A DNA stretch of 64,000 bases from Sorghum bicolor (Eukaryota; Streptophyta; Magnoliopsida; Poales; Poaceae), in assembly GCF_000003195.3 (NCBI RefSeq), contig NC_012873.2, positions 42,836,061-42,900,060 on the forward strand. The letters are read 5' to 3'. A model generated the notes under the pieces. It ran no database searches. It saw only the letters and a list, made by a program, of their open reading frames with translations, and had not been told where the DNA came from. This document shows, piece by piece, positions 1 to 64,000 of this stretch (the first letter of the stretch is position 1; the number at the start of each line of letters is the position of its first letter). The translations under genes and the position numbers were made by a program.

Positions 1-2
1 TG

Positions 3-653
3 TTGCCGATGGAGTTTCTTGCACCAGCCAGTGACGATGAGTTGGAATTTTCTGATCAGATAGCTCAGTTGGCTCTGGATCCGATGACGGCTATCTTTGA
101 GAAACCTGCCGATGACGAGAGGCAGCATCTTAAAGCTTTGTTCCTCAAAGGAAGGGTTGATGGGCAGCCAATGACCAAGATCCTAGTTGATGGTGGAGCT
201 GCTATTATTATTATGCCGTATGCAGTATATCGGAAGCTTGGGAAAGGGGATCAAGATTTGACCAAGACCGATATGATGCTCAAAGACTTTGAAGGAAACG
301 TGTCTCCAGTGAAGGGGGCGATATGTGCAGAGTTGACCATTGGCAGCAAAACCTTGCCGACAACTTTTTTCGTGATCAGCGGAAAAGGTGCCTACAATTT
401 ATTATTGGGGAGAGATTGGATTCATGCCAATTGTTGTGTCCCATCTACCATGCATCAGTGCTTGGTTCAGTGGGTAGGTGACAAGATTGAGATTGTCCCA
501 GGAGATTCTTCTTATGTTGTCGCATCGGCAGAAGCGGATACTTACGAAAGGACCAGGTGCATTTCAGGAGAAGTTTGGGAGAAAGATTTTCTCAAAGTTG
601 CCGATTATGAGATTCCACCGATCCAAGCAGTCGGTTCTGACGATGATTTTTAA
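3..653 (+). CDS. gag-protease polyprotein C-terminus (retropepsin), 5' partial
   Basis: The frame is open at the left edge, so this is the end of a longer gag-protease ORF. Roughly residues 45-150 form a retropepsin. The active-site loop is VDGGAAIIIMP (about residues 62-72), where Tat proteases often have D-G-G-A rather than D-T/S-G. A second hallmark, LLLGRDWIH, follows near residue 134. The enzyme would cut the element's own polyprotein in virus-like particles. The stop codon overlaps the start of pol in a TAATG arrangement at 651-655, so pol could be made by termination-reinitiation rather than frameshifting. No internal stop is seen. Confidence 0.9.
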   Translation: MPMEFLAPASDDELEFSDQIAQLALDPMTAIFEKPADDERQHLKALFLKGRVDGQPMTKILVDGGAAIIIMPYAVYRKLGKGDQDLTKTDMMLKDFEGNVSPVKGAICAELTIGSKTLPTTFFVISGKGAYNLLLGRDWIHANCCVPSTMHQCLVQWVGDKIEIVPGDSSYVVASAEADTYERTRCISGEVWEKDFLKVADYEIPPIQAVGSDDDF

Positions 654-3600
654 TGGATAGATTCGCCGATGATGGAAAATTAGGCCAGGGATTCACATCG
701 GCCGATGATTTGGTAGAAGTAGATATAGGTAGTGGTGATAAGCCTAGGCCTACTTTTATTAGTGCTAAATTAGATCCTGAGTGTAGGCGACAATTGACTA
801 GTTTGTTAAAGGAATATAAAGATTGCTTTGCTTGGGATTATACAGAGATGCCTGGTTTAGACCGATCAATTGTTGAACATCGGTTACCCATCAAGTCTGG
901 ATTTCGGCCACATCAGCAACCAGCCCGCCGATGTAATCCTAACATTCTACCTGATATTAAGGCCGAAATCACTAAACTTATTGAAGCTAAGTTTATTCGG
1001 CAGTGTCGGTATGCCGAATGGATTTCCAATGTTGTTCCGGTTTACAAGAAGAATGGGAAGCTTCGGGTGTGCATTGATTTCAGGAATCTCAATAAAGCTA
1101 CGCCGATGGATGGATACCCAATGCCTGTCGCCGATCTACTGGTTGATGCTGCGGCTGGCCATCGGGTCATTAGCTTCATGGATGGTAATGCAGGTTACAA
1201 TCAAATATTCATGGCAGAGGAGGATATTCCAAAAACCGCATTCAGGTGTCCTGGTCATGTTGGACTATTTGAATGGATAGTCATGACTTTTGGGTTAAAG
1301 AATGCTGGTGCTACTTATCAAAGGGCTATGAATTTTATATTTCATGAGTTCATCGGCAAGCTCGTAGAGATTTATATTGATGATGTGGTGGTTAAGTCTG
1401 GAGATTTCTCAAAGCATCTTGCTGATTTACGAAAAGTGTTGGAGTGCACAAGGAAGCATGGATTGAAGATGAATCCCAACAAGTGTGCATTTGGCGTATC
1501 GGCAGGGCAGTTTCTTGGTTTCATGGTACATCAGAGGGGTATTGAAATTAGTCGAAGATCTATTGATGCCATCAATAAAATAGTGGCCCCTACCAATAAA
1601 ACCGAGCTCCAATCCTTGATCGGCAAGGTGAATTTTATCAGAAGATTTATATCGAATTTATCTGGGAGGATTCGTGCCTTCAGTCCTCTTCTTAAATTGA
1701 AAGCCGATCAAGAGTTTGTTTGGGGAGAAGAACAGCAGTTGGCTCTGGATGAAATCAAGAAGTATCTAGTAAATCCTCCAGTTTTAGTTCCACCTCAACA
1801 AGGGAAGCCCTTCAAATTGTATTTATCTACCGATGGATCGGTTATCGGTTCAGCTTTAGTTCAAGAATTTGAAGGGAAAGAGAGGGTAATTTATTATTTG
1901 AGTAGGAGGTTGATTGATGCTGAAACCAGGTATTCGGCCATTGAGAAACTGTGCTTATGCCTATATTTTTCATGTATCAAGCTGAGACATTACCTGTTGT
2001 CGGCCGAATGTGCTGTTGTTTGCAAAGATGACGTGGTCCGATACATGCTATCTATGCCGATTATGAGTGGTAGGATCGGTAAATGGATTTTAGCGCTGTC
2101 GGAGTTCGATTTGCGTTACGAATCGGCTAAGGCAGTCAAAGGGCAGGTTATGGCCGATTTTGTGACTCAGCATTGCGGTCTAGTGGAAACCTTGGAAATT
2201 GCACCCTGGACGCTCTTCTTTGATGGATCTACCTGTGACCGGGGGGCAGGAATCGGCATTGTATTAGTTTCTCCTAAGGGGAGGAAGTATGAGTTTTCCT
2301 TGCCGATTGTTGCTACATCAACAAATAATCAGGCTGAGTATCAAGCTCTGATCAAGGGATTGGAGTTGTTAAGAGAAGTTCGTGCTGATGCTGTTGAAAT
2401 ATTCGGGGATTCTATGTTGGTTATAAATCAATTGGCCGGAAGCTATGAATGCCGAAGTGAAGTTCTCATAACCTATTTCGAGAGAAGTATGCAACTGTTA
2501 AAGGAATTCAAGGACTTCCGATTGGAGCATGTTCCCCGATTGTATAATGAAGACGCTAATCGGTTAGCTCAGCATGCCTCGGGATATCAGCCAATGATTA
2601 ATGCGACATCGGCAGTCGGTGCCGGTGATTGGAGGAAAGAAATTGTTGATTATCTAAAAGATCCATCCAAAAAAGTTGAAAGACGGGTTCGATTTCAAGC
2701 AACCAAGTATGTGCTCCTTGAAAATGAATTGTATTATCGAACTGTCGACGGAATTCTTCTCCGATGCTTGGGTGATGATGAAGCCAGAAGTTTGATGGGG
2801 GAAATCCATGAAGGAGTGTGTGGAGCGCATCAGTCAGCTTTTAAGATGAAGTGGATGATTCGAAGGAATGGATATTTTTGGCCAACCATACTTGAAGATT
2901 GTTTTAAATATTTCAAGGGATGTCAAGGTTGTCAAAAGTTCGGTAATATCCAGAGAGCACCCGCATCGGCTATGAATCCTATAATAAAACCTTGGCCGTT
3001 CCGGGGATGGGCCATCGATCTGATCGGCCAGATTTATCCACCATCTAGCAAAGGGCATAAGTTCATTCTAGTTGCCACTAACTATTTCACTAAGTGGGTC
3101 GAAGCTATTCCTTTGAAGAAAGTCACATCGGCCAATATGATTGATTTTGTGAAGGAGCATATTATTTACCGATTTGGGATTCCCCAAACGATTACTACCG
3201 ATCAGGGCACCATGTTCACGTCAGGGGAGTTCGATGAATTCGCAATCGGTATGGGAATTAAAGTGTTGAATTCTTCTCCTTACTATGCTCAAGCCAATGG
3301 GCAGGCCGAAGCGTCTAACAAAGGAATTATCAAGCTTATTAAACGAAAGATTGAAGAAAATCCTAGGCGGTGGCATACATTGTTAAATGAAGCACTATGG
3401 TCTTATCGGATGGCTTGTCATGGATCAACCAAGGTGTCACCCTATCAATTGGTGTATGGACATGATGCAGTGTTGCCTTGGGAGATTAAGGCTGGATCTA
3501 GGCGATTATCTTTTCAAGATCAATTGGCTGCCGATGATTATGCCACTTTGATGACCGATGAGTTAGATGATTTAGCAGGGCATCGGTTAAAGGCTTTAAT

Positions 3601-3886
3601 GAGTATAGAAGAAAATAAGAAGAGAGTTGCTAGATGGTATGATAAGAAAGTAAAGGCTAAGGAGTTTGCCGATGGGGATTTGGTATGGAAGTTGATTTTG
3701 CCAGTCGGGACTAAAAGTTCGAAGTTTGGGAAGTGGTCTCCTAATTGGGAAGGTCCTTATCGGATAAGACACTCGGCTCCTGGTAATGCCTATATTCTAG
3801 AAACTCTCGAAGGAGTTGAATTTCCCAGAGCATTAAATGGCAAATATTTAAAGAAGTACTACCCTAGCATATGGGTCGATGCATAA
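653..3886 (+). CDS. Intact pol: reverse transcriptase, RNase H, archaeal-type RNase H, integrase
   Basis: This is an uninterrupted 1077-codon ORF. Reverse transcriptase spans about residues 100-310, with the catalytic YIDDVV near residue 241. A Ty3-type RNase H follows (about 385-510). A second RNase H of the archaeal/plant type begins near residue 517 (FFDGS, then NNQAEY and GDSMLVINQ), which is diagnostic of the Tat lineage. Integrase has an H2C2 zinc site (about 717-760; GCQGCQKFGN end) and a DDE core with WAIDLIG, TTDQGTMF and NGQAEASNK. The C-terminal domain ends near SIWVDA. All catalytic residues I looked for are present. The start is the ATG in the TAATG overlap with the protease ORF. 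Confidence 0.95.
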   Translation: MDRFADDGKLGQGFTSADDLVEVDIGSGDKPRPTFISAKLDPECRRQLTSLLKEYKDCFAWDYTEMPGLDRSIVEHRLPIKSGFRPHQQPARRCNPNILPDIKAEITKLIEAKFIRQCRYAEWISNVVPVYKKNGKLRVCIDFRNLNKATPMDGYPMPVADLLVDAAAGHRVISFMDGNAGYNQIFMAEEDIPKTAFRCPGHVGLFEWIVMTFGLKNAGATYQRAMNFIFHEFIGKLVEIYIDDVVVKSGDFSKHLADLRKVLECTRKHGLKMNPNKCAFGVSAGQFLGFMVHQRGIEISRRSIDAINKIVAPTNKTELQSLIGKVNFIRRFISNLSGRIRAFSPLLKLKADQEFVWGEEQQLALDEIKKYLVNPPVLVPPQQGKPFKLYLSTDGSVIGSALVQEFEGKERVIYYLSRRLIDAETRYSAIEKLCLCLYFSCIKLRHYLLSAECAVVCKDDVVRYMLSMPIMSGRIGKWILALSEFDLRYESAKAVKGQVMADFVTQHCGLVETLEIAPWTLFFDGSTCDRGAGIGIVLVSPKGRKYEFSLPIVATSTNNQAEYQALIKGLELLREVRADAVEIFGDSMLVINQLAGSYECRSEVLITYFERSMQLLKEFKDFRLEHVPRLYNEDANRLAQHASGYQPMINATSAVGAGDWRKEIVDYLKDPSKKVERRVRFQATKYVLLENELYYRTVDGILLRCLGDDEARSLMGEIHEGVCGAHQSAFKMKWMIRRNGYFWPTILEDCFKYFKGCQGCQKFGNIQRAPASAMNPIIKPWPFRGWAIDLIGQIYPPSSKGHKFILVATNYFTKWVEAIPLKKVTSANMIDFVKEHIIYRFGIPQTITTDQGTMFTSGEFDEFAIGMGIKVLNSSPYYAQANGQAEASNKGIIKLIKRKIEENPRRWHTLLNEALWSYRMACHGSTKVSPYQLVYGHDAVLPWEIKAGSRRLSFQDQLAADDYATLMTDELDDLAGHRLKALMSIEENKKRVARWYDKKVKAKEFADGDLVWKLILPVGTKSSKFGKWSPNWEGPYRIRHSAPGNAYILETLEGVEFPRALNGKYLKKYYPSIWVDA

Positions 3887-3896
3887 AAGTTTAAGT

Positions 3897-3980
3897 GCCG
3901 ATAACACTCCTATCGGCTGGATTTAAATGTTTGAGGGCAGACTTAATGTTTCAAAAGGTGCCGATAACAGTCTTATCGGC
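3897..3980 (+). repeat. Two identical-stem hairpins just 3' of pol
   Basis: Two perfect inverted repeats have the stem GCCGATA...TATCGGC (7 bp) and 7-nt loops, at 3897-3917 and 3960-3980, with starts exactly 63 bp apart. They lie between the pol stop and the end of the antisense PMD gene. They could be RNA hairpins (3' processing or antisense transcript ends) or duplex binding sites. The stems are built from the GCCGAT hexamer that is dense across this element. Confidence 0.7.
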
Positions 3981-4031
3981 TAGACTAAAAGCTAAAAGCG
4001 GGAAAACAAAGGTGTGTTGCCGATGAAAGCT

Positions 4032-7000
4032 TCAGATGTTCAGCAGCGCTTGGATTGCCGATATGGTGCGCAGCCGGATCTGATTGGCTGTCTCTATCTC
4101 TTTGATATCATCATCGGCTGAACCTTCTATCGGCTTCAGCTTCCTCTTCAACTGCAGCGCTTTGCGACCGTGGACGTTTCGTTCTTGTTCAAGGTGCTTG
4201 ATGGTCTCCGGCAGTTGACTCTCTTCTTGCTGGGCTTGGGACAGAGCATCCTCTACTTGCTTGAGTTCGGCCAGTAGAGCTTCTCTTTTTGCCGATAGAT
4301 CAGATACTTTTTGCTTCAGTGCATCACCTGAGGACTTTAAGGTGCCGATGTTCTTATGTTTCTCATCGGCTAAGAGTTTTTCTTTCATCATCTCCTCAGA
4401 AAGCTGGATTTGAGCGGCTCTATCGGCAAGGCGTCGAGTGGCTCTCTGGTACTGTAGCTGGCGGCTTTCTAGGTGTGCAGCATGGAAGAGGGTTTCTTCA
4501 GCATCGGCCGGAAGTTGGCCTCTAAGGGTTTTGAACAGGGCCTTGGCTGGGTCAGAATCGTTGACCAGTTGAGCTGTGTCTTGATGAAGTATGGCCGATA
4601 GCTCCTCCAGCTTAGCCCTGGTTTCTGCCGATACAATCCCAATTGCCCGAGAGGAGCTTGCTTCCTCACCTTCTTCTTCGAAGATATCAATGGCGAAGGA
4701 GAATAAGCTGTCGGGAGAATCTTGTTCCTGAAAATGAGAATGAAATAAGTCATTTTTATGGTCAAAGCTTCGGCAGACGATACTGGTGGAAAAATTGGAT
4801 GACTTACTTGTTTCAAGGCAATTTCTTGCCTTTGACTCAAAGATAGCGATGGAGCTACAGGTTGATCGGCAAATGTTGCCGATGGAACGATATCGACTGA
4901 AAGAAGACAGGAAGGGTTATGAGACTAAATGAGAATAAGTTTATCGGCGGAAGTATTGTTGAAATATGTTACCCGGAGGAGGAACAACAGTTGTCTGAAT
5001 CGGGGAAACCGCCGATGATATAACTGGACCTGCCGGGCCAGTTGTTTGTTCACCCACGTCAGCTGATGTACCTTCTATTTGAGGTTCTTCCTGCTGGGGT
5101 TCTTCCATCTGTGGTGCTTCCTGCATTGGTTGGGGAGATGGTGCTTGATGTGTCTGGACTTCTGGAGAAGAAGGGGAAGATTCCACCAGGATTGGAGACA
5201 CCGGAAGAGGAGGGGGAGTTGCCACTTTCTGGCGCTTTGTTCCAGCCTTAGCACCTTGGGTGCCCTTCCTCTTTGGCTGGCTAGACTGGGGGGCATCGGT
5301 ACCTTGGCGTTTGGCTTTTGCCGATGCACCAGTTTGCTGCAACAACAAAAAGGAGTTTATGAGCACAGATAGCCGATACAAAGATAGTTAGCATAAATGA
5401 AAAGGGTTTGACAAATTGCCTTGAAAGCTTGCGCCAGAGTGGAAGCAGCTACCGTTGGCGATGTCTGAGTTTTCCTGGTAGTAACTTTCTTGAGGCGCGC
5501 ACCCCGATGCACGATGGAAGCCAAAGTGGGAGCATTGTGGCCGATTGAGGAGATCGGGCCTGATGGGAACAAGTCGATCGGCTTGCCACTCCTGCTAACC
5601 GATGGGGGGGTGTTGTCAACCTGCAAAAGGAATACAGGGGTAAGTTACCGATGGAAATAGTATTGGAAAATGAGACATCGGTTTAAAATACTTGCAGTGT
5701 CATCAGGAACTTCGTATTCGGGGTCGATCATGCCGCGGTATGAGAGGGCCGATCTGCAGAATAGATTCTCTTTCCATTCTGTCCACCATAGCTTGTATGC
5801 CTGAGTGATAAAGGCAGCTGGAACCCATTCTGACAGATCTACATCTGTATCGGCATTTGGTGGTAGCTGGGCTACTCGAGTCCACTCGAGAAGGTTGGTG
5901 ATGGGTTCTCTGGGCTTTATCACATCGGCATAAGGAAGTGCAATCGGCAACTGGCCGAAAGCTAGCTGGCGAGCTAATGCCGATGGATTGTAAAATTCAT
6001 AGGTTTGGGGAGAGGTTTTTGTGCTACCGAAGAAATTCACTGGTATGGCTCTGGGAGTCACAATTGCCATCATCACCTCATTATCCCTGTCAAGAGCTTC
6101 ATCAAATGGATTGAAGGTTAGAGGGAGCATGCTGTCTGGGTCATCATAGGCCAACCATGGTCGTTCATCTCTGGCCAATCCCTCATACAGAGTCTGGAAG
6201 AATCGGCCGATTTGGTCCGGATTACTCCCTAAACCAGGTAGAACTATAGCAGCTTCGCCAAAATTCAGGGGGTGCACGTGTTGCCGATTCCTCTTCGCCC
6301 AACACATGATTTTCGGCTATATCTCTTGGGAAATGCTGTGTGAACAAGTTGAAGTCAAGACGCTTATGCAAGTGCAGATTGAGCCACATGTTAATAAACC
6401 ACCAGGGACCTCCCAAGTTGCCGATAGACTGACCAAGCAGGAGTTTTTGGGCTACCTGATGGAGAAGATGGTAAGCGGCGCCAAGCAAGTATCGGCCGAG
6501 AGGAAATTGGCCACCGTTAGCCAGTCTCTCTGCTGCCGATAGATAGACAGAAGTCGGTCCTGCCGATCGACCACAGAATACGAACTTGTCCAGCCACATA
6601 TTCAGAAAGGTGGTTCGTTCCTTTGTGGTGACAGGCCCCTTCCCACGGTACTTCTGAATATACCCCGACCAACCGCCGATAGCGCGAGTCTCCACTTTGG
6701 CACTAGGGGCGGTATCGAAGAAATGGGTGCTATCGGCAGAAGAAACGTCTAGACCGGTGAGCATAGCTACATCGGCAAGAGTGGGAGAAACAGGACCGTG
6801 GCCAAAGACGAAAGCATTAAGGGTATCTGACCAAAAATAAGACGCAGCTATCAACAGCGACTCGTTCTTGTGCATATGGGCAATGGATAGCCTGATGCAT
6901 TGGGCTAGCTTCCTTTCACCCCACTGGACTTCATTCGAATTACTGACTCTCAAGAACCAGTCTTTCCACCCTACAGTAGGGCTGGGCCAAGAGCGAAAGG

Positions 7001-7291
7001 TGTCTTTCCACAGATCTAAAGAAAAGTTTTCGGCTCTAAAGGGAATCCTATTAGTTTCTGCATTGATAAGGTCGGTTGGATCTGGATTCCCTAGAGGGCC
7101 GAGGCACTGAAGGTGTGGTTGATCGGTAGGGATGACAATTTTGTTGGACAACTCCTAGTGTTTTGGGGGAATAAAAATACAAAGAAAAAGGAAAAGGGGA
7201 ATATTCAGTAAGATGAATCGCGGATGAATAGGAATATACACAGAAGATGAGATGGAAATCTAACCTCAGGGACGACGAAGCCAATGGCCAT
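4032..7291 (-). CDS. Antisense plant mobile domain (PMD) gene with coiled-coil tail, six exons, one frameshift
   Basis: A multi-exon gene runs opposite to pol. Proposed exons: 7291-7265 (starts MAIGFVVPE), 7154-5692, 5620-5420, 5336-about 4976, 4896-4808 and 4727-4032; reading frames join across GT-AG introns, one with a GC donor. Exon 2 encodes a plant mobile domain (aminotransferase-like PMD family; GGPWWFINMWLNLHL, NFGEAAIVLPG, YDDPDSMLPLTFNPF). Exons 3-4 are basic, then Pro/Gln-rich, with a likely nuclear signal (PKRKG). Exon 6 is a coiled coil (VSDLSAKREALLAELKQVED). A one-base insertion in the C-run near 6275 shifts exon 2. PMD genes carried antisense by gypsy elements are known. A nuclear role in silencing or countersilencing is inference. 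Confidence 0.85.
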
Positions 7292-7439
7292 CTTGTCGTG
7301 AAGAGGACGTTGGAGGGCACCGGAGTTGATGAAGAGGAGTGCTTGTCGGAGATCTTGAAGGTTGTAAATGGCGCCGCCGCTGGAAAAGCAAAGTTGGATA
7401 GTAGAATGGTGTGATGGGGGAGGAGTACCCAAGAAGGAA

Positions 7440-7449
7440 CTATTTATAG
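7440..7449 (-). promoter_or_regulatory. TATA box for the antisense PMD gene
   Basis: On the minus strand the sequence reads CTATAAATAG, about 155 bp upstream of the proposed PMD start codon. The gene thus appears to have its own promoter between pol and the 3' LTR, independent of LTR transcription. Confidence 0.65.
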
Positions 7450-7928
7450 GACAAGATGGGCAAGGGCAAATCCGACTTATCTCTTTGCCGCATCCGAGAA
7501 GCCCGAGGGTACTCAGGTGGATATGGTAACTGTTCGCACGGTAATCCAGGGATTGTGCAGGTGATTTGACAGGAAGCAGTCATTATCTGAAGATATTTTA
7601 CTGTGCGAGATCTCCTGGTCGGTCCATCGGCGATATTCTATAACGGTCATCTTGCCGATGGGCGGATAGAGGGGAGGTAACCGTTTTTGCGAATATCCTG
7701 GTCAGAGCATCGGCAGATCTTTGTAACGGTATTGTTGCCGATGTACGACCAAGAAAGATGCCCGTTTAGGAAGTTGGGGATTTCGAGGAATCTGCGGAGG
7801 ATTAGGATCAGAGTTGTCCAGATTGAGGTTGTCGGTTACCAGATTAGGAGCATTAATTGCAGAGAAGGCATCATTACTGCAGAGAATTTCGGAGTATTAA
7901 TAGTTTTATACTCCGAAACTGGGGGGCA
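7450..7928 (+). other. Tat 3' untranslated region ending in polypurine tract
   Basis: No convincing coding sequence. It contains several GCCGAT/ATCGGC motifs and the upstream region of the antisense gene. The final bases before the LTR (about 7920-7926, CTGGGGGG) are the polypurine tract that primes plus-strand DNA. Confidence 0.7.
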
Positions 7929-7930
7929 TG

Positions 7931-8618
7931 TGTTGACACCATTTTTGGGCACGTGTCTAGGATGGCAGGATAGGGTGGCGGTACGATGCGGGTTGCTGAT
8001 GAGGATGGTTGCCGATGAGGGAGAGGTTGAATGTGACTAAGTCCACAGGCAGTAATATGGTGCCGATAGCTGGATAAAAAGGTCTGCCGATGATTATGGC
8101 AAGGGGATTGCCGATGATGCGAGGGAGGAGTCCGGAAGCTGCCAGTTGTCATGTGGAGGAGTTTCGGTTTGTCACGAAGGATAGTTTTATTATTTCCTTA
8201 ATTATTTGCATCGTTTTGTATACGGATTCCGTGTAATTTGGAATTCGAATTCTAATCGTGTCTGGTTGTAGCTCTTTGAGCAGGGTATAAATATAAACCC
8301 TAGGACCTTGTAATAATCAATCAAGAAATCAATCAAACACACGTTTTTACTCATATTCCAGCATCTACTTTTCGACGACTTCGTCATACTTTTTTCTTTT
8401 TATTACGAGTTCTTAGGAATTCGTCGACTTAAGCTCGGCGTGTTCTCGAGTTCCGCGTGAGTACCTCTTAGCCGTGACATCCGGGCGCATCGCTGTTGTC
8501 AGGACTAAAGTATTCGAGTTATCACCTTTGCCGATAGCAAGGTCAAATCGGCTGGCACGCCTTAACGTTTGAATCGGGTATTAGCCCTTTGTGTTTGCAG
8601 ATCAGTTTTGCATCAACA
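7931..8618 (+). repeat. 3' LTR of the Tat element
   Basis: A 688-bp LTR bounded by TGTTGA and TCAACA, directly after the polypurine tract. A TATA box (TATAAATATAAA) lies at 8286-8297, followed by AATAATCAATCA, which may serve 3' end formation. The LTR also carries GCCGAT motifs. The partner LTR is outside the window, so insertion age cannot be estimated here. Confidence 0.9.
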
Positions 8619-8698
8619 GGGTCAAATTGGAGCTTATAGGTTGCTTAAATTTTTAGAGAAGCCTAATTCACCCCCCTCTTGGGCATCTTGATCCTTTC
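8619..8698 (+). repeat. Terminal fragment of a Sirevirus-like (Ty1/copia) LTR
   Basis: About 80 bp ending in CACCCCCCTCTTGGGCATC...CCTTTCA, the typical 3' end of grass Sirevirus LTRs. It is cut on the left by the Tat LTR and joins Tekay LTR sequence on the right. I infer that a Sirevirus LTR inserted in the Tekay 5' LTR and was then hit by the Tat element. Confidence 0.6.
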
Positions 8699-10961
8699 AG
8701 TAGTGGTTTATGATTTTTAATAACTAATTTGATCATGCAATTAACCTGAAATTTTTTGTGAGCCATTCTTATGTTAATAAGTAATTTATAAAAATATGAA
8801 ATCTGTTGTTTGACACATTTGCACCAGTAGGGTAATTTTCCCTAATTACATTAATAAACTTGTGAATTTTGTGTGGACCATGTTATTTGCCCAAATGCCA
8901 AGAAAATTTAGTGAAAGACTTTATAGAAAATTTATGTCATGCTATAATTTTTGTAGAATTTATTGAAGTACAAAAATATATGCTACTGTTGTAAGCCTAT
9001 TAAGTAATAAATAAATAAACCCTTGCTATACATGAAAAAGATAAAATGAAATAGGTTTGGTGTATCTTTGAAGTACTATGATAGCTTGCTGGTTTAGCAG
9101 TAGCTTGTAGAGGAGAATATAATAGATGGCTCATTTAGGTTACATGTTCTTGGATGATGTTGTTTACCTAGTGATAATAGTTTCTTGTTTCATCCATCAT
9201 GACTCTTCTATTTCAAAGAGGAATCATGCACTTACTCTGTAGCAAGCATATCATGATCATCTTGCCTTCACCTGCACACTACTGCATTTCGAGAATCCTG
9301 CACCTCTGCTTATTCGTGCATATGCATCATACAGGCTTGCAGGAGAACAAGGTAGATCCCGAGGAGCAGGAGGAGACCCTAGTGCAGGGACTTCCGGAAG
9401 GGCACGAGCCAGAGGAAGAACTGTAGGAGTGCCCCGACCATAGGCCTAGCACCTTCGAGAGAGGCAAGCCCTAGAGCATTCTAGGTCTCCCTCATTTTCG
9501 CTAACTTACTTTGTTATATCATGTTGGTTTGCTCTGTTAAATTAAGTTATAGGAGTTGTTTGATACCATTGATGCATCATTATTTCTTGAATTTACCACC
9601 TGTCTACCTGTCTTGTCCTAAGTAGTGTAGGCCCGAAGTCTATGCTTAGCTTGCTTAGAGCGGTAGAAGTTTGGTGGTTTCCTGTCACCTGCGAGATATA
9701 GGTGGATACCTAAAGGTTTTAGCTGTTTGATGCTATCATGGGAAGTAACCAAGTGTGGGAAAAGAAACTGAGACCGGGTAGGGTCTTATGGTGGTGTTTA
9801 ACTGTAGTGCCCCTGTGTGTGTCGATTAAGGACCATTCATTGACGACCCTCTTGTCATGTTGAACGAATGCCCCACACTTAGCTAGAAGGATAAGTCATT
9901 CCGACCACGAAGCCTGAACACTATCCGGGCCGGGAGTCGAGCCACCATGCGCTGTATTGGTGATGCTTGAGGAGAACGACGAGGGCGTGACACGCAACCT
10001 TGGTATACCTTTGATACCTCAGTCACCGAAACGGTCCTCGGGTACTGGCGGTGCCTGCTGAACCCGCTAATTGGTCCTCGATAGTATAATACGGTGACTT
10101 GTGGCTCACTTGATCAGTGAGTGTGTGGTTTGTGTGGGGAATAACTCGCCAGCTGGTCAGAAATCAATTCGAATTGCGATCGCTCCTGGGTAGTGAGCAC
10201 TTGACTTGAGCTTCGTCCTCATAGTAAGGACTATGAAACACTTTGGTTATGGTATATGATGATTTGTGAATGCTACGATATGGTACTATCATCTAGAAAC
10301 AACTATTTGCAATAGTACAGGTGCCAGTAAGTAATAATACTTAACTTGAGCTAAATAAAAGCAAGGGGTTTTAGGATTTATACCTTTAGATGGATAAAGC
10401 TTTTTATGCAAAAAGGGTTCAGCTATCCCACTATACAGCCTTCATGATCCTTGAGAGTCTTTTATTTCTGGTTTATGACGGGTAGGTCTAGCTGAGTACA
10501 TTCTCGTACTCAGGGTTCCATTCCCATGTTGTTTTGCAGATGGGCAGATGTACTTTGGGTATTGCATCAACTGCTTGTACCTAGCAATGGGTGATGACTA
10601 GACCATGGGCAATGGTCACTCTACCTTCTCTTTTGCTTTTGTGGGAATGATATGACTCTAGCATTGTAACGAACTAAGCGTGTGTGTGGTTTCAAACTGA
10701 AACGCTTCCGCTACTGTTGAACTTGGTTTGTAATAACTATGTTGAACTTCGATGTAATTTTTGAATGATGTGAACTGAATGTACTTGTGAATGGTGGCTG
10801 CTGAACTTATTACGATCTTGGCTGTGTGCACGTAACAAGGTTTGAAAACCCCTCGAGGTTTCACAGACTACCAGAATTATATGGGCTTAAGCCTGATGGT
10901 TTGACTGTGCAAATGGTCACTATTATGCTTAATCTCTTATAATTTGGATGATTCTATTACA
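8699..10961 (+). repeat. 5' LTR of the Tekay element, right part
   Basis: It aligns with 42393-44649 of the 3' LTR. The first ~1.7 kb of this LTR is displaced to the left beyond the window by the Sirevirus/Tat insertions. It ends ATTCTATTACA, a mutated version of the TGTTACA end of the 3' copy. A short frame around 9199-9426 is shared with 42884-43168 only because both are LTR copies; I see no domain in it. Confidence 0.9.
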
Positions 10962-10963
10962 GT

Positions 10964-10975
10964 TGGCATCAGAGC
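10964..10975 (+). other. Primer binding site (initiator tRNA-Met type)
   Basis: TGGCATCAGAGC lies two bases after the 5' LTR end and matches the usual TGGTATCAGAGC primer site for initiator tRNA-Met with one substitution. Confidence 0.85.
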
Positions 10976-11780
10976 AAGGTTTAGTGGATTACTATTCATA
11001 AGCACATTCTAATGCAAATTAAACGGTTTAACTAAACTAACTCACCATTGTTAATGATCAAGGTGTTAAAATGAGTTTTTGGAAAACTATAAAGTGTGCC
11101 AGTGGTCATATCCTTTATGCTCAGTTAAGGACTCTAAGGTGGCTAGTTAAGTACTAACTTGGGGGTTGTGCATCATGTTTCTATTTTTGTCGCTCATACG
11201 ACGTGCAATAGTATGAGTGCCATTCACTTGAGTAGTAATGAATGGATCATTTTTCGTCTACACGTCGGTAAGCGAGAGTTGTGAGAGCATGATCGGATAC
11301 ACTGCCGGTCTAGGGAAGTGCTTTAGGGTGTTGTGCCATGCACACATATTATGTGTGCCTGGAAACAGTGCCGCATGGTGGGTAATTCCGTCCTGAGAGG
11401 CGATGTCATCACTAGGGCGATGATGTAGATAGTAGCGTGCCACATACAAGTGTGGGGTACCTGTATGGGCGATGCATAGTTTCAAATTCCTGTTCTGCAT
11501 GTTTCATACTGTGGGTGGGCTGAAATGAGTTTTCTGCAGGTACACTAACCACGTTTTCGCATAGAGCGTTAGTTACGTTATGAGAGAACGTTGTATGCCA
11601 CCGTATATACTGATTAGTATTAACTCTTGTTTCTAAGTTTGTGAGATCGTAAGTTTGGTGCATGCATCAAGTTCATTTCGTCTCATTATTTAGTTCCTCC
11701 CCTTATATAAATCTGTCCCATTTTAATAAAAATGACAAAGATAATCGTCAGTCTTACCCAAGGTATTCTATTTTCAACAG
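10976..11780 (+). other. Tekay 5' leader, no gene recognised
   Basis: About 800 bp of untranslated leader between the primer site and the first ORF. Open frames on either strand look random. I see no domain, TATA box or repeat in it. Confidence 0.6.
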
Positions 11781-12820
11781 ATGGCTCGCACTAGGCTCAC
11801 CGCTCGCAAGTCTACTAGAGGGCGGGTTCCTCACGATCAGTTGGCACCTAGGGACTCGTGTCGTAAGAGCGAGTTCCTGGGAGAGTTTGGTATGCCTACC
11901 CTGCTTTGGAGGGTGCTCAGTTCGATGGGGTATCCTAAAGGAAGGGAACCTCGCTACTATTAGAGCCGAGAGCAGCTGGGTGACGGGACCCTAGTTGGGG
12001 TCGAGGTAGTGATACCTACTAGTGGTAGTGACCCCACCTAGGGTGGTTGGGTGTATGAGTCCCAAGGCAATACTCCTTTCTAGGGTGTCAGTAGGGCTGC
12101 TTTTGCAGTTCTGAGGAACATCATGGAGAGGTTTCCATAGGAGTTAGCTCACGCCTTCATTGGGGTGTTTCCCCAGGGTGACCCCTACACCTCGGCGTGG
12201 GATCAGTCCAAGGGGAGTGCTTTAGAGAGAAGTGCGGATGAGGATCAGCACAGTGACAACATAGCTATGAGTGCCATTTTGCTATGATGAAGACCTATGG
12301 GGGCCTAGAGTGCTGTTTGGGGCGTTTAACTAGGTCTCTACTGACAGTTCAGGATGAGAAGCGCTAGCTGCAGCATGAGTTTGACAGTGAGGTTGAGAGG
12401 TTGCAGGTAGAGCTTGCCCATGTGACTAGAGAGGGACCAGACAGTTCAGCAGAACAACATACTAAGCCAGGATATGCTGGCCGTGAGAGAGCAGAGAGAC
12501 AGGGTGACCACAACCTACAGAACTGTGAGCGCATGCTAGTTCATGTGCTTGGATAGAGGAATGGAGCCTGGCACGAGGAGGATACTCTTAGGGCCCGACA
12601 GTTAGAGCTTGAGCAACAGTTGGCCAATGCTGAGGAGTATAATGAGAACCTACATGAGGAGATCCAATAGTTGCATAACCAGCTCCATCCCCATCACCTT
12701 CCTGGAGCAGCAGAGGTAGATTTTGAGGAAGAGATGGATGAGGATCCAGAGATGGAGGTGACAACAAGTGAAGACAAGGACGACGAGGGTTCTGACATGG
12801 ATAGCGACCATAGAGAGTAG
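11781..12820 (+). pseudogene. Decayed ORF upstream of gag with histone H3-like N-terminus, coiled coil and acidic tail
   Basis: The reading frame starts MARTRLTARKSTRGR and continues PHDQLAPR. That is identical to the histone H3 tail at 15 of the first 24 residues counting Met, including the ARKST around Lys9. A middle region follows (EFGMPTLLWRVLSSMGYPKG), then a leucine/glutamate-rich probable coiled coil (LEQQLANAEEYNENLHEEI near 12610-12665), then a strongly acidic end (EEEMDEDPEM...DEGSDMDSD). At least five in-frame TAG/TGA stops and one frameshift break it. It sits between the leader and gag, so it is a separate first ORF of the element. Function is unknown to me; chromatin mimicry is inference. 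Confidence 0.7.
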
Positions 12821-12985
12821 ACGCTAGTGTTCTAAGTGCTAGTCCTTCTTTTGTGGTTGTTTCTGCATTGCATGTACTCTTAATCGGGTTGAGACTTGGT
12901 TGTTTGTGAGACTTGATGTGGTTGAGTTGTGTTGACTTTTTGAAAGTCTAGTGTATGTATGTTGGCAACTTTGGATGTATGCGAA

Positions 12986-13275
12986 GGAAAAAGTCTACTT
13001 AACCCCCTGACCTTTGGACCAGTGTCTAAGTTTCACCCTGAACTACAAAACCGTCTATATTACACATTAAACTTTGATGAATGGTGCAAAACACCCCCCG
13101 GAGTGGTTTAGCAAGGCTGTTTTGCCTATCTGGCAGCCAGCGTGGAGGTGGATGGCCACGTTAGGCTTGGCTGCCCTGTTAAATGGGATTAGAAGATGGG
13201 GCCCGCACGTCAGGGCATTCCTTCTCATAGAAGCCTCCCCCTCCCCTATCTCTTCCCCTGCCCTGCCCACGGCTC
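12986..13275 (+). repeat. Left terminal inverted repeat of the MULE
   Basis: About 290 bp, near-perfect inverted match to 25167-25456. Long termini of this kind normally hold transposase sites and the promoters of the element's genes. Confidence 0.95.
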
Positions 13276-13298
13276 TTTCTTCTTTCTTTTCGACACAC

Positions 13299-14530
13299 TA
13301 TTGACGGTCCTTAATGCTCATATTTAACCATCAATTAATCATAGAAAAGGATCCAAATGCAACTAACACCTAGACTTAGGGTTTTATCTGACAGAATTCC
13401 ACGAGTTTTGGTGTTTGTCTATTTCTGCAGGGGGTTATCAGGAAATATGGAGGAAAGGCCCACACGTCGGGTTTACATAGAGATATTAACGTGCCGCGCA
13501 ATTTTCTATCATCTAGAAGACTCCAGAAGCCACGGGACCGAAGCGGAAGCCGAGGGGCCTCAGGGACAGGGCGCCCGCCCTAGTCCTGAGGGCGCCCGCC
13601 CTCCCCCCTGGACCAATCAGGGTGAAGTTCTGGGATCATGCTCCACCGACCTAATACTTCAAGGAAAACCACACGATCAATGTCGGTTTGATCCGACGGC
13701 CCAGATTCACTTAAAGGGACTATAAAACCAGACCCCCCTGGCCCCTGGAGATCATACCTCTTCTACAGAATCAAAGCTAGGGTTTCAATTCTTCATCCAA
13801 GTAGAGAGGATCCCTCTAGTTCTTCTAGTTCTAGTTCCTCTAGTTCTAGTTCTAGTTAGTTCTAGTTGTAATCTAGAAAATAGGGAGAGAGAAGAGGAGA
13901 GCGGAGGAGGAGCCGGATCTGTCGGATCTTCCTCAACATTATACTTTTGCAGCATCTGGTTCGTTCTTCATCGTTCTCCAGGTTCTTCAATTAATAACTC
14001 CTGAGTTCTCTAATTAATTTTATTTACATTCAAGTTATTTATTGGATTCCTGCTTGCATCAAGTGCTCTAGTCTTTATAACGCTAGAGTAGTAATTAATA
14101 GATTAGACGTGGTGTTTAGTCTTGCGATTACCTGGAATTGCACCCAATCCTACGGATTGTTGTGGTAGCCCTAGGGTAGTGACAGCCCTAACGGTCGACG
14201 TATTCCACCACGTTCGGATCGGTGTTTGTAGGACCGTAGTCAGACCTTCCTAGCCCCCTTCTCATCTCTTTCTGTGGTTAGTGCTCTGATGTCCCGATAT
14301 AGATAATCTTGAAGTAATTCTTGATTCTTAGATCAACTAGAGAACTCTCAGGAAACTTCCTCTCTTCCCACCAAAAATAATTATATAGTTATCCTTGGGC
14401 GATCTTGGATCTTAATTAGTACACTCACGTTCTCTGTGGAAAATCGATACTCTGGAATACTCCCGGGTGAAGGCTACATCGGTATCCGTGCGCTTGCGGA
14501 TTTTTCTGTTTGCGTTTAAAATACCCAACA
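13299..14530 (+). repeat. 5' LTR of the 13299 element
   Basis: 1232 bp. The start is TATTGAC rather than TGTTGAC, a G-to-A change at 13300; the end is ACCCAACA. U3 holds the paired 14-mer AGGGCGCCCGCCCT at 13568-13581 and 13589-13602. A TATA box (TATAAAACC) is at 13721, followed by CAGACCCC. A run of CTAGTT-type hexamers lies near 13813-13868. Confidence 0.95.
13568..13729 (+). promoter_or_regulatory. Athila-type U3 module: paired GC 14-mers plus TATA
   Basis: Two copies of AGGGCGCCCGCCCT start 21 bp apart (13568 and 13589), and TATA starts 132 bp after the second. The same spacing is seen in the LTRs at 27814, 35840 (inverted orientation), 37296 and 55313; the copy at 19762/19783 is 131 bp from TATA after a one-base deletion. 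Confidence 0.85.
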
Positions 14531-14537
14531 AGCTTTC

Positions 14538-14555
14538 TGGCGCCGTTGCCGGGGA
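14538..14555 (+). other. Primer binding site, tRNA-Asp
   Basis: TGGCGCCGTTGCCGGGGA, complementary to the 3' end of plant tRNA-Asp including CCA, seven bases after the LTR. This primer is typical of Athila/Tat elements. Confidence 0.9.
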
Positions 14556-16290
14556 ACGGTAGCTGTGCTAGTTTCGAACCAAGTCGTCCGTGTATCCTTT
14601 TTTCTTTTCCTTTTTTACCACACTCACCTTATCATTTTCACCACACCACATGGATTTTACTCTAAGCATTAATGAGCATGGAATTTATTTCATAGCCACT
14701 TCATTTACTCCATGCTCATATGCAACATCTTACGAATCCATTGGTTTTCCAACATCACCATATTCGAGATCTCCAACCCCCTCATCCTGTCTATTTACAA
14801 AAACTTTAAAAGGGCGGTTGTCGATGCATATGTCTATAATAAATTTTGCAGATTTCGTTGAGTTGATCTTGATATAGGTTGGTGTTGGAGGGGAAACCAC
14901 TTCAGCAACATAAATTGATGGTTTCCCAAGGACAAGCTTAGTGTCCTAAAACAAGCACTGATCAGATCGTAACATGAGCTTTTAATTATTTGCAACACTA
15001 CCTTGTGTATTGAGCATATAAGGATAATTGTAAAAATATTCCTTCGGGTATTCTTGTCACTAACCTTTCCAGGATTGGAGCAAGAAGATCAGATGAATGA
15101 CAAGCACAAGGTATGTACAACCAATCATCATACAACATTGAATTAAATTCATCCAAACTTGAATTTTGCAAAATTCAAGCTTGGGGGAGTACTTTATATA
15201 AAAACATCATTTGCCATGTTGCTATGTTGGTTGTCCCTACCTTTGAGACATGCTCAATTTGTTAAATAGTAATCACACTACTTCATCTCCACTTGAGTAG
15301 ATCTCTATAAAAGCCATCACGCTACCTTTGTTTATCCAAGTAAGTGTTAGTTTGGAAGTACTGTACATACTTCTATTGGTTTTTAAATTATGCATGGTGC
15401 TTAGGTTAAACAGCCTTCCTTAATCTAATTAGACATGGAGTCTAGTTTGGTTATTGAACTAAAAACTGCTTGTGTAGACATTGGTATATTTTGTTGGACT
15501 AACCCCTGCAGGAAAACTTTCAATATCGACCTGGGAAGTCCTGTGATAAACTCACATTGGAGACAAAGAGAGACACACATAAAGTTTAACAATTTACACA
15601 AGGAAGGCGTAGCTCACAAGAGATGATCCATGGAGGGTGCCACAAACACGATGCACAACCGCTAAGAGAGGAAAGCTTCCACAAGGTGATACTATACCAT
15701 CACTCTTCAAGTAAGGTAACATCTTAAGGTACTTGACTATCACTTCTATAAGCTTCTCCTTGGTTCTGGCGTTCACATGAATAAAAGAGACAAACATGTA
15801 TGATTTGCAACTCTAGATTAACCAACCAAATCGATTCAACATGTTTAATCCTTCCACCTTTGTGATCCCACACTCCTAATCATATGAACTAAAATGTTGC
15901 ACATTCAATCTCTGGAAGATATAAACAAAACATAAGTATAGATAGATTATCTTTCCATTAGGTTGAGTGATCTGATCTGACGAATGTTTTAAATGCTACA
16001 CTCATGATCTTATTATCCATCAACTGTGTCTTGCTCACTATGCTTAAGGATAGAGAAGAGCAAATACACTTTTGGTTCTGTTGGTGTTTTCCACCAACAG
16101 GGCCCATGCACTTGATCTCTGCCTTGTCTCTACGAGCAGGTACACTTCGAGCAAAATATGAAGGACTTTTATAACTCCCAGACTCCACCAAGTGAAGAAC
16201 TTAGATCTACGAGCACAAACACACTGGAGAGACTGGACACTCAGGCAATCACTGCCCTGAGATGCTTGAGGACGTAACTACTAGAGTAAC
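14556..16290 (+). other. Leader/decayed gag region without a recognisable gene
   Basis: About 1.7 kb of AT-rich sequence where gag would be expected. I cannot recognise a gag domain; short frames such as 14590-14877 and 15435-15626 show no family features. Either gag was lost or it has decayed beyond recognition by eye. Confidence 0.5.
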
Positions 16291-16299
16291 CCCGTTGTG

Positions 16300-17398
16300 G
16301 AAGTAATTACTGACCTTCTGCCGGTCAAGAGAGACAATCCAGGACGCCCCGTCATCCCGATCTCCATCGGCATGGTGGACTTCCTAGAAGCACTCTACAA
16401 CTTTGGCTCGAGCGTCAACATTATGCCTAGGGGAATATTGAAGAACCTCTACGTCCGAGGAGGCCATTCCTGAACACCTCGGGAGCTATCATCTACGCTA
16501 GTGCTGCCAAGATCAGTTTCTACATCAAGGGAAGGAAGGAGATGTTTTCCTTCAAGAACAAGACTATACAAATCTCAGAGCAATCCCGACATGAACCAAG
16601 GAAGAGGACCAACAGGAGGAATAGGAACAAGCAAATGTGTATCGAGTCAGCTAAGATGGTCACTGCAGTTCAAGGAGGACAAGATCATCTATTTAAGTCA
16701 CCGTTCCTAACCAAAAAGGACGACCCAGGCATGCCAAGCATCCAGTGCTCCATTAATGGATACAACATCCAGAAGATGCTTTGTGACACCGGGTCAGGCG
16801 TCAACATAATGGCCGCAGTCACCTATCAACTCCTGTTCGGAACCATGCCACTAAAACCGTCATACATTTAGCTCCAGATGATTTTAAGGTTATTGACATG
16901 GGAGAAGACGAGTATGATCCACCCATCATCCTTGGAAGACCGTTCCTCAGCACTGTTAAAGCAATCATCTACATTGAAACTAGAGAAGTCCACATGCACT
17001 TCACCTCTGAGAAGGTATGCCGCTGTTTTACTGACCCTAACTATATAGTTGAAGACTCTAAGCAGGTCAGGACAAGAAGAAGACGACGCAACCGCAACCA
17101 GAGGAGGCAAATCATCAAGGACGGATGGGCAGACTATGAAGGAGAAGTTGTAAGGTCTGAAGACATACAGCTTGAACAGAACTGTCCTGAGGAGACCGTA
17201 GCACCGAGTCAGGTGTGTAGAGAGAAGATAGTTATACATGAAGAGCAGGCGCTGCCGGAACCACCGACTACGCCATCCAGTGAATCCCAGGATGACTGTG
17301 AAAACAGAGAGTCCCGTTCGGAGGACTTAAAAACACTGAATGCCTTGCCAAGAGGTAAACTTGGTAGTTATCTTTTGCTTTTCAATTATTTAAAATAG
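16300..17398 (+). pseudogene. Tandem retropepsin region (two protease domains), broken
   Basis: First domain (about 16330-16540): RDNPGRPVIPISIG...ALYNFGSSVNIMPRGIL, where the catalytic Asp position is Asn. After a frameshift a basic linker (SFKNKTIQI..., 16551 onward) leads to a second domain (about 16690-17070): KKDDPGMPSIQCSING, then CDTGSGVNIMAAVTY with Asp kept. A stop and a small deletion follow, then PPIILGRPFLSTVKAIIYI. The C-terminus is basic then acidic (RTRRRRRNRNQRR). The same two-domain order is in the separate minus-strand element at 50767-51830, so duplication predates both. No reverse transcriptase follows. Confidence 0.75.
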
Positions 17399-19492
17399 TT
17401 TGCTTAGTTAATCAGGTTCATATCATCTTAAAAAGAAAATAAAAATGTTAAAAATAGTAAGCCCCATGTGAGTATGCTCATGGCATAAAACCCATAAGTA
17501 CATTCACTGTGGTGGCATAAAAATAAAATAAATATATCCTTGTCCTATAAAAATAAAATTATAAAAATAAATTTATGATCCTACTAAACAGAGTAATATT
17601 TATTGAGGAGGCTCAACATGATAAAGGCTAGATATTTATGCTAACACTTAACTAGTTCCACAAAGCTTTGTTGTCTATTTGAGCTCCACAGAATTCAAGG
17701 ATCAAAGAAGACTAGCAGACGGAGGACATCCTAATCGCTGTCAGGGTGCTGTTGACATTCAAATACACCTCCACCACTTGCTAGCTACAACAGAAGAAAT
17801 TACGTCAAAATCCAGCTTGGGGAAGAGCACCCCCATTTATCCAGCTAAGTATTCTACTCATGTTTATACTTTACTCTAATAATAAAAAGATGCATAATCA
17901 TATAAACCCAAATAAAGATTTTGTGCTTATATATATCTTTGCTTAGTTTGCTAAATAAATAAATAAATAAAGTTTGCTATGAACCCTCATGATAAGCTCT
18001 CACATGGAAATGATGAATAGTTGCTCTGCCATGACTAGTTCTCAAAATTGAAATCTCTCTCAAGTTTAGGCCTAACTGTTATTAATTAAGATTTGTTCTA
18101 AACCTAAACTTGTGGGAAGAGTACTTGATCTGAAGTCTAAGTCGTTAACGGATATGATATGGGAAGGTTGAGCTGCTGTTATCTATTCCTAGAGATGCTA
18201 GAATTCTGGAGAATTTTATCTTTGAAAATCTTTAAAATGTTGCATGATGAGTTCCTGTATGATGAGAGTTTTAATTCCTACAACAGCCATATATACATGC
18301 TTGTTAGACTATGAACCACACATTTACTTTTACTGCTTATGAGCATTGAGTGTGGTCAAGCTGTGTAGACCCTTAGGAGCTTGTCATGTGGTTAAATCAA
18401 GATTCACTTGCACGTTCAATCACATATGCTGCTTCTACTCCGGAAGTACGCATCCACATATATCCATCCATTTCCATCTCCAGAACCACCCAAAAATATT
18501 CTACTCCTAATCCGGGAGAGAATAGCCAAAAACATTTCTGTTTTCCCCTTTTGAAATAAATGCTCAAGTTATCTTGGTTACTACCACTTGCTATATTATT
18601 TCAGGAGATGAGTGCTCTAAAAAAAAGAAGAAGAAAAAAAAGAGAGAAAAAAATAATAAAATAATAATAAATACGAGGAAATAAAAAGGGGTAAGTGCCC
18701 GGAACCTCGAAAGAAAAGAAAAAGTGAGACGAGAGGTAAAAATGGACAAGTGTCCGACAGTAGAATTAGGGGTACAAGATACCCACGTGAGAGAAAAAGA
18801 AAATATAGAGCATCTCATTTTCCTCAAAAAGTTTCAAAAGAGCAAGAAAGGTATGTACCCCCTCAAAAGAGCAAAAGTAGAATTAGACTTTCACCATTGT
18901 TATCACCATCATTACCATACACCATTTATTCGCCACACATGCACATCTTGATTTGACTTATTGACTTGTTCTTCTGGATCCATGGTTTGACTATGCAATA
19001 AATGTCTTGTAAGTATGTATTAGCTGTCTCCCACCTATGAGCTCCAGATATCAAAACCTTATTAGAGTAGGGTGAGAGAGAAGGCAATGTCACTATACCA
19101 AAAATACCACATACTTTGAGAGAAGGCATATACCATTACTGCCTTGGTAAGGATCCAGAAATACCACAAAAGAGAGACTAGAGAGAGTCATACAAGGAAT
19201 CTCTGAGTTTTATTTGAAAATCTGCAAAAACTCCAGAGCTATAGTTAATCGAAGAATAAGAGACATGGCGCTTGACTAGACCGTTCTATCTTTTAACTAC
19301 TCAAGACAGAAGTGACGGTTGCAAGCCCCATGGTGAAAGGTAAATGAGTAAGTTTTAAGTCTTAACAGTTTACTCTAACCAGAGATGAGATCTAGTTTAA
19401 ACGCATGTGTATCTTTAAGTTATGAAACCACTGCAGAAACTCTTGAGTTCATCTTTGCTCAGGGACGAGCAAAGGTTAAGCTTGGGGGAGCT
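17399..19492 (+). other. Long 3' noncoding region with a motif shared with the Athila element
   Basis: About 2.1 kb with no gene. It is A-rich near 18618-18670. At 18741-18775 it shares a stretch containing the hairpin GGACAAGTGTCC (18744-18755) and the following GTAGAATTAGGGGTAC with 29540-29563 of the minus-strand Athila element. It ends in the polypurine tract AAGCTTGGGGGAGCT just before the LTR. Confidence 0.7.
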
Positions 19493-20723
19493 TGTTGACG
19501 GTCCTTAATGCTCATATTTAACCATCAATTAATCATAGAAAAGGATCCAAATGCAACTAACACCTAGACTTAGGGTTTTATCTGACAGAATTCCACGAGT
19601 TTTGGTGTTTGTCTATTTCTGCAGGGGGTTATCAGGAAATATGGAGGAAAGGCCCACACGTCGGGTTTACATAGAGATATTAACGTGCCGCGCAATTTTC
19701 TATCATCTAGAAGACTCCAGAAGCCACGGGACCGAAGCGGAAGCCGAGGGGCCTCAGGGACAGGGCGCCCGCCCTAGTCCTGAGGGCGCCCGCCCTCCCC
19801 CTGGACCAATCAGGGTGAAGTTCGGGGATCATGCTCCACCGACCTAATACTTCAAGGAAAACCACACGATCAATGTCGGTTTGATCCGACGGCCCAGATT
19901 CACTTGAAGGGACTATAAAACCAGACCCCCCTGGCCCCTGGAGATCATACCTCTTCTACAGAATCAAAGCTAGGGTTTCAATTCTTCATCCAAGTAGAGA
20001 GGATCCCTCTAGTTCTTCTAGTTCTAGTTCCTCTAGTTCTAGTTCTAGTTAGTTCTAGTTGTAATCTAGAAAATAGCGAGAGAGAAGAGGAGAGCGGAGG
20101 AGGAGCCGGATCTGTCGGATCTTCCTCAACATTATACTTTTGCAGCATCAGGTTCGTTCTTCATCGTTCTCCAGGTTCTTCAATTAATAACTCCTGAGTT
20201 CTCTAATTACTTTTATTTACATTCAAGTTATTTATTGGATTCCCGCTTGCATCAAGTGCTCTAGTCTTTATAACGCTAGAGTAGTAATTAATAGATTAGA
20301 CGTGGTGTTTAGTCTTGCGATTACCTGGAATTGCACCCAATCCTACGGATTGTTGTGGTAGCCCTAGGGTAGTGACAGCCCTAACGGTCGACTTATTCCA
20401 CCAAGTTCGGATCGGTGTTTGTAGGACCGTAGTCAGACCTTCCTAGCCCCCTTCTCATCTCTTTCTGTGGTTAGTGCTCTAATGTCCCGATATAGATAAT
20501 CTTGAAGTAATTCTTGATTCTTAGATCAACTAGAGAACTCTCAGGAAACTTCCTCTCTTCCCACCAAAAATAATTACATAGTTATCCTTGGGCGATCTTG
20601 GATCTTAATTAGTACACTCACGTTCTCTGTGGAAAATCGATACTCTGGAATACTCCCGGGTGAAGGCTACATCGGTATCCGTGCGCTTGCGGATTTTTCT
20701 GTTTGCGTTTAAAATACCCAACA
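19493..20723 (+). repeat. 3' LTR of the 13299 element
   Basis: 1231 bp, TGTTGACGG to CCCAACA, about 99 percent like the 5' copy. It has the paired 14-mers at 19762 and 19783 and TATA at 19914. Confidence 0.95.
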
Positions 20724-20728
20724 CACAC

Positions 20729-21128
20729 AGTGACGGGGAGGGCGATGAACGCCGGCGGGTTCTAGTGATCGGCTTCGTCAACGAATTCTAGGTGCGTGTT
20801 CGCTGCTCACCCTCCTTCTTCGTTGCAGTGTTCAGATTAGCGATTTGGTCTGCATTTTGGGGTATTCCCATTTTCTGTGTTTTCTTGGGTGTCTTGGTAA
20901 TGGCATACTAGCCCTAGGTTGGATTCGAATCATTGATGTAATGGCAATAGAGGTGTTTTTAGGTTGGTTTAGGGCTCAATGTGTGTTCTTTTCTTTACGT
21001 GATTGTTGTGGTTCATTGTGTGTTAGGTTAGGGTTTTGGTGTGGTTCTTGATTCTTGATTTTGGGCTACTGCTCACTGTTGTGATTTTACTTCATGCGTA
21101 ATCGTGTACTATGTTATTGGTTATCAGG
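20729..21128 (+). other. 5' untranslated region of the MULE transposase gene
   Basis: Sequence between the nested element and the transposase start. Its left neighbour is MULE sequence at 13276-13298, so the retrotransposon separates TIR/promoter from the gene by 7.4 kb. A GC-rich start is followed by a T-rich stretch with possible splice sites (TTGCAG at 20823). No domain. Confidence 0.55.
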
Positions 21129-24053
21129 ATGGCCGGTGAGGACAAGTTGTCTATACGATTTCATTTTGGTGGTTCCTTTGTCAATCTCAATGGTTATGTG
21201 ACCTATGTTGGTGGAGATTTAGGAGTGTCTGAGATTGATGTGGACAAGTTGTCATATTTTGAGATCAAGGGCCATCTTGCCGATCATTTCCCAACTGACA
21301 ACATTCTATGACTGTACTGGTTGAAGCCAGGCATGGAAATGAGGAATGGATTGGTCTTGTTGGTAGATGATGCTTCCTGTCAAGTCCTTCTTGAGCAGCA
21401 CACTCCTCGTAAATGGGTTGACATGTATACAGAGGACGTGGGTATGGAGCTTACTGCTAATGATCAACAAATTTGGGCAGGGGATGATGAGGCTGCTGAT
21501 GATGAGGTAGAAGATGATGTTATGGGAGCAGTTGATGAAGCAACACAATATGTCAGTGATGATGAAGTTGTTCATGAGTTTCAAGATCAGGAGTACAAAG
21601 CAATTTGTGAAGGAGCATATGACAAAGGAAAAAACGTAATGCCTGAATATGATCATAGCTCTAAAGATGAGTCAGATGAAGATTACGTGCTGCCTGCAGA
21701 TGAGGACAGCTCTACTGATGATGAAGAAGCAATTGAGATGAAGAAGTTTGCATATGAGGTTAAAATGAAGGCAAAAGGAAAGAAGATTGGCATTCATGGT
21801 TCTCAACTCAATCTGATAAGGGTTGAAGATTTGGTTGATGAGGTTCCAAACCTGGATGAACCTGGTAGTCCTTATCTAGACTCAAGTGAGGAGTAGTCCT
21901 ATGAAGATAACAGTGAAGGTGAGACTATTAGGTGGAAGAGCCTAGAGAATAGGTATGACAGTAAGGCTCCAGTTCCTATTTTCTCTCTAGGTATGTGCTT
22001 CAGGGATAGTAGACAGTTCAAAAAGGCACTAATAAAGTATGGATTGAAGACCCACAGGCATCTCAGATTTGATAAGGATGAAAAGGTAAAGGTGAGGGCA
22101 ATGTGTACATGGCCAGGCTGCAATTGGAAGATATATGGTTCCATTACCACCAAGTCAGAATGGTTCAAAGTGGCCACTTTTCATGATGTTCACACTTGTG
22201 CACCAAGGAGGGATAATGACCTTGTCACTTCTACACTGATTGCTAAACACTACTACCAGGACATAAAGGACAACCCCACATGGAAGGTGGCTCACATTCA
22301 AAACAGAGTTCAAAAGGACTTTCTAGCTAATATGTCGAGGTCAAAGGTCAAAAGAGCTAAGTCAATAGTGCTTAATAAAGCATTAGATGTGATAAGGGGA
22401 GAGTACACTAGAAAGTTTGGATCCAGAAGAGCAAGACAGGAAAGTTTTTGAAAGATTCTATGTATGTTTTGATGCATGCAAAAAGGGTTTCTTGGCTGGA
22501 TGTAGGAAGGTCATAGGATTGGATGGATGTTGGTTCAAAGGTGCCAATAATGGTAACTTGCTGTGTGCAATAGGAAGAGATGCAAATAATCAAATGTATC
22601 CAATTGCATGGGCAGCAGTTCCAATAGAAAGCTATGACACTTGGTACTGGTTTATTAGCTTGCTGCAGAAAGATCTCAATATCAGCAATTGTGGTCAAGA
22701 CTGGGTGTTCATCTCAGATCAGCAGAAGGGCTTGTTGAAGGCTGTGAAAGAGCTAGTGCCAAATGCTGAGCATAGAATGTGTGAAAGACACATATATGCC
22801 AACTGGAGGAAGAAGTATACTGACAAAAAGCTGCAGAAGAAATGGTGGAGGTGTGCAAAGGCCTCCTGTAGAACTTTGTTCAATTTGTACAGGGCCTACC
22901 TAGCAAAAGACACTCCTGAGGGAGCACAAGACATGATGTCAACTGATCCACAACATTGGAGTAGGGCTTTCTTCAGAATTGGCTCCAATTGTGACTCAGT
23001 GGATAACAACATGTGTGAAAGTTTCAATAACAGCATCATGGATGCTAGATTTTTCCCAGTGATATCCATGAATGAAGCCATAAGGAAGAAGGTCATGATC
23101 AGAATTCAAGAGAACAAATCAAGGGTTGAAAAATGGCCAGGAACTATTTGTCCAAATGTGTTTAGAAAGCTGAAGTTGAACATTGAGAGATCTAGGTGTT
23201 GTTTGGTTTTGTGGAATGGAGCTGATGGTTTTGAGGTACAGGAGAAGGAAGATAGAAAGTATGTAGTGAACATGGTAAAGGCCACTTGCAGTTGTGGTTA
23301 TTGGCAGTTGTCAGGGTTACCTTGCTGCCATGCCATAAGTTGCATTTACAAAGCTTCAAAGAAACTAGATGACTACATTGCTACTTGCTACAGAATAGAA
23401 GCCTACAAGAAGACATATGCACATGTCCTGCAACCAATTGAAGGCCCAGATAATTGGCCAACAGCAAATATGCCAAGACCAGAACCCCCAGCCTTTGTGA
23501 AGAAGCCTGGTAGGCCAAAGACAGAGAGAAGAAGGGAGCAAGGTGAAGAACCGAAGGGGACAAAGCTCAGCAGGGTTGGCATCGATGAGGTGTAGGATAT
23601 GTGGCACAACAGGGCATAATTCAAGAAGGTTTCCACAGAATCTATAAGCTGGGAACAAAGGAAATGCTCACATCAAAAGAGCAAGGACCGAGAAGAGGAA
23701 AAATGTGGAGGCTGGGACTGATGCTACAGCAAGCAGAAATACAAAGAAACAAAAGGTATTGTAATACTTGAAGCATTTACAGTTTCAAGGCAGCCATAAC
23801 ACTTGTTGTGCTCTTACAGGTACCATCAAGCCAAGGTGCTACATCAAGCCAAGGTGCTCCATCCAGCCAAGGTGCTCCATCCAGCCAAGGTGCTCCATCC
23901 AACCATGGTGCTCGACCAAGACATCAAGCTGCTCCAAGGCAAGCTTTTGGTGCTCCAAGACAACCTTTTTCTGCACCAAGACAAGCTAGTGCATCTAAAA
24001 GGGGAAGGGGAAGAGGGAGGCTGGGATGGCTTATGTTTGGTGACAACAACTAG
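21129..24053 (+). pseudogene. mudrA: mudrA-type MULE transposase, broken
   Basis: It starts MAGEDKLSIRFHFGG and continues with an acidic region (to 21893) and a MuDR N-terminal DNA-binding region (CFRDSRQFKKALIKYGL, about 21990-22400). The catalytic core is at 22417-23595: VIGLDGCWFKG and VFISDQQKGLL carry the first two acidic residues. A SWIM zinc finger follows (CSCGYWQLSGLPCCH, near 23287). A separate frame at 23585-23643 encodes a knuckle-like CRICGTTGHNSRRF with the third Cys replaced. After a likely GT-AG intron (23756-23819) come five 6-residue repeats (SSQGAP) and the end RGRGRLGWLMFGDNN. Defects: TGA at 21309, TAG at 21894, a deletion/frameshift near 22420 and another near 23575. Inactive by itself. 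Confidence 0.9.
23823..23915 (+). repeat. Five 18-bp tandem repeats in the transposase C-terminus
   Basis: Units of the form CCATCCAGCCAAGGTGCT encode SSQGA(T/P), with the last unit diverged. They keep the reading frame of the final exon. Confidence 0.85.
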
Positions 24054-24108
24054 TAGACAACTGAATGCCACCTATGATAGTAATTAAGTACTGTAACTCT
24101 TGTGGACA

Positions 24109-24202
24109 GAAATGCCACTACTTTGGCCATGAAAATGCCACTCTTTTGTGCATGAAACTGGCACTCTTTTGGCCATACAAATGGCAATGTTCTGGGGCAG
24201 GA
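24109..24202 (+). repeat. Imperfect ~23-bp tandem repeats, four units
   Basis: Units resemble AATGCCACTCTTTTGGCCATGA in the space between the convergent MULE genes. Each contains the palindromic TGGCCA or a variant. The stretch 24054-24497 is otherwise untranslated with no gene seen. Confidence 0.6.
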
Positions 24203-24497
24203 ATAGACAAGTAGTTTAATAGATAAGGAAAGCTTTTGGGCATAGTAGCTATGTAAGTAGATCTTGTTGTCAAACTCTAGATCAATCAATCTTGTTTTCA
24301 ACTTGCCTTGCCAAATGTTGCTGTCCAAAATCTATCAATTTTTGTTTTTTTACAATAAAAAATCTGTGAATTGTATTCACTCAATCAAAACCAATGCATC
24401 ACAATTCGATGTGCCAAACTGATTTCAATGACCAGAACACATTTCATTTCATTCAAACAGAGTTCATTGCACCAAATTTGCATTACAATACCTAATA

Positions 24498-25077
24498 CTA
24501 CTTCAGGATCATGCTGATGACACCAACCACAACAAACACAGTAACAATCACACAGCAGACAACTCCAACTTGACCTAGGACTATAAGCTTCTTCAGCTTT
24601 CCATCTAAACCAGCAATCCCACTCTTCAGTGCCTCCACATCATGTTCTTCTCCCTGCAATCCTCCAAGTTCATCATTATTCACAACAAGATGGTGTTCAT
24701 GGCCTCTCTCTCTGGCAATCAGTCCCTTTGCAACCAGCAAACGCTCATACTTGTCTTGAAACAAGTAAAAAGGGCATGTTCCTGGCACCTGCACTTGCCA
24801 ATTGTTGCCCAAATCAGGCACAGTACCGGATCAAAGGCAAGAATAGCAACCCTATAGCAAAAAGATGGCATTGAGGACTTACATCTCTTTCATGGAACTG
24901 ACATTTGAAGAAAACGGCCCCAAGTACCTTGGATCCGGGACCACAAACAAGCTCCAAGACCTCCGAACCACATTTGGGGCACGGCAAAAGCGGGAGCCCA
25001 GTCTTCTCCCCACGGTCCGATGCAAGGCGCTCGTAAGCAGAGCTCCCAACGCCGCTATGGCCGGACGACGCACGCAT
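24498..25077 (-). CDS. MULE accessory gene: GRF zinc finger plus C-terminal membrane segment, two exons
   Basis: Exon 1 (25077-24883) encodes MRASSGHSGVGSSAYERL...LPLLPCPKCGSEVLELV...AVFFKCQFHERD. The donor GTAAGT and acceptor TGCAG join it in phase to exon 2 (24788-24498), VPGTCPFYLFQDKYERLL. Together they give a complete GRF-type zinc ligand set (CPKC, FFKC, TCPFY). Exon 2 continues with a charged helical stretch and ends in a ~22-residue hydrophobic segment (VCCVIVTVFVVVGVISMIL), a likely tail anchor. The predicted protein is 161 aa with no stop. It converges on the transposase gene, the position of mudrB in maize MuDR, but it is not mudrB-like in sequence that I can tell. Small GRF/TM proteins are common in grass genomes. 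Function is unknown. Confidence 0.8.
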
Positions 25078-25166
25078 GATGACTTGGGGAGAGCGCTGTG
25101 AGAGCTTGAGGAAGCCAACCTCCACCGCGTACCAGCCACCACCGCCGCGCCGCACCCACCGACGCT

Positions 25167-25456
25167 GAGCCGCGGGCAGGGCAGGGGAAGAGACAGGGGA
25201 GGGGGAGGCTTCTATGAGAAGGAATGCCCTGACGTGCAGGCCCCATCTTCTAATCCCATTCAGTAGGGCAGCCAAGCCTAACGTGGCCATCCACCTCCAC
25301 GCTGGCTGCCAGATAGGCAAAACAGCCTTGCCAAACCACTCCGGGGGGTGTTTTGCACCATTCATCAAAGTTTAATGTGTAATATAGACGGTTTTGTAGT
25401 TCAGGGTGAAACTTAGACACTGTTCCAAAGGTCAGGGGGTTAAGTAGACTTTTTCC
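25167..25456 (-). repeat. Right terminal inverted repeat of the MULE
   Basis: Inverted copy of 12986-13275 with roughly 3 percent differences by eye. It lies upstream of the minus-strand GRF gene and probably supplies its promoter. Confidence 0.95.
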
Positions 25457-25466
25457 TGTATGCGAA

Positions 25467-26880
25467 CCACATTGGCGATATTATTAAGTACTTCTGTTAG
25501 TGATGTTGTGTGTGGATAATGAATTATTGTGCCTCTATTTATTGTGTGGATTTATTCTCATCAGTAAATTCAGCATGGCATGATTTTACATGTACCTACC
25601 GGTTGGTGACAACTCCTAACGATTGTGTATCATTTACGTGTGCATATTGTGGAAACACGGGGTAGGGGTAACCACAACCAGGATGCTAGGGAAGGTCCCT
25701 CCGGAGGCGGAGCTCACTGGAATGAGGATAGAGCACCACCGCCACCACCACCACCACCTCCCCCTCTGTACACTACAGAGGTGTTCTTCACGCATTTTTT
25801 GGGGAGTCAGTGAAACATGGAACAAATGCAACAAAATATGGAGGCTACCCTACACAATATCGCTGACAACACCCGCCGTGGGGCTAACTCGGGCGGCCAC
25901 GAAGTGAATTGATACAGTTCTTTCAAGGACTTCATGGACACCAAGCCACTGGTTTTTACGGAGGCCGTAGAACCACTTGAGGCCGATGAGTGGATCAACA
26001 CTATGGAGGAGAAATTGTCTCGTCCGTATGACTGAAGAGCTGAAGGCAGAGTATGCGGCGCATCAACTGGAGGGGCCCGCTGGGATTTGGTGGTCTCACC
26101 ATCGCACCACCTACCCCGAGGGAACCCCGATCACCTAGAACCGCTTAACCACCGCTTTCCAGGGAAACTATATTCCCCTGGGCTTGGTGGAGATGAACAT
26201 TTGGGGATTCATGAAGCTATCTCGGGGGACTAAGACTGTGAAGGAATATTTGCATGTTTTCAACAACCTTGCTCGTTACACTCCAGAGTTTGTGAACACT
26301 AATGCTAATAAGATTGCTAGTTTCTAGAGGGGCATGTGCCCTAAGATGCTAAAGACTATGGGTACGGGCACCCGAGCTACTTTCAATGTCTACATCAGTG
26401 ACTGTCTGACCCAAGAGAACAATAACAACAACTACAGTGCATCCAAGTCATGCAAGAGGGCTTTTGAGGCCGGTTTGTCTCAGTCCAGGGCACCAGTGGT
26501 AGGGCGTCAGCTGTATCGTCTTCCTACCCCAAGTGCCAGATTCCGACCTCTGTAGAGAAGGAACACCGGACATCCAATTCAGCAGAAGCTGTACAAGGTA
26601 GCCGTGGCTCTAGCAAAGCCAAGGGCCAACCAAGCCGCAACACCTACTGCCAACACCATGACCAAGGGCCCATGCTACAACTGCCACAAGATGGGCACTT
26701 TGCCAAGGAATGTCCCTACCCCAAGAAGCAGCAGACAACCTACCCAGCCCATGTGCATCATACCTCGATTAAGGAAATTCTGGAAGGAGAACCAGTAACA
26801 ACTGGTATGTTCCCTATCAACCAACATTCCACAGTTGTTTTTTCGATTCCGGATCATCGCATTCATTCATGAGTTAAGCA
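25467..26880 (+). pseudogene. Tekay gag with zinc knuckle, broken
   Basis: The N-terminus (GRGNHNQDAREGP, about 25656) is followed by a CCA/CCG repeat encoding polyproline (25729-25767). Then come QQNMEATLHNIADNTRRGAN and the capsid start SSFKDFMDTKPLVFTEAVEP (25913 onward), typical of Tekay/Del gag. Near 26672-26720 a CCHC zinc knuckle (CYNCHKMG, then AKECP) is split by a one-base deletion. Stops at several places are TAG. About 150 bp before gag (25467-25620) is noncoding spacer that joins 12821-12985 when the MULE is removed. Confidence 0.85.
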
Positions 26881-27813
26881 TTTGCACAAAAGCATGGTCG
26901 AGCAGTTATGGAATTGAATTATGGCTACCACATCAGCTCAGCAAGGGTAGATGTGTTAATGAGTAAAGTGGTCCGAGGGGCAACCCTGGATATAAGTAAC
27001 CGTGTGTTTCGAGTAAATCTGGTGGTCATGCCTGGTCTAGTCTTGGATGTCATCCTAGGCATGAACTGGATGAAGGAGTGGGATGTAGTTATAGATGCAG
27101 GGAAGGGGATGTTGTCTCTTAAGGAGCCTTAGGGCAGTGGTTCTTTCCAAGTACCTTTACCTCATTGGTTTGACTTTGCTAGCATCTCTTGTGCTAGGCA
27201 AGTGGTTTATTTAACCCAAAATCTTGTAGTTTGTGAGTTTCCTAATATTTTTCCAGAAGAGCAACCGGGACTTCCCCTGGATAGAGTAGTTGAGTTTGCC
27301 ATCGAACTGGTACTAGGTACAGCGCCAATTTCTAGGAGACCATACCAGATGCCGCCAAATGAGCTCGCTGAATTGAAAACCCAACTGAAGGAATTGCTAG
27401 ACAAGGGTTTCATTCGGCCATGTTCATCCGAATGGGGGTGTCCGGCACTGTTCGTGAATAAAAAGGATAAATCTTTACACATGTGTGTGGACTATCATCC
27501 ACTCAATGCCATGACGATTAAGAATAAATATCCTTTACCTCGCTTTGACATCCTATTTGATCAGTTGTCAAAGGCAAGGGTGTTCTCCAAAATAGATCTG
27601 AGGCCAGGGTATCACCAAATAAAGGTCTGACCGCAAGATGTACCAAAGACTGCCTTTTCTACCAGATACAGGTTGTATGAGTATCTTGTCATGTCCTTCA
27701 TATTGACAAATGCTCCTGCATACTTTACATATCTGATGAATTTTGTTTTTATGCCCGAGTTGGACAAGTTTGTAGTGGTGTTCATTGATGACATTGTAGT
27801 TTATTCAGAGGAT
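26800..27813 (+). pseudogene. Tekay protease and reverse transcriptase, N-terminal part
   Basis: The protease active site FDSGSSHSF is at about 26843 after a frameshift; LDVILGMNWM follows near 27046. Reverse transcriptase begins about 27250 with [43 protein letters not shown] and [14 protein letters not shown] (27130) and TGA (27628) interrupt it. The frame stops at 27813 where the Athila element entered; the continuation is at 37069. Confidence 0.9.
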
Positions 27814-29030
27814 TGTTGATATTTGGGAACGCAATAAAGAATTGATCCGCAAGCGCACGGATATCGGTGAGCACTTCACCCAGGATGTTATCCAGAGTAT
27901 CATATTTATATTTTTACCACTAGGAGAAAGAGTGCATCCGACTAACCCAGTCTATTACTACTAACCTTTAGGCTACAAAGAATGTTTCTCGATGTGAGTG
28001 ATATATAGAGAAGACTACAACCGTAATCTCTTTCTAACCTTGGTAAGGATAATCTACTGTTCTATTGGGGAGGCTTACGGAATCTAGACACCACAAAGGA
28101 TGTTCAACCCGCACCTATAAACCCTATCCATCGTGCTAACGAGATATGGTCTGCAAAGGTAACTCAGAAATGTCACGTTCCTCGCTACTACCACGGTCCA
28201 GCTAGTCAGGGAATATCTATGAGTATCCTAGCCCAAACACCACGTCTACGCTAGAGATGATTACTCTAAACTCTACGCGAAGAGATTAAAGTAAACTCAT
28301 AAACCAAAGAACAATAAAACAAGAACTTACTAGAATTTAGAAGTCAAAATACTGAAGAATCCTAGGAGCAAGCTTCGGGTTAGAAGAACTTGATCCCGCA
28401 GGTACAACCTCGGAGTAGACACCGACAGGCCGGGCTTCCTCCGATCTACACCTCCACTCTATCTCTCTCAATCTAGTAGAAGAACTAATTCTACTCACAT
28501 TGGATGCTAAGCCCTAAGTCTATTTAGAGGAGAGGTTATCCTTCGAGGGCTCCTCTCAACTCTATGATGAACTTGTTCTCCTCCAGGGGCTAGGGGGTCT
28601 GCTTATATAGTCCCCTCAGGTGAACGTGGGCCGTTGGATCAAACCGACATTGATTGAACGGTTATCCTTGATCCTTTAGGTCGGTGGAGCAAGATCCGTG
28701 AAATGAGTCCTGATTGGACTCTAGGTCAGGGCGAGCGCCCTAGGGGGAGGGCGGGCGCCCTGCCCCCGGGCCCGATTGCCTTCCCGTTCGTTCCCGTGGC
28801 TTCTGGAGTCTTCTAGATGGTAGAAAATTGCGTGGTGCGTTAATATCTATATGTAATCCCAACATGTGGGCCTTTCTTCCTTATTTCCTGATAACCCCCT
28901 ACAGAAACAGATAAACAACAAAACTCGTGGAATTCTGTAAGATAAAACCCTAATTCTAGGTGTTGTTTGCATATTGGTCCTTTCTCTTGTTTATTTGATA
29001 ATTAAAATTGATACTTAAGAACCATCAACA
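27814..29030 (-). repeat. 3' LTR of the minus-strand Athila element
   Basis: 1217 bp with TGTTGA/TCAACA ends. On the minus strand the paired 14-mers (28761-28748 and 28741-28728) are 20 bp apart and TATATAAG starts at 28609, 132 bp after the second. The polypurine tract lies just outside at about 29031-29042. Confidence 0.95.
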
Positions 29031-30325
29031 AATACCCCCATACTTAGGCTTTTACTCGTCCTCGTGAAAAGGATGGTTTAAGAAAAATATCTAGGGTTAA
29101 AACTTTGTAAAACATTTTCTTCATACCTGTAGGGTGTTGTAAAAATTCACTGTGTACCGTAGTCAGGGAAATATATGGTCAAGAGTAGAGATCCTTTCTT
29201 CCTTTCAATCCTGTTACTTGGAGTTTTTGTATATTTTTGAAAAGAAATTTAGCATACCTTTATCCTCATAGGTACTCTTAGATCACTCATTTATCTTTTA
29301 TATATCTCACTGAGGCTGTTTTAATTTGCAAAAATTCTCAAGCATACTTACCTTGTATTTATTGCCTGATCAAAACGGGATCCGAGGAGAGGAATGCCAT
29401 ACTCTTAGATCAAAGACTTTGGAAATTAAAAACTTGTCAACTCTTACTGGCATATTGCTTATTAGAGGGACTATGGGCTATCATTTCTTTCTTTTTCTAT
29501 CTTTTATTTTCTTTTTCAGGTGGATACCGAGGTACCCCTAATTCTACTGCCGGACACTTGTCCATTTTTTTCTTGCGAGGTTATCGAGCACTTGCTCCTT
29601 TTTATTTCCTCAAAATATCCTTATTTTTGCATAGCCCATGCCTCTAACGCAATAATACTTCGGAAGAGTGAATCTTTCTGAATAAATGTCTTGATCTTAG
29701 GAGCATGATAAATCTCTCAACAAGGGTCTAACTCATTTTGAACAAACTCAATACAGAGTAGATAGATTTTATAATTATCATGTTAATATTTTTAGGTTTA
29801 TCAGGCATATAAAACACTGAGGATGATAGCTAGAATTTTTGAATAAATTCTCCAAGCAACAATGATATCAAGAATAAGATACTCATACTCTACTATCTCA
29901 CATTCCACAATGACTTAAGTAACACAGGTTTTAAATTGATTTTTTCATAATTTCAGATTGTCAGGAAATATCACAGAGTGAGATTAATCATGATTAGAAA
30001 CATTTTAATCTTTTTAATTTATCATGTTGGAGACAATATTCTGTATATTCCAAGATATAAAGTGTGCAGAGTATGTACCTGAATCGTGGAGTGGTATAGT
30101 CGGAGTGTGTTTGGCGTGTCGAGGGATCTCCCCCATACTTGCTTTCTGCTTTCTTGTATAAAAATAAAGTAGAGACACACAAGACATAATAATAATAATA
30201 CTCTTTATTAATCCTGAGGCATTTATTACAAATGACTAGTAGCAAACTGACGATAACAGTAAATCTAAACCGAATTTAAAGATAAATAACTAAGATGCAT
30301 TGCCTCAAGATCTAATCTAGATAAC
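29031..30325 (-). other. Athila 3' noncoding region
   Basis: No gene seen. It shares with the 13299 element a conserved stretch containing the hairpin GGACA-CT-TGTCC (29552-29563) next to CTAATTCTACTG. Noncoding identity at matching places supports recent common ancestry of the two elements. A short AAT microsatellite lies near 30186-30200. Confidence 0.65.
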
Positions 30326-30955
30326 TTAGCGGCGCTCTAACTCCCTGATCTTCTTATTGGCACTAGCAAGATCATGCCTGAGACCTAGTATAATGGTGTT
30401 CTGGTTAGAGAGCTGCCTAGTGATAGAGTTAACCGAGGACTGGAGTTCTATGATGATCCTGTCTAGCCTACGAACGTCCTCATCAATATCTACTATAGTC
30501 TTGCGGCGCTTAGAAGGTGTCTCGAGAGCATTGAGAGCGTGCTTTGGGGCTGCCTTTGGATGGATGAAACGGACTTTGGCTGCTCTAATCCCTTCAAAGT
30601 AAGGCCTCTCCTCCTCCGTAGTGTAGCGGATGCTGCTGATCTCACCGCTCCGGTTGGTCTTGACTCCTACGACCCTCTCATTGGGTCTGGGTGGCAGGAT
30701 GCTCGTACCGGCTGGCACCTTGATGGTGGTCTCCTTCTTTGCTGACGGTCCCTTGAGAAGTAAGGGCTGCGGCGGTGTGGTGAGAACTGGTTGAGCATGG
30801 TAGAATTGGGCGGAGCTGCGCTGGCGTAATGGCATGGCTTCTAGCTGTCACTCTGTGTTGGCCAGGACGAGAGCACGGGCGTCGGGGTCTTCCTTAGGCT
30901 TCTTGTTGAGGTCGTAGGGAACGACTTCCCAATCATCGTGGAACTCTTCGGCCAT
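30326..30955 (-). pseudogene. Extra Athila ORF in the env position: nuclear-type coiled-coil protein
   Basis: The frame starts at 30955 (MAEEFHDDWEVVPYDLNK). A single in-frame TGA after 35 codons interrupts it, and it then runs 173 more codons to 30326. The N-terminus is acidic, a basic PSKRRK motif follows in the middle, and the C-terminus is a predicted coiled coil (DRIIIELQSSVNSITRQL...LASANKKIRELERR). I see no signal peptide or membrane segment, so it is not an envelope-like protein. It lies between integrase and the 3' LTR in the sense direction and has its own upstream TATA module. I do not recognise the family. Confidence 0.7.
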
Positions 30956-31042
30956 TGGAGCAGCGAGGAACTAAGCAAGCTCTAATTGAAGAAGGAGAGA
31001 AGGCTTGAATAGATTGGTGTTTGAAAACTGACGTCAGGGGTC

Positions 31043-31228
31043 TGTTTATATAGGGGTCAAAAAGTGCCTCTAGGGGTTGTTCGTGTTACTCCCGTCGCCA
31101 TGCGTGCGAAACTTTCCATCTGAAGGATTATTTGGTTTACCATAAATGTGTTTTCCGCGACGGGGGAAATCGAGACCGAGAGGGGGCAGGGGCTAGGCGC
31201 CCGCCCTATTCATCAGGGCGCCCGCCCT
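31043..31228 (-). promoter_or_regulatory. Internal LTR-like promoter upstream of the extra Athila ORF
   Basis: On the minus strand two copies of the GC 14-mer (31228-31215 and 31207-31194, 21 bp apart) precede TATATAAACAGACCCC, TATA starting at 31052. The element's LTR has TATATAAGCAGACCCC in the same context. The extra ORF starts about 97 bp further on. Both the 14-mer pair and the core promoter therefore occur twice in one element, in U3 and internally. Confidence 0.8.
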
Positions 31229-31336
31229 GTGTCTGGCCCCTCTATGGGCCCGCTTCCTCGAGCGTGTTTCTAGATGCAAAACTTATTAGGAAAATATATG
31301 TGTGACCCAAAAACATCAGATTAAAAAGGTTGGGCT

Positions 31337-34300
31337 CTAAATCTCCATGGGAAGGTAAAAATGGATCACGTCTATTTCTTCTAATTCTTTATTGGGCTCT
31401 AAAAATAATTTAAGACGTTGACCATTTACCTTGAATAACGTACCTTCGTCATTTTGAAGTGTGATAGCTCCGTGGGATGATGAATTGATTACCTTGAATG
31501 GTCCTTCCCATTTACTATAGAGTTTTCCATGCCCGAAAAGCTTCACCCTGGAATTAAAAAGTAATACCTTATCTCCGGGTGCGAACTCCTTCTTGATCCT
31601 TTTGTCATGCCACCCTTTGAATTGTGATATGCTTTCTCTCACCATTCTTCCAATTCTGATAGTTGCATTCTTCTATCGTCTCCAGTGACATCTAGGTCCA
31701 TATTCCATCTCCTTATGGCCTAGTGTGCTTTGAATTCTAGTTCAACAGGTAGGTGGCAAGTCTTCCCGTACACCAATTGGTATGGAGACATTCCAATTGG
31801 GGTCTTGTATGCTGTCCGGTATGCCCAGAGTGCATCGGGTAACTTATCTTTCCATGCCGTTCCCATTTCATCCACTGTCTTCTGAAGAATATTCTTGATT
31901 TGCTTGTTGGAAGTCTCTGCTTGGCCACTTGTCTGAGGATGATAGGGGGTAGCGACGTTGTGATGGATTCCATGTTTTGATAGATATTGCTTGAAGCGTT
32001 TGTCGATGAAGTGTGCTCCTCCATCACTTATCACTACTCTAGGAACTCCAAATCTTGGAAATATAACTTCTTCAAACATCCTCTTTGAACTGATGTTGTC
32101 GGCATGCTTGCAAGGTAGTGCCTCTACCCACTTGGAGACGTAGTCAACTGCCACCAAGATGAACTCACACTTCTTTGATGGGGGAAATGGACCCATGTAG
32201 TCTATTCCCCAGACATCAAAGAGCTCAATCTGAAGGTTGTTGGTGAGTGGCATGGCATCTCTTGTGTTTATGTTTCCGTGCCTTTGACATGGCCCACATC
32301 TTCTAATATATTGCTTCGTGACTTCATACATTGTAGGCCAGTAGAATCCACACTGCCAGATCTTTGAATGTGTACGGAATGCTCCATAATGACCTCCATA
32401 TGGTGATGAATGACATCTGTCGATGATCTTCCATCCTTCCTCAGTGGTCACACATCTCCTGAGTAAGCCATCAGAGCATACTCGGAAGAGGTATGGCTCA
32501 TCCCATATATGTGAACGACTTTCTTGAATAAGCTTTTTCTTGTTTGCTCCCGGTGGTACATACCCTGAAACCATAAAATTAACAATATCTGCATACCAGG
32601 GGTCAGACTTGTTAATCCCGTAGAGCATGTCGTCCCGTAGTGAATCATTGAAGGGGGTTTCCTGTGGATTCTTAAAATACATTCTAGACAAGTGATCAGC
32701 AACAGAATTTTCTACTCCCTTTTTATCTTTTATTTCCAAGTCAAATTCTTGAAGTAATAAGATCCATCTAATCAGGCGAGGTTTAGCATCTTTTTTAGTG
32801 AGCAGATATTTTAGTGCAGCATGATAAGTGTAAACAATTATTTTAGCTCCAACTAAATAAGATCTAAATTTATCAATGGCAAAGACAACAGCCACAGCTC
32901 TTTTTTATTGGTTGCATAATTAAGTTGAGCTCCTGTCAAAGTTTTACTGGCATAAGCAATTGTGTGATGCTTCATATTTTTAGTTTGTCCTAAAACTGCC
33001 CCCACAACATAATCACTAGCATCACACATAATTTCAAAAGGCAACGACCAATCAGGGGGTTCAATGATTGGTGCAGAGATGAGTGCTTTCTTTAATAAAT
33101 TGAAAGATGTTAGGCATGCATCATCAAATTCGAAAGGAGCATCCTTGGCTAGCAAAAGAGTAAGTGGTCTAGCAGTAAATGAAAAATCTTTTATGAATCT
33201 GCGATAAAAACCAGCATGGCCAAGAAAGCTTCGAATTCCTTTTATGTTCACAGGTGGAGGTAGTTGTTCAATTACTTCAATTTTAGCTTTGTCTACCTCA
33301 ATACCTCTTTCACACACTAGGTGTCCCAGCACTATTCCTTCCCTAACCATAAAATGACATTTTTCCCAATTAAGGACTAAGTGCTTTTCTTCACATCTTT
33401 GCAAAACCTTGTCTAAGTTTTCAAGACAACTATCAAAAGTTTTTCCATAAACAGAGAAATCATCCATGAAAACTTCCATAATGTCTTCAATCATATCAGA
33501 AAATATAGACATCATGCATCTTTGAAAAGAAGCTGGCGTATTACATAACCCAAAAGACATTCTACGGTAAGCATAAGTTCCATATGGGCATGTAAACGTG
33601 GTTTTGCTTTGATCATCGGGATGGATCGGGATCTGGTGATACCCTGAATATACATCTAAGAAACAGAAGAACGAATGGTTCGCTTAATCGCTCTAGCATC
33701 TCATCTATGAAAGGTAAAGGAAAATGATCTTTTCTCGTGGCTTTGTTTAGTTTTCTATAGTCTATGCACATCCGCCATCCTGTGACGGTGCGTTGCGGAA
33801 TTAGCTCGTTCTTTTCATTCATAATAACAGTCATGCCTCCCTTTTTAGGCACAACTTGAACTGGGCTCACCCACTCACTGTGCGGCACAGGATATATAAT
33901 CCCTGCATGCAGCAACTTTATAACTTCCTTTTTAACTACCTCTCTCATCACGTTGTTCAGTCTACGTTGGGGCTCTCGAAAAGGTGAAACAGAAGGATCT
34001 GTCGGAATACGATGGGTACAAATCATAGGATTGATTCCTGTAAGATCTTGGAGTGAGTAGCCAAAAACTGAGTGATGTTTCTCAAGAATGGTCATCAATC
34101 GCAGAGTTTGCTCCTGAGTGAGTTTATCACTATTGATCACAGGAAACTCTGGATTATTGTTTAGGAAAGCATAGATAAGACCGGGTGGTAAAGTTTTAAG
34201 CTCTATGGGGGGTCTAGGTGTTTCTGCAAACTCGTCTAAGGGTTCAGGTTCAGAAGGTTCAGCTTCTTCTTCTATGAAGAAAGGAGCTTCGTCTTCTAAG

Positions 34301-34803
34301 TTTGGTTCGTCTAAAAGCTCTAGAGATGCAGCCTTTACCTCCTCCATAGGATCAGGCAAAAGATAAGACTCGACCTTATTATTTAAGGAGTGTGAAATTG
34401 TTATTGGGAATTTAAAGGTTTTTCCAAAAGAAATGTGTAGCTTTCCAGTATGACCTTCATAAAGGAGTCTTCTAAAAGGTTGTCCTATCAACAGGTCGAA
34501 GTCCCATGTATCAAAGATATAGAAGTTCAAATGAACCATGGAGCCTTCTACCATAAAGGGTAGGATATTTATAATTCCAAGACTGGGGACTAATCGTCCC
34601 GAAGATTCCTTTATGACCTTCGTTGTGGGGGTTAAGACCAATTTTTTAAATAGTTTAAGTTTAAAAGATTCAGACATGATGTTGATCCCCACAACAGGAT
34701 TATAGAGAGCATCAAATTGATCAGAATCATAAGCACAGCGTATAGTTATAGGAGGTGTGTCCAAACGGATCACATTAGAGGAAAGCTCTAACTCTTCCAC
34801 CAT
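31337..34803 (-). pseudogene. Athila pol: protease-like, reverse transcriptase, RNase H, integrase
   Basis: The first part (34803-33613) holds a protease-like fold whose active-site loop is LYNPVVGINIMS, without the usual Asp-Thr/Ser-Gly. Then comes the N-terminal reverse transcriptase (WRMCIDYRKLNKATRKDHFPLP). A frameshift near 33660 leads to FGLCNTPASFQRCMM and the catalytic FMDDFSVYG. RNase H (MCDASDYVVGAVLGQ) is cut by a second shift near 32890. Integrase (32895-31723) has its zinc site ([10 protein letters not shown]), [18 protein letters not shown] and SGQAETSNK, so its DDE residues remain. A TAG at 31722 precedes the C-terminal domain to 31337. At least two frameshifts and one stop make it inactive. 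Confidence 0.93.
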
Positions 34804-35705
34804 TCGCTACTCATGACTGCGATAAGCTCTCTCAATTGATGTTCACTTGGTAAACAAATGCTAAAATGGCCGTTTTGGGGTCTGTTAATAGAATGGTAGT
34901 TTGAAATGTTTCCAAAATCAGCAAAAAGATCAGATTCTATATCCAACATGAAGTCAGGTGGTGGAATTTCTTCCTTTTGTGGCTTAGAACTTGGGATAGC
35001 TAAAGTAGATGGAGAATTTGGCAGAGTGTCTACTTCGGCTTCGTGGGTTTCATCATAAAGGGTATTATCCATTTCAGCTTCTAGGATTCTATCTAGGATC
35101 ACTCTAGCATCATCAGTAGGGATGCGAAAGAAAGAACCTCTAGACATTGTATGTAGCATTTGTTTATGATCTTTCTGAAGACCTCAAAAAAAGTGAAATA
35201 AAAGAACAGGGTCTTCAAGATTAAGGTTTGGACCAGATTCTAAAAGATCAGAAAAACGTTTCCAGGATTTTCCCAAAGTTTCATTATCTTTTTGTTTAAA
35301 AGATAGAACTTCGAGTCTAAGGTCGCCGATACGGTTGAGGGAATAAAAATCTAGACAAAAGTTGGCTCGTAAAACTCCCCATTCACCTCGTTGTTGACTT
35401 ACCTTCTGACTGTACCATTGTCTAGCTTCTCCCCTTAAAGAAAAAGGAAAAAGCTTCCAACGTAAAGTTTTACCAGAAATGCCTTCAATGCGAAGACAAT
35501 CACATGTTTGCTCAAAATCTCTAATATGAAGGTAAGGGTTTTCGTCTTCCTTTCCTGAAAAAGATAGGTTTTGAATCATGGCAATCAACCTGGAACTTAA
35601 CCTATACTGGGATGTTGGGATAGGCTGTGATGACTCCCTTGGTAAAAGGTCAGTTTCCGATGGTGTTGCAAATTGATAGATTGATTTAGAATCTTGGTTT
35701 TCCAT
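34788..35705 (-). pseudogene. Athila gag
   Basis: It starts MENQDSKSIYQFATPSETD. The capsid core includes HIRDFEQTCDCLRIEGISG, LRWKLFPFSLRGEARQWY and WKRFSDLLESGPN, typical of Athila gag. One in-frame TGA (35186-35184) splits it; the same frame continues through FFRIPTDDARVILDRILEAE to 34788. Its end overlaps the start of the protease/pol frame by 16 bases. No zinc knuckle was found. Confidence 0.9.
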
Positions 35706-35809
35706 AAGGTAAGAGTGAAGAAAATAAATAAAGAATATAAAAGATAAGAAAAGATAAAAGTATAGATACAAGCTAGTAGTAAGACTCAAGGTTATCTCAG
35801 CAAACCGTC

Positions 35810-35835
35810 TTTCTCCCCGGCAACAGCGCCAGAAA
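35810..35835 (-). other. Primer binding site, tRNA-Asp
   Basis: On the minus strand TGGCGCTGTTGCCGGGGA lies just after the 5' LTR, matching plant tRNA-Asp with one change, like the sites at 14538 and 56826. Confidence 0.88.
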
Positions 35836-35839
35836 TGCT

Positions 35840-37063
35840 TGTTGATATTTGGGAACGCAATAAGGAATTGATCCGCAAGCGTAGGGATATCGGTGAGCAC
35901 TTCACTCGGGATGTTATCCAGAGTATTGTATTTATATTTTTACCACTAGGAGAAAGAGTGCATCTGACTAACCCAGTCTATTACTACTAACCTTTAGGCT
36001 ACAAAGAATGTTTCTCGATGTGAGTGATATATAGAGAAGACTACAACCGTAATCTCTTTCAAACCTTGGTAAGGATAATCTACTCTTCTATTGGGGAGGC
36101 TTACGGAATCTAGACACCACAGAGGATGTTCAACCCGCACCTATAAACCCTATCCATCCTGCTAACGAGATATGGTCTGCAAAGGTAACTCAGAAATGTC
36201 ACGTTCCTCGCTACTACCACGGTCCAGCTAGTCAAGGAATATCTATGAGTATCCTAGCCCAAACACCACGTCTATGCTAGAGATGATTACTCTAAACTCT
36301 ACGCGAAGAGATTAAAGTAAACTCATAAACCAAAGAACAAAAAACAAGAACTTACTAGAATTTAGAGGTCGAAATACTGAAGAATCCTCGGAGCAAGCTT
36401 CGGGTTAGGAGAACTTGATCCCATAGGTACAACCTCGGAGTAGACACCGACAGGCCGGGCTTCCTCCGATCAACACCTCCACTCTATCTCTCTCAATCTA
36501 GTAGAACTTAGAAGAACTAATTCTACTCACATTGGATGCTAAGCCCTAAGTATATTTAGAGTAGAGGTTATCCTTCGAGGGCTTCTCTCAACTCTATGGT
36601 GAACTTGTTCTCCTCCAGGGGCCAGGGGGTCTGCTTATATAGTCCCCTCAGGTGAACGTGGGCCGTTGGATCAAACCGATATTGATTGAACGGTTATCCT
36701 TGATCCTTTAGGTCGGTGGAGCGTGATCCGCGAAACGAGTCCTGATTGGACTCTAGGTCAGGGCAGGCGCCCTAGGGGGGAGGGCGGGCGCCCTGCCCCC
36801 GGGCCCGATTGCCTTCTCGTTCGTTCCTGTGGCTTCTAGAGTCTTCTAGATGGTAGAAAATTGCGCGGTGCGTTAATATCTCTATGTAGTCCTGACATGT
36901 GGGCCTTTCTTCCTTATTTCCTGATAACCCCCTACAGAAATAGATAAACAACAAAACTCATGGAATTCTGTCAGATAAAACCCTAATTCTAGGTGTTGTT
37001 TGCATATTGGTCCTTTCTCTTGTTTATTTGATAATTAAAATTGATACTTAAGAACCGTCAACA
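35840..37063 (-). repeat. 5' LTR of the minus-strand Athila element
   Basis: 1224 bp, TGTTGA/TCAACA ends. GC 14-mers at 36794-36781 and 36773-36760 (21 bp apart); TATATAAG starts at 36641, 132 bp after the second. Confidence 0.95.
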
Positions 37064-37068
37064 AGGAT

Positions 37069-37295
37069 GAGCAGGATCATGCTGAGCATTTGAGGGTCGT
37101 ATTGAGTCAGCTGCTGGAGCATCAGTTATATGCGAAGTTCAGCAAGTGTGAGTTTGGACTGAAGAAGGTTTTGTTCCTCGGTCACATTCTATCGGAAGAA
37201 GGGATTGCCATGGATCCAGCTAAAGTACAAGAGGTCATGGACTGGAAGGCCCCAACTTCTATCTCAGAAGTTCGAAGCTTTCTTGGGTTAGCCGA
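37069..37295 (+). pseudogene. Tekay reverse transcriptase, C-terminal fragment
   Basis: Continues the frame broken at 27813: [40 protein letters not shown] and [12 protein letters not shown]. It stops where a solo LTR inserted; RNase H resumes at 38577. Confidence 0.93.
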
Positions 37296-38571
37296 TGTTG
37301 ACGGTCCTTAATGCTCACATTTAACCTTCAACTAATCATGGAAAAGGATCCAAATGCAACCAACACCCAGACTTAGGGTTTTATCTGACAGAATTCCACG
37401 AGTTTTGGTGTTTGTCTATTTCTGTAGGGGGTTATCATGAAATATGGAAGAAAGGCCCACACATCAGGATTACATAGAGATATTAATGTGCCGCGCAATT
37501 TTCTACCATCTAGAAGACTCCAGAAGCGACGGGAAGGAAGCGGAGGCCGAACGGGGCCAGGCACTGGGCGCCCGCCCAGTTGACCTGGGCGCCCGCCCCC
37601 TCCTAGAGTCCAAACAGGACTCTCTTTCGGGATCAATCTCCACCGACCTAAAGGATCAAGGATAACCGTTCAATCAATGTCGGTTTGATCCAACGGCCCA
37701 TATTCACTTGAAGGGACTATAAAACCAGACCCCCTGGCCCCAGGAGATCATACCTCTTCTACAGAATCAAAGTTAGGGTTTCAATTCTTCATCCAAGTAG
37801 AGAGGGTCCCTCTAGTTCTACCTCTAGTTCATCTAGTTCTAGTTCTAGTTCTAGTTCATCTAGTTCTAGTTCTAGTTCCTCTAGTTCTAGTTCTAGTTAG
37901 TTCTAGTTGTAATCTAGAAAATAGGGAGAGAGAAGAGGAGAGCGGAGGAGGAGCCGGATCTGTCGGATCTTCCTCAACATTGTACTTTTGCAGCAACTGG
38001 TTCGTTCTTCATCGTTCTCCAGGTTCTTGAATTCATAATTCCTGAGTTCTTTAATTACTTTATTTACATTCAAGTTATTTATTGGATTCCTGCTTGCATC
38101 AAGTGCTCTAATCTTTGCAACATTAGAGTAGTAATTAATAGATTAGACGTGGTGTTTAGTCTTGCAATTACCTGGAATTGCACCCAATCCTGCGGATTGT
38201 TGTGGTAGCCTTAGGGTAGTGACAGCCCTAACGGTCGACGTATTCCACCTCGTTCGGATCGGTGTTTGTAGGACCGTAGTCAGACCTTCCTAGCGCCCTT
38301 CTCATCTCTTTCTGTGGTTAGTGCTCTGATGTCCCGATATAAATAATCTTTGAAGTAATTCTTGATTCTTAGATCAATTAGAGAACTCTTAGGAAACTTC
38401 CTCTCTTCCCACCAAAAATAATTATATAGTTATCCTTGGGCGATCTTGGATCTTAATTAGTACACTCACGTTCTCTGTGGAAAATTGATACTCTGGAATA
38501 CTCCCGGGTGAAAGCTACATCGGTATCCGTGCGATTGTGGATTTTTCTGTTTGCGTTTAAAATACCCAACA
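37296..38571 (+). mobile_element. Solo LTR of an Athila-type element
   Basis: 1276 bp, TGTTGACGG to CCCAACA, with target duplication GCCGA (37291-37295 and 38572-38576) and no internal region. It arose by LTR-LTR recombination. It is closely related to the 13299 LTR but the CTAGTT-type hexamer run (about 37809-37911) is roughly twice as long. 14-mers TGGGCGCCCGCCC(A/C) are at 37565 and 37586; TATA at 37718 is 132 bp after the second. Confidence 0.95.
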
Positions 38572-38576
38572 GCCGA

Positions 38577-40610
38577 GTATTATCATCGTTTTATCCCCAA
38601 CTTCTCCAAGATTGCTAAGCCAATGACTAGCTTACTACAAAAGGATCATAGGTTCGCCTCGACAGAGGAGTGCGAAGTTGCCTTCCGCACCTTGCGAAAG
38701 CTACTGACCACTACTCCTATTTTAGCACAACTGGACATTGAGAAACCTTTTGATGTGTTTTGTGATGCATTGAAATGTGGTTTGGGGTGTGTGCTGATGC
38801 AAGAGGGCAGAGTTATAGCATATGCTTCATGTTAGCTAAGAAAACATGAAGTCAATTATCCAATGCATGATCTTGAGCTTGCAGCTGTCGTGCATGCTCT
38901 GAAGATCTGGAGGCATTACATACTTGGAAATAAGTGTCACATCTACACTGATCACAAGAGTCTTAAGTATATATTCGCTTAGTCAGAGTTAAACATGAGG
39001 CAGCAAAGATGGTTAGAGCTAATCAAAGACTATGACCTTGAAGTACACTACCACCCATGGAAAGCAAACGTTGTGGCGGATGCTTTGAGCCGTAAACCAC
39101 ACTATTAGGTGGTCTAGCCTTTGTTCGAGGATGGGTTCAACCTGATGCATCCTGAAGTTCTATGTCACATACAACTCAGTTGCTCACTTGAGAGCCAAGT
39201 CATAGAAGGCCAGAAAGTAGACAAGGGTATTTTTCATATCAAGGAAAAGATCAAGGACGACCCAAAGACCCAGTTCTGAGTGGATGAACAAGGGGTACTT
39301 TGGTTTCAAAATCGGTGAGTGGTTCCTAAGAATCGAGAGCTAAAGAATCGGATTATGGATGAAGTGCACCTTTCAAAACTTTCCATCCATCTAGGAAGTA
39401 GCAAGATGTACCAAGATCTGAAAACCCACTTCTGGTGGACCAAAATGAAGAAGGAAATAGCAGCCTATTTGGCCTGATGAGACACATGTTGTAGAGTCAA
39501 AGCCATACATATGAAGCCGGCAGGGCTCTTGCAAGCGCTATCAGTTGCAGCTTGGAAGTGGGAAGAGATCAGTATGGATTTTATAATAGGACTGCCGACT
39601 ACAAGGAAAGGGAATGACTCAATTTGGGTTATTGTTGATCGACTAACCAAATTGGCTCATTTTCTACTAGTTAAGAACTCATATAGACCACCTGAGTATG
39701 CTGACTTGTATATAGCCGAGATTGTTAAGTTGCATGGTATTCCGAAGACAATCGTGTTAGATAGAGGTCCGCAATTCACCGCTCATTTTTGGGAACGAAT
39801 GCATAAGAGTCTAGGCACCAGCCTAGTGAGAAGTACAGCATATCATCCTCAAACCTCTGGCCAAACTAGGAGACTTAATCAAGTCCTAGAAGATATACTG
39901 AGAGCTTGTGTGTTATCTTCAAAGGGTTCTTAGGAAGCATGGTTACCGTTAGCTGAATTCTCTTACAACAATAGCTATCAAGAGAGTATCAAGATGGCTC
40001 CGTTTGAAGCTCTGTACGGTCAAAAGTGTAGAACTCCATTGAACTGGGTCAAACCCGGTGAGAGGAGCTACTACAACATCGACTTCGTGAAAGAAGCCGA
40101 GAAAAAGGTATAGATTATACAGCAACACATGAAAGCCGCGCAATCACGTCAGAAAAGCTATGCCGATAAGCGAAGAAGGCCGCTTGAGTTTGTTGTAGGT
40201 GATTATGTATACCTCAAGGTTACACCAATGAAGAAATTCCAGCGCTTCGAGTTCGAAGTAAGCTTGCACCACGATACATGGGACCTTATCAGATAATAGA
40301 ACGGAAGGGCCCTGTGGCCTACAAGATACAGTTGCCTGAAGAGTTAAGTTTTATCTTTCCCATTTTCCATGTATCCCAGCTAAGGAAGTGTTTGAAAGTA
40401 CCTGAGCAAAGAGTTGAACCCCAAAATATCAAGATAAAGGCAGACCTAGAGTATAAGGAACAACCAGTGAGTATAGTAGATACCAAGGAGCGAGTAACCA
40501 GGAACAGGGTGATAAAAACTTACAAGGTGGAGTGGAGTCATCGTGATGACAGAGATGCCACCTAGGAAACAGAGGATTACCTAAAAGCAGTTTATCCAAA
40601 GTTTCATAAG
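38577..40610 (+). pseudogene. Tekay RNase H, integrase and chromodomain, broken
   Basis: RNase H starts EYYHRFIPNFSKIAKPMTSL and includes FDVFCDALKCGLGCVLM. Integrase follows: SMDFIIGLPTTRKGND, IVLDRGPQFTAHFW (Asp kept) and SGQTRRLNQ, where the third catalytic residue, normally Glu, is Arg. The C-terminal domain (GPYQIIERKGPVAYKIQLP, FHVSQLRKCL) leads to a chromodomain at about 40447-40600 (LEYKEQPVSIVDTKERVTRN, YKVEWSH) of the kind found in Tekay/Del elements. Stops at 38833, 38980, 39106 and elsewhere are mostly TAG; a frameshift lies near 40255. Confidence 0.92.
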
Positions 40611-40648
40611 AAATGGTTAGTAACTCGAAATCTCGGGACGAGATTTCC

Positions 40649-40664
40649 TTAAGGGGGGAAGGGC
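40649..40664 (+). other. Polypurine tract of the Tekay element
   Basis: TTAAGGGGGGAAGGGC directly before the TGTAACACCC start of the 3' LTR. Confidence 0.9.
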
Positions 40665-43600
40665 TGTAACACCCTAGGTGTTAAGCATGCACTTAGTCTC
40701 ACAAATCATGCATAAGCATTCTCACAAAGCATGGACATGAGCATTTCATCATATGAGCATAGTGGAATTAAGTGTGATTTTATGTGCTTATTTAAAATAG
40801 ATTTAATTGTGCTAAATTATTGTGCTTGCTTTAAAAATGCTTGTGATGCCCAAATTAGGTTAAGTTATGTTTTATATGAATTAAGGTTAATTTTGTGAAA
40901 TTTTTGGAGCTCTAGAAATTGAGAAATTGATATTATTCAAAATTCCCCAAAATGAATTTATTTAAAACCTAGAACTAGTTTTAATTTGTAACTCAAGTTC
41001 TATTTAGAATTTTGAGTTGCATCTTAAAGCAAAGTTATAGAGAGATTTATTTTGAACAACTTTTGTTCTTGGGAAAAATTATGAAGATGCTTTTAAATTG
41101 GTCAAAATTTGATTTGAAAACAATTGAGAAAACAATTCAAAAAAAGGGAAATGGGGTCAGGGGCGCCAGCGAGCCGCCGCCTCGCTTCTAGCCCAACGGC
41201 CGAAGCCGGCCCAGCCCGTGCGCGCAACCCTTCTCCCTCCCTATGCCTGCGCCCGCACACAACGGTAGCGCCGGTGCCACCGTGGCGAGCCGGCAGGCCG
41301 CGGCTGCCGTGTGGCGGCCATACGACGCCGCCGCAGCGCCCGGTCGGCCACCAGACCGCCCTGCCGCTCCTGCCTCGCCTCTCCCTCTCATTTGCGCTCT
41401 CTCTCACTCGCTCTCGCCCCTTGCACTCATAGCAGCAGCAGCAGCGCTGCCGCCCCAACATCACTGCCGAGCCTTGGGAGCTCACCGCCGGCCAAGCCAG
41501 CCACCCAAACTCGCGTCCGAGGGCACCATTCACTTCGTCTTCGCCTCCTCCACCCTGTGTGCACGCTCAATCGACGGGGTAAGCACCGCAGTGGCCTCAA
41601 TCGCTCACCAGAGCAAGCTCGAGCTCCGATGAGCTTTCTACTCGCGTGGCCTTGCCTATTCTGCCCTTTTCTCGCCTCGTTTTCTTGCGCATTGAGTCCG
41701 CCTTGCCCTCTCGTGCCTTCTCTGCCCCTTGGCCACTCCGATCCTAGCCGGAGCCGCCTCACCGGCGGTGAGCCATGCCACCGCTCCGCCATGCGTGGCG
41801 AACCTGGCACTATGGAGCCTCTGAGCGGCCATTGAGGGTACCCCTCGATGCGCCAGAGCAAGGGGAACGCAATGGTGGCGGTCCCGTCGCCGGAGACCTT
41901 ACCGGCGGCGGGTTTCGTTCACCGGAGCTCTCCCTCTCCCTCTATCACTCACACTGTGGGGTCAGGACCCGCCTGTCGGTCTAAGGGAGCGGGCGTGGGT
42001 GCAGTGTGCCGGGTGCACTTAGCCTCAGTGGGCCAATTTGAATTTTGGTTTTAAGAAAAATGATTTCTAAAAAATAGTTTAAATCTTGTAAAAATCATAA
42101 CTTGAGTTCCATAGCTCCAAAAATGATGAAATAAATTTTGACATGTTCTATAAATCAAGATCTACATTTGGTACCATTGCATGTCATGTTTAAGTATATT
42201 TTCTGTAGATCTATTTAATACATGTTATTGTTGTTTCTTAGAAAATGCAAATAAAATAGAATAGACCCCAGAAAAATGTGATTCTTGTTTTACTAGATTT
42301 TCATGGATGTGTAGTTGCTGGGAAAAATATTTATCACAATATTTGCTGTGTAAATTAATTTGTGTTGATTTAAATGCTTGCATGGCAGTGGTTTATGATT
42401 TTTAATAAATAATTTGTTTATGCAATTAACCTGGAAATTTTTGTGAGCCTTTCTTATGTTAATAAGTAATTTATAAAAATATGAAATCTGTTGTTTGACA
42501 CTTTGGCACCAGTAGGGTATTTTTCTCTAATTACATTAATAAACTTGTGAATTTTGTGTGGGCCATGTTATTTGCCCAAATGCCATGAAAATTTAGTGAA
42601 AGACTTTATAGATAATTTATGTCATGCTGTAATTTTTGTAGAATTTATTGATGTACAGAAGTATATTCTACTGTAGTAAGCCTATTAAGTAATAAATAAA
42701 TAAACCCTTGCTATGCATGAAAAAGATAAAATGAAATAGGTTTGGTGTATCTTTGAACCACTATGATAGCTTGCTGGTTTAGCAGTAGCCTGTAGAGGAG
42801 AATATAATAGATGGCTTGTTTAGGTTACATGTTCTTGGATGATGTTGTTTACCTAGTGATAATAGTTTCTTGTTTCATCCATCATGACTCTTCTCTTTCA
42901 AAGAGGAATCATGCACTTACTCCGTAGCAAGCATATCATGATCATCTTTCCTTCACCTGCACACTACTGCATTTCGAGCATCCTGCACCTCCGCTTATTC
43001 GTGCATATGCATCATACTGGCTCGCAGGAGAACGAGGTAGAGCCTGTGGAGCAGAAGGAGACCCCGGTGCAGGGACTTCCGGAAGGGCATGAGCCAAAGG
43101 AAGAACTGCAGGAGTGCCCCGACCACAGGCCTAGAACCTTCGACAGAGGCAAGCCCGGAGCATTCTAAGTCTCCCTCATTTTTGCTAACTTACTTTGTTA
43201 TATCATGTTGGTTTGCTCTGTTGCATTAAGTTATAGGAGTTGTTTGATACCGTTGATGCATCGTTATTCCTTGAATTTACCACCTATCTACCTGCCTTGT
43301 CCTAAGTAGTGTAGGCCCGAAGTCTATGCTTAGCTTGCTTAGAGCGGTAGAAGTCGGATGATTTCCTGTCACCTACGAGATATAGGTGGATACCTAAAGG
43401 TTTTAGCTGTTCGATGCTATCATGGGAAGTAACTAAGTGTGGGAAAAGAAACTGAGACCGGGCAGGGTCTTATGGTGGTGTTTGACCATAGTGCCCATGC
43501 CTGTGTCGATTAAGGACCAATCATTGGCGGCCATCTTATCATGTTGAACGCATGCCCCACACTTAGCTGGAAGGATAAGTCGTCTGACCATGAAGCCTGA

Positions 43601-44649
43601 ACACTATCCGGAACGGGAGTCGAGCCGCCATGCGTTGTATTGGTGATGGTTGAGGAGAACGACGAGAGCACGGCGTGCCACCTTGGTATACCTTAGATAC
43701 CTCGGTCGCTGAAACCGACATCGGGTACTGGTGGTGCCTGCTGAACCCGCGAATTGGTCATAGATAGTGTAATACGGTGACCTATAGCTCACTTGATTAG
43801 TGAGTGTAGTTTGTGTGGGGAATAACTCGCCAGCGGGTCAGAAATCGATTCGAATCGCCATCTCTCCTGGATAGTGAGCACTTGACTTGAGCTTCGTCCT
43901 CGTAGTAAGGACTATGAAGCACTTTAGTTATGGTATATGATGATTTGTGAATGCTACGGTATGGTACTATCATCTGGAAACAACTGTTTGCAATAGTACA
44001 GGTGCAAACCTAGATAGTACGTAATAATACTTAACTTGAGATAAATAAAAGAAACGGGTTTTAGGATATATACCTTTAGATGGATAAAGCTTTTTATGCA
44101 AAAAGGGTTCAGCTATCCCACTATACAGCCTTCATGATCCTTGAGAGTCTTTTATTTCTAGTTTATGATGGGTAAGTCTAGCTGAGTACATTCTTGTACT
44201 CAGGGTTCCATTCCCATATTGTTTGCAGATGAGCAGATGTACTTTGGGTGTTGCATCAACTGCTTGTACCCAGCAATGGGTGATGACTAGACCAAGGGCA
44301 ATGGTCACTCTACCTTCTCTTTTGCTTTTGTGGAAATGATATAACTCTGGCACTGTAACGAACTAAGCGTGCATGTGGTTTCAAACTGAAACACTTTTGC
44401 TACTATTGAACTTGGTTTGTAATAACTATATTGAACTCCGATGTAATTTCTGAATAATGTGAACTGAATGTACTTGTGAATGGTGGCTGCCGAAATTATT
44501 ACGATCTTGGCTATGTGCACAGAACAAGGTTTGAAATCCCTTGAGGTTTCACGGACTACTAGAATTATATGGGCTTAAACCTGATGGTTTGACTGTGCAA
44601 ATGGTCAAAATTATGCTTAATCTCTTATAATTTGGACGGTTCTGTTACA
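40665..44649 (+). repeat. 3' LTR of the Tekay element, complete
   Basis: 3985 bp with perfect inverted ends TGTAACA/TGTTACA. A GC-rich, CpG-rich block (about 41155-42010) lies inside AT-rich sequence and carries long but featureless open frames on both strands, as expected from GC content; it may hold the LTR transcription start or a captured gene fragment. From 42393 it matches the 5' LTR remnant. Confidence 0.93.
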
Positions 44650-45161
44650 ATAATGGTGCTCTACAATTCTTATAATCGAGAGAAGGAATACAAAGGACTC
44701 AATAGGATTGTCACTCCCACGATCTACCTCAAGCTCTGGACTATAAGGAGTAATCACAGATAAATACGGTCTAGGCACCTCGCTACATAATATCTATCAC
44801 TTACCCATTGGCCTAATGAGTAATCGCTATACGATCCTATCGATAAACATAATTCTAATCTAACTACGCTAAGCATAAAATCAAAGTAGACTAAGAACAA
44901 CATAAGTAAGAACATAAGCAAATAAAATAAAGTCAATTCCTATATAATCAAATATATCAAAGTCATATAAATAGTAGCAAGAACTAATATAAATATAACA
45001 AGAGAATAAGAGTTTACTAAGAACTGAAGATTGATCCGAACTGCAAGATTAACTTGACTCCTTCTAGATCTATTGCTATGTAGCTATGCTAAAGAACTAT
45101 AGAGATCTAATTGAGATGGTGGCTAAGAATCATATAGAGACAGATCCATTCGAGGGACCCC
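44650..45161 (-). repeat. Outer element 3' LTR, R/U5 part
   Basis: On the minus strand it continues GGGGTCCCTCGAATGGATCT and resembles the post-TATA part of other Athila-type LTRs here (such as 55800-56500). It abuts the end of the Tekay LTR at 44649, so its own end is missing. Confidence 0.6.
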
Positions 45162-47733
45162 TCTGAATACCCGATTTTAAGGACAAAACTAGATATGGTC
45201 TTAGAAGTCAAATCTCACATATAGCTCCAAATGAGGGGTAATATCAAAGGACAATGCATAAATTATATAGCATACATAGTAAATCAGAGATAACCTTAGG
45301 TAGCAAACAATGGAAGATAACTCCAAACTTCAGATATTAACTTCTCTCTATAGGATCCAACTGACTGGTTGATCACAAGCCTAACACTCCTCCTGAAGTA
45401 TGGGGGAAATAGCAAGAGTGAGTCCATGTCGAACTCCACAATTATAGCAACTAGATTATATAGATCCCACAATCTCATGATCAATGTGACATAAATAATG
45501 TAGAGCATTAAACAATAAATAATGAGTATCTTAACACAACAAGATTCATCACCCTTAATGCAAGAATCCCCAAGGCCGCTTGTGACCTTGAGCACGGCTA
45601 GTATACAAGTTTAAACACACTGTAGAGGCTGTACATCTTTACCCATGAGTCATGATTTACCCTTTCACCCGAGGTAGCTAATCTCTTAACCCCCTTCCTA
45701 GGGAGGTCGACAGGGATCACTATGAAGCCTTTCAAAGGTTCATCTAACAAGTTAGAGCCACTTGGTTTCATTAGTCAGTCAATGTGATCTACCACACAGG
45801 GATCCACGGTCTGCTATCCCCCAATTGCACCACATAGGTAACCGCTAATGAGCTAGAAAAGTTACTCATACTTGACTAAAGCCAGAGCCATTATAGCCCT
45901 CATGGTTGCACTGTTATCCCGGTTATCACTTACATATAAATCATCAAGTGGCTAAAAAGTCATTTTTATTATTTGTTACTTAACATTAATAGGTCATAAG
46001 ATCATGGTCACAGAAATAAAACCCAAATGCTATACTTGCCTTGATCCAAGTTTCTCTTCTACTCTTTGCTAAACCTACTGATTTTGCTGGTCTTACTTAT
46101 TGCCAAGGCTCTGATCTTGATCACCAAAGTACTGCTCACCGTCTATTCTCGATCATCGATCATCAACACACAAACAATCGAAGACAAATATACATGAAGC
46201 AAACAAGGATACAATTAGAATAGTAAACCAACAGTAGAAAAATAGTATGAAAAGTTTATAAAATGATTCTACGCATCTCTACGATCACACGGATACAAAG
46301 ATCACAAAAATCAGAGCTAAAACGGAGAAGTTATGAATTTTCTAAGATTTTCTTTAGAAAAGTAATTAATTAAATAGGTTCATGAAATTAAAAAGTTTCA
46401 AACTAGTAAAACAATGATATTAACATGTAGAGCTCGTGATTACGAATCTAACGCAATTTGAATGGGTCCAATCGGAGTTAAAACGAATATTTTATGGCTA
46501 AAACAAATCCAGTGGCAATTTTGTAAATATAGAAAACGTATTTTGACTCTGAGTAAACGATTTTACGTTTTCAAAGCAGTAAAGCGTATTCTGTAAAAGC
46601 CTAAAGGACGGCGGGTTCAATACTTGAAAACCACGGGGTCTCTTTAAGAAAATTGCCATCGAAGGGGTATGTTTTATTTTTAGCCGTAGACCTTGAGATG
46701 AACGGCTGTGGACGATCTAGGGAAACTGGGTGGTGGCCGGCAGCGTGTTTCACGGCGGTACATGGCTGGACTTCATGGCCCCTCGCCGGAGTTGGGCGGG
46801 ACAACGTTCTAGTGCAAACCGAGAGCATGGGGAGATAGAGAAGCTTCGTGCGAACTTACCTAGGGCACAAAATCATGACAAAGCGGGCTCAACGGCGGTC
46901 GGCTACGTGATTTGGCGGGTGGTGACTCCGTGCATGTGTTCAGGACGGTTAGCGAGACACAATGAACGATAGAGCGCAAGGAGAATGGCTCGGCACCTTC
47001 GTAGGAGTGATAAGAAGCTCGGCACGTGGTTGCGAACGTTCTTTGGGCACCTCAGAGTGAGGACGACAGCGGGGGCTCTTGAAGCCCGTCAGCGAGATCC
47101 AATTGTTGGCTAAGAGGCAAAGCTAGTGCAAAATGGCAATGCATAGACGAAAAGAAGGACACAAAGGGGGTTCTCGATCCTTTATAGGGGCTCAAAATCA
47201 GTTCGTCAGGCAGGAAATCCCAAGATTCAGGATCAAATGTCCCCTGGGAGAGTCTTGGTCGGCCATGGTGAGGAAGAAAGGAAGGAGAGGGAGAAGTCTG
47301 ACGCATGGGGCTGAGGTGGCAGCGAGACAAGGTGGGAAGAGGGCACGCCCAAGCGGGCCTTGGCCTGTTACTAGGCTCGATCAAAGCGTGGGCCGCGAGA
47401 GAAGAGGGGGAACCGAGCTGGGCTCACGATGTCTCTTGGGCCGAAACAGGGAGGAGAGAGTTTTCCTCTTTGTTTTTTTACATTTTCAAAGCCTATTTTA
47501 GAATAATTTGAAAACCATTTTAAAAGTCAGTTTGAATTATCTTGAACTTGGATCAAATCCACACAGTGAAAAAAACAAATGCTCCAGAAATGAATGCACA
47601 ATCATGTTGCTAAATTCCTATGATAAATTTTATTGTAATGAAAAATATTATTTCCATATATTTCATGAGCACAAAATATAAAATTAAATCATTTTTCACC
47701 TATTTCAAAATGAGCAAATTTTAGGGTGTTACA
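45162..47733 (-). mobile_element. Solo LTR of a second Tekay/Del-type family
   Basis: On the minus strand it starts TGTAACACCCTAAAATTTGC at 47733; the other end is near 45162. Flanks carry ACCCC (45157-45161 and 47734-47738), a probable target duplication, although the left end is not a clean TG. A CCTATAAAG TATA lies at 47188-47180 and a GC-rich stretch at about 46610-47450. No internal genes. Confidence 0.7.
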
Positions 47734-47738
47734 ACCCC

Positions 47739-48235
47739 TCTCTATCTAATTCTTCTCTTGATCTTCTCAAAGAATATTGAACTCATCTATCTCTCTTGAG
47801 GGAGTGAGGGTCTTTATTTATAGCCCCCTAGGAAGCACCACAGCCCTTGGATCAAACCGACTTAAACGTGCGCTTAAGATTAATCCTCAAAGTCGGTGGA
47901 GGCAGGATCCATGAGGTTCAACCTGATTGGTTGAGACCTATGGGAGGGTGGGACGCCCACCCCTGCCCTATGGCAGGTGGGCCCCACCTTTCAGGTGGTG
48001 TCTTTCCGAGGCTTCTAAAGTATTCCTGAGTTGATGTTTCACGTGTTCTCTATATGTAAATCTGACATATGGACCTTCTTTTGTTCTTATTCTGATAACC
48101 CCCTATAGAAATAGACAATCACCAAAACTTGTGGAATTCTGTTAGTGATAACCACTATAGCTAGATAGTATTCTCATTTAAGTCCTTTCTCATGTTATGT
48201 TGATGGTTAGAAAGAGTACTTATCTACCGTCAACA
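47739..48235 (-). repeat. Outer element 3' LTR, U3 part
   Basis: On the minus strand it starts TGTTGACGG at 48235. TATA (CTATAAATAA) is at 47823-47814. In place of the GC 14-mers it has GGTGGGCCCCACC and GTGGGCGTCCCACC (47947-47988), which match TCP-factor type GTGGGNCC sites, spaced about 28 bp between centres. Confidence 0.8.
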
Positions 48236-50766
48236 AACTCCCCCAAGCTTACCTTTTGCTCGTCCCTAAGCAAAGATAGACTCATTGATGGATCATGAGT
48301 TGCTACAATACTTTCACGCCTCACAAGTACACAAGCGTTCAAACAAGGACTCTTCTCTGGATTAGAGTGAACCATTCTGACTGAAGACTCACCCATATTA
48401 CCTTTAACAATGGAGCTTATAGCTATCACTTAGGTCCTGGGTAGTTGAAAGACAGAATAGTTAAGTCGAGCACTATGCTACTCACTCTTTGATCAACTAT
48501 TATTCTAGAGTTTTGTAAGATTTTCAAATAAAACTCAGAGTTTCCTTGTATGACACTTTCTAGTCTCTCATATGTGGTATTTTTGGATCCCCTCCAAGGC
48601 AAGTGAGTATGCCTTCTCTCTGCTCACCCTACTTCTAATTGGCTTATGTGGAGCTCATAGGTGGGAAAGACTATTCAAACCTACTTACATATATTGCATA
48701 GTTAAACCATAGATCCAGAGGAACTAATTATACAATCAAGTCATATGTGCATATGAGGGAATGAAGTGAAGTGATAAGAATGAAAGGGGTTATGAGGGGT
48801 GATAACTCATGGTGAATATCTAATTCTACAATTGCTCCTTGGGGATAATATACCTCCCTAATCTGAGAATAAGGACTTGGTTGTCTTTCTTTTCTTTTGC
48901 ATTGGGACTTTTCTCCTCTTTCTTTCTTTTCTATTTTTTTTAGAGATCAGCCATCCCTTCTAATGTACTAATAACAATAGGGAGTATCAACTGAAATAAC
49001 TAGAGCTTTATTGGATAAGTAGAATAAGACATAATGCGAATGGATATTTTTGGGTATTCCCTCTTAGTTTCAGAGTAGAACATTTTTATAAGTGGATGTG
49101 AAATGTATATGGTTGGATGAAGGAATGCGTACTCCCAGGATAGGAGCAGCATCAGTGCATGTCTCTAGGATAGAAACGGCACCGAGTGTAGTGCGTATAT
49201 GTGGGTGTACTTCCAGGAATAGAAGTAGCACATAGTAAATGTGGTGGATGTAAGTGGTTGCATACTTCTGAGGACAGAAGTAGCTAAGATCAATGGATGG
49301 AGAGCACATAATATTGACTTTAACTACATGACTAGTTCCTTAGGGTCTACACAGCTTAACTACCCTCAATGCTTACAGGTTGAAATATAAGTGGAGGTTT
49401 TCCTAATCTAGCAAGCATGAGTATTTGACTGTGGTAGAAAATTAAACTCTCGTCATAAAGGAACTCATCATGTAGCAAATTAAAATTTTCAAAATAAAAT
49501 TCTCTAGAATTCTAGCATCTCTAGGAGCAAGATTGATAGCAGCTCAAAACCTTCCCATATCATATCTGTCAACTACCTAGACTTAGATCAAGCATTTTCT
49601 ACCCACAAGTTTTAGGCTCAGAGCAAAATCTTAAGTCTAGATAGTTGTGTCTAAAACTCAGGAGAGTACAAGGTTGAAAACTAGATACTTACAAGGAATT
49701 ACGGTAGAGCAACTATTCATCATCTCCATAAAAGAGTTTATTCTAGAAGTTTATTTTAACAGATTCATTAAGATCTCTCCATAGCTAGCAAAATTAATTA
49801 TGAAAGATAAAATATTTATTGGGTTTCTAAGGTTATTCATCTTTTTATATTTTCATAACGCACTAGGAATAGATAAATAAGTAAGAGATACTTAGCTCGG
49901 TATACGGGGGTTGCTCTCCCCCAAGCTAGATGTTGACATAGTCTGCTGAGGTTGCTGACGGACAGTGAAGGCATACTGATCCTCCTAGAGCGTCATGGGT
50001 ACTTGCTATTAGAAATAGCACTTGTCTGATGTGGACAGTACTCTAACAGGGGACATTACGTCCTTCTGCCTGTTAATTCTTCTTGATCCTTTAAAGCCTC
50101 TGAAGCTCAAATAGACAACAAAGATTGTGGAACTGATTAAGCATTAGTAATAAACCTCTAAGCCTTGGGAGTCTAGAACTTTCTTATACCCATTTATCTT
50201 TTAACAGGATCAAAGTATTTTTATGCTTTTATGTTATGCAGACAGGAAATGAATATGCTAAAAATTATTTTTGTACCTCCACAGTAGATAAGTATGTGAG
50301 CTGTTGCGTCACATATTAAATACATGGGGCTTACCAATTTTCTAGATGCAATACAAAACATATTTATTTTCTTTTCTAATGCAGCAATAAAAATAAAGAT
50401 GCAACTACTAATGTAATTAAGAGAAGTAAATAAGCATAAAGGAAAATGCAAATAAATACCAAGTTACCTCTTAGCGTGGTGTTCAATGATTTTAAGTCCT
50501 CCGAACATGACCTTCTTGTTCGCCCACTGATTGGAGGGGCGCATCAGATGGCGCCACAGGTGTTGTGTCCTATGCAGGATTTATTTCTGAATTTACCTTG
50601 GGCTTCCATACCTGCCTTGTAGGTAATGGTGACTTGGAGGAGAGAGAATCACTATCTCTTCTTCTACTGGTTCTTCTTCCTTGATGATGTATTTGTTAGG
50701 GTATCGATCTTAGTATATTGGAAAAACTCCTTCATAGTCAGCTCATCTGTCTACAACATTCTTCTT
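48236..50766 (-). other. Outer element 3' noncoding region
   Basis: About 2.5 kb with no recognisable gene. On the minus strand it ends in the polypurine tract TAAGCTTGGGGGAGTT (48251-48236). T/C-rich runs lie near 48890-48940. Similar length and position to the noncoding regions of the 13299 and 27814 elements. Confidence 0.6.
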
Positions 50767-51830
50767 CTAGTGGTGGGTGCGTCGCCTTCTTCTTGACCTA
50801 TTCTTCTTGGGATCTTCCTCAATTATATAATTGCTATTGAAGTGCAGGCGTACCTTTTTTGAGGGGAATTGGAAATGGACCTCCCCTGTTCCAATGTATA
50901 TGATGGCTTTGGTAGTGTTGAGGAATGGTCTTCCTAAGATGATGGGTGGATCATATTCTTCTCCCATGTTGACAACAAAGAAGTCAGTGGGGACATAGTG
51001 GTCTTCAATTTGGACTGGGACATTTTTGGCTATCCCATCCACAAACCGAAAGGACTGGTCTACCAACTATAGCTGCACATAAGTAGGGTCCAAATGCATA
51101 GTACCGTATAGGAATTCATATGTTACCTTGGCCATGATGTTGACGCCTGATCCGGTGTCACAAACAGTGTTGTAGAAGTAGCATCTGTTGATGGAGCATA
51201 GAATAGTCGAGACACCTGGATCATCCTTCTTGATCAGATGTGGGGACTTGAGCAGGTGGTCATACTCCATGCAGATTGCAGTGACCATCTGTGCTGTCTC
51301 AGTCTTCTAGGCCTTTTGTTTGCCCTTGTTCTTGGTCTTGGCCTTGTTCTGGGTGTTGCTCTTGTTTCTACCGCTGACTGTCTCCTTTTGGGCAGGGATT
51401 GACAATGTCTTGTTCTTGAAAGAAAAGATTTACGTGTTGCCCTTGATGTTGAAAGTGATTTTGGCACTACTGGCGTAGATGATAGCTTTGGCAGTGTTCA
51501 AGAATGCTCGTCCTAGAATGATAGGCGACCGCTCATTGGTACCGGTGTTCACTACTGTGAAGTCTGCAGGAACGTACGAGTTGCCCACTCATACGCAGAT
51601 CTCTTTCATGATTCCCATGGGGTAGCAGAGTGACTGATCTGCAAGCTGCAAACATATGGTTGTATGTGATAAAGGATAATTGAAGAGTTTATCGTAGATC
51701 ACCTTAGGCATGATGTTGATGCTTGCACCGAAGTCACAAATTGCCTCGTCGAAGTTCGTACTTCCAATGGAGATTAGAATAACCGGTCTCCCTAGATCAC
51801 CTTTCTTGGTTGGTAGAGACGAGTCTAACC
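50767..51830 (-). pseudogene. Tandem retropepsin domains of the outer element
   Basis: First domain (about 51830-51430): GRPVILISIG, then AICDFGASINIMPKVIYDKL and SPIILGRAFLNTAKAIIYA. A basic linker (FKNKTLSIPAQKETVSGRNK) leads to the second domain (51288-50770): KKDDPGVSTILCSIN, CDTGSGVNIMAKVTYEFLYG, VPVQIEDHYVPTDFFVV and PPIILGRPFLNTTKAIIYIG, ending in NRSRRRRRTHH. Both active-site Asp residues are kept. Stops (TAG) lie between fragments. The order matches 16300-17398 in the younger element. Confidence 0.78.
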
Positions 51831-53102
51831 ATGTTCCTTTTGGAGGGTCACTCCAGTAGCTTCCTGCATTAAATATGTCTACAAGATTTGCAGTTTCTAA
51901 TTCTCCTGGCTGTCCAGGAATCTTACCTTGATCATTGGCAGCAGCAAAAGGAGAAAGCTATTGTAACTGAGATTCTAGCATCTTATTAAAGCCAAGCTAA
52001 TTCTTGATAGCATTCGAAAACTTTCCATTCTAATACTAATTGATTCTAAAGTTTTATCATTAGATGCTAGCTTCTTAGATAGGCTATCCATTAGCTTACC
52101 TTGATTAAGCACTAACTCTCTTATAGGTGGTTGATTAGTGTTATTATAAAAACTATTACCTTGGCAATTACCTGAGTAGTTACCTGAGTAGTTAGGCCAT
52201 AGTTGCTGGTTTCAGCCTTGATTTTGCTGAGGATGGTAGTTGTTATTGATGTAGTTCACGTCCTCCCTCAGCTCTAGGCAGTTGGTACCTGTATGCCTAG
52301 TTTCTCCACACTCTTCATAAGTCATGCCAGAATCATGGATGTGCATGACTTCTTTCTTCTCAATGGTTCTTTCGTCAAGTCTTTTCATCAGTAGGTCCAT
52401 CTTGGCAGCTAGCATGTCTACCTCCTTTAGCTGGTGCATTCCTCCAACTCTCTTGCGTGTCTAAGTTCTTTCATCACTCCAACCTTGATTGGAGGTCATC
52501 TTTTCCACAAGAGCAGTGGCTTGAGAAATAGTAAGTGATAAGAATGCTCCTCCAGCAGCAGCATCCATGGTTTCACGAGTGTTGTTGCTGAGCCCAAGAT
52601 AGAATGTCTACATGAGTAGCCAATTCTCCATTCCATGATGAGGACACTCGAGTATGTAGCCTTGAAAGCGCTCCCAAGCTTCTGGGACTGTCTCATCATG
52701 TTGTTGCTGAAAACTCGATATCTTCCCACGCAGAGCATTGGTCTTGCCTATGGGAAAGAACTTTGCCAGGAAATTGGTCGAACATAGTGCCCACGTGGTA
52801 TTCTTCTCCTTATTGGCGTAGAACCACTGTTTCGCTTTCCCCAAGAGTGAGAACGGGAAAAGGCGAAGTAATATAACATCTCTGGGGATGTCCTTGATAG
52901 TGAAACTACTGCAGATCTCCAGGAAGTGTTAGAGATGAGCACTAGCATCTTTAGGGGCCTTCCCGTAGAACTGGCTTGCTTGCACCATATTGATCAGCGT
53001 CAGCTTTCGCTCAAATGACCCATTAATATTCCACAGCTAGCCCAGTACGGATGTTGGCCATAGTGGGAGCTGAGACCTCACAAAGTGACTTGTTAGCCAT
53101 GG
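51831..53102 (-). pseudogene. Outer element gag with zinc knuckle
   Basis: Starts MANKSLCEVSAPTMANIRTG, related to the gag start of the 55313 element. The capsid part (52844-52608: FLAKFFPIGKTNALRGKISS, ETVPEAWERFQGYILECPHH) is clear. A CCHC-like knuckle (ECGETRHTGTNC) is near 52325. Then comes decayed, low-information sequence (51850-52200). Several stops and frameshifts. It would package element RNA if functional. Confidence 0.75.
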
Positions 53103-53397
53103 CGTCAATCTCTGGTGTCAAACTTTGAGTAGGTTGATCTTCTATCTCAGGAGGATTGGCAAGCTGAGATGTTGATGATGTTGATTGATTCTTTCTCAAC
53201 CTAGCCGTTCTCTTCCTGATCAGTGTCTCTGGATTATCAACAAAGTTATCTGGGTGATCAAACATGTTCATACATTTCCCTGCATATGATAAAAATAGAC
53301 AAAAAGACAAGGGTAAAGCTACATGAATGAGAAGGGTGGATGGTGCTCAATCCATGAGTTGATGTAGTGACGCTCATTACCCTTGATGCTTTCACCT

Positions 53398-53415
53398 TCC
53401 CTAGCAACGGTGCCA
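53398..53415 (-). other. Primer binding site, tRNA-Asp-like
   Basis: On the minus strand TGGCACCGTTGCTAGGGA, a changed form of the tRNA-Asp site, nine bases from the LTR end at 53424. Confidence 0.8.
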
Positions 53416-53423
53416 AAAATGCT

Positions 53424-53950
53424 TGTTGACACTTCTTAACGCAACTACTAAAAATATACTCTTAAACCTATCCTGGCAACGGCATCAAAATTACTTAACA
53501 TCACTTAAGCTAGGTTGTCATCCCTAACATGATGTAGAAGTGCTGGTATTAAATCTAAATGCTTTTCGAGGAAAAAAAATAAATGATCCACAAGCGCACA
53601 AATAATACCAATGTAGCATTTTAACCAGGAGTATTCCAGGTATCGTTATTTTATATTTTTAGCACTGGGAAGGGACTTGCAATGGATAATGAGCAATGAG
53701 CACTACATGTAATCATGGAGACCTTAACCATGTCTTCATCTATCTCTCATGCAGGGAAGTGTCACGTAAGATAAATATATGAATATGAAAAATAAGTGAC
53801 ATAGGATAAATAAGAATTCATAGCCATAAGATAAACATGATAATCATCTCAATTAGATTACTCTAAGTCTATAGCACTAGCATGGTATTAGGACAATCTA
53901 CAAGAATAAATCCTAAGTATTCTAACTTTACTGTCAAAGCATACCATGAT
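53424..53950 (-). repeat. Outer element 5' LTR, U5 end
   Basis: On the minus strand it ends GTGTCAACA and contains AATAACGATACCTGGAATAC, like the end of the LTR at 56817. It loses similarity near 53950 where copia-like sequence begins. Confidence 0.65.
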
Positions 53951-54698
53951 TAGTGCAAGTACACTTAGCATCATCACTAGAATCTAGTGGCACTTGGGGA
54001 TCGTTTGAGCTATGGATTTCTTGTTACTCTTGGTGGTTGCCGCCACCTAGATGGCTTGGATCAGTGGAGGAGCTTTGGTGTGAGTTGGTGATTTTTCGTG
54101 GTCATGTCTTAGTGATTGTGTGGGGTCTTGTACCTTCCCTAGCGGAGAGCTGAAAGGTAACTATAGTAAATTGCTCATGTCATTGGGTTACCTCACTTGT
54201 AGGTAGGTTCTTGCAATGTCCTAGTGAGGATGAGGTTCGTGCTATACCTCTTAGCCACCGAACCACCAAGTGTTGGACAATATAATGGGGACTAGCATGT
54301 TAGCAAGCACATGAACCTTGGGAGAAAAATTGTGTGTCTCCTTTATGATTGTCTCATTGTAATTCTCCTAGTGATTGGATTTCATATCATTGTGATTGGT
54401 TCATCCCCTCTACATGGTGGTATACAAGTTCACAACTTACTCCTTTATATTCCCGCAAACTAGAGTAGCTTCCTTTCTTGCATAGAAACATTAGGTAGCT
54501 CTCTAGTGTAAGTAGTAACTTAGTCTTGATTGAACTTCGAGATCATAGCAACTAGACTTATTGGATAGGTGGCTTGCAACCCTTGTATAGCTAGAGCAAA
54601 ATTGCATTACGCCTTTTGTTGTACTAATATTTGCTCTAGTGCTTTGTAGATTTTTAAGTAGGCTATTCACCCCCCTCTTGCCATATTAGGACCTTTCA
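53951..54698 (+). repeat. Probable Sirevirus-like LTR (copia), right boundary only
   Basis: It ends CTATTCACCCCCCTCTTG...CCTTTCA, the same type of end as 8619-8698. Upstream sequence has the T/G-rich character of Sirevirus U5. No primer site follows, so it may be a solo or truncated LTR. The left boundary is uncertain. Confidence 0.45.
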
Positions 54699-55312
54699 AC
54701 GGTTCACCTAGTTCTTGTTGGAGCCCAAACATAGAGAAAGCACTAAAGTAGTGGTCGAACTAGCTTAAACATTTTGTAACCTACACTAATCACCTGTATA
54801 TATTAATCCTTGAAGCACTTTGGTGCTAGAGCAACTAAAGATGAGCATAAGCTCTGCTACTACTTCCTTGGGCTCTAATACATCTAAAATGCCCAATTGG
54901 GGTGTATATAGCCTTCCCACAAGAACTATTTGTTAGCAAAGGCAACAGCTTTCTGCACACTCATGAAAAAAGTTTGATGGTGTCATCGAATAAATTAGGT
55001 GTCCGTCACATGTACTAGTCATTTGAATTTGACTGTTAGGCTCCTTTCTTCGGTGCCACTAGACTTTTTTGGTGAGCATGATGGATCTCAAGTTCTCCTT
55101 AGTCCTTTATTCGATTCTTAACATGAACTAATTTAGTGGCTCACCAAGGCTTTTTATCTTTTGACCTAACCACTACTGTCTCCATTGTCTTGCTAGAGGT
55201 ATTGATCAGTTGATCTTCATGTTGCCTTTGTCCAAACCATCCTTGCATCCAAATGAACTATTGTTAGGTGTCATCCTAATGAATTATTGTTAGGTATCAT
55301 AACCTAGGGTAC
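54699..55312. other. Unassigned repetitive sequence
   Basis: AT-rich, no domain or clear terminus. Near 55262-55303 the phrase ATTGTTAGGT(A/G)TCAT is repeated. It separates the copia-like LTR from the next Athila-type LTR. Confidence 0.4.
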
Positions 55313-56817
55313 TGTTGACGGTCTTTAAGTGCCAAATTCAACCATCAACTAAACATGGAAAACGATCAATATGCACCAAACACCTAGAATTAGGGTTTTA
55401 TCTGATAGAATTCCATGAGTTTTGGTGTTTGTCTATTTTTGCAGGGGGTTATCAGAAAATATGGAGAGAAGGCCCACACGTCAGGTTTACAATGAGATAA
55501 TTAAGTGTCGTGCAATTTTGCTCAACCTAGAAGAGTCCAGAAGTCACGCGAGCGAACGGGAGGCTAGACGGGGCCGGGGGCAGGGCGCCCGCCCAACCCC
55601 CTTGGGCGCCCGCCCAGCCTCAGTGGCCAATCAGGCCAGGTCACGCGGATCGTGCTCCACCGCCTCTAATCTTCAAGGAAAACCATGCGATTAAGGTCGG
55701 TTTGATCCGACGGCCCACATTCATCTGAGGGGGCTATATAAGCAAGGCCTCTCCACCCCAAGGGAGGAGGAGAAATCATTATGAGAGGAAGCCATCAAAG
55801 TTAGGGTTTAGGAAGTTCTCTCCCGCAGAGAATTAGAATTAGCTACTCCCAATTCCTTCAAGTTCTATAGGATTGATTAGATAGAATTAGAGAAGTAGAG
55901 CATTACGCTCTGGATTTCAGATCTTCATCAATAAAGATTGGTATTATTTCATATCTTTATCTACTACTTTATTCTAATTGCATTATGTCTCTATTTATTA
56001 TGTTCTTAGTTTGCTCTAGTTCTATATTTGATATAGTTATGATTGATAATGAGTTCATGTATAAGTTTGCAAAGCGCTTAGCTCTTGACTCGAGGGAGCT
56101 AAGTGGTAGATCATATGTGGGCGTGGTGCTTAGATATTACTTACCTGCAAATGTATCCTATTGGTCCGGTCGTGTGGTAGTTCGCGATGGTGACAGCTTT
56201 GTTGATTCTTATATAGTCCACCCTCCGTCAGTAGGACAAGCAGAATTTGTATTGTGGAGTAAGTCTTGCTATGTTCTGATTTACTTTAGCAATGTTCCTT
56301 ATACATGAATAAAGAATCTTTTGTGCTATATATGATCTTGTAGATGCCTAGAGTAGATTGCGACTTAGTAGATCGTAGATACTTAGAATCCATTCTCTAG
56401 CTAATCCAACGTCACCTTACATTTATGTGGAGTAGTCTATTTCTAATCGCTGTGTTATTTACCCATGAGCTTATATTTTATTATCTATATTATTATGGCT
56501 TACCCCCTGCTAAAGCAAGTGACTGTGTGACGAGTTTCTCATTAGTAATCATGTTATTGCAAGTTTATCTCTAGTCTATGCCTTGATAGATTTTACCCCT
56601 GTTTTCGCTTTCGCCGTTCTCTTAAGCAAAATATAAATAACGATACCCGGAATACTTTTCCTGGTGAAATGCTACAATGAGATATTTTATCTGTGCGCTT
56701 GCGGATAGAATAGATTATTTTCTAGAGAGCCTTCATATTTATAAATACCTTAGTACACTCTATTGTCATGCTAGGTATGACAACCTAGTATCCAAGTGGT
56801 GTTAGCAAGTGTCAACA
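55313..56817 (+). repeat. 5' LTR of the 55313 element
   Basis: 1505 bp, TGTTGACGG to GTGTCAACA. 14-mers AGGGCGCCCGCCCA (55582) and TGGGCGCCCGCCCA (55603) are 21 bp apart; TATATAAG starts at 55735, 132 bp after the second. Confidence 0.93.
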
Positions 56818-56825
56818 AGCATTTC

Positions 56826-56843
56826 TGGCGCTGTTGCCGGGGA
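56826..56843 (+). other. Primer binding site, tRNA-Asp
   Basis: TGGCGCTGTTGCCGGGGA, one change from the perfect tRNA-Asp complement, eight bases after the LTR. The same change is present in the 27814-37063 element. Confidence 0.9.
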
Positions 56844-57101
56844 ACGGTAAGGAAAGTCAAGAAGTCGGTCAAGGTTATTCACATAAAATATTAGACTAGA
56901 CTATGGAGAAATAATTGCATAAACAACTACTAAATGAGAAATCATAACAAGGCACCTCTGCTTTGGCAGGTTCACTCTGTTGTTTTTCTATGTTTATATT
57001 TTATACAGGGTATATCAGGATTGACTTTGGTACATTCAACTCTTCATCATCAGAACCAAAGCAATCAAGAAAGAAGAAGCTAGCTACCAATTGCTGAAGC
57101 T

Positions 57102-59060
57102 ATGGCACAAAAGACCTTACAAGAATTCTCTGCTCCAAGTCTTGAGAACATTCCAACTGGTCCAAGATTTGAAGTAGAAGAAGGAGCACCCGAGTTCGAG
57201 CTCAAGTCAAGCCTCATCAACTTGGTGCAAGCTACACAATTCAGTGGAAAGGCACATGAAGATGCTAGTACACACTTGTAGAATTTCTTAGAGATTGGAA
57301 GCACAATCAGCATCAACGGAGTTAACAAAGATGTCATACTGCTTTACCTTTTCCCATTCTCACTAGAAGGGAAAGCGAGGAAGTGGTTCTACACCCATCA
57401 AGATAACATCAACAACTAGACGAATTTGTCAGATGCCTTTCTAGCAAAGTTTTTCCCTATAGGCAAAACAGCTGCCTTAAGAGGAAATATTGTTAGTTTC
57501 CAACAGCAGAAGACAGAAACCATTCCAGAAGCATGGGAGCATTTTCAAGGATACATATCAGATTGTTCTCAGCATGGAATGGCCAGATGGTTACTCATGC
57601 AGACCTTCTACCATAGATTAACCCAGCAGGCTCGTGAGTGCCTAGATGCATCTACTAAGAGATCATTTTTGGAGCTTACAATTGGAAAAGCATAAACACT
57701 TTTGGATAAGATAGCCGAAAACCAAAGCTGGTTCCAAGACAAAGCTCAACAATGTCATCAAACTGAAGAAATACCCGAAGAAGTAAGTGCACTATCAACT
57801 AAGATGGAAAATTTGCTCCATTGGATTGACCAGAGGGCCAAGTTCAAAGAAGATCAAAGGGCCATTGAGACAGTATACAAATATCAACCTACTTCAAGCC
57901 AACCCAATAGCAAAGGTATGAATTCAGGTAATACTTTCAAGCAACTTTCATTAAAAGAGATAATTGCTCAAAAAACTAAAACTAATGATGAAGTCAAACA
58001 AAGGCTAGATACAAATGAATCATCTCTGAAAGATCTACACAATAAAATGGATTTTCTATTTACTACCTTTGATGAGCAAAACACTCTTAATAAAAAGGTA
58101 GAGCTTAAATTAGCAAAGCTAGCTACTGTATTGCCTGTTGCCACTAACATTGAGCAGGTAAAGAATATAACTACTAGAGGAGGGAAAGCCACCAAGGATC
58201 CCCCATATCCAAAAGAGAAGCAAAGAACATCAGCTCCAGTGCAACCAGCAGTGATAGAAGAAGAAAGCCCTATTGAAGCAGAAGATTTGCTACAACCACC
58301 AAGTACTGGAGAAATGAGGAAAGATTTCCATGACACCAACTATTTGCCATTTCCCAGAAGAAACAGAGGACTGCAGTCGGATGAGCAGTTTGGTAAGTTT
58401 GTAGATGTCATTCAAAAGTTATATGTCAACATACCTCTATTTGATGCCATACAGGTACCCACATATGCAAAGTACATTAGAGATATTCTTAACAAGAAGA
58501 GACCACTGCCCACCACTGAGGTGATCAAGCTGACAGAAGAATGTAGTGCGGCCATCCTCAACAAACCATCGAAGAAGAAGAAGGATCCAGGATGTCCCAC
58601 CATCGATTACTTGATCGGAAACCAACACTTCAATAATGCACTTTGTGATCTCGGAGCAAGCGTCAGTGTGATGCCAGCATCCGTCTACAAGAAGCTTGAA
58701 CATGCAACACTAGAACCAACATCAATGTACTTACAACTAGCAGATCAATCAGTTCGACACTCGATGGGCATCGCCGAAAACATCCCAGTCAAGACAAGAG
58801 ATTTCCTTGTGCCAGTAGACTTCGTGGTACTGGACATGAGTCCCGACTCAAAAGTGTCCATCATCCTCGGAAGGACATTTCTGAGCACCGCCAACGCCCA
58901 CATTGATGTCGGAAAAGGAGAAATCAAGTTCGGCATAAACGGACAAGAAGAACACTTCACATTCAAGCCCAGACCAGAGAGAGAATCTACAGTGAAGGAA
59001 GTTCATGAAGAAGAGCCACTGGAGACACCATCTCTGGAGGAAGGTAATTTAGAAGTTTAG
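57102..59060 (+). pseudogene. gag-protease polyprotein of the 55313 element
   Basis: One reading frame of about 652 codons starts MAQKTLQEFSAPSLENIPTG. The capsid core contains FLAKFFPIGKTAALRG and ETIPEAWEHFQGYISDCSQH. A long charged, probably coiled region follows (about 57960-58140). A single retropepsin spans about 58570-58920: ALCDLGASVSVMPASVYKKL with Asp kept, then VSIILGRTFLSTANAHIDVG. Three in-frame stops (57279, 57417 and 57693, approximate) are each one transition from a sense codon. From about 57696 the frame is open to the end. No zinc knuckle seen. Confidence 0.9.
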
Positions 59061-59554
59061 AAGATTTGGAGGTCCAGCTTGGGGGACCTAAAAATCCCAA
59101 ACCCTCGCCGGGAGGTAAATCGGTATTTATCCACATTATTTAAATTCTTGCATATTTAATTCTTGCATTTGTCATATTTATTCATAGCATTATTATAATA
59201 ATCAAAAGCCCCATATAAATAATATTTATGGTGTGTGACAACCCATATTTATTAATTATTGTGGAGGCACAAAAATATTTTCCCATGATCATTTTCAATA
59301 AGTTTTAATTCTCATAGTTTTTCCTGCATTATATTTATTTATATTAACCTTCTAGAAGCATGACCCACACCCCTTGGGTCCCACATGTCATACACCATAC
59401 CTCACACACATCTCATCACATTATTTGATCCACCAACATTTCTCCACTCACCAGACATTTTCCACCGTCCAACCACCACCCACTCAACATTATTTTGTGT
59501 AAGAGCTAGCAAAGGAGGGAGTGGAGAAACATCAGCCACAAAGGGCACCAAAGG
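59061..59554 (+). other. Noncoding spacer after gag-protease
   Basis: AT-rich, no gene; GGTCCAGCTTGGGGGACC (59072-59089) forms a short GGTCC/GGACC hairpin. It occupies the place where pol would be in a complete Athila element. Confidence 0.55.
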
Positions 59555-59613
59555 AGGGCTCCCGCCCTACTATAGAGGGCGCTCGCCCTATCCCCCCAGC
59601 CTCCTATAAAAGG
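59555..59613 (+). promoter_or_regulatory. Internal promoter with paired GC 14-mers and TATA
   Basis: AGGGCTCCCGCCCT (59555-59568) and AGGGCGCTCGCCCT (59576-59589) start 21 bp apart, then CTATAAAAGG at 59604-59613. It precedes the ORF1-like gene. The same pair is found in this element's LTR. Confidence 0.8.
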
Positions 59614-59962
59614 ACACCTCCTGCCTCCATCTTCATCACACAAGCATTCCAGAAAACCACGCAAACTTTAGTTTTCAGTTTCCAGAGAAGGAGCTCTAGT
59701 AGTGAAGTGAGAAGGAGAGTAGAGGGGAAGAGAAGAGTGGAAGAGAGGTTGGTAGTTTTTGAGTGAGAGCAAGGTCCATTTAGTAAGTAGTGATCCCACT
59801 GTCTAAAGCGGAATTAAAAGTTGCTTAGGGGGAAGTGCTGCCAAAATTAAAACTTGTCTCGGACGACTAACCCCTGGACGACTGACATCTTGGACGGCTA
59901 ACCACTAACATTTTTCTCTCACATTTCTCCATGAGTTTTTGTTTGTGTCAATTTTTCTGCAG

Positions 59963-60924
59963 GATGATGAAGAAGATGAAGAGCGCGGGCAAGGCCCTCA
60001 AGAACATGGGTACGAGGAGTTCATCCCGACTCTCCTCGCACCAATCGGAGATAAGCATCGACTCGACGCCCCGCAAGCTCCATCATATTCGTCTGGCACA
60101 CAAGTCAAGGTTCTCCTCAAGACAGGAGACCTTGGACTGAAGACCCATAGGGAGAAGGAAGTTCTCCAGCAGCTGAAGAACAGGGAGTTCATTCACACCC
60201 CCACTCTCGATCCTATCCTGCTGCAAGAAACAGGTATGGATACTGAATTTGACTTGATTTTCCAAATGGTGGGATGGACAAACTTTTGGGACATAACTGA
60301 GTTGAGTTCCCATCTTCTCACTATTGAATTTCTCTGCACTTTGCAACATTATGAGGGGGGATCGCTTTTCGGATGTTCAAACAGGACATTATGTTGTCTT
60401 GGAGAGAACTGAGTGACCATCTCGGTTTCTCTTCAAGATGCATCCTGGACATTGACTCCGACTTGCTGAATTTTGAGAGGCACCAATTCTGGAGGGAGAT
60501 TTCTAGGGATGAATATTATGTTCAAGCCCGAACCAGTGACATGGAACATCCTAGTCTCCAGATGTTCCACAAATGGCTCGGGTATAACCTTTTCCACCGT
60601 GATGATATTAGAAAAGTCAGAGTAGGAGATTTGCAACTTCTTTATGCTACTATAAATAAAACACCCACTTCACCTGTTACTCTTTTGGTTTCTCATTGGC
60701 TTAGTATACCTAGTCTTCAGGGACCTGTCGGTTGTACTTCACTCATCACTTGTCTTGCCTCTAGTCTCAATTTGCTAGAAAACTCGTCATTGGAATTCAT
60801 TGACGAGTTACGAATTTATCATGGCTATGACACATTTAGACAAGCTCAGATGCTGAAAAAAGAGGAGAACGTAATGTATATGTTGTACGATAATAAAGGC
60901 AAGATTCGGTTACCTAACCCGAAC
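59963..60924 (+). pseudogene. ATHILA ORF1-like gene, first part (continues after the CACTA element)
   Basis: The frame opens right after a splice-acceptor-like TTTTTCTGCAG (59952-59962) with DDEEDEERGQGPQEHG, so an upstream exon or leader in 59614-59950 is likely. The protein contains FQMVGWTNFWDITELSSHLL, then after a one-base shift in a G6 run (near 60360) RMFKQDIMLSWRELSDHLG, FHKWLGYNLFHRDDIRKVRV and GPVGCTSLITCLASSLNLL. It resembles the ATHILA ORF1 family, whose function is unknown. The CACTA element enters at 60924; the same frame resumes at 63752. Confidence 0.7.
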
Positions 60925-61270
60925 CACTACAAGAAACCTGCTAATCTGTGACGGATTCTTCGTGACGGATTCAAAAAACGTCACCAATATATAGTACATT
61001 ATCACTAACAATACACACTCTAGCACCGTGGATATCCAGCCCAAAACCCAAAACCTGCTTGCATATATAAAGTGTGGCAAAACCTAAATCCATCCCCTCC
61101 CAATCTCCACTGGCCGCCACCACGCACCACCATCCCCGTCTCCTGGCCATGCGTTGTCGCCCCCTACCACACCTCCCACTCGAGCGCCGCCACCCCCTAT
61201 GGTGACTCCCAACCGACGCCGCTGCCCCCATCGTGCCACCCACCCAAGCGCCACCGTCCTCAAGCCCGCC

Positions 61271-61439
61271 CCCCACATGAGCTCCACCTCCTTCGACCTC
61301 CTGCGCCGCCGGCAAAGCCCCTTGCCTCCCCACACGAGCTCCACCTCCTTCGGCATCCTGCGCTGCCGGCCAGGCCCCCTGCCCCCCACACGAGCTCCAC
61401 CTCCTTCGGCCTCCTGCGCCACCGGCCAGGCCCCCTGCG
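61271..61439 (+). repeat. Three ~56-bp tandem repeats within the CACTA element
   Basis: Units share CACGAGCTCCACCTCCTTCG followed by CCTCCTGCGC...CCGGC. A frame read through them is Pro/Ser-rich and has no recognised domain; 56 bp is not a multiple of three, so no frame repeats cleanly. Confidence 0.8.
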
Positions 61440-63389
61440 ATACCGTCCTACTCCGACTGTCCCCTACACTGCAGATCCTAGGTTGGGAATGCATTCAAGG
61501 GGGATCTCGGCGAGCCTGTGCCTATGCAGTCGGTGTCGGGTGCTGGCTAGGCCAAGGAAAGAGGCGATGGTAAGTAGTGTGCAGAAGCTGCAAGGCCAGG
61601 AGATCTGCTCCCTCCGTGACCACACCTTCGCCATGAGCGAGCACTGTGTAGTAGCGCTTCAAACATACAGCTGCAGGTTTGCCAATATTGTCTCACTGTA
61701 TCAGCTTCTATCAATTAACTGGTTCTGTAGTATGAATTTGCCAATATTGTCTCATTGTATTTTTTAATATGAATTTAGTACTTATTCGGTACTCAGAGAT
61801 TTGCCAATGCAATTATTTTTTTTGGTCATCTCATCTTTCTTATGATGTTTTGACCAACTATCTAAACTATTGAATTACCCAATAGTAGGTCAGATTTTTA
61901 GACATGTGGGAACAACTATTTTGGCAATAAAGAAGAAAGGTTACAACATTAGTTGTAGTGGGCAGCGTGGTGTTGTTATCGCAGTCAAGTTTCAACAAGG
62001 GCAGAGCTCGTAGGATGCCTTTTGTAAAGGTCAGTCATCATGTATTAAGGATCTTCGTGCTACCGTCTTGCGAGATAGTAACTATCTGAACTCTACTTTG
62101 GACAGGTCTAAAAACAATGGCCTGAATATATAAAAAGCTTTGTGTAAGGTATCAATTATCTGATTGGTCTATCTGTTTTTTTTCAGCAATAAAGACTACA
62201 AGTTTTTTTAACATATCTTAGTCGTCCCTAGTTAGTAATCTTTGCTACATACTCACCTAAGGCTACATTCTGACTATATTTCTTTTCACATATTTTTCTG
62301 CAGAAATATTTATAATCCAATATGCAAAACCTTGTTCTAGACCACTAATCCAATAGTAGAGTACAGTTGGTAAAAGAAATAGATGGTCTCAATGTCGATT
62401 CAGGCATATGCCTCATTATATCTTGTTAGCTTAGCTCCTATAAATGATCGAATTTTATTGAGAAAAATGCAAAAATGAGATCCTGTGTTACTTCGTTCAG
62501 TTGTTGGTCTAGCATTATTTCCGTTAGTAGCTAAGTATTATACAGAACACTAGAATTAGTGATTTGTCTAGTACAACTGTAGCTTTGAGTTGATTATACA
62601 CATTTTATGTAATTTAAATTTATTGTACTATTTTATATCGTTTTATTGACCTATCAAGGTACCCATGAATACAAGAGACATGTAACTTGAAGCTTTTCCA
62701 ATTAAAACTATTTATATATTTTTTTGTGCCACTTTAGATATGTAATGACATATTATGCTTCCTCAAGCTCGCGCGATGTGGGGGGGGGGCGACTAGTTTA
62801 TAGGGAATCCAGGACTCCTGCTGTATGCAGCACTTATTTTTGTCTAAACAACCTGAATGTTTGAGCTATAACTGCAAACTGGTAAATTTTTTAACTGCTA
62901 GAGGCATAATGGCTTTGTCCATGACTCGGTTTGTTCATTGTTCTATGCGCATGTTAGAAATGGGTTTGTATTTTGCATTCCTTTATTATGTGAATTATGT
63001 TGTTTTCTAACTGCTACGTTTTCATCCGTGCAGACAGGTCAAATGGAATGACTGTACTTACGTTTGTGCTGTGTTTTGCTGCAGGGTTACAAATGAAAAT
63101 AGTGCAGTTTGGAGGATGGACAATCGTGTTTTCAGCAACAAGAAAACTGCTGCAGAGCCTGAATCGTGTAGCATTACAAGACCTTGTATTTGGTTAGTAG
63201 AAACGTGAGATGTGATTAACGTGAGACTTTATATTTGATTAGTGAAACAAGTTGTCATTACGACACTTCATCCATTATATTGTATGGTGTATTTGATTAC
63301 TGGAATGGAATGAAAACATGATTTATTTGCATGTGATGCTTGTTATATTATTACGAGATTTATAAAAATCAGCAAGAATGCTGCTAGTA

Positions 63390-63472
63390 TCCACGTCAGT
63401 GTCCACATCAGCGCTGATGTCAGCGTCCACGTCATTGCTGCTTTAACATCCACGTCAGCATCCATGTCAGTA
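63390..63472 (+). repeat. CCACGTCAGC-type short repeats near the CACTA right end
   Basis: Five to six imperfect units of the form TCCACGTCAGCA, some separated by a few bases, next to the GTGACGG sub-terminal region. Each contains ACGTCA, an ACGT-core bZIP-type site. Confidence 0.7.
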
Positions 63473-63751
63473 TAAAGATGAGGTGGCTGTTTAATCTGTG
63501 ACGGTTATTTTTCGTCATAAAAAATGGGCTTGGGCTGGGTTAATTAGGCCTCGGGCTCTACCGTGACGGTTTAAAATTGTCACTGATTACGTTAATCTGT
63601 GATGGCTTCGATAAACCGTCACGGAGGACAATCCATGACGCTCAATCCATGATGGTATCTAAAACTGTCACAGATGCTATATAGTGACGGTTTTTTGGTG
63701 ATTCGTGACGAAAATTTTCCATCATGGATTATCAGGTTTCTTGTAGTGAAC

Positions 63752-64000
63752 CTTGGCCTCTATGTCGTTCAAAATTATTTGATTGAGATTGCAGTGGCAC
63801 CGGTAAACCAGAGAGCTCCACAGCGAGTGGCATCCGAAAGGATGATCACCCATCAAGAACGCACCTAGTATGGAGCTGATCCCGGGCTGGAAGAAGCAGC
63901 GCACCTGCATTATTGCAACTACAACCCCCGAGTTCTTCGGGACCCGTGGGTTCAACATGCTCAGCCGCAGGAGCCAACACAAGAGACGTGGCCAGAAGGC
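63752..64000 (+). pseudogene. ATHILA ORF1-like gene, second part, running off the right edge
   Basis: It continues the 60924 frame with LGLYVVQNYLIEIAVAPVNQ, then one in-frame TAG at 63867, and an open frame to the window end (GLEEAAHLHYCNYNPRVLRD). Seamless continuation after removing the CACTA element and one AAC copy shows that the CACTA insertion hit an existing ORF. Confidence 0.75.

Follow-up and report, generated by a model that had tools for sequence, protein, structure and literature searches.

An additional open reading frame, called ORF0 or 5'aORF, is known to lie between the 5' LTR and gag-pol of the Tekay-type grass elements Retrosat2, RIRE3, RIRE8, FRetro3, ZMsat2, and Sorsat2 (PMC3485330, PMC11728184). 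Hydrolase, acyltransferase, or transporter functions have been inferred for ORF0 of rice, maize, and sorghum elements in a paper that treats both where ORF0 comes from and what it does as unknown (PMC3485330), and the maize and sorghum 5'aORF proteins were reported to show DRBM likeness (TM 0.35 to 0.37), a long C-terminal helix, and predicted nuclear localization, together with the idea that they are silencing suppressors (PMC11728184). The word "histone" occurs 0 times in the main texts of these two papers, the available part of a review of extra ORFs holds no H3 tail (PMC7264820), and no mention of an ORF0 H3 tail, or of H3-peptide or histone mimicry in connection with retrotransposons, was found in the open-access PMC literature. 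ORF0 and its DRBM likeness are already published, and the H3 tail of ORF0 is, by our open-access PMC search, new here. The locus described below is a putative Tekay-type ORF0, which it resembles in lying between the 5' LTR/PBS and gag-pol, in a Ty3/gypsy element with a chromodomain, the chromodomain and gag being read here by eye or motif, and in the DRBM-like structure and long C-terminal helix modelled for its relatives.

Parasite proteins that carry a copy of the H3 tail and engage host chromatin factors are known from viruses, such as influenza NS1 (ARSK), SARS-CoV-2 ORF8 (ARKS), and HDV S-HDAg, and for ORF0 such engagement is predicted; the viral motifs quoted in the source have 4 to 5 residues (PMC10208167), whereas the ORF0 copy is about 23 residues long and opens a protein of a plant retroelement. 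Histone H3 itself is matched by ORF0 over tail positions 1 to 23, whereas no histone fold was found after the tail in the proteins scanned. A non-histone protein with an H3-like start, PAF15, is used in the upkeep of DNA methylation. This PCNA-associated factor is a substrate of UHRF1 (PMC12474915), but while PAF15 is ubiquitinated, the ORF0 tail has no Lys at positions 14, 18, and 23 in nearly all sequences that we aligned. The VANC proteins of Arabidopsis VANDAL elements are likewise encoded by transposable elements and counter silencing, which for ORF0 is a proposal; unlike ORF0, each binds particular motifs in the element that encodes it, and the part of the source drawn on here describes no histone-like tail for them (PMC10398659).

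Within the window, a 64,000-nucleotide stretch of Sorghum bicolor DNA, ORF0 starts at the ATG at 11781 on the forward strand, where frame 1 gives MARTRLTARKSTRGRVPHDQLAPR / MARTRLTARKSTRGRVPHDQLAPRDSCRKSEF, in a longer reading MARTRLTARKSTRGRVPHDQLAPRDSCRKSEFLGEFGMPTLLWRVLSS... The H3-like N-terminal tail takes up 24 codons (11781..11852, +), with the Lys9 codon at 11808-11810 (+) when the initiator Met is counted as 0, and is identical to H3 at 15 of 24 positions, the H3 letters agreeing with the PDB alignments. When the tail was shuffled 200,000 times, no shuffle came up to the 14 matches observed over the 23 positions 2 to 24 (shuffle maximum 11, mean 2.4). With the first 60 residues as query against all PDB chains, phmmer returned 130 distinct sequences within E<=10, the top match having an E of 4.5e-4, and the best 60 of these 130 were all H3, H3 variants, H3/CENP-A chimeras, or Cse4. 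The claim of the sequence-only reading that this N-terminus copies the H3 tail is therefore upheld by the count, the shuffles, the PDB matches, and, as set out below, the relatives.

In the window, the ATG at 11781 is the first in its frame after the preceding stop. Directly before the ORF0 ATG, at 11764-11780, a pyrimidine-rich stretch followed by CAG (TATTCTATTTTCAACAG|ATGG) resembles a 3' splice site, and a Gln before the tail Met is also found in relatives from other lineages (FQQ-M, MVQ-M). Among the 25 tailed relatives introduced below, 5 gene calls open their reading ahead of the tail Met (P0019, P0024, P0034, P0036, and P0120); judging from these sequences, a spliced leader could take out upstream in-frame ATGs of ORF0.

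What had been described as an open reading frame from 11781 to 12820 is not open, since frame 1 has 15 in-frame stops, beginning with codon 61, and the protein-like reading crosses over from frame 1 into frame 3 near 12278 and runs on to the stop at 12818-12820; with these stops and the frame change, the ORF0 of the window is a dead copy. After the tail, a variable linker, recognized by its identity between lineages (11853..11870, +, limits approximate), leads to a predicted dsRBD-like core of residues about 31 to 122 (11871..12146, +), which lies in frame 1 with stops at codons 61, 87, 101, and 120 and whose fold is taken from relatives. The coiled coil and acidic tail with which the protein had been said to end are both present, although in frame 3 and not in frame 1: the coiled-coil part, with stops, spans 12278..12715 (+), its helices being modelled in the relative P0039 (residues 161-226 and 234-296), and the acidic C-terminal tail spans 12716..12817 (+). 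The last 40 residues of six ORF0 relatives hold 12 to 18 D+E, and 0 K+R in all six. A Pfam scan of the window ORF0 gave no known domain, and where whole relatives matched coiled-coil families in Pfam (MAD, APG6_N, ATG16, and others), the matches stayed below the curated cut-offs and were set aside as coiled-coil noise. One ORF0 fragment, P0051, carries a precomputed Pfam domain, PF27921.1, in its record, a family that our own Pfam scan did not return. No other ORF0 copy was found in the window by blastn of 9000-13000, which returned the LTR repeat only, and when the first 17 relatives were compared with the window by tblastn, the one match beyond ORF0 covered 14 residues, at 7929-7970, and involved the odd end of P0003.

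Relatives, all from jgi and ena contigs, were found by searches of 5.8 billion proteins that were seeded with residues 1 to 165, with the tail, and with a profile and gave 17, 27, and 1230 matches (best 120 of the 1230 used), or 126 proteins in all. The core landmark is missing from 91 of the 126 (truncated, with internal starts, or the window itself, P0087), 5 have fewer than 9 residues before it, and 30 reach at least 9 residues upstream. An H3-like tail is present in 25 of those 30, found by the first (2; P0013 and P0014), the tail-seeded (18), and the profile search (5); two others (P0092 and P0102) start differently, with MAAPAGCENFL or MATPVGCENFL, and three begin within the linker. One selection required Lys at position 9, and the landmark selection, without that demand, gave the same 25 proteins, all with Lys9. 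Identity to H3 is 15 to 20 of 24 in 25 of 26 rows (25 relatives plus the window) and 13 in P0032, where a deletion shifts the register. The best tails, those of P0027 and P0077, match H3 at 20 of 24 positions, the best reading MARTKQTARKSTGGRAPRRQLAPR; P0077 found H3 in the PDB at E 1.4e-6, and the best 60 of its 133 matches were all of H3 type. The only full-length tailed relative, P0039 (326 aa), has one of the least H3-like tails (MARRRLTAHKST, 15/24), and the other tailed relatives are fragments of 100 to 197 aa, several with frameshifts or deletions. The relatives' DNA was not found in viral contigs, bacterial or archaeal genomes, or plasmids, and no Pfam histone match after the tail was seen among the proteins scanned, the core having another predicted fold. 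Residues 1 to 30 of P0077 matched PF15715, the histone-like domain of PAF15, at a nonsignificant E of 0.64, below the cut-off.

Residue by residue, the tail is kept selectively, with counts taken over the 26 rows, P0032 being off by one after position 12 and misaligned at 13 to 23. Lys9 is present in every row, and A1, R2, and T3 in 25 each. In contrast, Lys is found at position 14 in a single row (P0021; Arg in 22) and at neither position 18 (His in 18 rows, Arg in 5) nor position 23 (Arg in 22). The Arg at the Lys4 place, to which attention had been drawn, is mostly a feature of the window's own lineage (Arg4-Leu5), as Lys4 stands in 18 of the 26 rows (Arg in 7, Trp in 1) and Lys4-Gln5 is mostly kept in two other lineages. 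Among 12 sequences from five lineages, two of which are single sequences, identity between lineages was 65 to 82% in the tail, 23 to 56% in the linker, and 49 to 69% in the core; in 9 of 10 lineage pairs, identity was higher in the tail than over the core as a whole, and conservation of the first core helix (65 to 86% identity) was similar to that of the tail. Over a seeded sample of 300 ungapped pairs, identity was 0.78 for the tail versus 0.28 for the linker. Relatives lacking the H3-like start or its conservation had been named beforehand as the sign of a chance resemblance, and at the protein level we find the opposite. Since relatives reach 20 of 24 identical positions, Lys9 is invariant, and conservation is far higher in the tail than in the linker, the mimicry appears to be real, and we are nearly certain that the tail is a true, conserved mimic of H3. 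Plant retroelements would thereby join viruses as carriers of H3 mimicry, and the ORF0 tails would form a natural record of the H3 residues that a parasite keeps and those that it discards.

In a tree of 45 cores, its root arbitrary, the two branches with support within the main clade (96/88 and 98/91) each contain tailed members, and a tailless lineage stands apart (100/100) with one tailed protein, P0034, inside it; all 500 shuffles of the tail label on this tree, in which just 2 rows are tailless, came out as low. As P0034 combines a head like that of the tailed P0024 with a body like that of the tailless P0102, it is probably a recombinant or a chimeric contig, and these sequences suggest that either the tail behaves as a swappable module or the P0034 contig is chimeric. 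Tailless P0102 and tailed P0024 also share a nearly identical upstream leader (MALSHQ-YMLMVQM). We infer that an H3 start was probably captured once, in the ancestor of the main clade, and has been under selection since, with loss of the acetylatable lysines.

The core behind the tail resembles a dsRBD in its predicted structure. The P0039 model has helix 32-48, strands 58-66, 69-78, and 90-96, and helix 99-117, that is, alpha-beta-beta-beta-alpha, and both predicted models (P0039 and P0031) fold the core like a dsRBD, with the long helices in P0039 only, P0031 being a fragment. dsRBD chains, by title, make up most of the best 50 structure matches of both models, with Foldseek E values not below 0.001 and ties among folds. 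At the sequence level, dsrm (PF00035) matched 1 of 16 cores, at E 0.31, and a core profile found no dsRBD in the PDB at E<=10. In contrast to the dsRBDs of plant DRB and DCL proteins (DRB7.2, DRB4, and DCL4 dsRBD2; 13 to 18% identity), the ORF0 core is without the usual RNA-contact lysines and is joined to an H3-like tail. The motifs KKxAK and GPxH, which we take to be the canonical dsRNA contact residues of the dsRBD, were found by hand mapping in 0 of 16 cores each. Since these residues are missing, the published idea of a dsRNA-binding silencing suppressor (PMC11728184) is not favored.

The conserved H3 tail with its Lys9 kept is a direct, testable lead on ORF0 function, namely, on which H3K9 writer or reader is targeted. 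Our leading interpretation, to which we assign a probability of roughly 0.5, is that ORF0 would counter heterochromatic silencing as an H3 decoy that can be methylated at Lys9 but cannot be acetylated. The tail would have been captured from a host H3 gene, and removal of the initiator Met would yield a free Ala1-Arg2-Thr3 end and A-R-Lys9-S, as in H3. H3K9 methyltransferases of the KYP/SUVH type could then bind the ORF0 tail in place of nucleosomes, and the tail, once methylated, could hold Lys9-methyl readers (CMT3/ZMET2 type and others) away from nucleosomes. CMT3 grips two H3K9me tails, and the coiled coil of ORF0 may present two tails, which would suit readers of this kind. With neither acetylation nor ubiquitination at positions 14, 18, and 23, the tail would stay a repressive-type ligand and would not become a substrate that switches on CG maintenance, as the loss of K14, K18, and K23 would leave a ligand that is not acetylatable there and that differs from the doubly ubiquitinated, MET1-activating H3. 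Doubly ubiquitinated H3 activates MET1 about 2-fold in vitro, and the same paper cites a lack of binding between the PHD finger of VIM1 and canonical histones, which weakens a route through VIM proteins (PMC12474915). The dsRBD-like core, in turn, may dock on Dicer/DRB-type proteins of the DCL4-DRB4 kind and not on dsRNA, and the net effect would be a weaker RNA-to-chromatin silencing of the element. More tentatively, and as a possibility that we consider less probable than not on sequence and models, this group of grass retrotransposons may carry a suppressor that works on two fronts, with a captured H3 tail, free of acetylatable and ubiquitinable lysines but keeping Lys9, that jams the loop between H3K9 methylation and CHG methylation and a core that docks on DCL/DRB proteins, united in one coiled-coil protein that would counter both arms of RNA-directed heterochromatin.

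The main rival to the decoy, which we consider unlikely but worth weighing, is that the tail serves as a chromatin tether, so that ORF0, its methylated Lys9 bound by heterochromatin readers, would bring particles or the integration complex to heterochromatin, where landing is safe, and would act by recruitment rather than inhibition. The invariant Lys9 and the predicted coiled coil suit a tether, but we are aware of nothing that connects ORF0 with particles or integrase, which counts against it. Plant group II chromodomains are reported to be without the cage (PMC3350952), so that another targeting device would be useful, yet Retrosat2 and its homologs are reported to be dispersed and not concentrated in particular regions (PMC3485330). 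It is rather improbable that the tail is a nuclear-import or nucleic-acid-binding device, that is, an H3 import signal copied as a basic stretch that cannot be acetylated, in which Lys-to-Arg changes keep the charge. Such a role would account for the Arg at positions 14 and 23 and would agree with the nuclear prediction for 5'aORF proteins (PMC11728184), but charge alone leaves the conserved Ala1, Arg2, Thr3, Thr6, Ser10, Thr11, and Gly13, and Lys9 as Lys, unexplained, and position 18 is mostly His.

Quite unlikely, in our estimate, is a passive relic, an H3 gene fragment captured once and kept by descent without a job. The tail does look captured, tailless relatives exist, and P0021 keeps Lys14 and Thr22 as if older states persisted, but mere descent is hard to reconcile with a tail so much better conserved than the adjoining linker in lineages whose cores share only 49 to 69% identity. 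We give similarly little credence to the earlier suggestion of a self-tether, in which the chromodomain of the element's own integrase would bind the ORF0 tail. Although tail and chromodomain occur in one element, group II chromodomains are without Y24 and usually without Y48 (PMC3350952), and this loss of the cage makes the self-tether unlikely; the window chromodomain itself, in a hand alignment to HP1, reads E and R at the first and third cage places and keeps only the Trp. Chance, lastly, might be invoked for a tail that is short and basic, but it is ruled out for practical purposes by the failure of every shuffle to reach the tail's score, by relatives nearer to H3 than the window copy, and by PDB matches of H3 type only among the best 60 for both P0077 and the window.

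The element that hosts ORF0 is, by its sequence, a Tekay-like, chromovirus-type LTR element, in which an LTR ending at 10961 and a PBS at 10963 are followed by ORF0 at 11781 and then by reverse transcriptase, RNase H, integrase, and a chromodomain-like end. Its 5' LTR (8702..10961, +; the extent alignable with the 3' LTR, the left end not being found) and 3' LTR (42387..44649, +; the part alignable with the 5' LTR) are 92.1% identical (K2P 0.077), which at a rate of 1.3e-8 presumably corresponds to an age of about 3 My. The primer binding site TTGGCATCAGAGCAAGG (10963..10979, +), assigned from its letters only, is taken by us to be of the initiator tRNA-Met type. ORF0 had been said to precede gag, and the order of the element fits this, although a MULE DNA transposon now lies between them and gag is read by eye only. 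The MULE (12986..25456, +; 12.5 kb) sits directly behind ORF0, is flanked by a 10-bp TSD (TGTATGCGAA, 12976-12985 and 25457-25466), has ends 97% alike over 291 bases, and contains transposase ORFs (21993-23595) as well as a nested LTR element with nearly identical LTRs at about 13301-14530 and 19495-20723. Together with the MULE, further LTR elements split the host element, and a third copy of this nested LTR family (79 to 97% alike), solo-LTR-like, lies at 37298-38571 inside the host element's pol.

Behind the MULE follow gag remnants and a protease-like stretch (25467..27129, +), with a CCHC-like part at 26556-26795, which has no Pfam match, and a protease-like part at 26878-27129, both read by eye. 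The first part of the reverse transcriptase (27133..27627, +; RVT_1, E 9.6e-6, below the curated cut-off) is interrupted by a nested LTR element and resumes at 37045-37308 (+), and the RNase H part (38512..38832, +; RT_RNaseH_2, E 9.1e-13) is followed by the integrase core (39481..39930, +; rve, E 9.7e-6, below the curated cut-off) and by the integrase C-terminal SH3-type domain with a type II chromodomain-like end (40203..40562, +; SH3_Tf2-1, E 4.7e-21, the chromodomain by motif). The chromodomain in which the integrase was said to end can indeed be read by motif at about 40440-40562, but up to the in-frame stop this stretch matched no Pfam family and, in the PDB, only the Clr4 chromodomain at E 1.2.

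Elsewhere in the window, a gypsy pol at 653-3886 includes a second RNase H (RVT_3), and downstream of it lie antisense ORFs (5645-7151, -), one of which matches the plant mobile domain (PF10536, E 8.8e-16). From their sequence, these ORFs look like the extra ORF that Tat-type elements carry in antisense.
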